Part shown: in pieces, positions 1 through 56,145 of the stretch
Numbering within the stretch: the stretch's first letter is position 1
Layout: each line of letters starts with the position of its first letter
Assembly: GCA_001768515.1 (NCBI GenBank)
Contig: MEOA01000032.1
Span: forward strand, 1-56,145
Direction of reading: 5' to 3'
From: Bacteroidetes bacterium GWE2_42_24
GTDB lineage: Bacteria; Bacteroidota; Bacteroidia; Bacteroidales; TTA-H9
DNA: 56,145 nucleotides
Made by a program: the position numbers and the translations under genes
The notes under the pieces: generated by a model
Told to the model about the DNA's origin: nothing
What the model saw: only the letters and a program-made list of their open reading frames with translations
The model's database searches: none

Positions 1-735
1 ACCTGGGAATGGTATAAAACTTTTGGCAGCCTGACCGAAAACAGTTGTTGGGGTGTAGTCAGAAATGATGAACACAACTGGATGATACTTTCAACAACTG
101 CCATTGGGGCATCGGGCGAAAGTTGCGATGTGAAATGTACAGGCCAAGGGCATTATGATGTCTGGATGTTCGAAATCAAAGACTGTGATCAATACCAGCC
201 ATCTATCCCAACCCGTCCGGAGGGTCCAGATACACTGCTCTGTTCCGTTCTTACTCCATTAAGCACATACACTACCCGAACAGTCGCGTCAGCAGATGGT
301 TACGACTGGCAATTGTTGCCTGCCGTGGCAGGAATGACAGCATCAACCGACACCTCAATGGTAGTTACATGGAACCCGGCTTACGAGGGCAATGCTACGC
401 TGAAGGTACGCAGCCTCAATACCTGCGGAACAAGCCAGTGGAGTGATTCATTAGTACTTCAGGTACGAACCTGTATCGGGATAAATGAAACCAATGAGAT
501 AGGTTTCCTGGTATGGCCAAACCCGGCTAATGACAAGGTTTATTTCGGGATTGCACAGTTTCTCCGGCTTCCGGCAGTCATAACCATAGCCGATGTTACC
601 GGCAGGGTCATCTTCAGGAGCGAGATAAGCGGGCAGCAACTAATCTGGGATACCCGTCTGGTATCATCCGGGATGTACATTTACACCCTTACCTGCAACG
701 GCATGAGCCGCACTGGGAAGTTGGTGATAAAATAA
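1..735 (+). CDS. T9SS-sorted secreted protein, C-terminal part (5' truncated by window)
   Basis: The frame is open from base 1, so this is the 3' part of a longer gene. The internal ATG at 82 is not a credible start. The first residues (TWEWYKTFG) continue the same W-x-x-x-F/Y-G repeat seen in the next gene. A Pro-rich linker and an Ig-like stretch follow, then a Por-type sorting domain at about residues 175-244 (VWPNPANDKV, GRVIF, SSGMYIYTL, ending GKLVIK). Such proteins cross the outer membrane through the type IX system and lose the domain on anchoring. Bases 157-540 are almost identical to 2094-2477 of the next gene, but the sorting domains after that point differ, which suggests recombination between paralogues. 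Passenger function is unknown. Confidence 0.85.
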   Translation, partial: TWEWYKTFGSLTENSCWGVVRNDEHNWMILSTTAIGASGESCDVKCTGQGHYDVWMFEIKDCDQYQPSIPTRPEGPDTLLCSVLTPLSTYTTRTVASADGYDWQLLPAVAGMTASTDTSMVVTWNPAYEGNATLKVRSLNTCGTSQWSDSLVLQVRTCIGINETNEIGFLVWPNPANDKVYFGIAQFLRLPAVITIADVTGRVIFRSEISGQQLIWDTRLVSSGMYIYTLTCNGMSRTGKLVIK

Positions 736-743
736 TTATGATT

Positions 744-776
744 ATCATTACCGGCGGTTATACCGCCGGCAATGAT
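744..776. terminator. Intergenic hairpin between the two T9SS paralogues
   Basis: ATCATT and CCGGCGGT arms pair with ACCGCCGG and AATGAT around a 3-base loop. No T tract follows on the plus strand, so it may be an RNA structure or a processing site rather than a simple intrinsic terminator. The copy at the right end of the window keeps the hairpin. There the loop-closing T-A pair has become C-G, which supports selection on the fold, although one stem mismatch is also present. Confidence 0.6.
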
Positions 777-791
777 TAAAAAAACTGTAAC

Positions 792-2684
792 ATGGTAAGA
801 CGATTAGTATTTCTTCTCCTTTTTTCTTTATCATTGATGATGCCTGTTATCAGCCAGAATAAGGAAGAGTGTCCATACCAGATTACATGGCAAGGTTGTT
901 TTGGTACTCAATATTGGGAAAATGAATCTGCATTTTGTAAAACAATTGATAGTGGATATATTATAGCTACATCTGTCATTCCAATAAACTCAATCAATCC
1001 TGATGGGTTGGGTGGAGAAGATATCCAGCTGATTAAACTGAATAAAAACAGGGAGACAGAATGGTCAAAGTATTATGGAGGCAGTTCGGCTGATATATGT
1101 GGTAGTATTGTTTCAGATGGGAAAGGCTACTATTACATAAGTGGCAATACCTGGTCTTCCGACAGTAATGTTCAATCGTATAATCATGGGTTTGGTGATA
1201 ACTGGATTTTTAAAATTGACAGTTCGGGAGACATCGTCTGGGAACATTGTTTTGGTGGTTCCGGGGAGGATTATGGAGGTGGTTTGCGGCTGTTGTCTGA
1301 TGGTAATCTGATTTCCTTTAGCGCAAGTTCGAGCAGCGATGGTGACGTGGGTGTCAATTACGGATTTCTTGATGTCTGGCTCTTTATTTTCACACCCGAA
1401 GGAGAGATACTTCAGAACAAAGTGCTAGGGAACCATATTCACAACAGTATTCTGGACCTAATAGAAACCAATGATGGGGGATTTTTCTTTACTTCACAGG
1501 GGTGTCCTGGCGGGATGATCCCGCCCACGGGGTATCATGGCGATGATGATGTATGGTGTGTGAAACTAGATCGACAATTTAACATTGAGTGGCAAAAGCT
1601 TTATGGAGGAGCATACAACGAATATGGATTATACGGGATAAAAGAGCTTGATAATGGTTATGTTTTCCTGGCTCGAACCAATTCTAACGATGGTGATGTT
1701 TCCGGATTGACAGGGACGCCCGGAAGCAACAGCACGATGAATATCTGGGTTGTACGAATTGATAGTAACGGTAATCTGATTTGGCAGCAATGCTTTGGCA
1801 GTGGAAAATTAGATTATACCCGAGACATCTTCCCAACAGAAGATAAAGGATTTATCATTTTTGGTGACAGGGGAATGACATTAGATTGTTTTCCATCTGG
1901 AGCCTATAGCGATGTGTGGGTTATTAAAACAGACAGTATCGGTAATTTAGAGTGGCAGGTAACTTATGGGGCATTTTCGAATGACCATTGCTGGGGTGCC
2001 ATAAAGAAAGATGAATTTAGCTGGATGATTTTATCCACTATTTGGGCAATGGTAGATACTTGTGATGTTAAGTGTACGCATATAGGTAGTAGTGATGTGT
2101 GGATGTTCGAGATCAAAGACTGTGATCAATACCAACCATCTACCCCAACCCGTCCGGAGGGTCCCGATACACTGCTCTGTTCTGTTCTTACTCCGTTAAG
2201 CATATACACTACCCGGGCAGTCGCATCAGCAGATGGTTACGACTGGCAATTGTTGCCTGACGTAGCAGGAATGACAGCATCAACCGACACCTCAATGGTA
2301 GTTACATGGAACCCGGCTTACGAGGGCAATGCTACGCTGAAGGTACGCAGCCTCAATACCTGCGGAACAAGCCAGTGGAGTGATTCATTAGTACTTCAGG
2401 TAAGAACCTGTATTGGAATTAATGAAACCAATGAGATAGGTTTCCTGGTATGGCCAAACCCGGCTAATGACAAAGTAGTTTTCAGCTACACTATCCCCGA
2501 AACCAAAGAGGGAGCCCAGCTCACGATCACCGATGCCTTGGGTCGACAGATAATAACCTTCGATTTAAACGGTTCACGGGGAGAAAAAATTTTACACACA
2601 CACAACCTTAGGCCAGGAGTCTACTTTTACACACTCAGCACCGTCAATGTGTCAAAAGTTGGTAAATTGGTGATAAGCTATTAG
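792..2684 (+). CDS. T9SS-sorted secreted protein with propeller-like repeats
   Basis: A 630-residue exported protein. Residues 1-22 are a signal peptide (basic start, LLLF core, end near VISQ). Residues about 25-430 hold degenerate repeats of the type EWxKxYGGS...DGGF...DVWVxKxDSxGN. These resemble the beta-propeller-like repeats common in secreted Bacteroidota proteins. An Ig-like linker and a type A sorting domain follow (VWPNPANDKV near residue 555, then GVYFYTLS and GKLVISY). The gene lies 56 bp after its paralogue and ends in an intrinsic terminator. The ligand or substrate is unknown. A third, truncated copy of its 5' end lies inverted at 55531-55646. Confidence 0.88.
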   Translation: MVRRLVFLLLFSLSLMMPVISQNKEECPYQITWQGCFGTQYWENESAFCKTIDSGYIIATSVIPINSINPDGLGGEDIQLIKLNKNRETEWSKYYGGSSADICGSIVSDGKGYYYISGNTWSSDSNVQSYNHGFGDNWIFKIDSSGDIVWEHCFGGSGEDYGGGLRLLSDGNLISFSASSSSDGDVGVNYGFLDVWLFIFTPEGEILQNKVLGNHIHNSILDLIETNDGGFFFTSQGCPGGMIPPTGYHGDDDVWCVKLDRQFNIEWQKLYGGAYNEYGLYGIKELDNGYVFLARTNSNDGDVSGLTGTPGSNSTMNIWVVRIDSNGNLIWQQCFGSGKLDYTRDIFPTEDKGFIIFGDRGMTLDCFPSGAYSDVWVIKTDSIGNLEWQVTYGAFSNDHCWGAIKKDEFSWMILSTIWAMVDTCDVKCTHIGSSDVWMFEIKDCDQYQPSTPTRPEGPDTLLCSVLTPLSIYTTRAVASADGYDWQLLPDVAGMTASTDTSMVVTWNPAYEGNATLKVRSLNTCGTSQWSDSLVLQVRTCIGINETNEIGFLVWPNPANDKVVFSYTIPETKEGAQLTITDALGRQIITFDLNGSRGEKILHTHNLRPGVYFYTLSTVNVSKVGKLVISY

Positions 2685-2717
2685 GATAGCGGGTCAAATC
2701 AATATATTTGTTTTCCC

Positions 2718-2750
2718 AGAACCCTGAAAGGTTCTATTTTGTCCTTTTTC
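2718..2750 (+). terminator. Rho-independent terminator after the T9SS gene
   Basis: AGAACC and GGTTCT form a 6-bp stem with a CTGAAA loop, followed by a T-rich run (attttgtcctttttc). It sits 34 bp after the stop codon and separates the T9SS pair from the phage tail genes. Confidence 0.7.
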
Positions 2751-2791
2751 CAGCACCTATCGCAAGGTAGTTTAGCAGCAAAACTATACCG

Positions 2792-3331
2792 ATGGGAGCT
2801 AGATTTCGCGAATACATGGCGGCTCAAGGTACCAACCGCCGCAGGCACGGGCTGGCAGGTGCCAACTTAGCCACTATACCTCTTGAGATAGAAATTCAGA
2901 ATGTAGTTACCAGAGACGAACTACCACAACTCAATGATGAGTTACTTAAGCAGTTCAACTCCGAGGTTAAGCAATGGGGAACTTCAGTTCTACAGGAACT
3001 GCGTTACAATATCCCCGAGATGGGAATAGAGGGGACGGAGCTTACAGATTCTCTTCGGACAAACTTCCGAAAGAATGCCGGAGGTATTAATCGCATCGGG
3101 TTTTCCTTTCGGCCTCATGGCGTTTATATCCATAAAGGAGTTGGGCGTGGATACCAGATGCAAGGAGGTGTGGTGGTCCGAACCGCCAAAGGAGAACCTA
3201 AACCTCAGGAACGATACCCGAAACCGTGGTTCAACCCAGTGATCGAAGCCTTTATTAATGATCTCAACCAGATCGTTGGCAAGTACTATGCTACGGCCGT
3301 AATGAATACAGTCAGAATTTACATCCCGTAG
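2792..3331 (+). CDS. Phage tail-completion / neck-like protein (HK97 gp10-like)
   Basis: A 179-residue protein at the head of a collinear tail module, 3 bp before the tape measure gene. The C-terminal half (FSFRPHGVYIHKGVGRGY, then a PKPWFNPVIEAFI segment) has the look of small HK97 gp10-like proteins that join head and tail: a basic protein with an HKG segment and a terminal amphipathic helix. This assignment is inferred from gene order and general appearance, not from a firm motif. An in-frame stop lies just upstream, so ATG 2792 is the first possible ATG. No head, portal or terminase gene precedes it; the next upstream gene is chromosomal, so the left end of the module looks cut here. Confidence 0.5.
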   Translation: MGARFREYMAAQGTNRRRHGLAGANLATIPLEIEIQNVVTRDELPQLNDELLKQFNSEVKQWGTSVLQELRYNIPEMGIEGTELTDSLRTNFRKNAGGINRIGFSFRPHGVYIHKGVGRGYQMQGGVVVRTAKGEPKPQERYPKPWFNPVIEAFINDLNQIVGKYYATAVMNTVRIYIP

Positions 3332-3334
3332 CGT

Positions 3335-6300
3335 ATGGCAACCAACATCAAAGACTTTCGTTTCTCGATATATATTAACAACGACGCTGCCAGGAAGTCG
3401 CTCATCGAGATGGAGCAGCTCAGCGATAAGTACACTGTCGCATTGGATAAATTGGCCAAGGCTGGCAAATCCAACACGGCCGAATATGCTCAAACAAAAA
3501 CAAAGCTCGACCAGGTTAAGGCCGCCATGACCGACATGAGCAGGCAAGCCGGCATCACATCTTTGTCAATCACTCAACTTACAGCACTAAAGAAAACCCT
3601 GAACTATGAGTTTTCAAGGGCCATTCCGGGTACAGCTCACTGGGAAAAATTAAAAACAGACATCCAGACTGTGAACGCGAGGATGTCTCAACTTCGCATC
3701 CAAAACAATCAAACTGGCCTCTCTATAGGTAAAATTGCCGATGGTATGAATCGCTACATCGGGATGATTACGATGGCCGCCGCATCCCTCACGGGTCTGA
3801 TTCTTGGAGTGCGCAAAACCATCGACGCCTATGCTGAGTGGGATGACAAGCTGGCCGACGTGATGAAAACAACAGGTCTCACCAAGGATCAGGTAAAAGA
3901 ACTTAACAACGAACTGGCAAAAATAAGCACCCGCACCCCGCAGATCGAACTGCTCAACTTGGCCAGGGATGCTGGTAAACTTGGGATAACAGGCACAAAA
4001 AACATTCGTGATTTTGTGGAAGCCGGTAACCAGATTAATGTCGCCCTGGGCGAGGATCTGGGTGAGGATGCCATCAAAAATATTGGCAAAATGGTTGGTG
4101 TATTCGAAAAATCAACCAAACAACTTCAGAATGCTGACCTTAAAACACAAATGTTGGCTGTAGGCAGCGCGGTCAATGAACTGGGAGCAAGCAGTACCGC
4201 CAGCGAGCCTTATCTGGTGGCATTTGCCGGACGACTGGGAGGTGTAGCCAAACAAGCCGGCATCAGTATGACTTCAATATTAGGCTTTGCTTCAGCCCTT
4301 GATCAGGACATGCAACAGGTCGAGATGTCGGCCACTGCACTTCAAAACTTCATCATGAAGCTGATGGGAGATCCAGCTAAGTTTGCAAAACTGGCTGGGA
4401 TCGAGGTAACAAAATTTACTCAATTGCTGAATACCGATGCCAATGCAGCTATAAAACAAATGCTGACGGCATTGAATCAGAAAGGAGGGTTCCAGGCACT
4501 AATACCGATATTTCAAGATATGGGACTCGATGGTGCACGCGCCACAGGTGTGCTGTCGTCCATGGCTGGCAGTATCGATAAGATTGAAGTAGCCCAGACC
4601 ATTGCTAACAAAGCAATGAATCAAGGGGTATCAATAACAAACGAGTATAACACGAAAAACAACACTGCCCAAGCTGAACTTGAGAAAGCACGTAAAGGAT
4701 TCCAGGCGATGGCGGTAGAACTGGGAGAAAGGCTTGCCCCGGCCATGACATTTAGCACTAACGGGATGAGTTACTTCCTGAAGGCTTTGAAGATTACCAT
4801 TGAGTTCGTTGCTGAACATAAACGAGCAATCGGTACTTTAATAATTACATTAATTACTTACCAGGCTACTGTAAAAGCATTAGCATTAATTGAGGCTATT
4901 CGCAACAAAGAAGGCGCTATCGGGTTGGCATTAATAAAAGCCAGAGCTCTGGCCGAGAATGCCGGAATCATTATAACACAAGCATACGCTGCGGCTACTA
5001 TGTTGTTATCAGGAAACATCAAAGGAGCCACGCAAGCTGTACGTGTTTTAAATACCGCAATTAAAGGATCGCCATGGGGTTGGTTAGCTGCTGCAATTGG
5101 CGCAGCAGTAGCATATTTAATCATTTTCAAAGAAAAATCAGACGAAGCATCAAAATTTACCGAGTATTACAATCAGGCACTAGAGCGAAATACAGAATTA
5201 CTTGTAGCAGAACAGGCTGAATTTAAAGGACTCATTCGCCAGGCTATGAGTGCTAATGAAGGCACTGAGCTTCGCAAAAACTTGATTGATCAACTCAACC
5301 AAAAGTACCCTGGTTTTTTAAGCCATTTAGATGCTGAACGTGTATCGAATGGTGAACTTTCCAGAATGCTTGACAACGTTAATGCTATGTACAGGCAAAA
5401 ATTCAAGCTCGTAAAAGAAAATGCCCGAATAGATGCTCTCACAAAACAATTGTCGGACAAAGAGCTGGAAAAAATGAAGATTGAAGATGAACTGGCTAAA
5501 CTTAGGGGAAAGGCTATAACTGATGGTACTAGTGAAGCTAAACGAGAAAAAGAACTTCAATCAAAATTATCACAGATCAACCTGGAGCAAAATTTAATTG
5601 AGGGTAATATTGAATTAGTTCAAAATAAGGCTAATCAAACAAAACAAGAGATTGAAAATATCCTTAATCCTTCAATTGATGAGCTTGAGAAGAAAATTGC
5701 CCAATATGATAAAGCCTGGAAAATTTACCACGATCGAGCATCTAAAGCAGAAAAAGAAGGTAGGCCAGAAGATCAAAAATATTATTTAGAGCAGTCAGCT
5801 ACAGTTGCTATTGCAAAAACTGACGCTGAAAATAAACTTGCCGTCAAGAAAAAAGAAGAAGAAGACAAGAAAAAAAATAGAAAAATAACCACTGATGATA
5901 ATATAGACGTTATAAACGGTAAAGTCAATCCAGCCGATAAAAAGGCAATGCTGGAAGCTAAAAGAGCTGAACAAAAGGCTTGGGATGAGCTTGAAAAAAT
6001 CCTTGACAAGGAACTGGAAACAGAAGGTAAGAACGGCAAAAACAATATTTCTAAAGGCCTTAATACAGAATTAAGCAAAGCTACTACCGATAAAAAAGAG
6101 AAGGATGCATTGGTTAAAAACCAAATGGACTTCGCTAATTCTATTAGGGATAGTGCATGGGCTTTAGCACAAGAAGAAATTGCTGCAGAGGAGGAAGTCA
6201 ATGAATTTTATAAATATGCTACTCAAGCAACAATGGCTGCAAAACAGCGACAGTTCGATGCAGCATTTCAATCACTTGACGACATAAAGGCTATTTTTAA

Positions 6301-6925
6301 TGAAGAAACGGCAGCTTTTAAAGCGGCAGCAATTGGACAAGCTATTATAAATACATATGCCGGTGCCACTGCTGCATTTGCACCACCACCAGTTGGTGCA
6401 GGACCTATTTTGGGTCCAATATTGGCCGCAACTACAATTGCAGCTGGACTAGCTAACGTTGCCAAAATTATTAATCCACAATATGCCGAAGGCCGCTACC
6501 CCGTGATCGGAGCCTCCGATGGCCATACCTATAACGCCGCTTATCAGAGCACGCCCCGCACAGGGTTATACACCAAAGCTACGCTGTTGGGTGGTTTGGG
6601 TCTGGTAGGTGAGCGGGGTTCAGAGATCGTGATCAGCAACCCACACGTTCGCCACCTGCAGATGAACTACCCCGAAGTGATCAATACCATCTACCGAACA
6701 GCAACACGTGTGCCACAATTCGCCGCAGGAAATTACCCGGCACCGGGATATGGAACAAACACACAAGCTGACCAACAGAAAAGTAATGGAAAGGAGGATT
6801 TAATGATAGAGTTGCTCACAAGAATAGCTCGATCAAATGAAAAACCATTCAGAGGCTTTATTACCTATAACGATTTGAATGATATAATAAATGAAGTGGC
6901 AAAAATCGAAAACGGATTAAAATAA
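3335..6925 (+). CDS. Phage tail tape measure protein (TP901 type)
   Basis: A 1196-residue protein. It starts with a coiled-coil head (residues 10-130). A tape-measure core follows (about 150-420), with the typical order AYAEWDDKLADVMKTTGLT, LNNELAKISTRTP, then LARDAGKLGI and GNQINVALGEDL. Two hydrophobic segments occur (about 495-515 and 580-600), then a long charged coiled-coil region (620-930), an Ala/Gly/Pro-rich segment near 1000-1045 and a GLVGERGSEIVIS motif near 1090 typical of the C-terminus of this family. It sets the tail length and helps DNA pass into the host. About 1,200 residues would suit a long non-contractile tail of roughly 150-180 nm at the usual 0.15 nm per residue. Transcription is with its neighbours, separated by 3 and 8 bp. 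Confidence 0.93.
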   Translation: MATNIKDFRFSIYINNDAARKSLIEMEQLSDKYTVALDKLAKAGKSNTAEYAQTKTKLDQVKAAMTDMSRQAGITSLSITQLTALKKTLNYEFSRAIPGTAHWEKLKTDIQTVNARMSQLRIQNNQTGLSIGKIADGMNRYIGMITMAAASLTGLILGVRKTIDAYAEWDDKLADVMKTTGLTKDQVKELNNELAKISTRTPQIELLNLARDAGKLGITGTKNIRDFVEAGNQINVALGEDLGEDAIKNIGKMVGVFEKSTKQLQNADLKTQMLAVGSAVNELGASSTASEPYLVAFAGRLGGVAKQAGISMTSILGFASALDQDMQQVEMSATALQNFIMKLMGDPAKFAKLAGIEVTKFTQLLNTDANAAIKQMLTALNQKGGFQALIPIFQDMGLDGARATGVLSSMAGSIDKIEVAQTIANKAMNQGVSITNEYNTKNNTAQAELEKARKGFQAMAVELGERLAPAMTFSTNGMSYFLKALKITIEFVAEHKRAIGTLIITLITYQATVKALALIEAIRNKEGAIGLALIKARALAENAGIIITQAYAAATMLLSGNIKGATQAVRVLNTAIKGSPWGWLAAAIGAAVAYLIIFKEKSDEASKFTEYYNQALERNTELLVAEQAEFKGLIRQAMSANEGTELRKNLIDQLNQKYPGFLSHLDAERVSNGELSRMLDNVNAMYRQKFKLVKENARIDALTKQLSDKELEKMKIEDELAKLRGKAITDGTSEAKREKELQSKLSQINLEQNLIEGNIELVQNKANQTKQEIENILNPSIDELEKKIAQYDKAWKIYHDRASKAEKEGRPEDQKYYLEQSATVAIAKTDAENKLAVKKKEEEDKKKNRKITTDDNIDVINGKVNPADKKAMLEAKRAEQKAWDELEKILDKELETEGKNGKNNISKGLNTELSKATTDKKEKDALVKNQMDFANSIRDSAWALAQEEIAAEEEVNEFYKYATQATMAAKQRQFDAAFQSLDDIKAIFNEETAAFKAAAIGQAIINTYAGATAAFAPPPVGAGPILGPILAATTIAAGLANVAKIINPQYAEGRYPVIGASDGHTYNAAYQSTPRTGLYTKATLLGGLGLVGERGSEIVISNPHVRHLQMNYPEVINTIYRTATRVPQFAAGNYPAPGYGTNTQADQQKSNGKEDLMIELLTRIARSNEKPFRGFITYNDLNDIINEVAKIENGLK

Positions 6926-6933
6926 CATTATTC

Positions 6934-8460
6934 ATGTCTATAAGCCTACAACAGACTCCCGGCCCAGTAAATCTCCTCTGCGACGAGGTGAAGCTGGCAT
7001 TCATAGCAAATGGCCGTTTACAGATACCCGGGAGCAAAGCTCAGGCCACATTTGGAAATGTCCCGGGAATTAATATGCCTACAGGACACTGGGTAGAACT
7101 TCAATGGAACGGCATCACCGAACGAATATACTTCGACGGGCTTAATACTTCCGGCAATTCGTGCACAAAACTCACAACCACTAATGCCCAGATCTGGACC
7201 CGGGATCATCTTGCTGAGGCTCTCAGATCGAATTATAACATTGTACACGATTTTGATGTGAATGTTACCACCAACAATTCACTAACCTTAACAACCAGAA
7301 ACAAGCAGGCCACAGGCCTTACCATCATCCAGCGAACCGGGTATAACCCTGGGATGTGGTTTTACGTGAACAACCAGGGGGCAGATCCGGTATATCAGCC
7401 AGGTTATGCCATCATCGTGCAGACTTATGTAAAAACAGCAAATGGTGTCACTACGCTGGTAAATGAAGACCGCTTGACACCCGATTCTTCAGGGTATGCC
7501 GAAGCCGATTTTGGTGAGCTGCTGCGTGGTTTTGTAACACCTGTTGTCGCAATCAGCAACAACGAATTAGTGACAAAGCGTACCAGCATGGTATGCACCT
7601 TCTGGTTCCGGTACGGTGAGGTTTGGAATGGCGACTACCAACGCCTGTATACAACACCAGAATACAAAGGAATATGGGGCGGGCTTAGTACCGTGGCAAA
7701 AAGTTATATAGACAACAATATGGCAGACTGGTACCAGCGTCTGCAGCTTGACAAACTATTTCTTAACAACATGCCTTCCTACATCCCTACCACAACCCAG
7801 GCACCGCAGCGCCTCTATTGGATGTGTATGCAGAGTGGACTGGCCTCTGTCAACATAAAAATGAAAGGATGGAACACTGGAGGCATAAACAACGATGTTG
7901 TGGCTACAATTGCCAATCCTGAGCAATACATGATTTACGAGATTGATACCTCATACCAGCGAATGATGTATAACGGGTGGGCAGCTCCTAATGATCTGCG
8001 CTACGAGATAACAATCCAGACAACTGACGGTACTATACTGGCCGGTCCACAGGGGTACTGGATAGACAGGAGGCAATCGAGGCATGAACGGTATTTCATG
8101 TTCCGGAATTCACTTGGCGGGTTCGACACCCTTATTGCCCGCGGACTTCAAGATACAACATTGCAGATAGACCGCTACATTACACAGTACAACGCCGACG
8201 GACTACGACAAGCGTGGCGTAACGAGGCAAGCCGGCAAATGACTCAGAACACTGGTGGGCTCAGGGCTGATTACAAACGATACCTGGCCGAACTTATGCT
8301 GTCTACTTATGTACAACTTATTGTGCCTGGACATAGAACACTCAACGTGATCATAACCGACAGCGAGGTCAATACGGATACCGATGACGAACAACGTCCG
8401 ACGCTCGAATTCACTTTCGTACCTGCATCAAAGGATCAGTTTTATTCAAGATATTATTGA
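6934..8460 (+). CDS. Phage tail protein, distal-tail or baseplate candidate
   Basis: A 508-residue protein directly after the tape measure, where siphoviruses place the distal tail protein. It has no signal peptide or membrane segment and is rich in Asn, Thr and aromatic residues, as in beta-sandwich virion proteins. The N-terminal 100 residues (GPVNLLCDEVKLAF, TFGNVPG, WNGITERIYFDG) look like a beta domain. The C-terminus (TLNVIITDSEVNTDTDDEQR) ends in an acidic turn. I do not recognise a named family; the role is inferred from position only. The stop codon lies 2 bp before the ATG of the next gene, so the two are probably translated together. Confidence 0.6.
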   Translation: MSISLQQTPGPVNLLCDEVKLAFIANGRLQIPGSKAQATFGNVPGINMPTGHWVELQWNGITERIYFDGLNTSGNSCTKLTTTNAQIWTRDHLAEALRSNYNIVHDFDVNVTTNNSLTLTTRNKQATGLTIIQRTGYNPGMWFYVNNQGADPVYQPGYAIIVQTYVKTANGVTTLVNEDRLTPDSSGYAEADFGELLRGFVTPVVAISNNELVTKRTSMVCTFWFRYGEVWNGDYQRLYTTPEYKGIWGGLSTVAKSYIDNNMADWYQRLQLDKLFLNNMPSYIPTTTQAPQRLYWMCMQSGLASVNIKMKGWNTGGINNDVVATIANPEQYMIYEIDTSYQRMMYNGWAAPNDLRYEITIQTTDGTILAGPQGYWIDRRQSRHERYFMFRNSLGGFDTLIARGLQDTTLQIDRYITQYNADGLRQAWRNEASRQMTQNTGGLRADYKRYLAELMLSTYVQLIVPGHRTLNVIITDSEVNTDTDDEQRPTLEFTFVPASKDQFYSRYY

Positions 8461-8462
8461 AA

Positions 8463-10556
8463 ATGATTACGATTAAAAAAGATGGACAGCCATTCGACCT
8501 TGGTGATATAAAAATGACATTCAGGCTTCGCTCACCGCTTTGGAATGACATCCCCTCACATACATTCAGCTTTGACATTGATGCTACCGACCGAAACTTA
8601 AGACTAACCGGGTACCTGCATCGTCCTTCATCAAACCTTGACGGCAAAACAGATATTCCGGTACAATGCTCCATTCACGGGTGGATAATGGGGGCCACGT
8701 TACGTGTGGAATTAGCAACAGAGAAAACAATCCGTTGCCATTTGGCAATCGACAACGGACAAATGAATGTGGGATGGGGGGATCAATACCTGAATGAGAT
8801 GGATTTTCCAACCATCGCCCGAAATGGCGGAGTTAGTATGATAATGCTTTACAACAAAGACAAATCCTCCGACCAGGTGGCTTGCCAGTTTCCACCAATA
8901 AGAATCCCTGAATTTTTCGGGAGTATGGAATCAGACGACGCATTGACTTATACCGGTTGGGTAAACTATTATGATCCGGAAACAGGGCAATACAAGTTTC
9001 CTACTGTTGATTTCAACAATGGATCTATCAGGGTACCCACTGTATCGGTACCACAGTTTTATCTCAGGTGGATAATTCGTCAAATTGTGGAGTTAAACGG
9101 GATGAAATTAGATCCGCGGTTCATGAGCACGGGGGTACTAAAAGAGATGCTGGTGTTTAACAACCGGTGTTGTGAAGAGAAGCGCCGACGTGATTATTTT
9201 AGGGCAACAAAAACGGCGCAACAGACATATTCCAACCGATCGGTATTGATCTTTAATGATGAAACAACGCCACCCAATGCCGACGACAATAACAGCTACA
9301 ACCCTGTCACCGGACAGATTACTATTCGAAATTCCGGGGTACATGAGATTGCTATCGGAATTAATGCTACAGCATTGGATGGAAAACGTTACGCTATTAT
9401 TGACGGGTACTCGTATCTTCTTAACGAAGGATTTACCTTAATTAATCATACTCATTATTATGGGACAAATCAGATTGGCCACACTTTTTATTGTGAAATA
9501 TACTGCTATTATACAGATGGCGAAGTTGAATATCCAGTCCCGATAACCGTTCTTGCGAATTCATACATGGCTGGACGTAATTCATCATTGAGTGACCTAC
9601 CAGGACTTTATTCTGATGGCTTCATTGACTCTAAATTTCACATGCCACATGTTAAAGTAAAGGATTTTCTGAAATGGTTATTGGATGGATTTGGGATGGC
9701 AACTATATTTGATGCTGCGGCAAACCAGGTAAAGTTTGTAGTGCTTGATGAAGTACTTAGGAAACCTGCCAGCCGACAGCTGGGCAACCTGGATGAGGGA
9801 ACCGAGTACTCTCCGGCCCTTATAAACGGGATGAATTACGAGTTTGACATATCTTCCGATGATGCACCTGTGGTTGATCAGGTCTCCGGGCTTGAGTTCC
9901 TTGGTAACTTTGCAACTACTTACGAGCTTCCAATGCCGGAAAACTCCAGCTACTATGCCTATGTATATACAATAGGCAAATTCTACGTATATGAATGGAA
10001 CGATACATCTGCCAGGTATGAATGGCAGCCAAAAACAGACTATATCAAACCCTTGACTACAGGTTTAGGAGAAATGGAAGTAAAGCCCGCATGGCATCCA
10101 CCGGTAAATTTTTATGAAGGAGATATTTTTGGAACCACACCGTGGATCGGGTGTTCAGGTAGCTCACCATACTTTAGGGTAGGAATCAACAGTACTCCTT
10201 TTCTACTTATGATGTACCATGGCTTGCAACCCGGGATGCTGAGAGTTGACGATATAGTACAGCCTTTCCCGTATGCATCTGGATTAAGGTTCAATGCAAT
10301 AGGCGAAGAGATTATAACGCTGGAATTATCGTGGGAAGGAATTAGAGAAAAATTTCTTAAAACAGTGGAAGATTTTTATCAGAAACGCTGGATGCTCGAA
10401 GGCAAAAGAGAAGTAGATGCTGCATGGCTCAGGCAACTATCATGGGAGGAATCGTACCTTCATAAAGGTAGGGAGTATCTTCTGGATACTGTTGAGTTTA
10501 CCGCCACGCACCTTGGATTTACCTCTGCCAAGATTACAGCCTGGCGAAAACCCTAA
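8463..10556 (+). CDS. Phage tail protein, baseplate hub or tail-associated candidate
   Basis: About 697 residues from ATG 8463. A TTG at 8457 overlapping the previous stop is an alternative start. The N-terminus (MITIKKDGQPFDLGDIKMTF, then LRSPLWNDIPSHTFSFDI) resembles the first beta domain of tail-associated hub proteins, and the order tape measure, distal tail, hub fits. No peptidase or lysozyme motif is visible. The C-terminal 150 residues hold a helical, Trp-rich segment (WEGIREKFLKTVEDFYQKRWM) that may be the tip connection for the fibre genes. The function is inferred from synteny; sequence alone gives only a virion-like composition. Confidence 0.6.
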   Translation: MITIKKDGQPFDLGDIKMTFRLRSPLWNDIPSHTFSFDIDATDRNLRLTGYLHRPSSNLDGKTDIPVQCSIHGWIMGATLRVELATEKTIRCHLAIDNGQMNVGWGDQYLNEMDFPTIARNGGVSMIMLYNKDKSSDQVACQFPPIRIPEFFGSMESDDALTYTGWVNYYDPETGQYKFPTVDFNNGSIRVPTVSVPQFYLRWIIRQIVELNGMKLDPRFMSTGVLKEMLVFNNRCCEEKRRRDYFRATKTAQQTYSNRSVLIFNDETTPPNADDNNSYNPVTGQITIRNSGVHEIAIGINATALDGKRYAIIDGYSYLLNEGFTLINHTHYYGTNQIGHTFYCEIYCYYTDGEVEYPVPITVLANSYMAGRNSSLSDLPGLYSDGFIDSKFHMPHVKVKDFLKWLLDGFGMATIFDAAANQVKFVVLDEVLRKPASRQLGNLDEGTEYSPALINGMNYEFDISSDDAPVVDQVSGLEFLGNFATTYELPMPENSSYYAYVYTIGKFYVYEWNDTSARYEWQPKTDYIKPLTTGLGEMEVKPAWHPPVNFYEGDIFGTTPWIGCSGSSPYFRVGINSTPFLLMMYHGLQPGMLRVDDIVQPFPYASGLRFNAIGEEIITLELSWEGIREKFLKTVEDFYQKRWMLEGKREVDAAWLRQLSWEESYLHKGREYLLDTVEFTATHLGFTSAKITAWRKP

Positions 10557-10618
10557 ACTGTCCTTTGAACCAGAGGTCTTTGAATTTATGTTTGCGGAAA
10601 TTTAAAATCTAAAAGCTT

Positions 10619-10873
10619 ATGTTCCCACAATCAGCAACTCCAGGCGAGGAGCCAGCCAAAACAAGGATCAAGAATAATCCTGATGGCTCAGCGGTGATTT
10701 ATCATGGATTTCCAGCCATGAATAATCCTACAACCAGCGAGCCGGCATGGGCTATCCGTCAAACAAAAGTCTCTCCAGATGGTACCGAGATTGACCAGGC
10801 ATGGGCAAATGGCAACCGGGACAAAACATGCGTTTTTGACCAGAGAGAAAGCTACAAATACAAAACAATCTGA
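10619..10873 (+). CDS. Small phage tail-region protein
   Basis: An 84-residue soluble protein between the hub-like gene and the fibre genes. The central part (EPAWAIRQTKVSPDGTEIDQ...) followed by a short aromatic end (FDQRESYKYK) matches the general form of small proteins found beside tail-fibre genes in Bacteroidota prophages: a predicted compact beta fold with a W-x-I core. No catalytic motif is visible. It could be a fibre adaptor or a minor baseplate part; this is inference from position. Confidence 0.55.
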   Translation: MFPQSATPGEEPAKTRIKNNPDGSAVIYHGFPAMNNPTTSEPAWAIRQTKVSPDGTEIDQAWANGNRDKTCVFDQRESYKYKTI

Positions 10874-10903
10874 TCAGATTTAAACAATTAAAATGTAGGT
10901 GTT

Positions 10904-11728
10904 ATGGCAAAAACAAGTGTAAATACCGATTTTCTCACCGGGAAACAAGTAATGCATCGTCATCTTGGTGGTGATATTCCGGATATCTCAGACTACATTG
11001 GCCAACCACTCGGAGTATTCTTGATAGAATACCCAGCAAATCCAACTAAAGGCAGATATGACTTTGCAGGTATTAATGAAACTGTTATTTCCGGGACAAC
11101 ATATTATGAAGGTGATTCGGCGTTTTACGATGGGATTTCAACCTGGACACGCGTACCCAAAGGACAAGGGCCACAAGGCGAACCGGGGTCTGCTGGTGCT
11201 GACGGTGCTCAAGGGCCACAAGGCGAAGCGGGGCCAGCTGGTGTCAACGGAGCTCAAGGGCCACAAGGCGAACAGGGGCCAGCTGGTGCTGACGGTGCTC
11301 AAGGTCCACTGGGTGAGCAGGGACCTGCCGGTGTTGACGGTGCTCAAGGTCCACAGGGTGAACAGGGACCTGCCGGTGTTGTCCCTATAGCATCTAAAAG
11401 AGCCACTTCATTCAATGGCTCTGTTTCCATTAACTGTGAAACCGATTATATTCTTGAAGACCCGCAATATAAAACCGGAACACTGACAACAGGAAACAAA
11501 CTTATAGGATTATTAAACCCTGTACTAAACAAAACAATCACTTGCCTTATTCCAAAACTTTTATCTACCACTGTGATTGTGTTACCTGTTACTGTTGATC
11601 TACTGTTAGGTAATTTTAGTACAACAAAACCGAACATCTTAATGATTCACTGTATTTCAACAGATGAAAGCTCTTACATGTACTTAGCTACAATAAGTCA
11701 ATCAAACTGGGAGGATCCTGCATTATGA
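10904..11728 (+). CDS. Collagen-like phage tail fibre protein
   Basis: A 274-residue protein. Residues 1-85 form an attachment domain ([20 protein letters not shown] onward, with a short G-I-S-T-W strand). Residues about 87-160 are a continuous Gly-X-Y run made of five near-copies of a 15-residue unit ([15 protein letters not shown] and variants), which would give a rod-like triple helix. Residues 165-274 form a beta-rich tip. Collagen-like rods of this kind are known in phage tail fibres. The stop overlaps the start of the next gene by 4 bp (ATGA), so the two are coupled and probably assemble together. The repeats could change in number by slippage or recombination. Confidence 0.85.
11162..11383 (+). 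repeat. 45-bp tandem repeat encoding Gly-X-Y collagen units
   Basis: Five units (the first lacks one codon) each encode about 15 residues. Units 2-5 start near 11204, 11249, 11294 and 11339. The units differ by point changes, some of them synonymous, so the array is not a recent pure expansion. Confidence 0.9.
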
Positions 11729-13767
11729 GATATCCTGCACTGCCATTTTTCATGACTACAATCGGGAAGAGATTTTCTAACCCAAATGCCATGTATGTTG
11801 AATTGACTTTTCCGTCAGCTCCGGTAATTGAACTCCAGAAGGCAGATCTGCTTTATGACAAAAAACTGGCCATATCAATGAGGTTCGATGATGGATATCG
11901 TAGTCCGTTCACCAACAGTGTTGCGCTTTTTTTAGGTGGGGAAAATCATCGTGATGAAGAACTGAATGTTCATGAAGGTTTTTACTACACAGATGGTTGT
12001 GGTAATAATATTCCGTATGTTGCTGACTTTGCTGCAATCATTGCGGTTATAGAAGGTAGTGGTGCCGGAACTGAATACCTAAGCTGGGACGATTGCCGCC
12101 AGGCCCGGGATTATGGCTATGGCGTATTACCTCACGAAGCAAACATAAGCATTGATCTGACAGACGAATCTCCCTATGCCGACTGGTTAGCTGATATGGC
12201 TGAAAGTATGCTATACTACTTTAATGAACTAGGTTTTAAGCCGATCGTCGCTACAGCAAGTACCGGTGACTTGAGGTGGTCGTCAATTCTTGATTCAGGA
12301 GTTTATAAATCACCCTATTTCGATAATGGGCTATTGTTTATGGAGGCAGATGCCAACCCGCATATCTGTGCCGGCGTAGGTTACGCAAATGACAGGATGT
12401 ATGGTTTAGACCTGAAAAGTATCACTCGGGAAAGCTTTGGACATGGACAGCCTTATCCAATGTTCTACCATTCAAAAAGGATATTGCGAGTTGATTCTTT
12501 GCCAGCAGTTGGTGAACTTTACTGTGTTTACATTCTTCCGGATGATACAATGCATCGTTGGAATGGAACTAGTTATGATATCACTACAGAAAGTTTAGCA
12601 GGCGGAGCTTCATTAGAACAAATAAAGACTGCAGCAATTAATTGTATTAACGCTTCAGGCGCAAGGGCATTTACTTTATTCACTCACAGGTTGACTTATG
12701 ATCCAGCCGAGAATGATAATGGAGGTAATTATCTCCCATATTACAAGTCAGAGATATTGCAATGGCTCGACACAAACTACGGCAAGAATGGTTCTGATCA
12801 GTTGTTATTCGCCTCGGCAAATACAGTCGCTGAATACGTTTACTGCAGGGAGTTTTCTACGATCAACACCTATTACGAGGGCAACCGTATCATTTTGGAG
12901 ATCATCCCTCCCGACAACCCCAACATGTTGTTACGCAGACCTGCTTTAACATTGAAACTTAATAGTAATGTTGCCCCAGACTCAGTTAATATCTTCAACA
13001 TAGATCGTTTCAGTGAGAACGTTGTAGGTAACACACAGGGTATAATCAATGTTGAATGGAGTTCAGAATATTACAATACAGCGTTAAGGTATGTTGTGGC
13101 TCTTGAGGCTACCCCGACACAAATTCGAAAGGATGATGCTTTTTATTTTACATCATTTGTATCTGATCCCGCAAAAAAGAACGCGTTAATGCAACGTATC
13201 AATGCTGTAGAAATACCTCAGGACAGGACTTATCTGATCGACTTTGGATATGGAGGAACTGACGTGACACCACCGCCGTTTAACAACATCACAAATGTCA
13301 CAACCGCTACACAGAATGTAAACATCCTGGACATCGACGGGGTTGATAACGGAATACTGTGCTCAATCTACGCAGCATTTGCATCAATTTATGGTACCGG
13401 AATTTCTGGTAGCTATTATTTCCCTGTTACAGCCGTTATGGACTGCTTCTTATCTCAGAAATCGGTTGCCGGTATTGTCAAATTCTCGGGTCTCGATAAT
13501 TCGAAGATTTACAGATTCAGGGTCAACAATAACCGACAGTATCAAGATTACATAACGACATTCAGGTTGTATAACAGTTTAGACTCAGGAGCAATTGGCT
13601 ATGCTATCGAAACAGCCACCAGGGCTTCTAGTCCGGATGGATATGTTGATATTACCCCAATACAACCCATTGAGGGAGTTTTATACCTTAGTGTCCTCTC
13701 TGAAGACGCTTCTGCTAATGCGTATGGAGCTCTAAGCGCTTTGGAGATACTGGAGTATTCAGAATAA
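11725..13767 (+). CDS. Phage tail-tip protein with polysaccharide-deacetylase-like domain
   Basis: A 680-residue protein. Residues about 47-330 look like a NodB-type polysaccharide deacetylase fold: the strand [16 protein letters not shown] carries the first catalytic motif (S/T-F-D-D-G), with a His at [10 protein letters not shown] as a candidate metal ligand and a late [11 protein letters not shown] strand. The second motif (H-x3-H) is not clearly complete, so activity is uncertain. Residues 400-680 are beta-rich and probably bind carbohydrate or form the trimer. In this place, beside a collagen-like fibre, it most likely removes acetyl groups from host capsule or surface glycan during adsorption. 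It overlaps the previous gene by 4 bp and is the last gene of the tail module. Confidence 0.75.
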
Positions 13768-13946
13768 CTGATAAACAAAAAATACGACTTACAAAGGAAC
13801 AAGCTTCTCATTAATTTACATATTATTAGCCATTTTCAATTTGCTAATTACTCAGAAGCGGTAAAAATTTTTCGATCTGTGTACAACTGGTATTGGAAAT
13901 TTTTACATTTGTAACCTGACTACAGATAAACCAAAATCATTTTCGT

Positions 13947-14267
13947 GTGAAACAATATTTTTCCATAGTACCAGGGCAAAATTTGGGTGAACCACTAAAA
14001 GGAAGCAGTGTTGAACAGGGGATGAAAGGCGCAGGACACAATGAAGAGTCCGGGAAGCGAACTACATTACACACCTTACGACATAGTTTTGGCACCCACC
14101 TGCTTAAAAGCGGAACAGACCTGCGATATATTCGGGAACTACCTGGACATAGCAGTGTAAAAACCACGATGGTTTATACACACATCACACCAAAAGCTAA
14201 ACGAAAAATCGTAAGCCCGCTCGATAATCTTGTAAATCAACACAATAATAATTCAGCTCATCATTAA
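13947..14267 (+). pseudogene. Tyrosine recombinase, C-terminal fragment
   Basis: A 106-residue remnant that can be read from GTG 13947. It keeps the end of a lambda-type integrase catalytic domain: H-T-L-R-H-S-F, then LPGHSS, then the tyrosine in MVYTHITP, ending SPLDNL. The N-terminal SAM-like domain and the first catalytic Arg region, usually about 250 residues, are absent. The upstream 180 bp hold no matching frame. It is therefore unlikely to be active alone. Its position directly before the GTTAGC-bounded cassettes suggests it is what remains of the recombinase that built or moved them. An attachment to the phage module is the alternative. Confidence 0.75.
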
Positions 14268-14295
14268 AAGTGATATATTTATGATGATATATACT

Positions 14296-14339
14296 AGTTA
14301 GCGGCAAGGCTTGGGCGGCAGTGCTAACTTTGAAACATT
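14296..14339. repeat. GTTAGC/GCTAAC inverted repeat, cassette boundary (attC-like)
   Basis: AGTTAGC at 14296-14302 and GCTAACT at 14333-14339 face each other across 30 bp. The GTTAGCGG form recurs at 15987 (GTTAGCCA) and, altered, near 16979 (CTTAGCGG), each time just before a new gene. This is what cassette junctions of an integron-like array would give. The assignment is inferred. Confidence 0.45.
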
Positions 14340-14391
14340 TTGCAACAAAAGAACAGTGACAAAAATTAACTTAGCGACTTGATAATATAAA

Positions 14392-15297
14392 ATGAAAATA
14401 TATTTAGCGACAAATTACAAGACAGTTAATCCAGTCCGAGAAGCTATAGAATCAATCTCTGGACGGCTTAACCTGCAATTGTATCGGGCTGATTATCTAA
14501 ATATTGAGGAGCAAATCGTTCCTCAAATTATTGAGACAATTAAAAAATCTGACATTGTTATCGCTGATATTTCCAATGAGAATCCTAACATTTATTACGA
14601 GGTGGGAATTGCCCATTCGCTTGACAAGCCAGTTATCCTTGTGAGTCAAACAGACAACTTCAATCGGTTCTCACTTCTTTCGTATCGTTTTTACAAGTAT
14701 GACATTAACCCGACAGGAATACGAAATTTAGCTTTCCGCTTAGAGCAAATTCTATCAAGCCCAAATGAGATAGAGGAATTAAAACCTATTCAACCTACCA
14801 GACAGGTTCTGACTTTCAAAGAATTTTCGGGCAACATTCAACTGCAAAATATTTTGCAACTAAATGGAGCAAGACGAGGATATGAATTTGAACAATGGGT
14901 TTTTGAATTATTGCGTGACATCCCAAATTTAGAAGTTGAACACGGAGTAAAAAGAAAAGACGGTGAATACGATTTCATTGTTTGGAATTCCAATAGCGAT
15001 AAAGAACTTGAAAGTTTAGGTAATCCTATTCCAATTGAGGCAAAGGCAACAATAAAAATCGGCAATGACCTACTTTATTCCTTAGCAAGTAAAGCGAGCC
15101 TTCAAGGATTTAAATCTTTTGTTCTTATCACGACAGCAGAAATTTCATATAGCAACGAAAGGTTAATTCAAAGTTTAAAAACTAACACAGGAGTTTCTAT
15201 TCTAGTCATTGGATTTAATGAACTGCAAAACATCAATACGAGCAAAGATTTATACTGGGCAATTAAAAAATCATTCAGGGAATATTTCATTTCATAG
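14392..15297 (+). CDS. Deoxyribosyltransferase/TIR-like domain fused to PD-(D/E)xK nuclease
   Basis: A 301-residue two-domain protein. Residues 1-120 show a Rossmann-like fold of the nucleoside 2-deoxyribosyltransferase/TIR-like type: MKIYLAT start, SDIVIADIS strand (53-61), then NPNIYYEVGIAH (64-75) with Glu70 where such proteins hold their active-site acid, and PVILVSQ. Residues 155-285 look like a restriction-endonuclease fold: GYEFEQWV helix, EYDFIVW strand with Asp194, and IEAKA with Glu216-x-Lys218, the PD-(D/E)xK triad. The first domain may sense or cleave a nucleotide and the second cut nucleic acid. The stop overlaps the GTG of the next gene by 1 bp. A defence or toxin role is inferred from architecture and cassette context. 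Confidence 0.75.
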   Translation: MKIYLATNYKTVNPVREAIESISGRLNLQLYRADYLNIEEQIVPQIIETIKKSDIVIADISNENPNIYYEVGIAHSLDKPVILVSQTDNFNRFSLLSYRFYKYDINPTGIRNLAFRLEQILSSPNEIEELKPIQPTRQVLTFKEFSGNIQLQNILQLNGARRGYEFEQWVFELLRDIPNLEVEHGVKRKDGEYDFIVWNSNSDKELESLGNPIPIEAKATIKIGNDLLYSLASKASLQGFKSFVLITTAEISYSNERLIQSLKTNTGVSILVIGFNELQNINTSKDLYWAIKKSFREYFIS

Positions 15298-15830
15298 TGT
15301 TTGACTTACCTACATATCAAGCCTTGTTGGCTGCAGTTGATGCGGCAGTAACCCCAAACCAAAAAGGTGACAGGTTTGAGGAATTGTGCGAATATCTCTT
15401 GACAAAACTCACAGGCGTAAATATTGAAGCAAGAGACCCATTGATGGCTTCGGAGGAGCTTGACCTTGTTTTGTGGAATGCACAGACAGAAGAAGTTTTA
15501 AAACCATTTGACAATACAATTTTAGTTGAGTGCAAAAATTGGAGTTCTGCTGTCGGTGCTCCTGCATTTGACAGTTTCATTTCCAAAATGAGAAGAAGAA
15601 GTTTGAAGACAGGAATTTTTATAGCTGCGAATGGCGTGACAGGTGACTTTCTTAATGGCAACGGAAATGATGGAGCCATTGACATAATTAAGTCTTCACT
15701 TGCAGAAGGGATTAGAGTAATAATTATCAACAGAACTGACATGGATGCAATAGCAAATGTTGATGCGTTGAGGACACTAATTAAGAAAAGATATTGCGGC
15801 TTATTCATTCATCGTCCATTCAACAATTAA
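15297..15830 (+). CDS. Mrr-like PD-(D/E)xK nuclease
   Basis: A 177-residue protein read from GTG 15297, which overlaps the previous stop (TAG) by 1 bp, so translation is coupled. The fold is Mrr/restriction-endonuclease-like: KGDRFEELCEYLL helix with Glu28, ELDLVLW strand with Asp56, LVECKNW with Glu78 and Lys80, then a helix carrying a KMRRRSLKTGIFIAANG segment typical of Mrr_cat proteins. All three catalytic residues are present. It lacks a separate DNA-reading domain, so its partner may direct it. Both proteins of this pair carry a nuclease fold, which is unusual. The cassette boundary starts 33 bp after the stop. Confidence 0.78.
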   Translation: MFDLPTYQALLAAVDAAVTPNQKGDRFEELCEYLLTKLTGVNIEARDPLMASEELDLVLWNAQTEEVLKPFDNTILVECKNWSSAVGAPAFDSFISKMRRRSLKTGIFIAANGVTGDFLNGNGNDGAIDIIKSSLAEGIRVIIINRTDMDAIANVDALRTLIKKRYCGLFIHRPFNN

Positions 15831-15862
15831 TGAAAGCACTCACTCGGAACAGCAGCCCAGCC

Positions 15863-15992
15863 GCTAACAAAAACTATATGTCAATTGGGGTTTCGGTGCG
15901 GACAACAAAGTTCGCAGCCCGCAACAACGGCATCGGGGTTCGACAGAAAAGCAACCCGCAATCCCCAACTGCATATAGTTCCGTCCGTTAGC
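15863..15992. repeat. attC-like imperfect palindrome (130 bp)
   Basis: The left arm (GCTAAC, then ACTATATG and a TTGGGG block) pairs with the right arm (CCCCAACT, CATATAGTT, then GTTAGC) across a variable centre of about 70 bp. The arms differ by unpaired bases between the outer GCTAAC/GTTAGC boxes and the inner boxes, as in integron attC sites with R and L boxes and extrahelical bases. Its length is within the known attC range. It falls between two unrelated genes of the same strand. Confidence 0.6.
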
Positions 15993-16013
15993 CACAATTA
16001 AAACAAACAAAAT

Positions 16014-16892
16014 ATGAGATACTTTAAACTAAGTTGGATTCTACTTCTAACTATTTCATTATTTAGTTGTAATAATGAAAAAATGAAAAAAAATGCAGAA
16101 AGTCAAGTTTTGGAATTTTATTCTGCTGTTAGAGAAGGTAACGAAGAGAAAATGAAGGCTCTATATAAAGGCGCTACAAATCTGAGCAGTTATTACAAAT
16201 CTGACACAGCAACAATTAAAGAAATTATGATTGTTGAGAATAACAAGATTGAGATAAAAACGATTAATCAGTTCACTAATGGATATGGGAAAAAGTTTAA
16301 TCAGGAAATTGATTTTTATCTTAAACCCGATTCAGTAAATGAGCTTGACTATATTATTTATGATTCAAAAGGACTTTGTGGATATGATGATAATTCGACA
16401 TATTCTTTTGGAATGAAGACAGGTTGTATATCTAAAGGCGACAAAACAGACCAAGAAATTGCTAAGAAATTAAAGATTGCTGATGAATTACTGTTATTAA
16501 AAAGTCTTGATGTCTATTTAGATTTGAAGAAAAATGTAAATATTGTAAATTGGAGTTGGGAGTCTGGTTATGGCGGTTCAGCAAGTGGAAAAGGAATCGT
16601 AAAAAATGCTTCAACTTTTAATTTGCCTGATTTGAAGTATAAAATTACCTACAAAGATTATTATGGTAACGAGATAACAACAGATGATGGAAGTGTTACC
16701 TATGATAAGTTTTATGCAGGTGAATCAAAATCATTTACATTTTATACAAGTTATGTTGGGGATGCTTCAAAAGCAAGTATAGAATTGGTTTTTGATGATA
16801 AAATGATAATGGATTATGTTGCCAGTAAGGATTATACGGGCAAAGAATATCAAGAATACATAGCAACCAGGGATTCGACAAAGAAAAATTAA
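16014..16892 (+). CDS. Lipoprotein of unknown function (cassette gene)
   Basis: A 292-residue protein with a lipoprotein signal: hydrophobic residues 5-18 and an LFSC lipobox with Cys19. Residues 25-60 (ESQVLEFYSAVREGNEEKMKALY) form a helical NTF2/SnoaL-like start, the usual form of proteins that carry a small cone-shaped domain at the envelope. Residues about 165-260 look like an Ig-like beta fold (NIVNWSWESGYGGSASGKGIVKN..., KYKITYKDYYG). No catalytic residues stand out. The gene is low in GC and is the only gene of its apparent cassette, 22 bp after the GTTAGC junction. The partner or ligand is unknown. Confidence 0.7.
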   Translation: MRYFKLSWILLLTISLFSCNNEKMKKNAESQVLEFYSAVREGNEEKMKALYKGATNLSSYYKSDTATIKEIMIVENNKIEIKTINQFTNGYGKKFNQEIDFYLKPDSVNELDYIIYDSKGLCGYDDNSTYSFGMKTGCISKGDKTDQEIAKKLKIADELLLLKSLDVYLDLKKNVNIVNWSWESGYGGSASGKGIVKNASTFNLPDLKYKITYKDYYGNEITTDDGSVTYDKFYAGESKSFTFYTSYVGDASKASIELVFDDKMIMDYVASKDYTGKEYQEYIATRDSTKKN

Positions 16893-16990
16893 CTGTGGCT
16901 TATAAATAGGACTCTGAGTGGTCTGCAAGACCCAGCGAAGAGTACAGGTTGAACTACATCCCATAATAGGCTATGTACTTAGCGGCAGTT
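16890..16990. repeat. Possible degenerate third attC-like site
   Basis: TTAACTGTGGCTTAT after the lipoprotein gene can be paired loosely with ATAGGCTATGTACTTAGCGG near 16967-16986. The outer box is CTTAGCGG rather than GTTAGCGG and the arms match poorly. If real, it closes the second cassette. Confidence 0.25.
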
Positions 16991-17092
16991 ATTGGAATAA
17001 TTCAGAGAAAAATCGGCTGTTGTGGTTGAAGGTATTACTGAACTTAAGGTAACTAAAGCTATCTGATTCTGATGGAATAGAGTAATAAATGA

Positions 17093-17278
17093 ATATATGA
17101 GAAACCACGCTACTTCCGTAACTACAATTACATCGACCTGCCACATGAGAAGAGCATCGAACCAGGAAGTCTCTGGAAAGAAACCGACGGCATGATGATC
17201 CTGGTTGATGATGACGATTTTGTTTGCATCAGTACTTACAATGTTGTTGACTTTAAAGAAGTTGATATTTTGGAATGA
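17093..17278 (+). pseudogene. Gene remnant, 61 codons without a start
   Basis: The frame is open from 17093 to the TGA at 17276 and reads as a well-behaved acidic protein (YFRNYNYIDLPHEKSIEPGS, then ETDGMMILVDDDDF and YNVVDFKEVDILE). No ATG, GTG or TTG precedes this segment in frame, and a stop lies just before it. It is likely the 3' end of a gene lost when the island formed. An intrinsic terminator follows at 17312. I cannot name a family. Confidence 0.4.
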
Positions 17279-17311
17279 AGACACAGGCAACTTAAGAAAG
17301 GATGCAAATAC

Positions 17312-17340
17312 CAGGGCCCCTCTTTTTCGGGGGGCTTTTT
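17312..17340 (+). terminator. Rho-independent terminator
   Basis: GGCCCC and GGGGGC arms around a TCTTTTTC loop are followed by TTTTTTATT. It serves the remnant reading in from the left and faces the end of the integrase gene. Confidence 0.7.
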
Positions 17341-18494
17341 TATTCCCCAAACACCGGGAAAGTCGACCGAAGAGCCACATTAGGCCTACGCCTAAACCTG
17401 TCAAGATATTGCTGAGTTTGCTCAAGGCTGTGGTGACGCATCTGTAATTGAATGCTTCGCATATCAACACCGGCATCTACAAGGCGTCCGGCACCAGTAT
17501 GTTTCATGGCATAGATGGTTTTATTAGCATCGAGGTTAGCAGCCCGGCGGTACTCATCCCAGGCACCATCAATACGAGTCTGTGCTACTTCAACAACTCC
17601 AGGTTCAAGCTTTTTAGAAAACATGAAATAATGTGCCGGCATCCACTCAATTTTTTTTAACTGTTCGAGTAACGGGTCGGGGATATCAACCATCTGGGTT
17701 TGCTTGTTTTTGGTTTGTCGGCCACTTAGCACGATGATATGCCGGTTAAGATCAACATCGCCATAACGCATTCTTACAATCTCCTGAGGCCGGAGAAAGC
17801 AATAATAAACAAACTGGGCCACTAACCACAGACGATAATTAAAGCGAGGTAATGATTTCGCGATATATGAAAGTTCATCATTGGTATATGCAACTATCTC
17901 AGCCTGCTCAATCTGTAACGGCTCGAAACTGATAAATGGGTTGATGATAATGTATTCACGCTTAATCAACATCGAAAAGAACATCTTCAGCGTTGCAAGG
18001 TGGTTGTTGTAAGATCTGTTTGAATAACCGGCATCACGCTTCAGACTATCAAGATATTCCTGAGCATGTAGTTTGGTAAAGTCGGATACCATCGTCCCCT
18101 TCATTTTTTTTGATGCCAGGTATCTGATAAATGCATTAACGACATGCCGATAAGTATATGAAGTTCTTTTCCTTAATATCCTAAGCTTCACATCAACCAT
18201 TTCATTCAAACAGGCGATGAGATTTGAATACTGTCTTTCACTAGATTGAAAAGGGTTCCAGCCTTCAGATAATTTCTTTTTGTACTCTTTTATAATCCGG
18301 TGTCCTTCGTCACGCCTACCAGATTTTGTATATATCTTACTGGATATAAATATTTTGAATAATTTAAACTTACCATCGTCAGGCGATTTGTAAGAATAAA
18401 AAACATACCAACGGGAGTCAAGACTTCCATCAGCATCATAAAGTTTAGGAATTTTGAAATCAGTCAACATGCTAAATGTGGATTTAATCCCCAT
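17340..18494 (-). CDS. Tyrosine site-specific integrase (prophage/island type)
   Basis: A 384-residue integrase from ATG 18494; a TTG 21 bp further up is an alternative start. The N-terminal arm-binding part (about 1-95) contains YVFYSYKSPDDGKFKLFKI. A SAM-like core-binding domain follows (110-200, with TKLHAQEYLDSLKRDAGYSNR). The catalytic domain holds LRPQEIVRMRYGD with the first Arg, KHTGAGRL in place of the usual H-x-x-R motif, MRHHSLEQT, and the nucleophile in QYLDRF. The KHTG variant is common in Bacteroidota prophage integrases. The gene starts about 100 bp from the 3' end of a tRNA-Met, the normal layout for an element inserted in a tRNA. It probably moved the accessory region to its left. 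Confidence 0.9.
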   Translation of the reverse strand: MGIKSTFSMLTDFKIPKLYDADGSLDSRWYVFYSYKSPDDGKFKLFKIFISSKIYTKSGRRDEGHRIIKEYKKKLSEGWNPFQSSERQYSNLIACLNEMVDVKLRILRKRTSYTYRHVVNAFIRYLASKKMKGTMVSDFTKLHAQEYLDSLKRDAGYSNRSYNNHLATLKMFFSMLIKREYIIINPFISFEPLQIEQAEIVAYTNDELSYIAKSLPRFNYRLWLVAQFVYYCFLRPQEIVRMRYGDVDLNRHIIVLSGRQTKNKQTQMVDIPDPLLEQLKKIEWMPAHYFMFSKKLEPGVVEVAQTRIDGAWDEYRRAANLDANKTIYAMKHTGAGRLVDAGVDMRSIQLQMRHHSLEQTQQYLDRFRRRPNVALRSTFPVFGE

Positions 18495-18595
18495 TATATC
18501 AACATCTTGCAACAACTGATTTTTTCAGGATTTTCTCAAAATAGCTGAAGCAAAACACGTAATTGTTTGAACCTCAGCTATTTAAAGAGGTTTTG

Positions 18596-18669
18596 TAGCG
18601 GGAACGAGAATTGAACTCGTGACCTCCGGGTTATGAATCCGACGCTCTAACCAACTGAGCTACCCCGCC
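18596..18669 (-). tRNA. tRNA-Met (anticodon CAU)
   Basis: The minus strand folds as a complete cloverleaf: acceptor GGCGGGG with TCCCGCT (first pair G-U, last pair G-U), TA, D-arm GCTC...GAGC, anticodon loop with CAT (plus-strand 18633-18635) and T-arm ACGAG/CTCGT, followed by discriminator A. CCA is not encoded. The acceptor and D-arm resemble elongator Met tRNA rather than the initiator or the lysidine-modified Ile form, but a CAU anticodon alone does not decide this. Confidence 0.93.
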
Positions 18670-18790
18670 ATTTTTGAGAGTGCAAAAGTAAGCAATCTGA
18701 TTATTTCAGCCAAATTTTACTTTGAAGAAATTATCATCTTTCATGTAATTACTATCAATCAGCGCTGTGATGGCTGCTTTTCCCCTGAAT

Positions 18791-19711
18791 TTAGTGATCT
18801 CCGCCTTTCTTCTTCACCGCGAAACGATCCAAAAGCCGGTGATGATCTATCTGGGTCATGAAAACGCCAAAGACAACCATTACAATCCCGCCAATTTTAT
18901 AGATACCGATGGTTTCACCTATGAGAAACCAACTGAAAAGGGCTGTAAAAGCAGGAATAAAATTGGTAAAGACGGCCGAGCGGCTTACCCCCAGCTCACG
19001 CATGGCAATGGCATAAAACACGAACGCCAGTGAAGAACAAAATACTGCCAGCAACAAGATGGAGGTGATCAACCGGGCATCGGGCTTAACGTTCATCAGG
19101 CTGTCCATATCGAAGATCAACACGAAAGGCAGAAACAAAAACACGCCTGTCAGATTTCCCCAGGCTACGATTGAAAAGGCATCATAGCGGGAGGCAAGCT
19201 TCTTCAGGGTAATCGAATAACCTATGGCGGTGCCCACAGCAAACAATAAACACAACAAGCCTGTCAGGTTGCTCTCACCCGATGCCCGCTGCCCTGCCAT
19301 CATGATACCAATACCGCCAAAGGAAACAAGCAACCCGAGAATGTTAAGCCTTGAAAGCCGTTCCCTGAGCAGGAAGAATGCAGCCACAGGTGTTACTACC
19401 GGGATAAGACTGATCATTACAGCACTTACCGTAGGGGTGGTGTACTTCACCCCGAAGCTTTCACCCAGAAAGTAAAGAAAGGGATTGAATACAGACGACA
19501 GTAGCAGCAATTTCCAATCCTCCCGTCTGATGCGTTGTAATCGGCCCAGTGCAGCCAGTCCGCCGAGCAACAGCAACGAAGAGATGACCAGCCTGATAAA
19601 CACCGTGCCGATGGGCTCCAGATACTCGAACACGATGGTAGTCCACACAAACGAGATACCCCAGAACAACATGGCCAGGACAGCCAACAGATAGGTTAGT
19701 TTTTTAGGCAC
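18791..19711 (-). CDS. EamA/DMT-family transporter
   Basis: About 306 residues from GTG 19711 (start V/M-P-K-K-L-T-Y). The open frame extends further up to TTG 19837, but that extra segment is polar and unlike the family. Ten hydrophobic segments form two EamA repeats: the first starts LAVLAMLFWGISFVWT, the second GLLCLLFAVGTAIGYSITLKK. The conserved end of each repeat is visible (ISLIPVVTPVAAFFLLRERL; FTNFIPAFTALFSWFLIGE). It is an inner-membrane permease for metabolites such as amino acids; the substrate cannot be told. It is transcribed toward the tRNA and stands after the PspC gene, with about 130 bp between them. Confidence 0.88.
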   Translation of the reverse strand: MPKKLTYLLAVLAMLFWGISFVWTTIVFEYLEPIGTVFIRLVISSLLLLGGLAALGRLQRIRREDWKLLLLSSVFNPFLYFLGESFGVKYTTPTVSAVMISLIPVVTPVAAFFLLRERLSRLNILGLLVSFGGIGIMMAGQRASGESNLTGLLCLLFAVGTAIGYSITLKKLASRYDAFSIVAWGNLTGVFLFLPFVLIFDMDSLMNVKPDARLITSILLLAVFCSSLAFVFYAIAMRELGVSRSAVFTNFIPAFTALFSWFLIGETIGIYKIGGIVMVVFGVFMTQIDHHRLLDRFAVKKKGGDH

Positions 19712-19840
19712 AGCAAAAATTTCGGCAAAGCTATCACTTTTCTTCTTCAGCAGGCGCCCCGCGACTGAAAGCACTTCATGTAAAAGATGAAGGCCGCAAC
19801 CATTGGCCCGGCCTTCGTTCTGCAACAACACACACAATCA

Positions 19841-21424
19841 TTACTGACCTTCTGTCACCTTCGTGGTCAATGTATCTGATACCGGGTAAAGCCCCGCACG
19901 GGTCATTTTAAACCAACCGGCATCCCTGTCAAACCCATCTGCAAAACTTGAATAATCAAACTCATAAGTATCATCACGCGAAATATATACCTGCTTTGAC
20001 AGTGGTACATAAATCACCACCTCCAGATCCTGATGGTAAAAGCCCTGTTCCAGGGGAACACTGAATCGGGAATCAAGCACCAAAACGCTGTCCGAGGCCT
20101 TCCAGTTATAACAGATCCCCTGCAGGTTACGAAAGGCACCATCTTCGGATTTCCCTTTTGCCCTTGCCAGGATATTTATGAACATGCTGTCGCTGGGTGA
20201 TTGCTTAATACGATAACTGACATCTTTTGTAAAAAAATCTTCACCACCGGCGGCGTTCTTCCCGCTCGAAAGAAGGATACCCGGTTGTACCTGCATCTCG
20301 CTGTAACCACGATTTTCGATATTGATCTCCAGTTTCGGGCCTGCTACCTTCCCCAATGAGTATTCGTAAGTTTTCACTTTGTTAACGCGGGTCTGTTCCT
20401 GATAACGGAAACCAAACACGGCTCCCAACACCACCCCCCCTGCAAGCATCAGCCCAAGAATGGAAGGCAATTGCCATGTACTGTTTTTCCACTGAATCAG
20501 AAGCTTCAGACCCCAATAGGTCAGCAATCCAAGAAGAGCCACCGAAGAGACCGCTACAGCAAGGTAAAGTTGCCATCTGAGCGATTCCTGCGGAATAAGG
20601 TATTGCGAAATCTGGATAAAATTTAAGTTCATAAAACGCAGACTGCCATCAAGGTAAACCGTATCGCGCACAAACATCGCCACAGAAAGGCTTATAGATA
20701 ATGCCAGGACAGAAAGCAGAATAATCGCACCTATCATCCGGAGAAAGAGGTTCAGGCCAAAATGGATCATACGGCCTAATCCCTGACCGAAATCATGTGT
20801 AAACCGACGTACATCTTCATTTTTCGGAAGCTTTTCGCCCAGTTCAGCCAGCCGTTGCTTTTCTTCATTAAACCTTCTCTTAAGGTTATCAACATTCACC
20901 TCCTCACCATGCATCTCGAGCTTTTCAGAAGTCGTATGTGCCTCGGGAAGAACAAGCCAGAGCACGGCATAAACAATCAAACCGGTGAAATAAAAAACTG
21001 AGAACAGGATAAAGAGCACCCTCACTACCAAAGGATCAAGTCCCGACCAGGCAGCCAGCCCCGATGCCACACCCCCCAAGAGACGACGATCGGGATCACG
21101 AAAAATACGCCGGCTGCGGGTATGTTTGGTTGTACTTCCGCTTCCCGGAGTCTCTTCATCAGGGGTACCCCACTCCTCGGGTTCACCCATCTGACTGATC
21201 ACCGATTCGATGGCAGCCAGGTCAACAACCCTTTCACTACCCTTACTCAGCGGCCCCAGCAATTCTGCAATCCGGGCTTCAACATCGGCCAGCATCTCAG
21301 ATGCTTCCCCATTGCCTCCGAAATATCCACGCAGACGGTTAAAATACTCCTCGAGTCGGCGGAGAGCATCCTCATCAATGTTGAACAACTGACCGCCAAT
21401 ATTTACTGAATGATTCTTTTTCAT
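19841..21424 (-). CDS. PspC-domain membrane stress protein
   Basis: 527 residues from ATG 21424, which overlaps the stop of the PadR gene (ATGA), so the two are translationally coupled. Residues 8-90 are a cytoplasmic helical domain (LFNIDEDALRRLEEYF, then ADVEARIAELL) of the kind that precedes PspC in Bacteroidota. PspC spans about 105-162 (RIFRDPDRRLLGGVASGLAA, two hydrophobic strands, VLWLVLPEA). Three further membrane segments follow (about 225-255, 285-315, 325-345), then an extracytoplasmic beta domain with an IENRGYSEMQVQPG segment. It probably senses envelope stress and takes part in control with its PadR partner. The function is inferred from family and pairing. Confidence 0.87.
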   Translation of the reverse strand: MKKNHSVNIGGQLFNIDEDALRRLEEYFNRLRGYFGGNGEASEMLADVEARIAELLGPLSKGSERVVDLAAIESVISQMGEPEEWGTPDEETPGSGSTTKHTRSRRIFRDPDRRLLGGVASGLAAWSGLDPLVVRVLFILFSVFYFTGLIVYAVLWLVLPEAHTTSEKLEMHGEEVNVDNLKRRFNEEKQRLAELGEKLPKNEDVRRFTHDFGQGLGRMIHFGLNLFLRMIGAIILLSVLALSISLSVAMFVRDTVYLDGSLRFMNLNFIQISQYLIPQESLRWQLYLAVAVSSVALLGLLTYWGLKLLIQWKNSTWQLPSILGLMLAGGVVLGAVFGFRYQEQTRVNKVKTYEYSLGKVAGPKLEINIENRGYSEMQVQPGILLSSGKNAAGGEDFFTKDVSYRIKQSPSDSMFINILARAKGKSEDGAFRNLQGICYNWKASDSVLVLDSRFSVPLEQGFYHQDLEVVIYVPLSKQVYISRDDTYEFDYSSFADGFDRDAGWFKMTRAGLYPVSDTLTTKVTEGQ

Positions 21425-21792
21425 GATTCGAAAGATTTTACAATTGATGAATTGGAAAGGTGCTGGTCGATAAGTAATCGGTTCACCGATTCGATAAGAC
21501 CCTGCCAACCTTGTTTTAACTCCGTCATAAACAATTCCCCTTCCGGGGTAATGCTGTAATACTTTCGCGGTGGTCCGCTACTCGACTCCTCCCATCGGTA
21601 ATTCAGGCAGCCGTCGTTCTTCAGCCGGGTGAGGATGGGATAAAGCGTCCCTTCAACCACCAGCAACTGCGACTCTTTAAGCTTCGACAAGATATCGGAG
21701 GCATAAGCTTCGCGATCGGCAATTACCGCCAGAATGCACAGTTCCAGCACCCCTTTGCGCATCTGCGCCACTGTATTCTCTGCTTTGGCCAT
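21421..21792 (-). CDS. PadR-family transcriptional regulator
   Basis: A 123-residue winged-helix protein. The PadR core is clear: RKGVLELCILAVIADREAYASDILSKL, then VVEGTLYPILTRLKNDGCLNY, then SSSGPPRKYYSITPEG, which covers the helix-turn-helix and wing. A C-terminal helix (MTELKQGWQGLIESVNRLL) gives the dimer arm. PadR proteins usually repress their own operon until a ligand or signal releases them. Here the gene comes first in a transcript with the PspC gene (4-bp overlap), so it likely controls that gene and itself. A -7 box is placed about 80 bp upstream. Confidence 0.93.
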   Translation of the reverse strand: MAKAENTVAQMRKGVLELCILAVIADREAYASDILSKLKESQLLVVEGTLYPILTRLKNDGCLNYRWEESSSGPPRKYYSITPEGELFMTELKQGWQGLIESVNRLLIDQHLSNSSIVKSFES

Positions 21793-21872
21793 GTTTCAAA
21801 TTTTTATGTTTTTCATGGATTTCGTATTACCTCAGCTAATTGTTACCAGCATTTGATAACGAAATTCTTTTG

Positions 21873-21880
21873 CAAAGATA
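21873..21880 (-). promoter_or_regulatory. Bacteroidota-type promoter for padR-pspC
   Basis: The minus strand reads TATCTTTG, matching the TAnnTTTG -7 box, with a TTG 20 bases upstream at the -33 place. It lies about 80 bp before the padR ATG, leaving room for an operator. Confidence 0.6.
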
Positions 21881-22220
21881 ATACAAGACACAGTACTTTG
21901 CAACACATACTACTAATTATTTTTCACTACTGGCTATTAAAGACAACATTGTAAAACAAATAATCCTAATTACCAATACAATAGTAAAATAATAATTGCT
22001 TTAAATCAATTTAAAAAAAAATACACGAGCGATGCCCTCGGTGTCACACAAGCTTTTCTTATTTAAAAAATTAAATAGGATGAACCTTGTCTTGCTAACC
22101 GGGGTTTAGTAATATTGTGTTCCGATACGGAGCCATCGTATGCCGAAAGCCGGGACTTCCCTGCCGGGGCATGGTCGGTAGTGGAAAACAAAGTTGTCGT
22201 TCACCCAAACCAATCTCTTC
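21881..22220. other. Intergenic region between padR and the iron-sulfur genes
   Basis: An AT-rich divergent spacer. The left part holds the padR promoter. I see no convincing gene and no clear -7 box for the plus-strand iron-sulfur genes. A short frame at 22115-22300 is not supported. Confidence 0.5.
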
Positions 22221-23519
22221 ATGATCAAGCAAATTATTTTCGGCCTTACCCTCCTGCTCACCCTCGGAGTATTCGCCTATACCATCTGGCGTCTGGGTAA
22301 ATTTTTCAGGTTCACGAAGCCCTACCCTGTTGGTGACTGGGGCAAACGGATTGCAGTATTTGCAGGAGTAGGATTGGCCCAGACCAAGATATTACGGCGC
22401 CCTGTTGTTGGGTTGATGCACGCGCTGGTGTTCTGGGGGTTTCTGGTAATTACACTGGGGAGCGTCGAGATGGTAATCGATGGACTGACTGGTTCACATC
22501 GCTTTCTGGAAGTTCTGAGTCCTGTGTATACAGTAATTGTCTTTTCAGGTGATATTTTCGCCGGTATCATCCTCGTGCTCATCAGCGCCTTTATCGCACG
22601 CCGGCTGTTTATGAAGATAAAACGCTTCTACGGTGATGAGATGAAACCCATCAGCAAAATTGATGCCTATGCAGCACTCAGTATCATACTGTTGCTGATG
22701 GTCAGCCTCCTGGGTTTAAACATGTCGTGGAATCAATTGAACGATCAGCAATTCAGCAACCGGCTTCCTGTCAGTTCATTCCTGACGTCCCTATTTAGTT
22801 CGCTGCCCGATGATACTGTGTTTAGCTTGCATGAAGTATTCTGGTGGATGCACATCCTGCTCATCTTCATTTTCGCCAACCTGCTCCCCTACTCCAAGCA
22901 TTTCCATGTATTCACCTCCCTTCCCAATGTACTTCTCAGCCGATTAACCCCCTTGGGCAAACTTGATCACATGCCCGCCATGGAGAAGGAGGTGCGAATG
23001 ATGATGAATCCGGATCAGGCTTTCGCCGCTACAACCAATGATGCTCCGCCCGAACGTTTTGGGGTGAAGGATGTGAATGACGTAACCTGGAAGAACTACT
23101 TAGATGCACTTGCCTGTACCGAGTGCGGAAGGTGCACCTCGGTTTGTCCTGCCAACATCACCGGCAAGAAGCTTTCTCCGCGTAAGATTGTAATGGATGT
23201 GCGTGCCCGCATGAAGGAGAAGGGTCCAAACCTGGTTAAATTTGGAAAAGACTTTGAGGATGGGCGCTCACTTGTTGGCGACTATATCACTGCAGAAGAA
23301 CTCTGGGCCTGCACCACCTGTAACGCATGTGCTCAGGAGTGCCCGGTAAACATCAATCAGCCTTCGATGATCGTGGACATGAGGCGTTACCTCGTGCTTG
23401 AAGAGGCTGCTGTGCCTTCTTCGCTGGCATCGATGCTCTCCAATATTGAAAACAATGGTGCCCCCTGGCAATACCCCGCCGAAGAACGTGAAAAATGGAT
23501 GAAAGAATTAACACGATAA
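22221..23519 (+). CDS. Membrane-bound (Fe-S) oxidoreductase subunit, HdrC/GlpC-like
   Basis: 432 residues from ATG 22221 (MIKQIIFG); a TTG at 22194 is less likely. Residues 1-240 form five membrane helices of the nitrate-reductase-gamma type, with His residues in LMHALVFWG and EVFWWMHILL as candidate haem b ligands. The cytoplasmic part carries two ferredoxin-like 4Fe-4S motifs: CTECGRCTSVCP and CTTCNACAQECP. Such proteins pass electrons between a soluble cysteine-rich partner and the quinone pool. The partner is encoded 4 bp downstream. In Bacteroidota this pair often accompanies acyl-CoA or lactate oxidation, but nothing here settles the donor. Confidence 0.88.
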   Translation: MIKQIIFGLTLLLTLGVFAYTIWRLGKFFRFTKPYPVGDWGKRIAVFAGVGLAQTKILRRPVVGLMHALVFWGFLVITLGSVEMVIDGLTGSHRFLEVLSPVYTVIVFSGDIFAGIILVLISAFIARRLFMKIKRFYGDEMKPISKIDAYAALSIILLLMVSLLGLNMSWNQLNDQQFSNRLPVSSFLTSLFSSLPDDTVFSLHEVFWWMHILLIFIFANLLPYSKHFHVFTSLPNVLLSRLTPLGKLDHMPAMEKEVRMMMNPDQAFAATTNDAPPERFGVKDVNDVTWKNYLDALACTECGRCTSVCPANITGKKLSPRKIVMDVRARMKEKGPNLVKFGKDFEDGRSLVGDYITAEELWACTTCNACAQECPVNINQPSMIVDMRRYLVLEEAAVPSSLASMLSNIENNGAPWQYPAEEREKWMKELTR

Positions 23520-23523
23520 ACGA

Positions 23524-24318
23524 ATGGAAACCAAAGAATATAAAGTGACCCTGATGCGGGATGCCGCTGCTGCCGGTCATCAGCCCGGATACCTGTTATG
23601 GATTGGCTGTGCAGGGGCGTTCGACCGCCGCTACCAAAAGGTTGCACAAGCCTTTGCAAAGACGTTGATCCATTGTGGCATTGATTTCGCTTGCCTCGGG
23701 TCCGAAGAGACCTGCACCGGCGACCCGGCCCGCAGGGCAGGAAATGAGATGCTGTTTCAGATGCAGGCGCTTCAGGTCATTGAAACGTTCAAGAGGTACA
23801 ACATCAGCCGCATCATCACCATCTGCCCCCACTGCTTCAACACATTCAAAAATGAATACCCTGACCTCGGGGGGCATTATGAGGTGATTCACCACAGTCA
23901 GTTTTTACAAAAACTAGTTGATGAAGGCAAACTCAACATCGATAAGAGCATCTTTTCGGGGCAACAGATTACCTTTCACGACCCCTGCTACCTGGGGAGG
24001 GCTAACAAAGAATACGATGCACCCCGAAAGGTATTGGAAGCAGCCGGCATAGATGTGATGGAAATGCCCCGAAACAAGAGCTTTGCCCTCTGTTGTGGTG
24101 CCGGCGGTGCCCAAATGTTCAAAGAAGCTGAACCCGGCACCAAAGAAGTTTATGCCGAACGCACCGAGGAAGCCCTGGCAACAGGAGCCGGAATTGTTGC
24201 TACGGCATGCCCCTTCTGCATGACCATGATTACCGACGGACTCAAGAAGGCCTCTAAAGAAGAATCGGTACAAAACCTCGACATCGCTGAAATTATAGCA
24301 CAGGCTTTAGGAATCTAA
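23524..24318 (+). CDS. CCG-domain (Fe-S) oxidoreductase subunit, HdrB/GlpC-like
   Basis: A 264-residue soluble protein with two cysteine-rich (CCG) domains. The first includes WIGCAGAFDRRYQKV, CLGSEETCTGDPARR and ICPHCFNTFKNEYP. The second includes FHDPCYLGR, ALCCGAGGAQMF and TACPFCMTMI, giving the CX(n)CCGX(n)CXXC pattern that binds unusual 4Fe-4S clusters, as in heterodisulfide reductase HdrB. It forms a complex with the membrane subunit encoded 4 bp upstream. The complex probably oxidises or reduces a disulfide or an organic acid while exchanging electrons with quinone. The substrate cannot be told from the sequence. Confidence 0.88.
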   Translation: METKEYKVTLMRDAAAAGHQPGYLLWIGCAGAFDRRYQKVAQAFAKTLIHCGIDFACLGSEETCTGDPARRAGNEMLFQMQALQVIETFKRYNISRIITICPHCFNTFKNEYPDLGGHYEVIHHSQFLQKLVDEGKLNIDKSIFSGQQITFHDPCYLGRANKEYDAPRKVLEAAGIDVMEMPRNKSFALCCGAGGAQMFKEAEPGTKEVYAERTEEALATGAGIVATACPFCMTMITDGLKKASKEESVQNLDIAEIIAQALGI

Positions 24319-25500
24319 AAACTAATGACGCTGGCTTCGCGGGTACATTAATAGTGTATTACCTGTTTATTCAGACCTGATTGCATCAGTTTTGCCGGCC
24401 ACGGCATCTTAAAAACTCTGGTTGTTATACTTCAGAACCTTCAGTATTTTAGTTTCTTTTGCCGATCAAGTACTTGATTAAGCTTATCAACATTCCCAAA
24501 GTGAATGATGGCAGCTTCAGTTTTATGCTGGCCCCCGGAAAGTGTTCCCGCAACCTGTAAGGTATCGTGTCGTTATGTTAAGAGGTGGTGGAATCGACTA
24601 TAAATGGCATTCGGTTGTGTAACGACAACAAATATTGCCACTCAGATTCAATGTGCCACAGCTTTTACTGCATTTATTCTGATTGACAGCCAGCCTCTTT
24701 TCATGCGGGAACCATTGGCAAATAACGGCCCGGGGGTATATTACTACATGCAGCTACATCCTGATGGTTATCATTAATTTATTAACAATCCAGTTATCAG
24801 CATTTGTCTGATGTGGCCGGCCTTTATGCCTCAATGCAAACAGCACAATCCACTCAGGCTGATTTTACTTTTCAATTTGAGAAGCTTTTCCGCTCATTTT
24901 CTTTCATGAATTACACCATACTTATATCTCATTTGAAGTTGCTTCGTTGCTGCTCCGTTGTCGTTTCGAAAAAATACGAAGAAGCTACAAACGCGTAACG
25001 AAGCTACTTCGAAGCTACTTCGAAGCTACTTCGAACCGATACTATGTTTAACCACTGTCTGTCAGTAGTTTGGCTATTCCCGTTTTTGTAGTAGAATAAT
25101 GTGGGTTTTTGTCAGTATTTTAAGTCATACAGACCATTAATTTTGAGCATATATGATCGTCATAAACCACTATCGGCAGCATTGATTTGACTCATCATCC
25201 GGTGGCATTTTATTAATAATTGTTTGGCTGAATCGGGCAAGACTCTTTACATCGGTGCATATCATAATCCTGATTTTTATCAATGTATGGCAGATACACG
25301 GCAATCAGTGGCTGGTTAGCTTTCCGGCAAAAGAAAACACATGGATTAAATATCGGTATTGAGGCCATTTATTTACCGGTATCTCATCTATCATGATTTG
25401 TCAGAGATCTTTTCATTTATTCTGTTTGATAGCCGGTATGCATTTATGAGTGTTGCACGAGAAACCCTTCCCAATGTTTTTTTAATCACAAAACCTTTTC
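24319..25500. other. Long gene-free region before the FMN riboswitch
   Basis: About 1.2 kb with no supported gene. It holds an 11-bp tandem repeat (24999-25031). Stop codons are frequent in all frames and base composition is AT-rich. It may be a decayed gene or an unseen small RNA. The last 60 bases form the promoter of the riboswitch transcript. Confidence 0.6.
24999..25031. repeat. 11-bp tandem repeat, three copies
   Basis: The unit CGAAGCTACTT is repeated exactly three times and followed by a partial fourth (CGAA). A looser relative (GAAGCTACAAACG) lies just upstream. The repeat is not inside a gene. Confidence 0.9.
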
Positions 25501-25508
25501 TACCTTTG
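25501..25508 (+). promoter_or_regulatory. Promoter -7 box for the FMN-riboswitch transcript
   Basis: TACCTTTG fits the Bacteroidota TAnnTTTG box and stands 15 bp before the riboswitch P1 stem, so the transcript would start almost at the aptamer. A -33 box is not clear. Confidence 0.6.
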
Positions 25509-25523
25509 CGGCATTATTTGAAA

Positions 25524-25640
25524 GCTCTTCAGGGCAGGGTGTAATCCCCGACCGGCGGTATAGTCCGCGACTCCCCCATAAAGGGACTGAACCTGGTGAA
25601 ACTCCGGTACCGACAGTTAAAGTCTGGATGAAAGAAGAGC
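25524..25640 (+). promoter_or_regulatory. FMN riboswitch (RFN element)
   Basis: All conserved parts of the FMN aptamer are present in order: P1 GCTCTTC / GAAGAGC, AGGGCAGGGTG, CCGACCGGCGGTA, AGTCCGCGA, CTGGTGAAACTCCGG, CCGACAGTTAAAGTCTGGATG and the closing strand. Binding of FMN usually stops expression. A strong terminator hairpin lies 76 bp downstream (25717) before the receptor gene, so control by transcription attenuation is likely. Confidence 0.95.
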
Positions 25641-25716
25641 CTGTACTTGCCTGATGATGAGTCGTGCGCCAATGTTTCATGCATTGGCGAAAGATTAATG
25701 ATACACAAGTGCATAG

Positions 25717-25754
25717 CAGCCCTGAGGATTCCTTTCAGGGCTGTTATCATTTTT
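25717..25754 (+). terminator. Terminator hairpin of the FMN riboswitch expression platform
   Basis: CAGCCCTGA pairs with TCAGGGCTG over a 9-base loop, followed by ttatcattttt. It stands in the leader between the aptamer and the gene, so it is the likely off-state structure when FMN is bound. Confidence 0.8.
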
Positions 25755-25759
25755 AACCA

Positions 25760-25777
25760 GAGCAGTAACCACTGCTC
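25760..25777 (+). promoter_or_regulatory. Small hairpin just before the receptor start
   Basis: GAGCAGT and ACTGCTC pair perfectly with an AACC loop, 3 bases before ATG 25781 and 15 before ATG 25793. It covers the ribosome-landing region and could hinder or help initiation. Confidence 0.5.
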
Positions 25778-25792
25778 AAAATGTATCAAACC

Positions 25793-28354
25793 ATGAAACG
25801 GATACTCATCCAAAATTCAATCATGCTGGCATTCACGATGATTGCCACACTCTTGCAGGCACAGACCACGGTCAGTGGAATTGTTGCCGATGTCAACGGC
25901 AGGAACCCATTAAATCAGGTCAGTGTGGTTACATCAGATGGCCGCACAGGGACAACGACCCGAAGCGATGGATACTTTTCGTTGGCAATCCAATCACCGG
26001 CTACGGAGATTAACTTCAGTACAGTCGGTTACTCGCCGTTAAGCATAACGGCCGGCACTTTTCCCGACACCATCTTTCTGAAGCCCCTTACCATCGGGTT
26101 GAAAGAGGTCAACATCATTGCAGCGGTCACTTCCGACCTTTCATCACCGGTGGTTTCAACCACCCTCAACCGGAAAGAGCTTGAACGACTCAGCCCTGGC
26201 AATGCCTTCCCCGAAGTCATGCGACAAATCCCGGGGGTTTATGCCACCCGCACTGGCGGTGGTTTTGGTGATGCCAAACTAAACATCCGCGGATTTAGCC
26301 AGGAAAACATTACCATCCTGCTGAACGGCATTCCGGTGAACAGTGTTGAAAACGGTCTCGTCTATTGGAACAACTGGGAAGGACTGACCGAAGCCACGGC
26401 CAGCCTTCAGGTACAGAAAGGGATCGGTGCCTCGCAGGTGGCAGTAAACTCAGCAGGTGGAACGGTAAACATCATCACCAAAACCACCGATGCAGAAGCA
26501 GGCGGTTCGGTAGCCTATAACTATACCGATTATGGAAACAGCAGGTTAATGTTAAGTTTATCAACAGGGCGCACCCCATCAGGCTGGGCCCTTAGTTTTA
26601 CAGGATCACGGACCACAGGGCAAGGATATATCGACGGCACGTATGTCGATGGCTGGTCATATTTGCTGAGTGCTGGTAAAGAATTTGGAAAGCGGCATAA
26701 ACTTGTATTTACCCTGATGGGAAGTCCCGAACGACATGGTCAAAGGAATTTTGAACTCACAGCCGATGAAGTGGCTGCTTATGGACTGCGTTACAATAAA
26801 GACTGGGGAAGCCGCGATGGGACCATCAACAACCTTTCCGAGAATTATTACCACAAGCCATACCTCACCGTCAACCATTATTTCGATGTCAATGACAGGT
26901 TATTCATTGCTACATCGGCTTATGCCACCTATGGATCAGGAGGCGGGAAATGGTACGAAAACTTCTCTGGCAGCTACATCCCTCAGTTCACTACGTCTTC
27001 AGGTCAGATAGACTGGGAAGCCGTGGTAAACAACAACAGGCATAACGATATCTACGTAGCTGCCAATGGTGATACGCTGCGCGATTTCAGTAAAAATGTC
27101 CAGACTAATTACCGTGCCGACCATTACTGGATGGGGATATTGTCATCGGCCAGGTATAAACTCACAAACCAGCTCACACTCACAGGGGGCGTTCACGGGA
27201 GGTTTTTCCGCAGCCATCTGTGGGAAGAAATTACCGATCTGCTGGGAGGGCAATACTTCATCGACGATTATGCCTATGCTGTAGACGGAACTTCGGGAAG
27301 AAACATTCAAAAGAAAGTGGGCGACATCATTTTGGTTGACAACGGCGCTACCGTTGGAATGATGAGTGGCTTCGGGCAGCTCGCCTTTCAAAATGAAACA
27401 ATTGATGCGTTTATCGCCGCGGGGATATCTGAGACGTGGTACGGGCGTTACGATCACTATAACTATACAAGCCAATACACGGCACCTGGACGCAATAAGA
27501 CAGGTTTCGACGTAAAAGGAGGTATTATTTATAATCTGACCTCAAATCACAGGGTGTTTATCAATGGTGGCCATTTTAGCCGGGCACCTTATCAGAAATT
27601 CATTTATCCCAACTGGAACAATATTCCGGTAGCCAACATCCGAAATGAGAAGCTCACAACCGTTGAGGCAGGTTATAGTTATAATGACCAGGCGCTCAAC
27701 TTCCGGATCAGCGGGTATATCACTTCATGGGTTGACAAATCAGTAGTTTCGCGCGAGTACCAACTGCTTGAGAACAGCGAAAGCACCCGTGCCATGATCA
27801 GCGGACTCGATGCCCTGCACAAAGGAGTTGAAGGAGAGATAAGCTGGACACCCGACGACAGAATCAGGCTATCTGCCTCAGGCTCCATTGGCGACTGGAA
27901 ATGGAAAAACAACGTGGAAGCATTGCTTTACAACCAATCCAATCAGGTTATTGACACAGTGCAGGTGTTTGCCGATGGGCTCAAAGTAGGTGATGCCCCA
28001 CAGACACAGGTTGCCCTGAACATCCGGGTAAAGACATTAAAATCAATTGAACTGGGTGCTTCATGGAACTGGTACGACCGCCTCTATGCAGACTTCGAGC
28101 CAGCCAACAGGACTTCAGCCGACGACCTTTCACAATCATGGCAACTGCCCTCCTATCACACCCTTGATATGTCAGCCAATTACCAGACCACAATCAGTGA
28201 TCGGAAGATCATGTTCTCTATTAATTGCAACAATGTTCTGAACCATACTTACATTTTAAGAGGAACCGATGGCGTAAGCCATGATTCCGATACTTTTACC
28301 GGTTTTTGGGGATATGGGCGTAACTTCTCGTTTGGTGTGAAAATGAATTTCTGA
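25793..28354 (+). CDS. TonB-dependent outer-membrane receptor under FMN control
   Basis: About 853 residues from ATG 25793 (MKRILIQN); ATG 25781 is an equal alternative. A signal peptide ends near LLQAQ. A CarboxypepD_reg-like domain spans about 25-105 (TVSGIVADVNGRNPLNQVSV). The TonB plug follows (about 115-235: KELERLSPGNAFPEVMRQIP, KLNIRGFSQENI, LLNGIPVN, and GGTVNIITK), then a 22-strand-type barrel ending in an aromatic residue (NFSFGVKMNF). It imports a large or scarce ligand with TonB energy. The FMN riboswitch in its leader suggests riboflavin or a flavin as the ligand; this is inference. No SusD partner is present. Confidence 0.9.
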   Translation: MKRILIQNSIMLAFTMIATLLQAQTTVSGIVADVNGRNPLNQVSVVTSDGRTGTTTRSDGYFSLAIQSPATEINFSTVGYSPLSITAGTFPDTIFLKPLTIGLKEVNIIAAVTSDLSSPVVSTTLNRKELERLSPGNAFPEVMRQIPGVYATRTGGGFGDAKLNIRGFSQENITILLNGIPVNSVENGLVYWNNWEGLTEATASLQVQKGIGASQVAVNSAGGTVNIITKTTDAEAGGSVAYNYTDYGNSRLMLSLSTGRTPSGWALSFTGSRTTGQGYIDGTYVDGWSYLLSAGKEFGKRHKLVFTLMGSPERHGQRNFELTADEVAAYGLRYNKDWGSRDGTINNLSENYYHKPYLTVNHYFDVNDRLFIATSAYATYGSGGGKWYENFSGSYIPQFTTSSGQIDWEAVVNNNRHNDIYVAANGDTLRDFSKNVQTNYRADHYWMGILSSARYKLTNQLTLTGGVHGRFFRSHLWEEITDLLGGQYFIDDYAYAVDGTSGRNIQKKVGDIILVDNGATVGMMSGFGQLAFQNETIDAFIAAGISETWYGRYDHYNYTSQYTAPGRNKTGFDVKGGIIYNLTSNHRVFINGGHFSRAPYQKFIYPNWNNIPVANIRNEKLTTVEAGYSYNDQALNFRISGYITSWVDKSVVSREYQLLENSESTRAMISGLDALHKGVEGEISWTPDDRIRLSASGSIGDWKWKNNVEALLYNQSNQVIDTVQVFADGLKVGDAPQTQVALNIRVKTLKSIELGASWNWYDRLYADFEPANRTSADDLSQSWQLPSYHTLDMSANYQTTISDRKIMFSINCNNVLNHTYILRGTDGVSHDSDTFTGFWGYGRNFSFGVKMNF

Positions 28355-28381
28355 TGAAATAATTTATTAACCCGTTTAGAG

Positions 28382-28420
28382 AAAGGGGAAGGCCGTATAA
28401 CACCGGTTTTCCCCTTTTTT
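28382..28420 (+). terminator. Rho-independent terminator after the receptor
   Basis: AAAGGGGAA...CCG pairs with CGG...TTCCCCTTT, followed by TTT. It isolates the receptor from the sensor kinase gene that follows. Confidence 0.8.
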
Positions 28421-28505
28421 GTATATTTATCAGGAATCCGGAACCTTTTACCATCAAATATGGTTTAACTTTATACATTCTTTCAGACAAAGAAAGGGTT
28501 CTAAT

Positions 28506-31500
28506 ATGTCAGGAAAAATCAGACAATTTCTCGCCGGGCTGTTTCTGTGCATGCTCCTTTCGGGGCCAGTACAGCCTGTTGCCGGACAAAATTACCAGTT
28601 TACCTATTACACCGGCAACGAAGGCCTTTCGACGGATCTGATCAAAGCAGTGGCCATTACGCCCGGCGGTTTCGTCGCCCTTGCTACCGATGACGGGTTT
28701 ATACTCTATGATGGACGAACCTTCACTACATATCAGGACGAACTTTACAGCCGATATGCAAAATTTGTATTGACCACCTCAGATGGTCGGATGATCATTT
28801 CAGACGACATGGGCCTGACTGGTGTGCGCATAGATGGGGTAACACCAACCTTTCAGAAGATTAAATCAGGACAGGTTGAAAGAAGCGACACGGCACTATG
28901 GTATCCCAAGATGGTGTACGAAGATTCGCAGGCAAATCTGTGGGTTACAGATAACCAAAACATCTATAGCTTAAAGGAAGATCAGTTAAGGCCACTGCCG
29001 CTACATATAAAAATTGCACCCGAAAACGTTCAGCGATCGTTTGTGCTGGCAGATGACAGGATGGGCAATTTGTATGCCTTTTATGACCGGGGGAACAGTT
29101 ACCTGATTGACACCAAAAACATAACTGCGAGAGAAAACACAGGAATGCTGCCCGACAATTCATTCTTCTATGCTTTGAACAACAGACCCGGCGAGATATT
29201 AGTGGCAGGAACCAGCGGTCTGTGGTTGTTAAAAACCTCGAAAAATCCACTTACACCGGAAAAGAAACTCATCATTCCCGGGATAGAATTCTCCTGTCTG
29301 ATAAAATACCATGACAATATATTCATTGGCTCCACATGGAACGACGGCTTGTATGAGATCATCGGGCATGAAGGCAACTACAGCTTTAAGCGAATTGAAC
29401 ACTATAACTACACCAATGCCAATTACATGGCCGCTGATCAGGATGGAAATATCTGGATCGCCAGTGATAACGGTTTGGTATTGCTTAGCACCCGAATGTT
29501 TGAGCAAGCCCTGCCTGATCTGATCAATGGATATATTCAGCATGTTCAGCCTTATCAGGAAGGGGTGATAACCACAGATGGCAAACAGGTAATCTATTCA
29601 TGGCAAAAGGATGATGAATTTCATTCCGAACCACTCTATACACATAACCCTGAAAGCGTTCTTATCAGACTGCTCCCTGTATCAACAGGAATATGGCTGG
29701 CTGACAATCAGGGAAGAATAGGCTTCCTGACAAATAATAAAAAGGTAAAGTGGTATTCGAGTGGGCAAACGGGTGCTATTTTCATTCTGGCTCCAGGATT
29801 ATCGGGTGAAGTGTGGTTTTGTCAGGATGGCATCCCGGGAATTGGTCTTCTCGATCAATCAGGAGCCATCCGGTACTTTGGCAAAGAGGTCGGAATTTCC
29901 TCACGCATCATTAGCATCTCGGCCTCACCCGACAGGAAATTTCTCTATCTGGGTGGAAATTCCGACAAAGGATTTCTTTACCGCTTCGACCTTTCCCGAC
30001 GAACTGCAGAGAACCTAAGCCTTCCGGTTAATTTCCGGCACAACATACCAATGGCTGTCAACGACATCACCTTTCAGAATGGAAACATCTGGCTGGCCAC
30101 AGGCTTTGGACTACTAAAGTATGATGGCAACAGTTATTCACGATTGGATTTAGGCCCGATCACAACGAGTACCATCAAAGGGATCACATGCGACAAGAAT
30201 AAAAATTTATGGTTTACCTCAAGCATCGGAATCGTCAAATATGAGGCCGGCATCTTCTATACTTTCTCAGAGCATAACGGGATACCTTCCAAAACATCCT
30301 CATTCAGAAGCATTGTCATCGACAAATACAATCAGGTTTGGAGCGGGACTATCAATGGAATTGCTTTCTCGAAAAACAGCACAAGTGTACGAAAGGTACC
30401 GGCACCTATCCTGATTTCATGTGAAATTGATGGGAAGCTTTTTAAATGGGATCATGATGAAACTGAGGAATTCGACACCTATTCTTTCCTGCAATTTATT
30501 ACAGCAGCCCCTGCTTTCCCCGGGAAATTACTGACTTATCAATACCGGATCATCTCAGAGTCCGACACCACGGTATGGGAGAGCACAACCCAATCGATGG
30601 AATTCCACCTGAACACGTGGACACGGGGAACCTATACCATCCAGATCAGAGCAGGCAGAGCAGGCAATTTCGAAATGAGTGATCCACTTGAGCTAGAACT
30701 TAAAGTAAAAAGCTTATGGTATCAAAACCCATGGATAATCGCGCTGGCATTAGCCAGTCTGATTGGCCTTGTATGGACTATTTTGATCCTTAACAGGAAT
30801 TATTACCGGACGTATCGTCGCAAACTGGAGGAAGAGATCGGCATAAGAACCAGCGAGATAAGAGCGCAGAAAGACTTTATCGAAAATCAGAGAAATTCTA
30901 TTCTAACCCAGAACCAGGAGCTTGAGCGAAAAAACATTGAACTTACCGAGGCAAGACACAAAGCCGAAGAATATGCAAAATCGAGAACTATGTTTCTCAG
31001 TACCATGAGCCATGAACTTCGAACCCCGCTAAATGCAGTTATAGGAATGACATATATCCTGCTCAGCGAGGAGCCACGCCCGAATCAGGTTGATAACCTG
31101 CAGACCCTTCGGTTTTCGGCTGAAAACCTGCTGGCGCTCATCAACGACATTCTTGACTTCAGCAAAATAGAGGCAGGCAAATTATCGTTCGAAGAGGTTG
31201 ATTTTGATCTTTTAGAAAAAATCGTCAGTATCGCTCAGGTGCTTCGGGTAAAGGCTGATGAAAAAGGGATTACCATTGTAGAAAAAATCGGGAATGATGT
31301 TCCTCAATTTCTAGTAGGTGACTCTACACGCCTTAACCAGATCCTTTTCAACCTCGCAGGCAACGCCATTAAATTTACGCCTAAGGGTGGCGTTTTGATA
31401 ACAGTTGACAAAACAGATGAAACAAATACGCACCATACAATCAGGTTTACCGTTTCTGATTCAGGCATTGGAATTGCATCCGAAAAGATAGATTCAATCT

Positions 31501-32123
31501 TTGACAGTTTCACCCAGGCTGAAAGTGATATTACACGTAAATATGGAGGCACAGGACTTGGACTGGCCATTACAAAAAAACTGATTGACCTTCAGGGAGG
31601 AACTATCAATGTAAAGAGTGTTCCGGGAAAAGGAACGACATTTACTGTTGAGATGAGTTACCGCAAAAGCGAGAAAAACCAGAGAACCGATGAACCAATC
31701 ATTCTCGCAGAGTTTAAAGCTTTTGATGGTGAGAAAATACTCGTTGTCGACGACAACCAGATAAACCTGATTGTTGCCCGCAAGTTTTTAACAAAATGGA
31801 ATCTTCAGGTTGACACTGCTGAAAATGGAGCCGAGGCTTATGAACTTGCGCGCACCCTCGATTATAAAATGATCCTGATGGATATTCAGATGCCCGAGAT
31901 GGATGGCTATACAGCCAGCCGGGCTATCAGGCAATATGAAGCACAAGTAGGCCGAAGACCCATCCCCATTATAGCACTCACCGCTTCAGCTCTTCTTGAT
32001 GTGAGAGAAAAAATTTATGCATCAGGAATGAACGATTTCGTAACCAAACCATTTAACCCAAAGGAATTAAACTACAAAATCGGAAAAATACTGTTAAACC
32101 TTAAAACCAAAAACGATGATTGA
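28506..32123 (+). CDS. Hybrid two-component sensor kinase with periplasmic propeller domain
   Basis: About 1205 residues from ATG 28506. The signal peptide ends near VAGQ. Residues 25-640 are a seven-bladed-type propeller region with repeats such as NLWVTDNQNIYSL, NIWIASDNGLVLL and NLWFTSSIGIVKY. A Y_Y_Y-like domain follows (about 660-735), then one membrane helix (about 741-763) and a coiled coil. HisKA holds MSHELRTPLN with His836. HATPase_c holds NAIKFTPKGG, DSGIGIASEKID and GGTGLGLAI. A receiver domain ends the protein (ILVVDDNQ, phospho-acceptor Asp1126 in LMDIQMPEMDG, FVTKPF). Unlike typical HTCS regulators, it has no AraC-type DNA-binding domain, so it must act through another partner. 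Confidence 0.92.
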   Translation: MSGKIRQFLAGLFLCMLLSGPVQPVAGQNYQFTYYTGNEGLSTDLIKAVAITPGGFVALATDDGFILYDGRTFTTYQDELYSRYAKFVLTTSDGRMIISDDMGLTGVRIDGVTPTFQKIKSGQVERSDTALWYPKMVYEDSQANLWVTDNQNIYSLKEDQLRPLPLHIKIAPENVQRSFVLADDRMGNLYAFYDRGNSYLIDTKNITARENTGMLPDNSFFYALNNRPGEILVAGTSGLWLLKTSKNPLTPEKKLIIPGIEFSCLIKYHDNIFIGSTWNDGLYEIIGHEGNYSFKRIEHYNYTNANYMAADQDGNIWIASDNGLVLLSTRMFEQALPDLINGYIQHVQPYQEGVITTDGKQVIYSWQKDDEFHSEPLYTHNPESVLIRLLPVSTGIWLADNQGRIGFLTNNKKVKWYSSGQTGAIFILAPGLSGEVWFCQDGIPGIGLLDQSGAIRYFGKEVGISSRIISISASPDRKFLYLGGNSDKGFLYRFDLSRRTAENLSLPVNFRHNIPMAVNDITFQNGNIWLATGFGLLKYDGNSYSRLDLGPITTSTIKGITCDKNKNLWFTSSIGIVKYEAGIFYTFSEHNGIPSKTSSFRSIVIDKYNQVWSGTINGIAFSKNSTSVRKVPAPILISCEIDGKLFKWDHDETEEFDTYSFLQFITAAPAFPGKLLTYQYRIISESDTTVWESTTQSMEFHLNTWTRGTYTIQIRAGRAGNFEMSDPLELELKVKSLWYQNPWIIALALASLIGLVWTILILNRNYYRTYRRKLEEEIGIRTSEIRAQKDFIENQRNSILTQNQELERKNIELTEARHKAEEYAKSRTMFLSTMSHELRTPLNAVIGMTYILLSEEPRPNQVDNLQTLRFSAENLLALINDILDFSKIEAGKLSFEEVDFDLLEKIVSIAQVLRVKADEKGITIVEKIGNDVPQFLVGDSTRLNQILFNLAGNAIKFTPKGGVLITVDKTDETNTHHTIRFTVSDSGIGIASEKIDSIFDSFTQAESDITRKYGGTGLGLAITKKLIDLQGGTINVKSVPGKGTTFTVEMSYRKSEKNQRTDEPIILAEFKAFDGEKILVVDDNQINLIVARKFLTKWNLQVDTAENGAEAYELARTLDYKMILMDIQMPEMDGYTASRAIRQYEAQVGRRPIPIIALTASALLDVREKIYASGMNDFVTKPFNPKELNYKIGKILLNLKTKNDD

Positions 32124-32323
32124 TGCCTGCATAGGCTGGCAAAGGATTTATTGCCTGTATTCTCAAAGTTTGTAGTTTGAGCACCCCGTGTTGAAAGAAA
32201 AACAACTTTATGGTTCCACTTGGAATTGGGTAAAAAAGATCATATATCCAATTAGCAGGGGAGACTACAGCTCTCAATCCTGAATACAATTTCCAATAAC
32301 GGCAAATGGATGCACCATAATAA

Positions 32324-32394
32324 ATGAGTTCTCTGCATAATCGACTAAAAAGTGTTCTCCCATACAAAAACCTGTAGAACCCATTATTATTAAT
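32324..32394. repeat. Direct repeat copy A (about 70 bp)
   Basis: Shares about 80% identity with 32779-32848, including the blocks CTG-ATAATCGA, AAGTGTTCT, CAAAAACC-GTAGAACC and ATTAAT. The GTTCT and AGAAC blocks within each copy could pair as a weak stem. Confidence 0.75.
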
Positions 32395-32778
32395 AACTGA
32401 TTGACATACTAAATTACTGATTAGCGAAATAACTGCAGCCTGAGGACATTGAAAAGACTAAAAAACTGAGCTCCCCCGGGAGGTTGGAGGCAATGTCATT
32501 TGGTTTAGGATTCAAAAATGGTTTTAATTGCTTAGTAGTCATATGTTTATAGAACAAGATACAGAAAAACAACATACAACCACCGCTCGGGGTCTTACCT
32601 AATAACCCAGATATCTTATCCATAAAGATTTGAATCCTCCGGATTCAGGGCAGGCAAATTATGAATAATATATACGATTTAAGAGACCAGAAGCTATTCA
32701 GAGAGGAGAGGCTACTCATTCTGCACTGCTGCATTCGGGATAATGATCAGGCAGGGTAACCAGGCTGTACGAATATAG

Positions 32779-32848
32779 ATGAGCATTCTGTATAATCGAA
32801 AAAAAAGTGTTCTTCAACGCAAAAACCAGTAGAACCTATTATATTAAT
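32779..32848. repeat. Direct repeat copy B (about 70 bp)
   Basis: Second copy of the element at 32324-32394, with 12 or so differences and one indel. It lies 29 bp before the large palindrome. Confidence 0.75.
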
Positions 32849-32876
32849 CTACTTTTAGAAATTAAAGCAGTATTTT

Positions 32877-32924
32877 ATGACTAAAAGAAAAGGCGGCTGA
32901 TCAGCCGCCTTTTCTTTTAGTCAT
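32877..32924. terminator. 48-bp perfect palindrome, probable bidirectional terminator
   Basis: ATGACTAAAAGAAAAGGCGGC is followed around the TGATCA centre by its exact complement. The G+C core with A-tract and T-tract flanks gives a terminator on both strands. It stands 9 bp after the stop of the minus-strand barrel gene. The arms extend well beyond what termination needs. Confidence 0.8.
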
Positions 32925-32932
32925 TGAACATT

Positions 32933-33463
32933 TTAAAGATTGAACATCAACCCTGCGCTGATAACAATCTGGTCGAAATCAGAGATAACATACTTGCCTT
33001 CAACCAATAAATGCATGCGATCGCTAAAAGGATAAAGCAATCCGGCGCCGAGGTTGAAACCAAACTTAGTTTCACTGACCTCAACAGAAGGAGATGTATA
33101 ACCTAATTCTTCATAAACAACGGCTTCCGTTGTAATTTTATAACCGGAAACATTCACACCACCGATCCCGTGAACAGTAAAACCTTTATTCTCCATAAAG
33201 ATATAGTTGCCGTCGAGGTCAAGGTTCCAAAGTGTCTGCTTTACCCCTCCGTCAGTTTTTGGCAGGAAAAACACGAAACCAGGTGCCAGTCTGATTTGGT
33301 CAGTGATGCCATAGTGGAATTTAGCCCCGATGCCGATACTTTTGATTTCGGATCCATAGGCAAGACCTGCGCCAAGTTTCATTTCACCTTGCTGTGCCAT
33401 AGATGGGCGGGCAATCATCAGCACTAATGCTGCAACAAAAATTGTGGATAAAAATCTTTTCAT
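32933..33463 (-). CDS. Outer-membrane beta-barrel protein (OmpW/OprF-like fold)
   Basis: A 176-residue protein. The signal peptide ends near SMAQ. Alternating hydrophobic beta strands follow (GAGLAYGS, IGAKFHYG, DQIRLAPGFVFFLP, FGFNLGAGLLYPF, HLLVEGKYVI, DQIVISAGLMFNL), and the protein ends in an outer-membrane C-terminal signature (F-N-L). The pattern fits a small 8-strand barrel. No ligand is apparent. The next gene upstream on the same strand encodes a similar barrel with its own terminator and promoter box, so the two are probably independent paralogues. Confidence 0.85.
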   Translation of the reverse strand: MKRFLSTIFVAALVLMIARPSMAQQGEMKLGAGLAYGSEIKSIGIGAKFHYGITDQIRLAPGFVFFLPKTDGGVKQTLWNLDLDGNYIFMENKGFTVHGIGGVNVSGYKITTEAVVYEELGYTSPSVEVSETKFGFNLGAGLLYPFSDRMHLLVEGKYVISDFDQIVISAGLMFNL

Positions 33464-33508
33464 GTTTCTACGATTAATGTTATAAAATTTGAATTACTAA
33501 ACAGTGGG

Positions 33509-33516
33509 CGAAGATA
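33509..33516 (-). promoter_or_regulatory. Promoter -7-like box for the 32933 barrel gene
   Basis: The minus strand reads TATCTTCG, one base off TAnnTTTG, with TTTG 20 bases further up at the -33 place. The box is 46 bp before the start codon. Confidence 0.5.
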
Positions 33517-33574
33517 TGAAAACTGTATTGGTTTTACAAATGCTATTTAGCCAAAGCCTGTATTCTGTAAAAAC

Positions 33575-33605
33575 AATAGTCCCATCCTATTGAGGTGGGA
33601 CTATT
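33575..33605 (-). terminator. Rho-independent terminator for the 33632 barrel gene
   Basis: AATAGTCCCA and TGGGACTATT form a 10-bp arm pair, and the minus strand then reads GTTTTT. It stands 26 bp after the stop of the minus-strand gene. Confidence 0.8.
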
Positions 33606-33631
33606 TAACTCAAAAAAAATTGGGTTCTTTA

Positions 33632-34210
33632 TTATAAAGCGAAGATAATTCCAACGTTCACACCCAGGTAGGTGGTAGAACTGCCTTCGGTGAAAATCAT
33701 GTTATACTTGGCATTGACATTTAAATCGATCTTTTCGCTGAGGCCATAACAGAAACCTACTGTAGGAGCTACACCAAAATCAGAACCGGTCACCTCATAA
33801 TCACCATAATTGGGAATAGTGACTTTTGATTTCCAGCTATAGAGACCAACACCTGCTCCAACGTATGGCTTGAAACCTTCGGTAGCAAAATAATAATCAA
33901 CAGTTGCCAGAATTGGCATGATAGTGAATTTTGCATCGGCTGATGATTCCGTCCCTAATGATAAGGCGGTCAGTAATTCATCCTTGCCAGTAAACGAATA
34001 GTACCCGAATGTAGCACCCACGGCAATGTTTTCATTCAGAAAATACTTACCCTCAACGCTACCGCCAAAACCCATCTTGTAACTGTCGCCGAAATCGCCC
34101 ATTGGAAGACCAAGTCCAGCGTTGACTCCGATTTTAATCTGTCCGAAAGATTGTGAAGAAAATCCAGCCATCATAACAACTGCTAACATCAACATCGTTA
34201 ACTTTTTCAT
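33632..34210 (-). CDS. Outer-membrane beta-barrel protein (OmpA/PorV-like small barrel)
   Basis: A 192-residue protein with a signal peptide ending near SSQSFGQ. Beta-barrel strands follow: KIGVNAGLGLPMGDFGDSY, VEGKYFLNENIAVGATFGYY, TIMPILATVDYYF, FKPYVGAGVGLYSW, VAPTVGFCYG and a last strand LGVNVGIIFAL. This is the outer-membrane beta-barrel (OMP_b-brl) type common in Bacteroidota. It resembles its neighbour at 32933 in size and layout but differs in sequence. The role is probably structural or a small porin. Confidence 0.87.
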   Translation of the reverse strand: MKKLTMLMLAVVMMAGFSSQSFGQIKIGVNAGLGLPMGDFGDSYKMGFGGSVEGKYFLNENIAVGATFGYYSFTGKDELLTALSLGTESSADAKFTIMPILATVDYYFATEGFKPYVGAGVGLYSWKSKVTIPNYGDYEVTGSDFGVAPTVGFCYGLSEKIDLNVNAKYNMIFTEGSSTTYLGVNVGIIFAL

Positions 34211-34597
34211 AACATTTTGGTTTTAAATGATTAATTAGAATTAGGACACTTATAAAAGATATTAATATAAGTCGCTTATAAATAGTATTGGTACTTTTTC
34301 GATGCGAAGATACAATACCTCCTTCACTTTTAGCCTCCATTGAACCCAAAAAAAACAAAAAAAGTGACATCAATTAACAAATTCACATAACATCCACACA
34401 GAAACATCACATTGTCAAATTGTTATATCTTCATGTTGTTGAAAACTTTTTGATGATTTAACCAATTAGGGCATAATGAAACATTAAAAAAAACGACCAA
34501 AAGCAAACTGGTTGGATTTAAAACAACACCGAAAAGTCCACAGGAATGTAGATCCGTTGAATAAAATGCTTGTTTTCAACAATTCGTCTCTACACTA
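34211..34597. other. Gene-free region with a promoter-like box
   Basis: AT-rich. The minus strand carries TATCTTCG at 34305-34312, a -7-like box about 95 bp before the barrel gene. I see no gene. Confidence 0.5.
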
Positions 34598-34988
34598 TCA
34601 ACGCGAACCATCCTGCCTTTTCTCTCTTTGCAGTTTTCTTTTCTCACGTATCTGTTGGTACTTCCTGAATTGATCATCAGTCAGCACCCTTTTAAGTTCA
34701 GCGCCAGTATTATCCATTTGCTTCTTATGGTGCACCTTCATCTCTTCACGTTCAGCATTTTTCTCTGTTCCCGCTTTCTCCATTGCGGTGAAATGTTTGG
34801 TTTGTATCTGCCTGACACTGGCAACCTGTTCATCAGAAAGATTTAAATCAATCTTCATCCGGGTCACAGCCAGTTCAGCCTTCTTAACAGGAGTCAACTT
34901 CTCGTCTTCAGGCTTCTATAGCTAAAGAAACAAATAGTGACAAGAAACATAAGGGCAGAAACATCCTGATATATTTTAAATAATTCAT
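34598..34988 (-). pseudogene. LTXXQ/Spy-like periplasmic protein, frameshifted
   Basis: The minus strand starts at ATG 34988 with a signal peptide (MNYLKYIRMFLPLCF..., ending SLAIEA) that meets a stop at once. The mature part continues in a different frame: KPEDEK, then ELAVTRMKIDLNLSDEQVASV, and a LTDDQFRKYQQIREKRK helix, ending at 34598. The mature sequence is the Spy/CpxP-type LTXXQ layout: short, helical and highly charged. A frame change of one deleted or two inserted bases near 34900-34916 splits them. It could be a true pseudogene or a sequencing error. No slippery site is obvious, so programmed frameshifting is unlikely. Confidence 0.7.
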
Positions 34989-35100
34989 AGCTTTCTAAAT
35001 TAGTTTGCTGTTTTCGTGACCTGTCATCTGATATATAGTTTAACCGTATGAATCTCCCAAAAAGACATAATTATATTCATTTCATTCCACATTCTTTTCC

Positions 35101-35108
35101 TACTTTTG
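35101..35108 (+). promoter_or_regulatory. Promoter -7 box for pta
   Basis: TACTTTTG matches TAnnTTTG. It lies 137 bp before the pta start, leaving a leader of about 130 bases in which I see no known riboswitch. Confidence 0.5.
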
Positions 35109-35244
35109 CATACAGAAAATAACACCTTCTCAGACACTGATTAACAGGCACATATAATTTTTACCACTTTCCCTTTGTGGATTAAAATGTGCTGTATTAC
35201 GAGACTATCCATATCATTCACCTATCAATAACCGGTTTATTCTC

Positions 35245-36246
35245 ATGAACTTACTTGAAAGCATCAGGGCTAACGCCCGACTTCAGGGAAAGACCATCGT
35301 CTTACCTGAAGGAACCGAAGACCGCACCTTAAAAGCCGTAGAAATAATTCTGACTGAAGGACTTGCCAGGATAATCCTATTAGGCGACCCCAACGAAATC
35401 ACCCGTAAAGCCAACGAATTTGGCCTGAAAAAGCTAAGTGAAGCCCGGATCATCGATCCCAAAAACAATGACCGGATAGACTTCTTCACCGATATGCTAT
35501 TTGAGATCAGGAAAAGTAAAGGGCTGACAAGAGAGAAAGCCCGCGAACTTGTTCAGGACCCCTTGTATCTGGGAACCCTCTTAATTAAAAACGGTGATGC
35601 CGACGGAGAAGTTGCAGGTGCCATCAACGCTACAGGTGATGTACTTCGCCCCGCTTTCCAGATAGTCAAAACCTTACCCGGTGTTAGTGTGGTCTCTGGT
35701 GCATTCATCATGATCATGAAAGACAAGAAATGGGGCGACAATGGCATAATGGTATTTGCCGATTGTGCCGTTCACCCTAATCCTACTGCTGAGGAACTTG
35801 CCCAGATTGCTGTTGTAACTGCTAAAACCACCAAAGCAATCGCGAAAATGGAACCACGCGTAGCCATGCTCAGCTTTTCAACAAAGGGAAGCGCCAAACA
35901 CGAAATGGTCGACAAAGTGGTTATGGCCACCAAACTGGCAAAAGAAATGGCCCCCGACCTGCTTATCGATGGCGAGATGCAGGCTGATGCTGCTATTGTT
36001 GAGGCAATTGGCCAGATGAAAGCACCAGGCAGCCCTGTTGCCGGTAAAGCCAATGTACTGGTATTTCCCACCCTCGAAGTTGGCAACATAGCCTACAAAC
36101 TGGTTCAGCGCCTGGCAGGTGCCGAAGCAGTAGGACCAGTTCTTCAGGGAATGGCTGCTCCTATCAATGACCTGTCGCGTGGCTGCTCGGTAGACGACAT
36201 TGTAAACCTGGTTGCCATCACAGCCAATCAGGCCGCAGGACAATAG
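35245..36246 (+). CDS. pta: Phosphate acetyltransferase
   Basis: A 333-residue enzyme of the short PTA_PTB type: acetyl-CoA plus phosphate gives acetyl phosphate and CoA in the cytoplasm. The sequence shows the usual order: GKTIVLPEGTEDRTLKAVE start, ILLGDPNEI, an ATGDVLRPAFQIVKT stretch, AFIMIMKDKKWG, ADCAVHPNPTAEELA, and the C-terminal NVLVFPTLEVGNIAYKLVQR with GPVLQGMAAPINDLSRG. The N-terminal DRTGG regulatory domain of the long form is absent. It stands 150 bp before ackA, and both act in the acetate/ATP pathway, so they are probably one transcript. Confidence 0.95.
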   Translation: MNLLESIRANARLQGKTIVLPEGTEDRTLKAVEIILTEGLARIILLGDPNEITRKANEFGLKKLSEARIIDPKNNDRIDFFTDMLFEIRKSKGLTREKARELVQDPLYLGTLLIKNGDADGEVAGAINATGDVLRPAFQIVKTLPGVSVVSGAFIMIMKDKKWGDNGIMVFADCAVHPNPTAEELAQIAVVTAKTTKAIAKMEPRVAMLSFSTKGSAKHEMVDKVVMATKLAKEMAPDLLIDGEMQADAAIVEAIGQMKAPGSPVAGKANVLVFPTLEVGNIAYKLVQRLAGAEAVGPVLQGMAAPINDLSRGCSVDDIVNLVAITANQAAGQ

Positions 36247-36396
36247 ACTCTGACAAAAACCATTAAAGCTCTATTAAATAAATACTCTTGATAACAGCGC
36301 ATGGCTGGTTTTAACAACACCAGGCATTCTAGTTATATTTCCTTTAAATAAGACATCAATTTAATCGCACTTTCAATTCAATAAATCAATCAATCA

Positions 36397-37599
36397 ATGA
36401 AAATTCTGGTTCTGAACTGTGGAAGTTCATCCATTAAATATCAGCTTTTTAACATGAATGGTGAATCAACTGTTCTTGCCAAAGGGCTGGTCGAAAAAAT
36501 AGGTCTTCCCCAGGGAATCCTTACCCACAAAACTGAAGGTCATGCTGACTTCTGTCTCGAGCAACCCATCGAAAATCATCAGACAGGTATTAACCTGATC
36601 ATCGAAGCCTTAACCCATCCTGACCATGGTGTGATCAAACAAGTCTCGGAAATTGAAGCCGTTGGTCACCGCGTAGCGCATGGCGGAGAGAAATTCAACA
36701 GCAGCGCTCTGGTAACTCCCGAGGTTATAAGCGACATCGAGAAGTGTATTGAACTAGCCCCTTTACACAATCCCGCCAACCTGAAAGGGATCACCTCTAT
36801 CGAAGCTTTGCTGCCCGGCATTCCACAGGTAGCCGCCTTCGACACCTCCTTTCACCAGACCCTGCCTGAACATGCATACATCTATGGCATCCCTTATTAT
36901 TACTATGAAAAATACAGGATTCGTAAATATGGTTTTCATGGCACCAGTCACAAATATGTTGCAAACAAAGCCTGTGAAGAATTAGGCTGGAACATTGAAG
37001 AGAAAAAAATCGTATCGTGCCATCTGGGAAATGGTGCTTCTGTCGCAGCCATTGATCATGGGAAATCGGTTGAGACATCGATGGGCTTCACGCCGGTAGA
37101 AGGTCTTCTGATGGGAACCCGTTCAGGTGACCTTGACCTTGGTGTTCTCTTGTTTCTTATGGAAAAAGAGAATATGTGCTGCTCCGAACTAAACGATCTG
37201 ATCAACAAAAAAAGCGGTATGCTTGGCGTTACTGGTGTGTCATCAGATATGCGCGACATTGCCAAAGCTGCAAATGAAGGAAACCACAGAGCCGAGCTGG
37301 CACTGAAGATGTTTGCCTATACCGTCAGAAAATACATCGGTGCCTATATTGCTGTGATGAATGGTATCGATCTGTTGATTTTCACGGGCGGTATCGGCGA
37401 AAACGATTGTGACACCAGACAACGAATCTGCGAAAACCTTGACTATCTCGGCATCAGGTTTGACCCTAAACTAAATGATAGGCTTCGTGGCCGCGATGCT
37501 TTCATCTCCACCTCCGATTCGCCTGTGAAGGCTATGGTGGTGACGACAAACGAAGAACTGGTGATAGCCAACGATACCTATACCATCGTCAATAAATAA
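36397..37599 (+). CDS. ackA: Acetate kinase
   Basis: A 400-residue enzyme of normal length. It makes ATP and acetate from acetyl phosphate and ADP. Hallmarks are present: KILVLNCGSSSIKYQLF start, GHRVAHGGEKF, AFDTSFHQTLPEHAY, RKYGFHGTSHKYV (catalytic His region), CHLGNGASVAAIDHGKSVETSMG, GTRSGDLDLG and FTGGIGEN. It works with Pta to drain acetyl-CoA, typical for a fermentative Bacteroidota. It ends at a strong bidirectional terminator shared with the convergent Nudix gene. Confidence 0.97.
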   Translation: MKILVLNCGSSSIKYQLFNMNGESTVLAKGLVEKIGLPQGILTHKTEGHADFCLEQPIENHQTGINLIIEALTHPDHGVIKQVSEIEAVGHRVAHGGEKFNSSALVTPEVISDIEKCIELAPLHNPANLKGITSIEALLPGIPQVAAFDTSFHQTLPEHAYIYGIPYYYYEKYRIRKYGFHGTSHKYVANKACEELGWNIEEKKIVSCHLGNGASVAAIDHGKSVETSMGFTPVEGLLMGTRSGDLDLGVLLFLMEKENMCCSELNDLINKKSGMLGVTGVSSDMRDIAKAANEGNHRAELALKMFAYTVRKYIGAYIAVMNGIDLLIFTGGIGENDCDTRQRICENLDYLGIRFDPKLNDRLRGRDAFISTSDSPVKAMVVTTNEELVIANDTYTIVNK

Positions 37600-37613
37600 C
37601 CACCTTATCTAAT

Positions 37614-37645
37614 AAAAAAGGCAGCCTGGAAGGGCTGCCTTTTTT
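37614..37645. terminator. Bidirectional terminator between ackA and the Nudix gene
   Basis: AAAAAAGGCAGCC pairs with GGCTGCCTTTTTT, so there is a T tract on either strand. It serves ackA (plus) and the Nudix gene (minus). Confidence 0.92.
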
Positions 37646-38114
37646 ATACCTCCGGACAAAAAACATCCCCATGTTTTCTAATTGATTCAAGAAAAACAGG
37701 CTGAATATCAGGATAAGTCAGATTGTCGGGCAAGTCATCAAACAAGCGTACTTCATCTGTTTCAAACTCATCCGGGGCTATCCGTTCGTATACTTGTGCA
37801 GTAAAAAGCCTGCCATAAGTAATGGTGCCATTCAACATGACCGAATAATCGGCAAATGCTTTCAGCTCAAACCTTACCGCCCCGGTCTCTTCTTTCAATT
37901 CCCTGACCGCCGAATCATCTATGATCTCACCAGGTTCACGATGCCCTCCGGGTATCTCCCATGTAGAACGGCCATTCGTTCTTACCAATAAAAGCTTTTC
38001 AGCTTCGAATGCACAGATAACAGCGTATTTATACACATGATTATCAACACTATTTATTGGATACAGCACTACTCTCAAATCATTCATCATTTTAATATAA
38101 CGAGACTTAAACAT
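37644..38114 (-). CDS. Nudix hydrolase
   Basis: About 156 residues from ATG 38114 (MFKSRYIKMM); ATG 38090 (MMNDLRV) is a possible shorter start. The complete Nudix box is GHREPGEIIDDSAVRELKEE followed by TGA, i.e. G-x5-E-x7-R-E-U-x-E-E-x-G-U, with the metal-binding glutamates. It hydrolyses a nucleoside diphosphate linked to another group. The N-terminal strand KYAVICAFEAEKLLLVRTNGR is of the MutT/ADP-ribose pyrophosphatase kind. The substrate cannot be told. Confidence 0.9.
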   Translation of the reverse strand: MFKSRYIKMMNDLRVVLYPINSVDNHVYKYAVICAFEAEKLLLVRTNGRSTWEIPGGHREPGEIIDDSAVRELKEETGAVRFELKAFADYSVMLNGTITYGRLFTAQVYERIAPDEFETDEVRLFDDLPDNLTYPDIQPVFLESIRKHGDVFCPEV

Positions 38115-38129
38115 TTTTAAAGAATATGC

Positions 38130-38137
38130 TATCTTTG
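38130..38137 (+). promoter_or_regulatory. Promoter -7 box for the 38161 membrane gene
   Basis: TATCTTTG fits TAnnTTTG and stands 24 bp before ATG 38161, so the transcript has a very short leader. Confidence 0.6.
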
Positions 38138-38145
38138 ACCCCAAC

Positions 38146-38153
38146 CAAAATTA
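38146..38153 (-). promoter_or_regulatory. Promoter -7 box for the Nudix gene
   Basis: The minus strand reads TAATTTTG, matching TAnnTTTG, 32 bp before ATG 38114. It is interleaved with the divergent box at 38130, so the two promoters probably interfere. Confidence 0.5.
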
Positions 38154-38160
38154 CAATATT

Positions 38161-38508
38161 ATGTTTTCCTACCGAATTATGTTTCTCCTCGCCATACTCG
38201 TTGCGGTCGCCGGGGAAACTCTTATGCTTCTGATCATCAGCAAATGGGCAAAATTTGAAACACGTCCTCTTTACATACTCCTCCTGGCAGGATCCATTCC
38301 ATCGATAGCTTCGCTACCATGGATATGGTACATCATGCCGGAATTTTTCGCAATGACAACCCTTAACGTAATCATAGCCGAAATTATCGTGATGTTTTGT
38401 GAAGCACTACTGATTCAACTAATAACAAATTACAAGTACAGCCAGTCACTCGTTCTGGCCTTTGCCATGAATCTGTTGTCCTACATTCTTGGGATCCTGT
38501 TCTTTTAA
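38161..38508 (+). CDS. Small integral membrane protein, unknown
   Basis: A 115-residue protein with four hydrophobic helices: about 5-27 (IMFLLAILVAVAGETLMLLI), 38-58, 66-90 and 93-114 (LVLAFAMNLLSYILGILFF). Charges are few. I do not recognise a family. It has its own close promoter box and no operon partner downstream. It may be an inner-membrane chaperone or a minor transporter. Confidence 0.7.
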   Translation: MFSYRIMFLLAILVAVAGETLMLLIISKWAKFETRPLYILLLAGSIPSIASLPWIWYIMPEFFAMTTLNVIIAEIIVMFCEALLIQLITNYKYSQSLVLAFAMNLLSYILGILFF

Positions 38509-38837
38509 TGAGGTACTTCTTAAGACTGTTATATTTCAGCAAAAACCACCTTTAACATATACTTATTGTAAAGAGCGAATTATCTATCCAAAAAACTTTC
38601 AACCATCAATCGCTCTGTAGCTTCATGATCCAGCTTCTTTTCAACAACTCAGGCATCACGCGCCAGCCATAATAAATCTAAACCACCTCAACTAAATGAA
38701 CAAAGTTTTATTATTAGTCGGTGTCTCGATTTTGCGAGTGCAATAGCGTATATAGGACAAGTGAATATCAGGGGTACAACAGAGGCTACTTCCATCATAA
38801 CATGCTAATGTACTAAATTCCAGTGTAGTAAGATTCC
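38509..38837. other. Gene-free region
   Basis: About 330 bp between the small membrane gene and the convergent ChaN-like gene. I see no gene, promoter box or strong hairpin. Confidence 0.5.
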
Positions 38838-39698
38838 TTATTGGCTTGTTGTCATTCGCTCCGGCAAAGCCAGTATAAAAGTAGCCTTACCCTGCAGAGT
38901 ATCCGGCAATACTTCAGGGTCGGGGACACTGACAGAAGAGATAGTAACAATCTTAAGCCCTGGCCGCCATTGATTAAGGTACCAGACAATGCCTTCAAAA
39001 TCATCGGAGTGGTATGTACCGTTGAAATGAATGAATCGCTGCCCCGGCTTGAGATTCTGAAGTATTGACCACGCCATGGTTGCGTCTTTTAGAGCCTGAG
39101 CCTTTGGAAGGTTTGGATTCGTATGTTCAGGCCCCATGAGTGTTTGCATGTCCTTGTAGCTCTTCAGACCTGAGTCATAAGGAACAGGAAGAGGCGCTAA
39201 AAAAGCTCTGGCTGCTGGAGAGAGCGAATCAAGGGTTTCAAATCCTTTCATATTTACCATTGCAGCATAACGCCGGGGAACATTCGTTGCCACAAAATTT
39301 AGTTCCTTCTCAACAGCAAATGCCAGTAATGGCTTATAATCCGTCTTATAATTCGGCCAGAGTTTCGCTTCATTCTCAAAATCTTTCATCCTGATCTTGC
39401 CTGCCATCAGTTCACTCATCAATAATTGGTTATCGGTCTCAAACATCTCGGCCCCCAATACCAGATTTGTCTCCGCAACTTCGAAAATATCGCGGGTAAG
39501 TTCCAATTGAAGCCAGTGGCAAACCGGATTGTTGTGTAATTCCCCAAAGAGGATTACATCTGCACTAGCGGCAGCCTGCATCATTTCAGTGTATTTCAAT
39601 GGTTTACCATCTGAACTAAAAAATTGATAGGCGGGTTTATCAACGGTGAAAGCCATAAGCAGGGTGGCAAAGAGCACCAGCAGGTTTCGGTTTTTCAT
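38838..39698 (-). CDS. ChaN-like haem-binding exported protein
   Basis: A 286-residue protein with a signal peptide (MKNRNLLVLFATLLMAFTV). The Cofac_haem_bdg family pattern is visible: DVILFGELHNNPVCHWLQ (GELH), LGAEMFETDNQ, VATNVPRRYAAMV and HFNGTYHSDDFEGIVWYL with the late His pair. Members bind haem or act in iron-regulated uptake on the envelope. No lipobox is seen, so it is probably periplasmic. Neighbours give no iron-regulated context, so the exact role is open. Confidence 0.85.
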   Translation of the reverse strand: MKNRNLLVLFATLLMAFTVDKPAYQFFSSDGKPLKYTEMMQAAASADVILFGELHNNPVCHWLQLELTRDIFEVAETNLVLGAEMFETDNQLLMSELMAGKIRMKDFENEAKLWPNYKTDYKPLLAFAVEKELNFVATNVPRRYAAMVNMKGFETLDSLSPAARAFLAPLPVPYDSGLKSYKDMQTLMGPEHTNPNLPKAQALKDATMAWSILQNLKPGQRFIHFNGTYHSDDFEGIVWYLNQWRPGLKIVTISSVSVPDPEVLPDTLQGKATFILALPERMTTSQ

Positions 39699-39812
39699 TT
39701 ATAGCGGTGTATTAATATTTCGGAAGTTCAGGGGAACAATAACGCTAAACTGGCGAGGATGTTCGATCCGGTAATTAATGTTACCTTTACGCAAGAATTT
39801 AAATTCCTCAAT

Positions 39813-40016
39813 ATGAACACCTACGAATATAAATTTGTGCGCATTCCGTTGAACTTCTGGACCCGTAAACCAAAGGAGGACTACCAGGCTATTGTCCAGC
39901 AGCATGCAGCTAAAGGTTGGCGCTTGGTTCAGATACTGGCTCCCGGCACAGGACATCACGGTAAATCAGAATTTTACGAACTCATCTTCGAACAAAGCAG
40001 AAATCTTAACGGATGA
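39813..40016 (+). CDS. DUF4177-like small protein
   Basis: 67 residues from ATG 39813 (MNTYEYKFVRIPLNFW); an upstream start would add a poor N-terminus. The order YEYKFVRI, DYQAIVQQHAAKGWRLVQI, then HGKSEFYELIFEQ matches the DUF4177 layout: a strand, a helix with A-x-x-GW-x-L-V, and a last strand. The function of that family is unknown. It stands 37 bp before the GH97 gene on the same strand. Confidence 0.75.
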   Translation: MNTYEYKFVRIPLNFWTRKPKEDYQAIVQQHAAKGWRLVQILAPGTGHHGKSEFYELIFEQSRNLNG

Positions 40017-40053
40017 TGAACCCATCTGACCATAATAATAAACTCATCGAATT

Positions 40054-42039
40054 ATGAAATCAATGTGTTTTCTCAGTAAGCCTGTCGTAAAATGGCTGAT
40101 CGCTGCAAAACTCATCGTTAAAGTTGTACTCGTCTGGCTCTTTGTCCAGAGCGATCTCTGGGGGCAAAACGTTGTAACATCGCCCGATAAAAAACTAATT
40201 GTAGCAGTGTCGGTAACCGATTCAGTCAATCTGGATGTGTCATTCAGCCAGAAACAGGTCAATTCATTGAAAATATGGTTCAGATCAAACAACAAAGAAT
40301 TAACCCACGATCTTTCACCCCGGAAGTCCACCATCAGTGCAGTGAACGACACCCTGGTTCCCGTTGTTTCAGGAAGGCGTAGCCGCATTCCCGATGTTTA
40401 CAACGAAATGGACTGGCCTCTGAGTCGTGAGTTCGGTATTTGTGTACGCGTCTACAACGACGGATGGGGTTATCGTCTCTATACAAAATTCAAAGAAGAA
40501 CAAAACATTAACGATGAAGGCTTCTGTCTGAAGGCCCAACCGGGCGATTCGGCATGGTTTCCTGAGGAAACAAGCTACCTGAGTCATTCTGAGCGGCTAT
40601 ATCCTCATTTGGCAATAAACCAAATAGCTAAAGGAAGATTCTGCAGCCTCCCTGCCCTGATTCACGGACAAGGGATCTATACAGCGGTTTCAGAAGCCTG
40701 GATTGAGAATTTCCCAGGACTGTATATACAAGGACTTGGTAATAACGGTTTCTCAACATCACATCCACCCTACCCGTTGGTTGAAAAAGCAAAAAATGAC
40801 CGTACCATCGTTGTCGCAGAAGCAGCACCATACATTGCAACAACAATCGGAACAAGGTCATTCCCGTGGCGGGTGTTTGGCATCACAGCCAATCCCGGTG
40901 ATTTGATTGGAAGCGACCTTGTTTACAGGTTTGGGCCTCCCCTTCGGCTCAGCCATACCGATTGGATCAAGCCTGGCCGTGTAGCATGGGACTGGTGGAA
41001 CGACAACAATATCAGTGGCGTTCCATTCAGGGCAGGCATCAACACCGACACCTACAAATACTATATTGATTTTGCCTCGGAATTCGGAATTGAATACATC
41101 ATTCTGGACGAGGGATGGAGCAATCCTTCCGACCTGTCCGATATTAACCGGGAGATGGATATGGAAGCCCTGTTTAGCTATGCAAAAGAGAAAAAGGTCG
41201 GCATCATTCTGTGGGTCCTCTTCAACACACTTGACCGCCAACTCGGGGTAGCTCTCGATCAATTTCAAAAATGGGGCGCTGCCGGCATCAAGGTCGACTT
41301 CATGCAGCGCGACGATCAGAAGATGGTGGAATACTACTGGAAAATTGCACGTGAGGCAGCCAGCAGAAAACTTCTTGTCGATTTCCACGGGAGCTACAAA
41401 CCCGATGGAATCAGGAGAGCATTTCCCAATGTACTTACACGCGAAGGAGTGAAAGGCCTCGAAAACGACAAATGGGGCAAAGATATCACGCCATCACATG
41501 ATCTGATTCTGCCGTTTACCCGTCAGTTTGCCGGGCCGATGGACTACACTCCCGGTGCCATGATCAATGCCACCGAAAAAGGCTTTTCCCCAGTATGGTC
41601 AAAACCCATGAGTCAGGGTACCCGATGCCACCAGCTGGCTTTGTATGTGATCTATGAAAGTCCGTTGCAGATGCTTGCCGACAACCCTACCCATTATCGG
41701 AATGAACCTGAAACCATGAAATTTCTGCGCGATGTACCCGTCACCTGGGATGAGACAAAGGTGCAGGAAGCAAAACCAGGTAAGAAGCTGATCATGATGC
41801 GACGTAAAGGCGATTCATGGTATGTGGGAGCACTCACCGACTGGAAACCAGCCGATATTCTCTTTAACATCCCCGGAACCGGAGAATGGTTAGCAGAAAT
41901 CTGGCAGGATGGTACAAATGCCGACCGAAATGCAGTTGATTTCACATATAAGACAGAATTAGTGAAGTCTGGAACAATTTTTAATGCACATCTTGCTTCC
42001 GGCGGAGGATTTGTGATGAAATTATCAAGAAAAAAATAA
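40054..42039 (+). CDS. Glycoside hydrolase family 97, retaining alpha-galactosidase type
   Basis: A 661-residue exported enzyme with a signal peptide ending near LWGQ. The N-terminal beta-sandwich (VVTSPDKKLIVAVSVTD) and the (beta/alpha)8 barrel follow as in GH97. The strand GIKVDFMQRDD carries Asp415, and Glu470 in VKGLEND lies 55 residues later. These match in place the nucleophile and acid/base of the known retaining BtGH97b alpha-galactosidase. The inverting SusB type lacks this Asp. ILDEGWSNP and FHGSYKPDG support the family. It probably releases alpha-galactose in the periplasm and may act with the GalM and GH127 genes nearby. Confidence 0.9.
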   Translation: MKSMCFLSKPVVKWLIAAKLIVKVVLVWLFVQSDLWGQNVVTSPDKKLIVAVSVTDSVNLDVSFSQKQVNSLKIWFRSNNKELTHDLSPRKSTISAVNDTLVPVVSGRRSRIPDVYNEMDWPLSREFGICVRVYNDGWGYRLYTKFKEEQNINDEGFCLKAQPGDSAWFPEETSYLSHSERLYPHLAINQIAKGRFCSLPALIHGQGIYTAVSEAWIENFPGLYIQGLGNNGFSTSHPPYPLVEKAKNDRTIVVAEAAPYIATTIGTRSFPWRVFGITANPGDLIGSDLVYRFGPPLRLSHTDWIKPGRVAWDWWNDNNISGVPFRAGINTDTYKYYIDFASEFGIEYIILDEGWSNPSDLSDINREMDMEALFSYAKEKKVGIILWVLFNTLDRQLGVALDQFQKWGAAGIKVDFMQRDDQKMVEYYWKIAREAASRKLLVDFHGSYKPDGIRRAFPNVLTREGVKGLENDKWGKDITPSHDLILPFTRQFAGPMDYTPGAMINATEKGFSPVWSKPMSQGTRCHQLALYVIYESPLQMLADNPTHYRNEPETMKFLRDVPVTWDETKVQEAKPGKKLIMMRRKGDSWYVGALTDWKPADILFNIPGTGEWLAEIWQDGTNADRNAVDFTYKTELVKSGTIFNAHLASGGGFVMKLSRKK

Positions 42040-42411
42040 TCAGCCATATTTTATCTTAAAACACTATCAAACACTTATTTAGCAATAAAAAATCACTATT
42101 AACAGCATTTTCAGGCATTTAAAAAGTAAGAAAAAAGGTCAGAATAAAGTTTTTTTTCATAAAAAAGGTCGTAAAATGTCAGAAAGAGTAAGTTATGATG
42201 TATCTTTGCAATGTTTTTGATCCGATACTGTTTTCTCAATCACTTCCAACGCGGGTGTTTGTCTAAAAAAGTCAAGGTTCCCAAAACGATAAATTAAACA
42301 CCCGGTTTCAATTGTTTTATCCAGTTAGTCCAGGTTTATTTCCCAAATTACAGAAAACTACATTCGTAGCTTTATAATTCCTTTTTTCATTCACTAACAC
42401 GTTTTTTTATC
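42040..42411. other. Leader and promoter region of the RRM gene
   Basis: AT-rich. A TATCTTTG -7 box is at 42201-42208 and is followed by a leader of about 200 bases, rich in T and without an ORF, up to ATG 42412. I see no known riboswitch. Confidence 0.6.
42201..42208 (+). promoter_or_regulatory. Promoter -7 box for the RRM gene
   Basis: TATCTTTG fits TAnnTTTG and is followed by GCAATG. The long distance to the gene (about 200 bp) suggests a regulated 5' UTR. Confidence 0.65.
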
Positions 42412-42777
42412 ATGAACATTTTTGTTGGAAGTCTTCCGTACAAGCTTGAAGAGTCAGACCTAAAAGAGTTTTTCGAAGCTTATGGCGAAGTATCAGCAGC
42501 TCGCATCATCACAGACAAATTCACTGGCCGTAGCAAAGGTTTCGGTTTTGTTGAAATGCCCGATGATGAAGCAGCTTTGAAAGCCATCGAAGAACTTAAC
42601 GGTGCAGAGGTTAACGGACGTTCAATCGTCGTTAACAAGTCGGAAGAACGTCGCGAAGGTGCCCCCAGAAGGACAACTCCAGGCGGCGGCGGCTTCAACC
42701 GCGGTGGTGACCGTGGTGGCGACCGTGGCGGATTCAACCGCGGCACTGGCAGCGGCGATCGCAGACCCCGTTACTAA
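42412..42777 (+). CDS. RRM RNA-binding protein with Gly-rich tail
   Basis: A 121-residue protein with one RNA recognition motif. RNP2 is at residues 3-8 (IFVGSL) and RNP1 at 42-49 (KGFGFVEM), with the usual beta-alpha-beta order. The tail from about 82 is rich in Gly, Arg and Asn (GGGGFNRGGDRGG), like the RGG tails of cold-induced RNA chaperones. The gene has a long leader and an intrinsic terminator 28 bp after its stop, so it is monocistronic. It probably binds mRNA or acts in cold adaptation; this is inference from the family. Confidence 0.95.
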   Translation: MNIFVGSLPYKLEESDLKEFFEAYGEVSAARIITDKFTGRSKGFGFVEMPDDEAALKAIEELNGAEVNGRSIVVNKSEERREGAPRRTTPGGGGFNRGGDRGGDRGGFNRGTGSGDRRPRY

Positions 42778-42804
42778 GCTTATAACCGTTTTTTCGGATA
42801 TATC

Positions 42805-42839
42805 AACGGACGCCCGGGAGGACGTCCGTTTTCTTTTTG
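42805..42839 (+). terminator. Rho-independent terminator of the RRM gene
   Basis: AACGGACG and CGTCCGTT pair around a 10-base loop, followed by TTCTTTTT. Confidence 0.85.
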
Positions 42840-42986
42840 TATTAAATCCCTGGCTATCCTTTCAATAAACAAGCCTTATAGCTCAACCAGTGCTATTACA
42901 ACTACTTATGGCTTCATGGTAACGCTCTGGTAATGATAAGCTCAGGGATTATCAGATTCATTGAAAACAATTTCAGCGGATTATAT

Positions 42987-44585
42987 CTAAATTACAACCT
43001 TGAATTTAACCTTCTTTCCACTTTGAAGTATCACATTAAACAGATACAGACCTCTGACATTCCGTTTAATACTAATTGAACATTCAGGACTACTGATTTC
43101 AGGCTGGTTATAAATACATCTTCCCAAGAGATCATAAACACTAACTGATTTTATCACTTCGAGGGCTTTTAAAACAATCTCATCATTAAAACATTGGTAT
43201 TGCAATGAAGGATCAGGCTCTGCTTCCGGTTCACCTACCCACATAAAATTGATATTTAAAGTATCTGAAGGAGTGGTTTCGCCACGAGTTGTAACTGCTG
43301 TTACGTAAGTCCACTCATCAACCACTGATTGTCCCGGCAAAATACAACTAGCATACTGGTTAATTGTATTCGTTTGGATTAATTCCTGATTAGTTTTCCA
43401 ATATGATCCCTCTTTTAAACATGACGTGTAAACATTATAACCCAAAAATTCAGCATCAACTGCTCGGGTATTTGTAAACAAATCAACCACCAGGTTGCCT
43501 CCAAATGGTTGCAGATACTCTTTATAGTAGTGATCATACTTCCAAAAGGGATAATAAAATGATGAAGAATCCGACGGCTCCTTGTTCATTGAAATAGGAA
43601 TGTTACGCATTATTACAATAACAGTTTTACCACCAACATCAGCACTATCAGAAAGAAATTTATAGATATACCAACCATCTGATGGAGCACCAATCAAATA
43701 ATCAGAGCTGTAAATCAAGTCAGAAGTCTCAAAATCATAAACATCTATAGAGCAGTATTCGCCCGGTGGTGCTAAATTGGGGCTGAAGCTTTTTACCCGT
43801 ACTGAGTGCAGGTAGCTGACCGGCGATGACGTTAAATCAAATACTACACAAAAGCCATCATCAATACTCACCCACCATTCATTTATAGAGTCGCAATCCA
43901 ACCAATTCCTCTTCATTTGAGTGAAAGAGCCACTGTCGTTCACCGGTCGGCAATATTCATCCCAGTTCACCTTATATTCAGGGCAACACATAATAAAATC
44001 CCACGTTATCCCTTTAACAGGAGGAAGTACTCGCACAATCTCTATATCATCAATTGACCAATAACTTACATGACCCGGGTTTTCACCAGAAAAATGAAAC
44101 CGTAGCCGAAAGTCATCATTATTCACGCAACTTAAATCGAGTGTCGTTTGTTTCCAGTTAAATGAAGTTGATCCATCGAAACTGTAAAGATTGATCCATT
44201 CATTTCCAACCTGAACATCAATTGAAAATTTTTGTGTTGAATCTGATACCTGTATCAAGAGCCTCTCATTAAAGGTCAAATGCAGATAAGGACATGAGAC
44301 TGTAGCAGCCGACAGATAGGGACTTAGCAAATAAGACTCGCAAAGCGAATCAAAAGCAAACCATTCAAATACAACGGAGTTACCGGTTCCTCCGGTAGCT
44401 GCATTCGTTGTCCACCGGTCTGTGCTTAATTGTTCACTCCATCCCGTCAGGGAAAAAGGAAAAGAGTCCCAGTTTTGAGCATATATCAAAGTGTCGCCTG
44501 GGCTTGTGGTTTGCGCTGCCATTTCACTCTGGTTTGCAAATAAAATAATCAAAACAATCGCTGAAATTGTTAGAAAATGGTTCAT
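42987..44585 (-). CDS. T9SS-sorted secreted protein with jelly-roll-like domain
   Basis: 532 residues from ATG 44585 (MNHFLTISAIVLI); upstream codons lack a good start. A signal peptide ends near MAAQ. Residues about 25-180 look like a MAM/jelly-roll domain (QNWDSFPFSLTGW, FEWFAFDSLCESYLLSP, FRLRFHFSGENPGHVSYWSIDDIEI), known to bind carbohydrate or protein. A central segment is unassigned. The Por sorting domain is at the end (VYDLLGRCIYNQPE, NVRGLYLFNVIL, then KFKVVI). It is exported through the type IX system and has no operon partner. The substrate is unknown. Confidence 0.85.
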   Translation of the reverse strand: MNHFLTISAIVLIILFANQSEMAAQTTSPGDTLIYAQNWDSFPFSLTGWSEQLSTDRWTTNAATGGTGNSVVFEWFAFDSLCESYLLSPYLSAATVSCPYLHLTFNERLLIQVSDSTQKFSIDVQVGNEWINLYSFDGSTSFNWKQTTLDLSCVNNDDFRLRFHFSGENPGHVSYWSIDDIEIVRVLPPVKGITWDFIMCCPEYKVNWDEYCRPVNDSGSFTQMKRNWLDCDSINEWWVSIDDGFCVVFDLTSSPVSYLHSVRVKSFSPNLAPPGEYCSIDVYDFETSDLIYSSDYLIGAPSDGWYIYKFLSDSADVGGKTVIVIMRNIPISMNKEPSDSSSFYYPFWKYDHYYKEYLQPFGGNLVVDLFTNTRAVDAEFLGYNVYTSCLKEGSYWKTNQELIQTNTINQYASCILPGQSVVDEWTYVTAVTTRGETTPSDTLNINFMWVGEPEAEPDPSLQYQCFNDEIVLKALEVIKSVSVYDLLGRCIYNQPEISSPECSISIKRNVRGLYLFNVILQSGKKVKFKVVI

Positions 44586-45057
44586 ATTGTTTTTTCTGTA
44601 AGACTTGATTACATTCAAATGGTTGCCTGAAAAGTGTTAGCGATCCAGCATAAAACCAGGAAGCCCAACATTATAAGCTAATAATCTGTATTGATTTATA
44701 GCCCCAATTTACTATCTTTCAGACAAAAGTGTTTTAAAGTCACCTACATCATGTATCCAGAGAATTTTCTCATGTAGTAATAAGGAACCAGGCTTCCCCC
44801 AAATTATTTACAAGCAGCTATTGCATAAAGCTCATCACAATGGCGATAAACAACCTGAAGATCAGTCGTGATGATTGAAATCATAATGATGTTTGGAGCA
44901 TGTCCTGCACACCGCTACAGGTTGTTTTGGATAGCACCAGTCCGATAGAAGAAGTCCCCACCATGATATTGATCAGGAGTTAGCTTGAAAGCCATCGGGA
45001 GGATGGCCAAAGCCCGCTTTTCTCAGTAATTAACTAATGTCGGTATGGAATAAAACC
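44586..45057. other. Gene-free region upstream of the T9SS gene
   Basis: About 470 bp without a supported gene. AT-rich, with no clear TAnnTTTG box or strong hairpin. Confidence 0.5.
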
Positions 45058-46167
45058 TTATCGTACAGAGAAGCGATAGGCGGTCACCTGCCGATAGGTT
45101 TCACCAGGTCTCAGTACGACGGAAGGAAATTCAGGCTTATTAGGCGAGTCGGGAAAATGCTGGGTCTCAAGACAAAAGGCTGTACGGAACTGATAAGGGA
45201 CTTTCCCTTTTCCCACCTGACTACCATCCAGGAAATTGCCCGAATAAAACTGTAGACCGGGTTCAGTGGTTAGCACCTCCATAAAGCGACCGCTTTCCGG
45301 TTCAAAGACCGAAGCAGCAATCCAAAGTGAATCTTTTGATTCAGGACGGTCTAATATAAAATTATGATCATAGCCTTTCCCTGCGGCCAGTTGTGAATTT
45401 GTTTCATCGATGCGCTCACCGATCCGTCTTCCCTTAGTAAAATCAAAAGGAGTACCCTCAACAGGTGCCAACTCGCCTGTTGGAATCAACCCTTCATCGA
45501 TGGGGGTAAAATGGCTGGCATATATAGTGAGGACGTGATCAAGAATTGATGAGTGACCACCATCCTTCAGGTTAAAGAAAGAATGATGCGTCAGATTGAC
45601 AATAGTTGGTTTATCTGTTGTCGCATTGTAATGGATATAAAGAGTATTGTTGTCAGTCAGTGTGTACGACACTTCGGCCATGAGGGTTCCCGGATAACCA
45701 TTCTCACCATCGGGACTCGTATAAACAAGCGTGATACCAGTGGAGTCGGCCATCATAACATTCCATAATCGGCTGTGAAAACCGGTATCCCCACCGTGCA
45801 GGTGGTTTTTACCATTGTTGAGGGGCAGTTGGTATTTATGACCATCCAGTGTAAAATTCCCGGCACCAATCCGGTTAGCATACCTCCCGACTATGGCCCC
45901 AAAATACTTTTCGCCTGTCAGGTATTCGGGCAGGCTATCGAATCCCAGTACCACATCACCGGGCACACCCGTTCGATCTGGGACATACAAGCTGACCAGT
46001 TTTGCTCCGTAATTGGAGATCACTGCTTTCATCCCATTCTTGTTTACAATTACATACTGTTTCATCGAATCGGCTGGAATCATAGAGTCATCTGTTTTTT
46101 CAGGTTTAGAGTTGCATCCGGTAAACGCAGCAACCATCAGCAGAAATAAAGAAGTTTGTTTGAACAT
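45058..46167 (-). CDS. galM: Aldose 1-epimerase (mutarotase) lipoprotein
   Basis: A 369-residue protein with a lipoprotein signal (LLMVAAFTGCN, Cys18). The GalM pattern is clear: KNHLHGGDTGFHSRLW, then TIVNLTHHSFFNLKD (catalytic His), DHVLTIYASHFTPIDEGLIPTG, and TTEPGLQFYSGNFLDG with the catalytic Glu. It interconverts alpha and beta anomers of galactose or glucose in the periplasm. It sits 22 bp downstream of the GH127 gene on the same strand and is likely co-transcribed, so it probably acts on sugars freed by that enzyme. Confidence 0.93.
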   Translation of the reverse strand: MFKQTSLFLLMVAAFTGCNSKPEKTDDSMIPADSMKQYVIVNKNGMKAVISNYGAKLVSLYVPDRTGVPGDVVLGFDSLPEYLTGEKYFGAIVGRYANRIGAGNFTLDGHKYQLPLNNGKNHLHGGDTGFHSRLWNVMMADSTGITLVYTSPDGENGYPGTLMAEVSYTLTDNNTLYIHYNATTDKPTIVNLTHHSFFNLKDGGHSSILDHVLTIYASHFTPIDEGLIPTGELAPVEGTPFDFTKGRRIGERIDETNSQLAAGKGYDHNFILDRPESKDSLWIAASVFEPESGRFMEVLTTEPGLQFYSGNFLDGSQVGKGKVPYQFRTAFCLETQHFPDSPNKPEFPSVVLRPGETYRQVTAYRFSVR

Positions 46168-46189
46168 ATCAATCTGTTATAATCATTTT

Positions 46190-48622
46190 CTATTGGAGTT
46201 TCCATTCTAGCATCCCTCCACTATAACCGGGCTGCAACTGCACAAGTAATCTGACAGCACTGGTAGTAACCGGAACGAAAGTAATGTGGCACCACTGATC
46301 TTTTTTCACAGGCCAGTCACCATGTTTGGTCACGATTGTCCACTGACCTGATTTTTCGAGATACTGTAGTTTCCATGAGGCCGGGATGCGGCAACCACCA
46401 TCGGGGCCGTCATCAAACCAGTAGACATCCATTGCACTCAGGGTTGTTGGTACTTTTAAATCATACTGCACCCATTCTTCAGTTCCCTTATGGCTCCAAA
46501 AAGTGATACGAGGAATATTATGGTCATTTGAGTTCACAGGGACGAGCAGATCGTTAAGCGCATCCATCCGGTCGTAAAACCATGAAGCAGAAATCCGGCA
46601 TTGCGAGGCAATTGTAGGTGGCAATGCAGGGTGTGCAGCAGTTTCCTCGAATGGAAGCCAGACAGTCATTTCACCAGTACCGCGATAAGCCCATGCATAA
46701 TAAGGTATGGCTGTGAACGGGATTGAGGCCTTCGCAGTATTTCCTTTAGCATCGAGCGACAATGCTGTAGCATGACCCTGCAGGGCAACCACTCCATCGG
46801 CTATTCCCGGCATCGGATGGGTTGAAAGCTTAATGTCGCGATCGACCATTAAATTACGCACCTTCCCTCCATTGTCAACCCATTCGGCAGCATAGACCAA
46901 CGGGCCACGTTGCATGCAAAGCTTACCACGATGATCTGCCACACTGTCTGAGGCAATGATGGTGCGTACTGGCATTGGAAATTCAATGGTGATCGCATCG
47001 CCCGGCTTCCATACACGTTGTATAAGTAAATAACCGTCCTTGATGGAAAGCTCCTGCAACTCGTCATTCACCTTAACAACGACTTTTGCGTTATCTTCAT
47101 TCAAAAACCGATACAAGCCGGAAGGGACAGCCTCATTGCGCGCCCATCCGGGAATTCTAAGTGCCATTTTAAACCGCTTTCCAATGGTCTTTTCAAAACC
47201 AATAATCACTTTCCCATCCCATGGATAATTGGTCTGTTGGCTGATCACAACATCTTCACCATCGATTTCAAGACGCGCCTTATTCCCCATGTAAAGATTT
47301 GTATAAATCTCATCACCTCTGATTGCATATATATATCCTGGTAATGAGGGCATAAACCGGCTGACATTTGTCGGGCAGCAGGCACAATCAAACCAGGGAC
47401 TGCGGAAATGACTTCCGTCGGATTCCAACGGATTGGGATAAAAAAAAGAAGTACCTGTAATACTCGCACCAGCCAGAAAATTGTTGTAAAGGGTACGCTC
47501 CAGTACATCAATGTAACCGGCTTCACCTGTCAGTAGAAACATTCGCTGGCTCCAGAGCATTTGAGCAATGGCAGCACATGTCTCGCAATAAGCCGAAAGA
47601 TCGGGTAATTCATAATCAGCACCGAAAGCCTCACCATCGTATCGGGAACCAATCCCCCCTGTGATGTACATCTTCTTTCCTGTAACATTTTTCCAGAGAG
47701 CCATAACCGCCCGGTTATAGGCTTCATCTCCAGTAAGTGCAGCAATATCAGTCATGGCCGAATACATGTAGGCCGCACGTACCGCATGGCCGACAGCTTC
47801 TGTTTGACCGACAACCGGCATGTGATCCTGTGTGTAGTCCTTATTGCCGCCATCGGCCCCATAGGTATACAATTCATGACTTGCGGCATTCCCCCGCTGA
47901 TCGAGGAAGTAACGGGCCATATCAAGGTATCTCTTTTCGTGTGTCAGGCGATATAGCTTCACTAGTCCGATTTCGATTTCCTGATGACCTGAAACACCAT
48001 GCAACTGATCCTTGCCTGGACCAAAGGTTTTACAAACCAGATCGGCACTTTTCAGGGCAACATCAAGAAATGTATGTCTGCCGGTTGCCTGATAATGTGC
48101 TGCAGCAGCCTCATACATGTGGCCGATATTGTAGAGTTCATGACTATCTTTCAGATTAGACCAACGCTTCTCGCCTGCCCCTCCTGGAACACTGTCAGGA
48201 TTAATTGTACGGCAGGTATAGAGATAACCATCATCCTCCTGAGCGGCAGCAATAAGAGTAATCAGACTATCAAGGTATTGTTCAAGGTTGCGATCAGGAG
48301 CTACCATCAGTGCATAAGAAGCGCCTTCCATGATCTTAAACACATCTGAGTCGTTATATCGGATTCCTGCAAACTTCCCCTTTTTCAAACCACCTGCTAC
48401 TGCGAAATTATTGATTCGACCCGTCTCCTCCGACTTATTGAAGGCATAACGAATGGTTACCAATCGATTGGTATCCAGACGTGGCGACCAAAATCTATCA
48501 TTAACCGTCACGCGGGTAAAGTCAACCGGAGTAACAGGATAATCTGCCTCTGAATTATTTTTATTTGTTTTACAAGAACTTAGAGCGATAATGAGTATTA
48601 CAAGGGAAAAATAACGGTTCAT
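46190..48622 (-). CDS. Glycoside hydrolase family 127 (beta-L-arabinofuranosidase-like) lipoprotein
   Basis: 810 residues from ATG 48622 (MNRYFSLVILIIALSSC), with a lipobox Cys near residue 17; the longer reading lacks a start. The family layout is clear: the early TVNDRFWSPRLDTN, KDSHELYNIGHMYEAAAAH, a GVSGHQEIEIGLVKLYRL stretch, GGIGSRYDGEAFGADYELP, AYCETCAAIAQ and DCACCPTNVSRF. The Glu and Cys in ETC and the Cys pair in CACC correspond to the zinc-binding set with its nucleophilic Cys known in GH127. The C-terminal region has a beta-sandwich with a discoidin-like end (WVQYDLKVPTTL). It acts in the periplasm on arabinose-type glycans. Confidence 0.92.
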   Translation of the reverse strand: MNRYFSLVILIIALSSCKTNKNNSEADYPVTPVDFTRVTVNDRFWSPRLDTNRLVTIRYAFNKSEETGRINNFAVAGGLKKGKFAGIRYNDSDVFKIMEGASYALMVAPDRNLEQYLDSLITLIAAAQEDDGYLYTCRTINPDSVPGGAGEKRWSNLKDSHELYNIGHMYEAAAAHYQATGRHTFLDVALKSADLVCKTFGPGKDQLHGVSGHQEIEIGLVKLYRLTHEKRYLDMARYFLDQRGNAASHELYTYGADGGNKDYTQDHMPVVGQTEAVGHAVRAAYMYSAMTDIAALTGDEAYNRAVMALWKNVTGKKMYITGGIGSRYDGEAFGADYELPDLSAYCETCAAIAQMLWSQRMFLLTGEAGYIDVLERTLYNNFLAGASITGTSFFYPNPLESDGSHFRSPWFDCACCPTNVSRFMPSLPGYIYAIRGDEIYTNLYMGNKARLEIDGEDVVISQQTNYPWDGKVIIGFEKTIGKRFKMALRIPGWARNEAVPSGLYRFLNEDNAKVVVKVNDELQELSIKDGYLLIQRVWKPGDAITIEFPMPVRTIIASDSVADHRGKLCMQRGPLVYAAEWVDNGGKVRNLMVDRDIKLSTHPMPGIADGVVALQGHATALSLDAKGNTAKASIPFTAIPYYAWAYRGTGEMTVWLPFEETAAHPALPPTIASQCRISASWFYDRMDALNDLLVPVNSNDHNIPRITFWSHKGTEEWVQYDLKVPTTLSAMDVYWFDDGPDGGCRIPASWKLQYLEKSGQWTIVTKHGDWPVKKDQWCHITFVPVTTSAVRLLVQLQPGYSGGMLEWKLQ

Positions 48623-48766
48623 TGATGAATGGATTTGATCGAAAAGTAAAGGTAGAAAAAAAGGTATAAGTGTAAAAAACACCTTAAAAAACACGTTAAG
48701 ACGGAGGTGTTAACAGAAAGCCGTTGATTTGCGGTTAAACCGGCAAGCTGCATGATCAAAAACACC

Positions 48767-48774
48767 TACCTTTG
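48767..48774 (+). promoter_or_regulatory. Promoter -7 box for the HAD-M23 operon
   Basis: TACCTTTG fits TAnnTTTG and stands 23 bp before the HAD start, so the leader is short. Confidence 0.6.
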
Positions 48775-48796
48775 CGCTAATAAACCGCAGCACTGA

Positions 48797-49270
48797 ATGA
48801 AGCGATTGATCGTTTTTGACTGGGGAAACACCATCATGCGCGATTTTCCCGACCTTCCGGGACCTATGTGCGAATGGCCCCATGTTGAATGGGTTCCAGG
48901 AGCTGAAGAAGCGCTCAGGTACCTAAGTCACAGCTACAAGCTTTGCATCGCGACAAATGCTGGATGCTCCGACACGATTACCATGCGAAAAGCGCTTCAT
49001 CGTATTGATGCAGAGGATTATTTCAACTGGTTTTTTTCATCGAAAGACCTCAATATACGCAAACCCGACCCCTTGTTTTTCACAACCATTGCACATGCAT
49101 GTGGCTTCGAACCTTCCGACTCAGTCATGGTAGGCGACAGCTACACCAACGATATCGAAGGAGCTTCAAAGGCAGGCTTCACCACAGTACTGCTCTCAGC
49201 CACCGATGGCGATTATCCTGAAGCAGATTACCTCATCACCACGATGCATGAATTGATACAACTCTTCTGA
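48797..49270 (+). CDS. HAD-superfamily phosphatase
   Basis: A 157-residue protein. HAD motif I is altered to IVFDWGNTIM (D-x-G-N-T, with the usual second Asp replaced by Gly). Motif II is CIATNAG, motif III lies at RKPDPLFF and motif IV at VMVGDSYTNDIEGA. It belongs to the phosphatase branch and may act on a small phosphoester. The loss of the second Asp in motif I could reduce phosphatase activity, since that residue is the general acid. It is the first gene of an operon with the M23 peptidase (4-bp gap). Confidence 0.85.
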   Translation: MKRLIVFDWGNTIMRDFPDLPGPMCEWPHVEWVPGAEEALRYLSHSYKLCIATNAGCSDTITMRKALHRIDAEDYFNWFFSSKDLNIRKPDPLFFTTIAHACGFEPSDSVMVGDSYTNDIEGASKAGFTTVLLSATDGDYPEADYLITTMHELIQLF

Positions 49271-49274
49271 AAGC

Positions 49275-51011
49275 ATGATCATCTACCGTAACCCAACACT
49301 ATTTCTGGTTTTATTTCTTATCACGTTGACCAAAGGCACCCTTGGCCAATCAGAAAGTAAAGACCTTCCCGTGTATGATTCACCGCTTCATCTGCCGATC
49401 AGGCTTTCAGCCACTTTTGGCGAACTCAGAGCCAATCACTTTCATGCCGGTATTGACCTTAAAACGGAGCAAAAGACCGGCTTTCAGGTATGCACCATTG
49501 ACAACGGATATGTTGCCCGGATTGCCGTTAGCCCAACGGGTTACGGAAAGGCCATTTATATAGCTCATCCCAATGGCTACACATCGGTGTATGGCCACCT
49601 TGAAAAATTTGCCCCTGCCATTGATTCTTTTGTTGTAGCTATTCAATACCAGAAGAAATCATATAGTATTGACTATGAATTGAGGCCCGGGCAAATTTCT
49701 TTAAATAAAGGAGACCTGATTGCCTATTCAGGTAACACCGGAAGCAGCGGTGGACCACATGTTCACTTTGAAATACGCGACAGTAGAACTCAGGATGCCT
49801 TAAACCCACTCGATTTTGGAATTGCAGCCCGCGACTTTATACGCCCAAAAATTGAGTTTATTAAACTATATCCTGGTGATTCATCAAGCACCATCAATGG
49901 AAAGCAAAAACCAGAACGGTTTGAAACAGCAGGCTGGGGACCTGCATACCGGCTGAAACAACGCGACACAATAGAGGTTTCAGGAAGTTTTGCTATCGGG
50001 ATAGCTTGTCATGATCTGCTTAACTATGAAACAAACAAAAACGGTGTATGGGCAGTTGAATTCATGGCTGACTCCACAAGGTTTTTCAATGTCGAGATGC
50101 GCCGCATAGCTTTTGGAGACACCAGATATATTCAGGCTATGACCGACTATACCGAATACCGGACATCAGGCAACTGGGTCATCTGGTCCAGAAGACTGCC
50201 CGGAGACAATCTTCCTTTTTTGGAAGCCACCAACAATGGGATCGTTAAGATTGAACCCGGCAGGGTAGTCAGGCTTCAGGCTAATATAAAAGACATTGCA
50301 GGGAATGTTTCAGTACTCAGCTTTGTTGTTAAAGGTATACTTGCGCCTCAGTTGCCAAAGATTCTGGATGAAGATACTACGAGGCATTCCCTTGCAGTTC
50401 AATGGAACAAACCTGTTAATTATTCATGGGCCGGGCTCTCCTTTTCAGCTGATGGCGGGTCATTCTATGAAAGCTTCAGATTAACAACCGACACCCTTGA
50501 ACGCAGAAAAACATTTTATTCACCCTTGTATAAGCTACATCGCGTAACAACACCTATCCACAAGGCTGTCACCTTAAGCATTAAGCCCGATCGGGACTTT
50601 GGCTCCCTTGCCTGTAAATTACTCATCGGGTTGGTCAATCATAAAGGGATAACCTCAGCAGCAGGCGGCTCCTATAAAAACGGAGTCGTAACAACCCGAA
50701 TCAGGGAGTTTGGTAGTTACACCATCGTTGTGGATACAACGCCCCCCCTGATTAAAGCAATCAATATCAGGAATAAGATGAAGCTTGACACCATTCGGGA
50801 AATCAGAATCCAGATCAGCGATGATTTTTCGGGAATTGAATCATACACCCCTGAATTGAACGGCAGCTGGCATCTGATGGAATATGACGCAAAACGCAAA
50901 CTGCTTTTCTGCCCTGTTGACGGATTTACCAGAGGAGAGAATAAGCTGAAGCTCGTAGTGGCTGACCAGAAAGGGAATGTCGCGGAAGTCGAATACACGC
51001 TTTACAAGTAG
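49275..51011 (+). CDS. M23 (LytM-type) peptidase, exported
   Basis: A 578-residue protein with a signal peptide ending near TLGQ. The M23 domain spans about 30-185: HFHAGIDLK with His57 and Asp61, YVARIAVSPTGYGKAIYIAH, TSVYGHL, then GDLIAYSGNTGSSGGPHVHFEI with His162 and His164. The four metal and catalytic positions are present, so it should cut peptidoglycan or a similar peptide bridge. The remaining 390 residues are beta-rich, ending in an Ig-like or adhesion domain (TPPLIKAINIRNKMKLD). It is 4 bp from the next gene, so the two are probably translated as one unit. Confidence 0.9.
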   Translation: MIIYRNPTLFLVLFLITLTKGTLGQSESKDLPVYDSPLHLPIRLSATFGELRANHFHAGIDLKTEQKTGFQVCTIDNGYVARIAVSPTGYGKAIYIAHPNGYTSVYGHLEKFAPAIDSFVVAIQYQKKSYSIDYELRPGQISLNKGDLIAYSGNTGSSGGPHVHFEIRDSRTQDALNPLDFGIAARDFIRPKIEFIKLYPGDSSSTINGKQKPERFETAGWGPAYRLKQRDTIEVSGSFAIGIACHDLLNYETNKNGVWAVEFMADSTRFFNVEMRRIAFGDTRYIQAMTDYTEYRTSGNWVIWSRRLPGDNLPFLEATNNGIVKIEPGRVVRLQANIKDIAGNVSVLSFVVKGILAPQLPKILDEDTTRHSLAVQWNKPVNYSWAGLSFSADGGSFYESFRLTTDTLERRKTFYSPLYKLHRVTTPIHKAVTLSIKPDRDFGSLACKLLIGLVNHKGITSAAGGSYKNGVVTTRIREFGSYTIVVDTTPPLIKAINIRNKMKLDTIREIRIQISDDFSGIESYTPELNGSWHLMEYDAKRKLLFCPVDGFTRGENKLKLVVADQKGNVAEVEYTLYK

Positions 51012-51015
51012 GCTG

Positions 51016-53688
51016 ATGTTGGAAATAAAACTTTATAAACCATTGCTGGCTTTGTTTTTCATTGTTGGGCTATTGATAACGGCGAGTGCACAACCGGAAA
51101 GAAAACGCGCGATAGAAATAGGCAGCTTCATGCAATGTAACCAAACAGGTGACCTATCGAAAGGTCAAAATGGCTGCAGGCTCATTTATGAGTTGGCTGT
51201 TCCACGGGCCAGAAATCCAAAGAAGTCAACTATCGATTATGATTTTCAGATTACTTTCGACCGTAATGAATATACCGACACGGGTCAGTTCATTTCAGGC
51301 CGAATCAGTATTACCGGAATCAGTGACCTGAAGCTTTATGAAGGCTTTGATATGGGAGCCTTTCTGCTTCCCTCAAGCGTTTGCCTGAAAGCAACATCCG
51401 ACCAGAGCCATGAAGCTGTTAACATCCATTTCAGGGATTCAGTTGCCAGCTATCGGTTGTTTCTTAAAGGTAGCCGTAAACAGGAAGACCCTTCATTCAC
51501 CATCGATCAGATTGAGTGCGATGAAGCAAAGGTAGAACGGTTTCTTGACGGGCTGATGATGATTCGTGATTACCTTGCCTTTGCTGGCTTAGCCGAAGAC
51601 CTGAATACACTTGAAAAACTCCGGTATAAAGACCCGTGGCAGGAAGCTTCGGCGATCGTATGGTTTTCACATGCCGGGCAACTGATTGATAAATTGGAGG
51701 TATGGAATGCACCCGAACTCAATGGACAGGATCCCAAAAAAATAGCCGGTTCCATGAAGGCTGTCAGTATAGAAGCTTACCGAAGGCAACTGGCTTTTAT
51801 CAGGGAAGGGCAATCTGAACAATTGGCTTTACAGCCCTATTCAGAAGCTTCTGTAGCATGGATTGGCAATCAGATTGAATGGCTGATTAGGCATAAAGAA
51901 AACTCAAATCCATACAGTACCTCGTTAATAAACCGACTGGCAACATTAGGATCAGCCCCCTCATGGGGAGGATTGAATAGTCTGGTGGCTGACGTATGGC
52001 CTTTGGAAGAGGCTGCAGCACGTATCGGCATGTTAAAACCGTTCCTGCATGCCCAGGCAATGGATCTCAACCAACGCGCCCGTGAAAGGATCAACAAGGA
52101 AAAATTCAGTGAAGCACTCCTTTTTGCCAATAATGCAGCTTTAATTGCACAACTGGCCGATGATACAGAACTCGCCACTTCGGCAAATCAACTGATCAGC
52201 ACAGCACACCATGGCGTCCTGAATGCATGGCTGACTATTGCTCAACGGGCACTGCAGGCAGGTAGTTTTAGCATGGCGGGACAATACATTCAGAAAGCTG
52301 CTGCATACCAGCAAGCCAACCATGAGGCCATCCTTTCCATGGAAGCGCTCAACCATACCCTCGAATGTTATATTGACAGCAGCCTGAGTAAAGCCACACG
52401 GTTAGTGCTTAAGGGAGACTATACCGAAGCAGTCGCAAGGATTGACGATGCGACGGTCTATTTAAACAGGCTTCCATTCTATTCACAGCGCAGCCAAATT
52501 GATTTCATTCTTTCACAAGCCTGCACAAAGCAGTATGAACACCAGCTTAACCATGCTGTCGAATTGCTTGATAACAATAAGCGCGATGCAGGATCGGCTT
52601 TACTTTTTAAGACAATAGCTTTCAGAGCCAGCCGTTCAATGTGGGTTACCCAACGTGAAGAAGAAAAAACGGCCCTCCGGTTGACCGGTTTGTTTGAAGC
52701 CGATTCGTTACTGCAAATAGCCCTCAAGGCCGATACTATCAGATGGCACGCCCTGTATCCTTTGGCCGACAGAGCGGCTGCACTGCTCGATACCATCGCG
52801 CCCGTACCCGCCGATACCGTAAAATGGAAATCAGGAAGCTTCACAGTGAATCAGATGCTAAGAGCTGAGCAAGAGTTTTACAATACCCTTTCTGATAATA
52901 ATTACCAGCTTGCTGACGATCAGCGCAAAGCGATTCAACAACGACTTCAAATCTACATTGCGGTTTCCGATCCCGTACATGCTGAAATCCTGCGTGAAAT
53001 AGAAAAAAGGATCAACCAGTCTGCATGCGTGCTTGCTGACAGTTGGGGCAAAACACTTACTGATGCAGGTTATGATGCCGCCATCGCCAAGCAGTTCAGA
53101 CAAGCTTTCGATTTGATTACAAAAGCAAGACAGGTGTATCAGGAAGCAGCCCGATGTAACCCTGACACCACCACGATGGCTCAGATCGGCAACCGGTATC
53201 GCGAAGTGTGGCTATTCCAGAAACAAGTTGCTAAAGTAGACACACTCCTGATGCAGTATCGCGTTGAAGAAGCCGTAGCCTGGTTCGATCTGTGCCGCTC
53301 AGATTATGAGCGAAACTTCATGAAGTTGGTTGACATGCCCGCTCCACGTCTCGAAATTTACCTGTTACAATATCCGACTGCGCCTTTGATTGATATCGTG
53401 ATGGAACGCAACCTGTACAAGACATCAACCAACGATCTGATTGCCTTATTTGAGTCACTTCGCCAAAAGAATATTCCATCTGACCTGTTAAAAAACTGGT
53501 TGCCGGAACTCGGCAATGTGATGGCATCTGATTATCATCAGGCAGGAAAGGAAAAAACAAAGGAATCCTACTTATCAGTCTTTAAAATCGACCGTATATG
53601 GTATAAACCCTCGTCTGTGAGGTTTATTGACGATGTCGCCCGCAATTGGTTTGAAAGAAAATGGATGCAACTTGGGATGATCTTATAA
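51016..53688 (+). CDS. Large helical exported protein, unknown family
   Basis: 890 residues from ATG 51016 (MLEIKLYKPLLAL), 4 bp after the M23 stop. A signal peptide ends near ITASAQ. Residues about 25-160 are a beta-rich start. The rest is almost all helical, with many tetratricopeptide-like pairs, such as ARERINKEKFSEALLFANNA, YEHQLNHAVELLDNN and RYREVWLFQKQVAKVD. I recognise no named domain. It may be a scaffold that binds peptides or an outer-membrane partner. Its fixed place between the M23 peptidase and a barrel suggests a shared cell-envelope role. Confidence 0.7.
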   Translation: MLEIKLYKPLLALFFIVGLLITASAQPERKRAIEIGSFMQCNQTGDLSKGQNGCRLIYELAVPRARNPKKSTIDYDFQITFDRNEYTDTGQFISGRISITGISDLKLYEGFDMGAFLLPSSVCLKATSDQSHEAVNIHFRDSVASYRLFLKGSRKQEDPSFTIDQIECDEAKVERFLDGLMMIRDYLAFAGLAEDLNTLEKLRYKDPWQEASAIVWFSHAGQLIDKLEVWNAPELNGQDPKKIAGSMKAVSIEAYRRQLAFIREGQSEQLALQPYSEASVAWIGNQIEWLIRHKENSNPYSTSLINRLATLGSAPSWGGLNSLVADVWPLEEAAARIGMLKPFLHAQAMDLNQRARERINKEKFSEALLFANNAALIAQLADDTELATSANQLISTAHHGVLNAWLTIAQRALQAGSFSMAGQYIQKAAAYQQANHEAILSMEALNHTLECYIDSSLSKATRLVLKGDYTEAVARIDDATVYLNRLPFYSQRSQIDFILSQACTKQYEHQLNHAVELLDNNKRDAGSALLFKTIAFRASRSMWVTQREEEKTALRLTGLFEADSLLQIALKADTIRWHALYPLADRAAALLDTIAPVPADTVKWKSGSFTVNQMLRAEQEFYNTLSDNNYQLADDQRKAIQQRLQIYIAVSDPVHAEILREIEKRINQSACVLADSWGKTLTDAGYDAAIAKQFRQAFDLITKARQVYQEAARCNPDTTTMAQIGNRYREVWLFQKQVAKVDTLLMQYRVEEAVAWFDLCRSDYERNFMKLVDMPAPRLEIYLLQYPTAPLIDIVMERNLYKTSTNDLIALFESLRQKNIPSDLLKNWLPELGNVMASDYHQAGKEKTKESYLSVFKIDRIWYKPSSVRFIDDVARNWFERKWMQLGMIL

Positions 53689-53744
53689 CACCCATGCAAC
53701 TGTTGAAGTCTTCTTTCGCAAAAATGATCTATTTTAGCCTTGCA

Positions 53745-54737
53745 ATGAAAAAGCGCCTCTTTATACATATTTGGTTTTTGATTACAGCAATTGTATCCCT
53801 GCAGGCTCAGGAGCCGGGTATTCCTTCAGCGCTTTACACTACATCCGGTTCTGTTTTATCGATGACTGATTCAATGCCTCCCCTGCAGATAACGGCAGGA
53901 TTTTACCATACAATTCCTCTGGCCCAGTTTAATAATCAGGGAGATTGGACACAACAGGGCGACGCAAGCGACTTATACAGAACCGCGATCTTTTTTGCAT
54001 TAAGACGTTCGCTCGATAAACATTTTACAGTTGGAATATGCGTTCCTTGGTACAGAACCTCGCTTACGTACCACGGCACAAAACACCCTCCGGGTAACTA
54101 TGGCATCAGTCAAGTCAGCGACATCAGACTCTTACTTGCATACCATTTTAAAACAGGCAGATTTCTTGTTTCTTCCGAAATCGGCACCAATGTTCCGGTA
54201 GGTAATGGACTGGGGGAGGCTTTACATCCAGCCTTTCCTCCCGGTGAAAATGGGTATTGGACACTATGGGGAAAGACAACCGCATGGTTAAAAATCAACG
54301 GGGAAATGGCTCTTTACGGCATGTTTTCCTACGATTTTATAACACCCCGATCAGGCGCCCTGGTTGAAGGAAGCGGCGCACTGTTACTGTCCGATAGCAC
54401 AACGGATGTGATACAGGGGACAATACACCCCGGCGACAGAATAACCCTGAATGCAGGAATAGTCCGCCGATTCAGCAATAATGAAATCTTTCTGGGTTAT
54501 GGGTTCCTTTACAAATCAAGTGCTTTTGTAAATAACCTGATACCTGATGATGAACGCACCATCAATCTGGTTAATTATTCGATTTCGCACAGGTCTTTAT
54601 TACATACAGTTCATTCAGGCTGTTTCCACAATTGGAAACAAATGAAAGGAGGATTCATGATACAGATGGGAGTGGGTGGAAACGGGTCCTGGAGCGAGTT
54701 TTTATTATCGGGAATAATTAGCTACAATTTAAAATAA
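53745..54737 (+). CDS. Outer-membrane beta-barrel protein, transporter-like
   Basis: 330 residues from ATG 53745 (MKKRLFIHIW); the open frame starts earlier, but its first residues are not a good signal. A signal peptide ends near SLQAQ. Strands of an outer-membrane barrel follow: LQITAGFYHTIPLAQF, HFTVGICVPWYRTS, SDIRLLLAYHFKTGRFLVSSEIG, and a C-terminal LLSGIISYNLK. It resembles channels that move hydrophobic or organic acids across the outer membrane. It is 56 bp from the previous gene and 11 bp from pepE, so it is probably in the same transcript. The ligand is unknown. Confidence 0.8.
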   Translation: MKKRLFIHIWFLITAIVSLQAQEPGIPSALYTTSGSVLSMTDSMPPLQITAGFYHTIPLAQFNNQGDWTQQGDASDLYRTAIFFALRRSLDKHFTVGICVPWYRTSLTYHGTKHPPGNYGISQVSDIRLLLAYHFKTGRFLVSSEIGTNVPVGNGLGEALHPAFPPGENGYWTLWGKTTAWLKINGEMALYGMFSYDFITPRSGALVEGSGALLLSDSTTDVIQGTIHPGDRITLNAGIVRRFSNNEIFLGYGFLYKSSAFVNNLIPDDERTINLVNYSISHRSLLHTVHSGCFHNWKQMKGGFMIQMGVGGNGSWSEFLLSGIISYNLK

Positions 54738-54748
54738 TTTCGATCATT

Positions 54749-55483
54749 ATGACAAAAAAACTTCTGTTAATCAGTAATTCAACCAATGCAGGTGAAGCCT
54801 ACCTCGGTTGGCCTCAGTCCTTTATCAAAGCTTTTCTTGAAAAACATTCGGTTACCGAAGTGTTGTTCATTCCATATGCAGGCGTTAGCCTTGGGGCCGA
54901 CCTCCAATCTTCATACGACAATTATGAAGCAAGGGTAGCTGGGGTCTTCTCAGCTCTCGGGGTTACACTGACATCGGTTCACCGCTGTAAAGAGCCTTTG
55001 AAAGCTGCCATGAAAGCACAGTGCATCGCTGTGGGCGGGGGCAACACCTGGCACCTGGTCAACGAGTTACATCGCACAGGCTTGATGTCCGTCATACGTG
55101 AACGGGCCGTGTCAGGAATGCCCTATATGGGATGGAGTGCCGGATCAAATGTAGCATGCCCTACATTAATGACCACTAACGACATGCCGATCATTCAGCC
55201 CCCCTCATTCAACTGTATGGGACTGATTCCCTTCCAGATCAACCCGCACTACCTTGATAAAAATCCGGAGGGCCATGGTGGAGAAACCCGCGAAGACCGT
55301 ATCCGGGAATTCCTGGTAATTAACCCCGGCATGAAGGTGGCCGGATTGCGTGAAGCGTGCCTGTTGGAAGTTGAAGGCGACACAATGTTACTGAAAGGCG
55401 CCCATCAACTCCGCCTCTTCGAGGCAGGAAAAGAACCGGTAGAATATCCTGAAAATTCAGACTTAAGTCAGTTACTTAAATAA
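54749..55483 (+). CDS. pepE: Peptidase E (alpha-aspartyl dipeptidase)
   Basis: A 244-residue cytoplasmic S51 peptidase: it cuts dipeptides with N-terminal Asp. The fingerprint is complete: KLLLISNSTNAGEAYLGW start, VLFIPYAG, CIAVGGGNTWHLVNELH, and YMGWSAGSNVACPT with the nucleophile Ser of GWSAGSN near residue 130, then a His/Glu-rich stretch (NPHYLDKNPEGHGGETRE). It is the last gene of the operon; the T9SS remnant starts just after its stop. Confidence 0.93.
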   Translation: MTKKLLLISNSTNAGEAYLGWPQSFIKAFLEKHSVTEVLFIPYAGVSLGADLQSSYDNYEARVAGVFSALGVTLTSVHRCKEPLKAAMKAQCIAVGGGNTWHLVNELHRTGLMSVIRERAVSGMPYMGWSAGSNVACPTLMTTNDMPIIQPPSFNCMGLIPFQINPHYLDKNPEGHGGETREDRIREFLVINPGMKVAGLREACLLEVEGDTMLLKGAHQLRLFEAGKEPVEYPENSDLSQLLK

Positions 55484-55484
55484 A

Positions 55485-55646
55485 TCAGGAACGAACTGAA
55501 ACGTTTTGATTTTGGTTGTCTGATAAAAAAGTTCCAAAACAACCTTGCCATGTAATCTGGTATGGACACTCTTCCTTATTCTGGCAGATACCAGGCGTCA
55601 TCAATGCTAAGAAAAAGAGGAGAAGAAAGATCAATCGATTTACCAT
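55485..55646 (-). pseudogene. Truncated 5' end of a third T9SS paralogue
   Basis: The minus strand from ATG 55646 reads MVNRLIFLLLFFLALMTPGI followed by CQNKEECPYQITWQGCFGTF, almost the same as the first 38 residues of the gene at 792. Similarity ends at 55531, and 15 unrelated codons follow to the stop at 55485. It is a dead copy cut next to pepE. Confidence 0.85.
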
Positions 55647-55745
55647 GTTACAGCTTTTTTTATCATTGCCGGTGGCTTGAGCCGCCGGCAATGATAATCA
55701 TAATTATTTAATCACCAACTTCCCCGAACGACTCAACCGATTACA
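55531..55745 (-). repeat. Inverted copy of the T9SS gene junction (700-907)
   Basis: Read on the minus strand: the end of a sorting domain (NRLSRSGKLVIK and stop at 55708), then a hairpin, then the head of a T9SS gene. It matches 700-907 at about 88% by eye. The hairpin at 55665-55698 differs from its partner at the loop-closing pair (C-G versus T-A). Confidence 0.88.
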
Positions 55746-56145
55746 ATACCACCAGGGTGGTGTCGTTGAGCGAAGCCTGACCCTGAGGCACCCCGGCATC
55801 CCACGAAACCACGATGGTTCCGGGTGTTGTTGAGGTGATCGACGGATTGATGGCCCCCTGCAGATTGCTCCGGCTGACAGCAGCCTTCATGTAGTCAATG
55901 TCGAAGTTGGGTGATGTACCCATCAACGCATTGTGGTAGTTGAACGAAACGGCGGTATTAAAGGCTGTTGTTTTCATGACAAATCCCTTGTGTAACCAAC
56001 CCGCAGAAAGGCGGTAATCGGCTGCAGGAATTTTAACTACCGTTGAGAGCCTGAACCGTTACGCGAGCTGAGTTTTAGTTTTTGCATCAGTGTAAGATGC
56101 GGGGAGACCCCTGAGGTAATCAATTCCCTTTCAATTGGCGCCGAC
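55741..56145 (-). pseudogene. DUF6266-like protein, decayed, with two in-frame stops
   Basis: The minus strand from the window edge reads GAN-stop-KGIDYLRGLPASYTDAKT, then KTQLA-stop-RFRLSTVV, and a long open stretch KTTAFNTAVSFNYHNALMGT, DFDIDYMKAAVS-like and GTIVVSWDAGVPQG. The order (KGI...LRGLP, R-F-x-L, then FN-AVSFNYHNA) is that of DUF6266, a protein family of unknown function frequent in Bacteroidota. Stops lie at 56131-56133 (TGA, where the family has Trp) and 56059-56061 (TAA, likely from CAA). The end joins the T9SS sorting tail at 55741. It continues beyond the window. Confidence 0.7.

Follow-up and report, generated by a model that had tools for sequence, protein, structure and literature searches.

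The window, i.e., the whole stretch of 56,145 nucleotides that was analysed, carries two adjoining genes on its forward strand, and their positions, their overlap by one nucleotide and the GTG start of the second gene are as an earlier reading of the letters alone (hereafter the sequence-only reading) had given them. The features of the pair are the following:

14392..15297, forward strand: gene 1, predicted large subunit, with a DNPH1/TIR-like N-domain and an Mrr-type PD-(D/E)xK nuclease domain; 301 aa, ATG start, homologues found
14392..14775, forward strand: N-domain of gene 1, residues 1-128; E70 present, residue 46 is Ile
14839..15294, forward strand: predicted nuclease domain of gene 1, about residues 150-301, with D194, E216, K218 and E167; homology to gene 2
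15295..15299, forward strand: TAGTG, stop/start overlap of gene 1 and gene 2, with 1 nt in common
15297..15830, forward strand: gene 2, predicted small subunit, a lone Mrr-type nuclease; 177 aa, GTG start, with E28, D56, E78 and K80

The G at 15297 is the last base of the TAG stop of gene 1 and the first base of the GTG of gene 2. All residues named beforehand are present: D59 (in ADIS), E70 (in NPNIYYEVGIAH), D194, E216 and K218 in gene 1, and E28, D56, E78 and K80 in gene 2. In Pfam, gene 1 matched PF04471 (Mrr_cat) over residues 163-261 (9.4e-5; 22.9 bits, above the cut-off of 21) and PF05014 (Nuc_deoxyrib_tr) over residues 38-88 (1.4e-5; 25.6 bits, below the 28.8 cut-off of PF05014.21), and PF05014.22 is assigned to the same protein (P0001) in a precomputed table. 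Gene 2 matched Mrr_cat alone (3.4e-9; 37.3 bits, above the cut-off of 21). Fold prediction of both proteins, which the sequence-only reading had suggested as a check, gave AlphaFold models with a predicted nuclease core (gene 1: pLDDT 84.3, pTM 0.56; gene 2: pLDDT 86.6, pTM 0.84); because the pTM of gene 1 is lower than that of gene 2, the placement of its two domains is uncertain.

The nuclease domain of gene 1 is homologous to gene 2 (98.7%, E 1.5e-16), and the predicted active-site residues are kept in both. D56, E78 and K80 of gene 2 are present in 120/120 sequences, D194 and E216 of gene 1 each in 143/144, and K218 in 137/144; nine of the 144 gene-1 sequences have a change at one of these three positions, five of them K to R. 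Judged by Pfam score and the D...(D/E)xK residues, both genes are Mrr_cat nucleases, for which DNA cleavage is predicted. The fold matches of gene 2 included R.BspD6I, EcoT38I, AspBHI and MspJI (those listed for gene 1 cover its N-domain and leave out its nuclease domain), and the top VIA matches were the nuclease parts of both R.BspD6I subunits; by Foldseek score EcoT38I came first (7.0e-5) and RNA polymerase subunit E second, so that the fold is to be read as one common to many proteins and the R.BspD6I ranking as dependent on the second aligner. The PDB sequence matches of the gene-2 profile up to E 1 included no BspD6I chain.

Searching with gene 2, we found a gene-1 homologue directly upstream in 20 of 27 genome loci (L002-L021; in L016 the gene-1 reading frame stops early, and in L019 the contig ends within it), and the remaining seven loci (L022-L028) encode longer single proteins with other N-terminal parts. 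The two genes thus stand side by side across genomes, as the sequence-only reading had anticipated, and homologues living mostly apart from each other were not seen. The spacing between the genes ranged from -14 to +3 nt over 20 pairs compared, and in the same 20 pairs the distances of the N-domain and of the gene-1 nuclease domain were correlated with those of gene 2 (r 0.868 and 0.880, respectively) and with each other (0.905). These pairs are the window and 19 loci picked where gene 1 had already been observed upstream, leaving aside the incomplete L016 and L019, L013 and L014 (proteins identical to those of L011), and the near-copies L018 (of L017), L066 (of L065) and L067 (of L063); correlated distances are a sign of co-inheritance and not evidence of contact. 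When clusters were compared, the longest contig (8 kb or more) of 10 of 18 gene-1 clusters equalled in exact size the longest contig of a gene-2 cluster, and the eight that did not are no evidence of orphans, because the gene-2 side of the comparison comprised 120 of 178 proteins. A second gene-1 set, which had been pre-selected, does not enter into this figure. In the Streptomyces apocyni assembly, the pair is present three times with identical proteins, on three contigs (L011, L013 and L014), as a real or an assembly duplication.

The host titles include Bacteroidota, Pseudomonadota, Bacillota, Actinomycetota, Cyanobacteriota and Methylomirabilota, i.e., at least six phyla. The pair was also found in a viral contig (L029), in all three plasmid records opened (of five found by gene 2; plasmid-borne copies occur in Agrobacterium and Sphingomonas) and in two of 5,426 E. 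coli genomes. Gene 2 was found in no phage record, none of the viral contigs searched with the gene-1 alignment was confirmed, and tblastn with gene 1 against phage and plasmid records gave, among the matches listed, partial N-domain matches only (16 and 22 records), none covering 80%. A gene-2 match better than 1e-50 was present in one of 395 genomes sampled from the phylum of the window (the genome to which the window belongs), one of 274 of the Kangiella class, one of 194 of the Calothrix phylum and one of 246 of the Streptomyces phylum (each time the centre genome only), and in none of the other 1,105 sampled genomes. Weaker matches were 3.4e-14 in the sample of the window's phylum (the receiver fusion in L086), 1.3e-19 and 1.1e-15 in the Calothrix-phylum sample and 3.9e-11 in the Streptomyces-phylum sample. 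The family is wide across phyla yet rare and patchy.

The sequence-only reading had assigned a deoxyribosyltransferase/TIR-like domain to gene 1, and here only the fold stood: a DNPH1-type (Nuc_deoxyrib_tr) fold is predicted in the model, alongside the weak PF05014 match, and nucleotide-handling and TIR-type proteins make up the fold matches listed for the N-domain, but the catalytic Asp is missing and the Glu is not constant. At the position of D80 of DNPH1 (rat D69), which we take to be the catalytic Asp of this N-glycosidase, Asp occurs in 0/143 gene-1 sequences with a letter there (144 aligned, one gap); the window has Ile (residue 46) and retains the Glu (E70). Over the 144 sequences, the E70 column holds Glu in 99, Gln in 43, Leu in one and Ala in one, and at least two gains or losses of the Glu/Gln state are needed on the gene-1 tree (76 of the 144 sequences). 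The catalytic-type Glu has thus been lost in many members while both predicted nuclease sites stay. A nucleoside deoxyribosyltransferase or DNPH1-type enzyme was rejected on these grounds (no Asp, and a Glu not kept throughout the family), although the 99 members that keep Glu70 may have an enzymatic N-domain. In other Bacteroidota (19 of 20 stretches), the partners to which the N-domain is fused are varied and give no clear indication of a sensor or an effector role, and these fusions carry no weight in what follows. In a viral-contig record (L030, 8488-10486) a pentapeptide-repeat protein with a C-terminal nuclease motif overlaps a gene-2 homologue; no Pfam nuclease match was obtained in this upstream gene, its nuclease part being recognized by motif and alignment, and L030 apparently represents the same nuclease pair with a different input domain. 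We regard the N-domain as more probably an exchangeable input, in many cases non-catalytic, than as an enzyme of the deoxyribosyltransferase or TIR kind; that a nucleotide signal steers one of the nuclease sites, as the sequence-only reading proposed, is plausible judging from the predicted fold.

The surroundings of the pair in the window comprise the following features:

13947..14267, forward strand: tyrosine recombinase remnant, C-terminal part only, just upstream of the cassette (Pfam 2.8e-16, PHROG integrase 6e-19)
14297..14305, forward strand: GTTAGCGGC, left boundary of the cassette, of which GCCGCTAAC at 15860-15868 is the reverse complement; ATATACTAGTTAGC occurs here and before the array on contig C34
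15863..15992, forward strand: attC-like site GCTAAC ... GTTAGC, an imperfect palindrome; 130-nt inverted repeat 3' of the pair
17340..18515, reverse strand: tyrosine integrase of the surrounding element, from the first TTG (PHROG integrase 1e-39, Pfam 3.6e-15)
18595..18669, reverse strand: tRNA-Met (tRNA call) adjoining the integrase, possible integration site

The attC-like site has R''/R' cores and a palindromic fold (z -2.90; none of 200 shuffled sequences folded equally well). The genome holds 13 more pieces that match it; four of these form an array on contig C34, spread over 8.1 kb and separated by ORFs. The pair had been placed in a cassette from the outset, and with this repeat 3' of it and its 13 counterparts it indeed looks like the content of a mobile gene cassette. 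A recombinase remnant and ATATACTAGTTAGC stand ahead of the window cassette and likewise of the C34 array (the C34 remnant, XerC-like, was identified by eye); as to an integron integrase (IntI), the recombinase remnant was all that was seen beside the attC-like site. The integron-like C34 array (L109; G000:C34:49000-62415) has its four attC-like repeats near 3184, 5946, 8354 and 11141; an ORF for a group II intron-type reverse transcriptase lies about 600 nt past the first, shortened repeat match, and between the repeats are ORFs of a type I restriction type, an HTH/PIN-type pair, an acetyltransferase and a DUF262-type protein (all by eye). Complementarity of the boundaries, 9/9 nt in the window cassette, was inconsistent in the C34 array and was rejected as a rule, and so was an att duplication at the tRNA-Met, a second copy of the tRNA 3' end not being found. 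Rfam gave five matches in 13800-17400, all under the gathering score. The next cassette gene, an ORF 3' of the attC-like site (16014-16892), is lipoprotein-like, with no match in Pfam or NCBIfam and none in PADLOC at 1e-30. To the left of the cassette (1-13767) lie phage tail-type genes (tape measure 1e-75 and collagen-like tail fibre; PHROG), which together with 17340-18669 probably form a prophage or a tail-type element; because the window starts at base 1 of contig C32, the element may extend past the contig on its left side. The E. coli pair, annotated as a hypothetical protein and a restriction endonuclease, closes one end of an integrative element that lies between tRNA genes and carries trb genes and an integrase, so that the pair travels by several vehicles (cassette in the window, integrative element in E. 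coli).

The window pair lies in a phage-tail/integrase region and not in a classical defence island. Elsewhere, proximity to known defence genes was frequent, and the position away from such genes that the sequence-only reading had named as a refuting outcome was not seen: at least 12 of 20 loci have a known or candidate defence neighbour at 1e-50 or better. This count is a minimum, the neighbours having been attributed by hand, and some of the matches are to candidate (PDC) models. These neighbours are Gabija GajA (3e-241) and GajB (1.8e-221) in L004; SPARTA TIR-APAZ-type (8e-135) and short Argonaute (2.2e-196) proteins in L003; type I restriction in L005; PDC-S14 (5.9e-92) in L002; Hachiman HamB and HamA (4e-135) and PDC-S01 (2.3e-176) in L063; PDC-S32 (2.4e-65) in L012; a PLD helicase (1.9e-254) and a dGTPase in L006, where a methyltransferase-type ORF also occurs about 7 kb from the pair; PDC-S66 (4.6e-57) in L017; PDC-M68B (1e-149) in L019; AbiLi (2.5e-66) in L065; PDC-S49 (1.2e-123) in L021; and the PD-T4-6 kinase model (3.2e-88) on which L020 was counted, where the match may reflect no more than a generic kinase. 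Forty proteins, of which 39 are neighbours and one is a window gene, were picked by eye (mostly large ORFs) for single scans; they include none from L007, L010 or L011; those from L008, L009, L015 and L029 (one or two each) and three from L064 had no PADLOC match at 1e-30. In the scan of all ORFs up to 8 kb from the pair in 20 loci (PADLOC at 1e-10; 243 of 254 ORFs, omitting the ten of L018 and a 6.3-kb ORF of L017), 125 neighbour ORFs matched 180 families and the other 118 matched 229, against 24 families for 117 control ORFs from eight distant stretches of seven of the same genomes (117 of 219 ORFs and 8 of 15 stretches; actinobacterial and plasmid stretches are absent from it). The ORFs came from a simple caller and some are spurious; single-protein matches weigh more than these family counts, because overlapping models inflate the latter. 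The pooled ORFs, not tied to a single locus, also yielded a second GajA/GajB match (A6) and DndA/SspA matches (A5), the latter possibly an ordinary cysteine desulphurase. In both E. coli elements a DEAD/DEAH helicase lies directly upstream of the pair (L065, 16612-19494, HamB-like at 1.6e-31; L066, 8612-11494, by annotation), and it could be a third component there.

No described system with exactly this pair had been known to the sequence-only reading, and we found none in PADLOC, NCBIfam or the open-access literature searched. In PADLOC-DB 2.0.0, the two genes have no specific model (the sole matches were a TIR effector model, 2.8e-5, and PDC-S02, 0.0071), and NCBIfam gave no match for them; the literature searched, which leaves most subscription papers outside, among it PMC3710099, PMC7159879, PMC9503650, PMC6261011, PMC9122126 and PMC12265719, gave no description of the pair (weak evidence of novelty). 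Not a TIR system but R.BspD6I, a type IIS restriction endonuclease of two different subunits, appears to be the nearest working analogue: there, too, the large subunit consists of an extra and a nuclease domain, the small subunit is a lone nuclease, and the homologous nuclease folds of both are encoded together, whereas the large subunit of the pair has a DNPH1/TIR-like domain in place of the DNA-recognition domain. Unlike the nucleotide N-glycosidases DNPH1/Rcl and MilB (Nuc_deoxyrib_tr), the N-domain lacks the Asp, often has Gln for Glu and is fused to a nuclease. Swarozyc (DUF4062) has a TIR-like fold in a defence setting, according to PMC13174449, and it shares both with gene 1, as do other TIR-like NADase defence proteins; however, gene 1 of the window matches PF05014 and not DUF4062 in Pfam, and the pair differs from all of these by its two nuclease modules and a Glu that varies across the family. 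Avs4 has an Mrr-type nuclease at its N-terminus, but a single one, and the pair is without a STAND ATPase. Hachiman (HamAB) likewise combines a nuclease and a partner in two genes, and it adjoins the pair in Agrobacterium; its HamB is a helicase sensor, according to PMC12278908, whereas neither gene of the pair has a helicase match in Pfam.

The pair is probably an undescribed antiviral system, and its defence role is well supported by context. For its mechanism, we give an even chance to a sensor-gated heterodimeric DNase, kept inactive by the N-domain until phage infection is sensed. The large and small subunits would pair through their homologous nuclease modules into one DNA-cutting enzyme, in which, by analogy with R.BspD6I, each subunit might cut one strand; the DNPH1/TIR-like domain of the large subunit likely holds the nuclease inactive before infection and would then sense the phage, probably via a nucleotide cue, and activate it. 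The ligand may, speculatively, be a nucleotide, e.g., a deoxynucleotide altered by the phage or a signal of the TIR type; equally speculatively, phage DNA might then be destroyed or the infection aborted. The single complex with two nuclease sites that the sequence-only reading proposed is circumstantially supported by the homologous modules, the fixed order, the co-divergence and the structural likeness to R.BspD6I; we infer the heterodimer, the division of strands and the gating by the N-domain.

In a rather unlikely alternative, the N-domain would be an effector with NADase or nucleotide N-glycosidase activity, comparable to TIR and DUF4062/Swarozyc proteins or the retron-type NADase effectors known in defence, with the nuclease pair as DNA sensor or second effector; it is weakened by Gln at Glu70 in 43 of 144 members while both nuclease sites stay, by the repeated change of this state on the tree, and by the different domain in the same place in L030. 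Still more doubtful is a restriction-like heterodimeric endonuclease that reads DNA directly, its N-domain contacting a (modified) base in DNA and not a free nucleotide; the fold matches to restriction enzymes and the Mrr_cat family speak for it, but the N-domain matches listed are nucleotide-handling and TIR-type proteins, and Pfam found no methyltransferase among the three flanking window ORFs scanned, which would fit gating by a signal and not by host DNA modification. A non-defence DNA-processing or addiction module of mobile elements (cassettes, prophages, plasmids) would suit the window cassette near an integrase, the E. coli element with trb genes and the plasmids of Agrobacterium and Sphingomonas, but is improbable given the strong defence matches beside at least 12 of 20 loci.

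If the sensor-gated DNase is the correct reading, the architecture of a split heterodimeric restriction enzyme has been turned to a new purpose, with an infection signal taking the place of DNA sequence as the thing recognized, and nucleotide sensing is coupled directly to DNA destruction in two genes. More tentatively, the pair might be the first example of a whole class of defence nucleases with split subunits and swappable sensors, in which an ancient duplication gave two one-strand-cutting subunits and the large one took exchangeable inputs, the commonest being a former nucleotide N-glycosidase that has given up its chemistry to read the nucleotide pool of the infected cell (e.g., a phage-modified deoxynucleotide) and unleash DNA cleavage. 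Whether the nucleotide-hydrolase folds of immune systems are enzymes or receptors is a question for which the Glu-to-Gln clade provides a natural experiment, and since the pair is small and present in E. coli, it is testable at once. In L086 (2259-3170, reverse strand) and L028 (9548-10438; nuclease part from the gene-2 search, with no Pfam Mrr match behind it), an Mrr-type nuclease domain is fused to a response-regulator receiver, and each fusion adjoins an ORF resembling, by eye, a histidine kinase, possibly forming a two-component system with a nuclease output.
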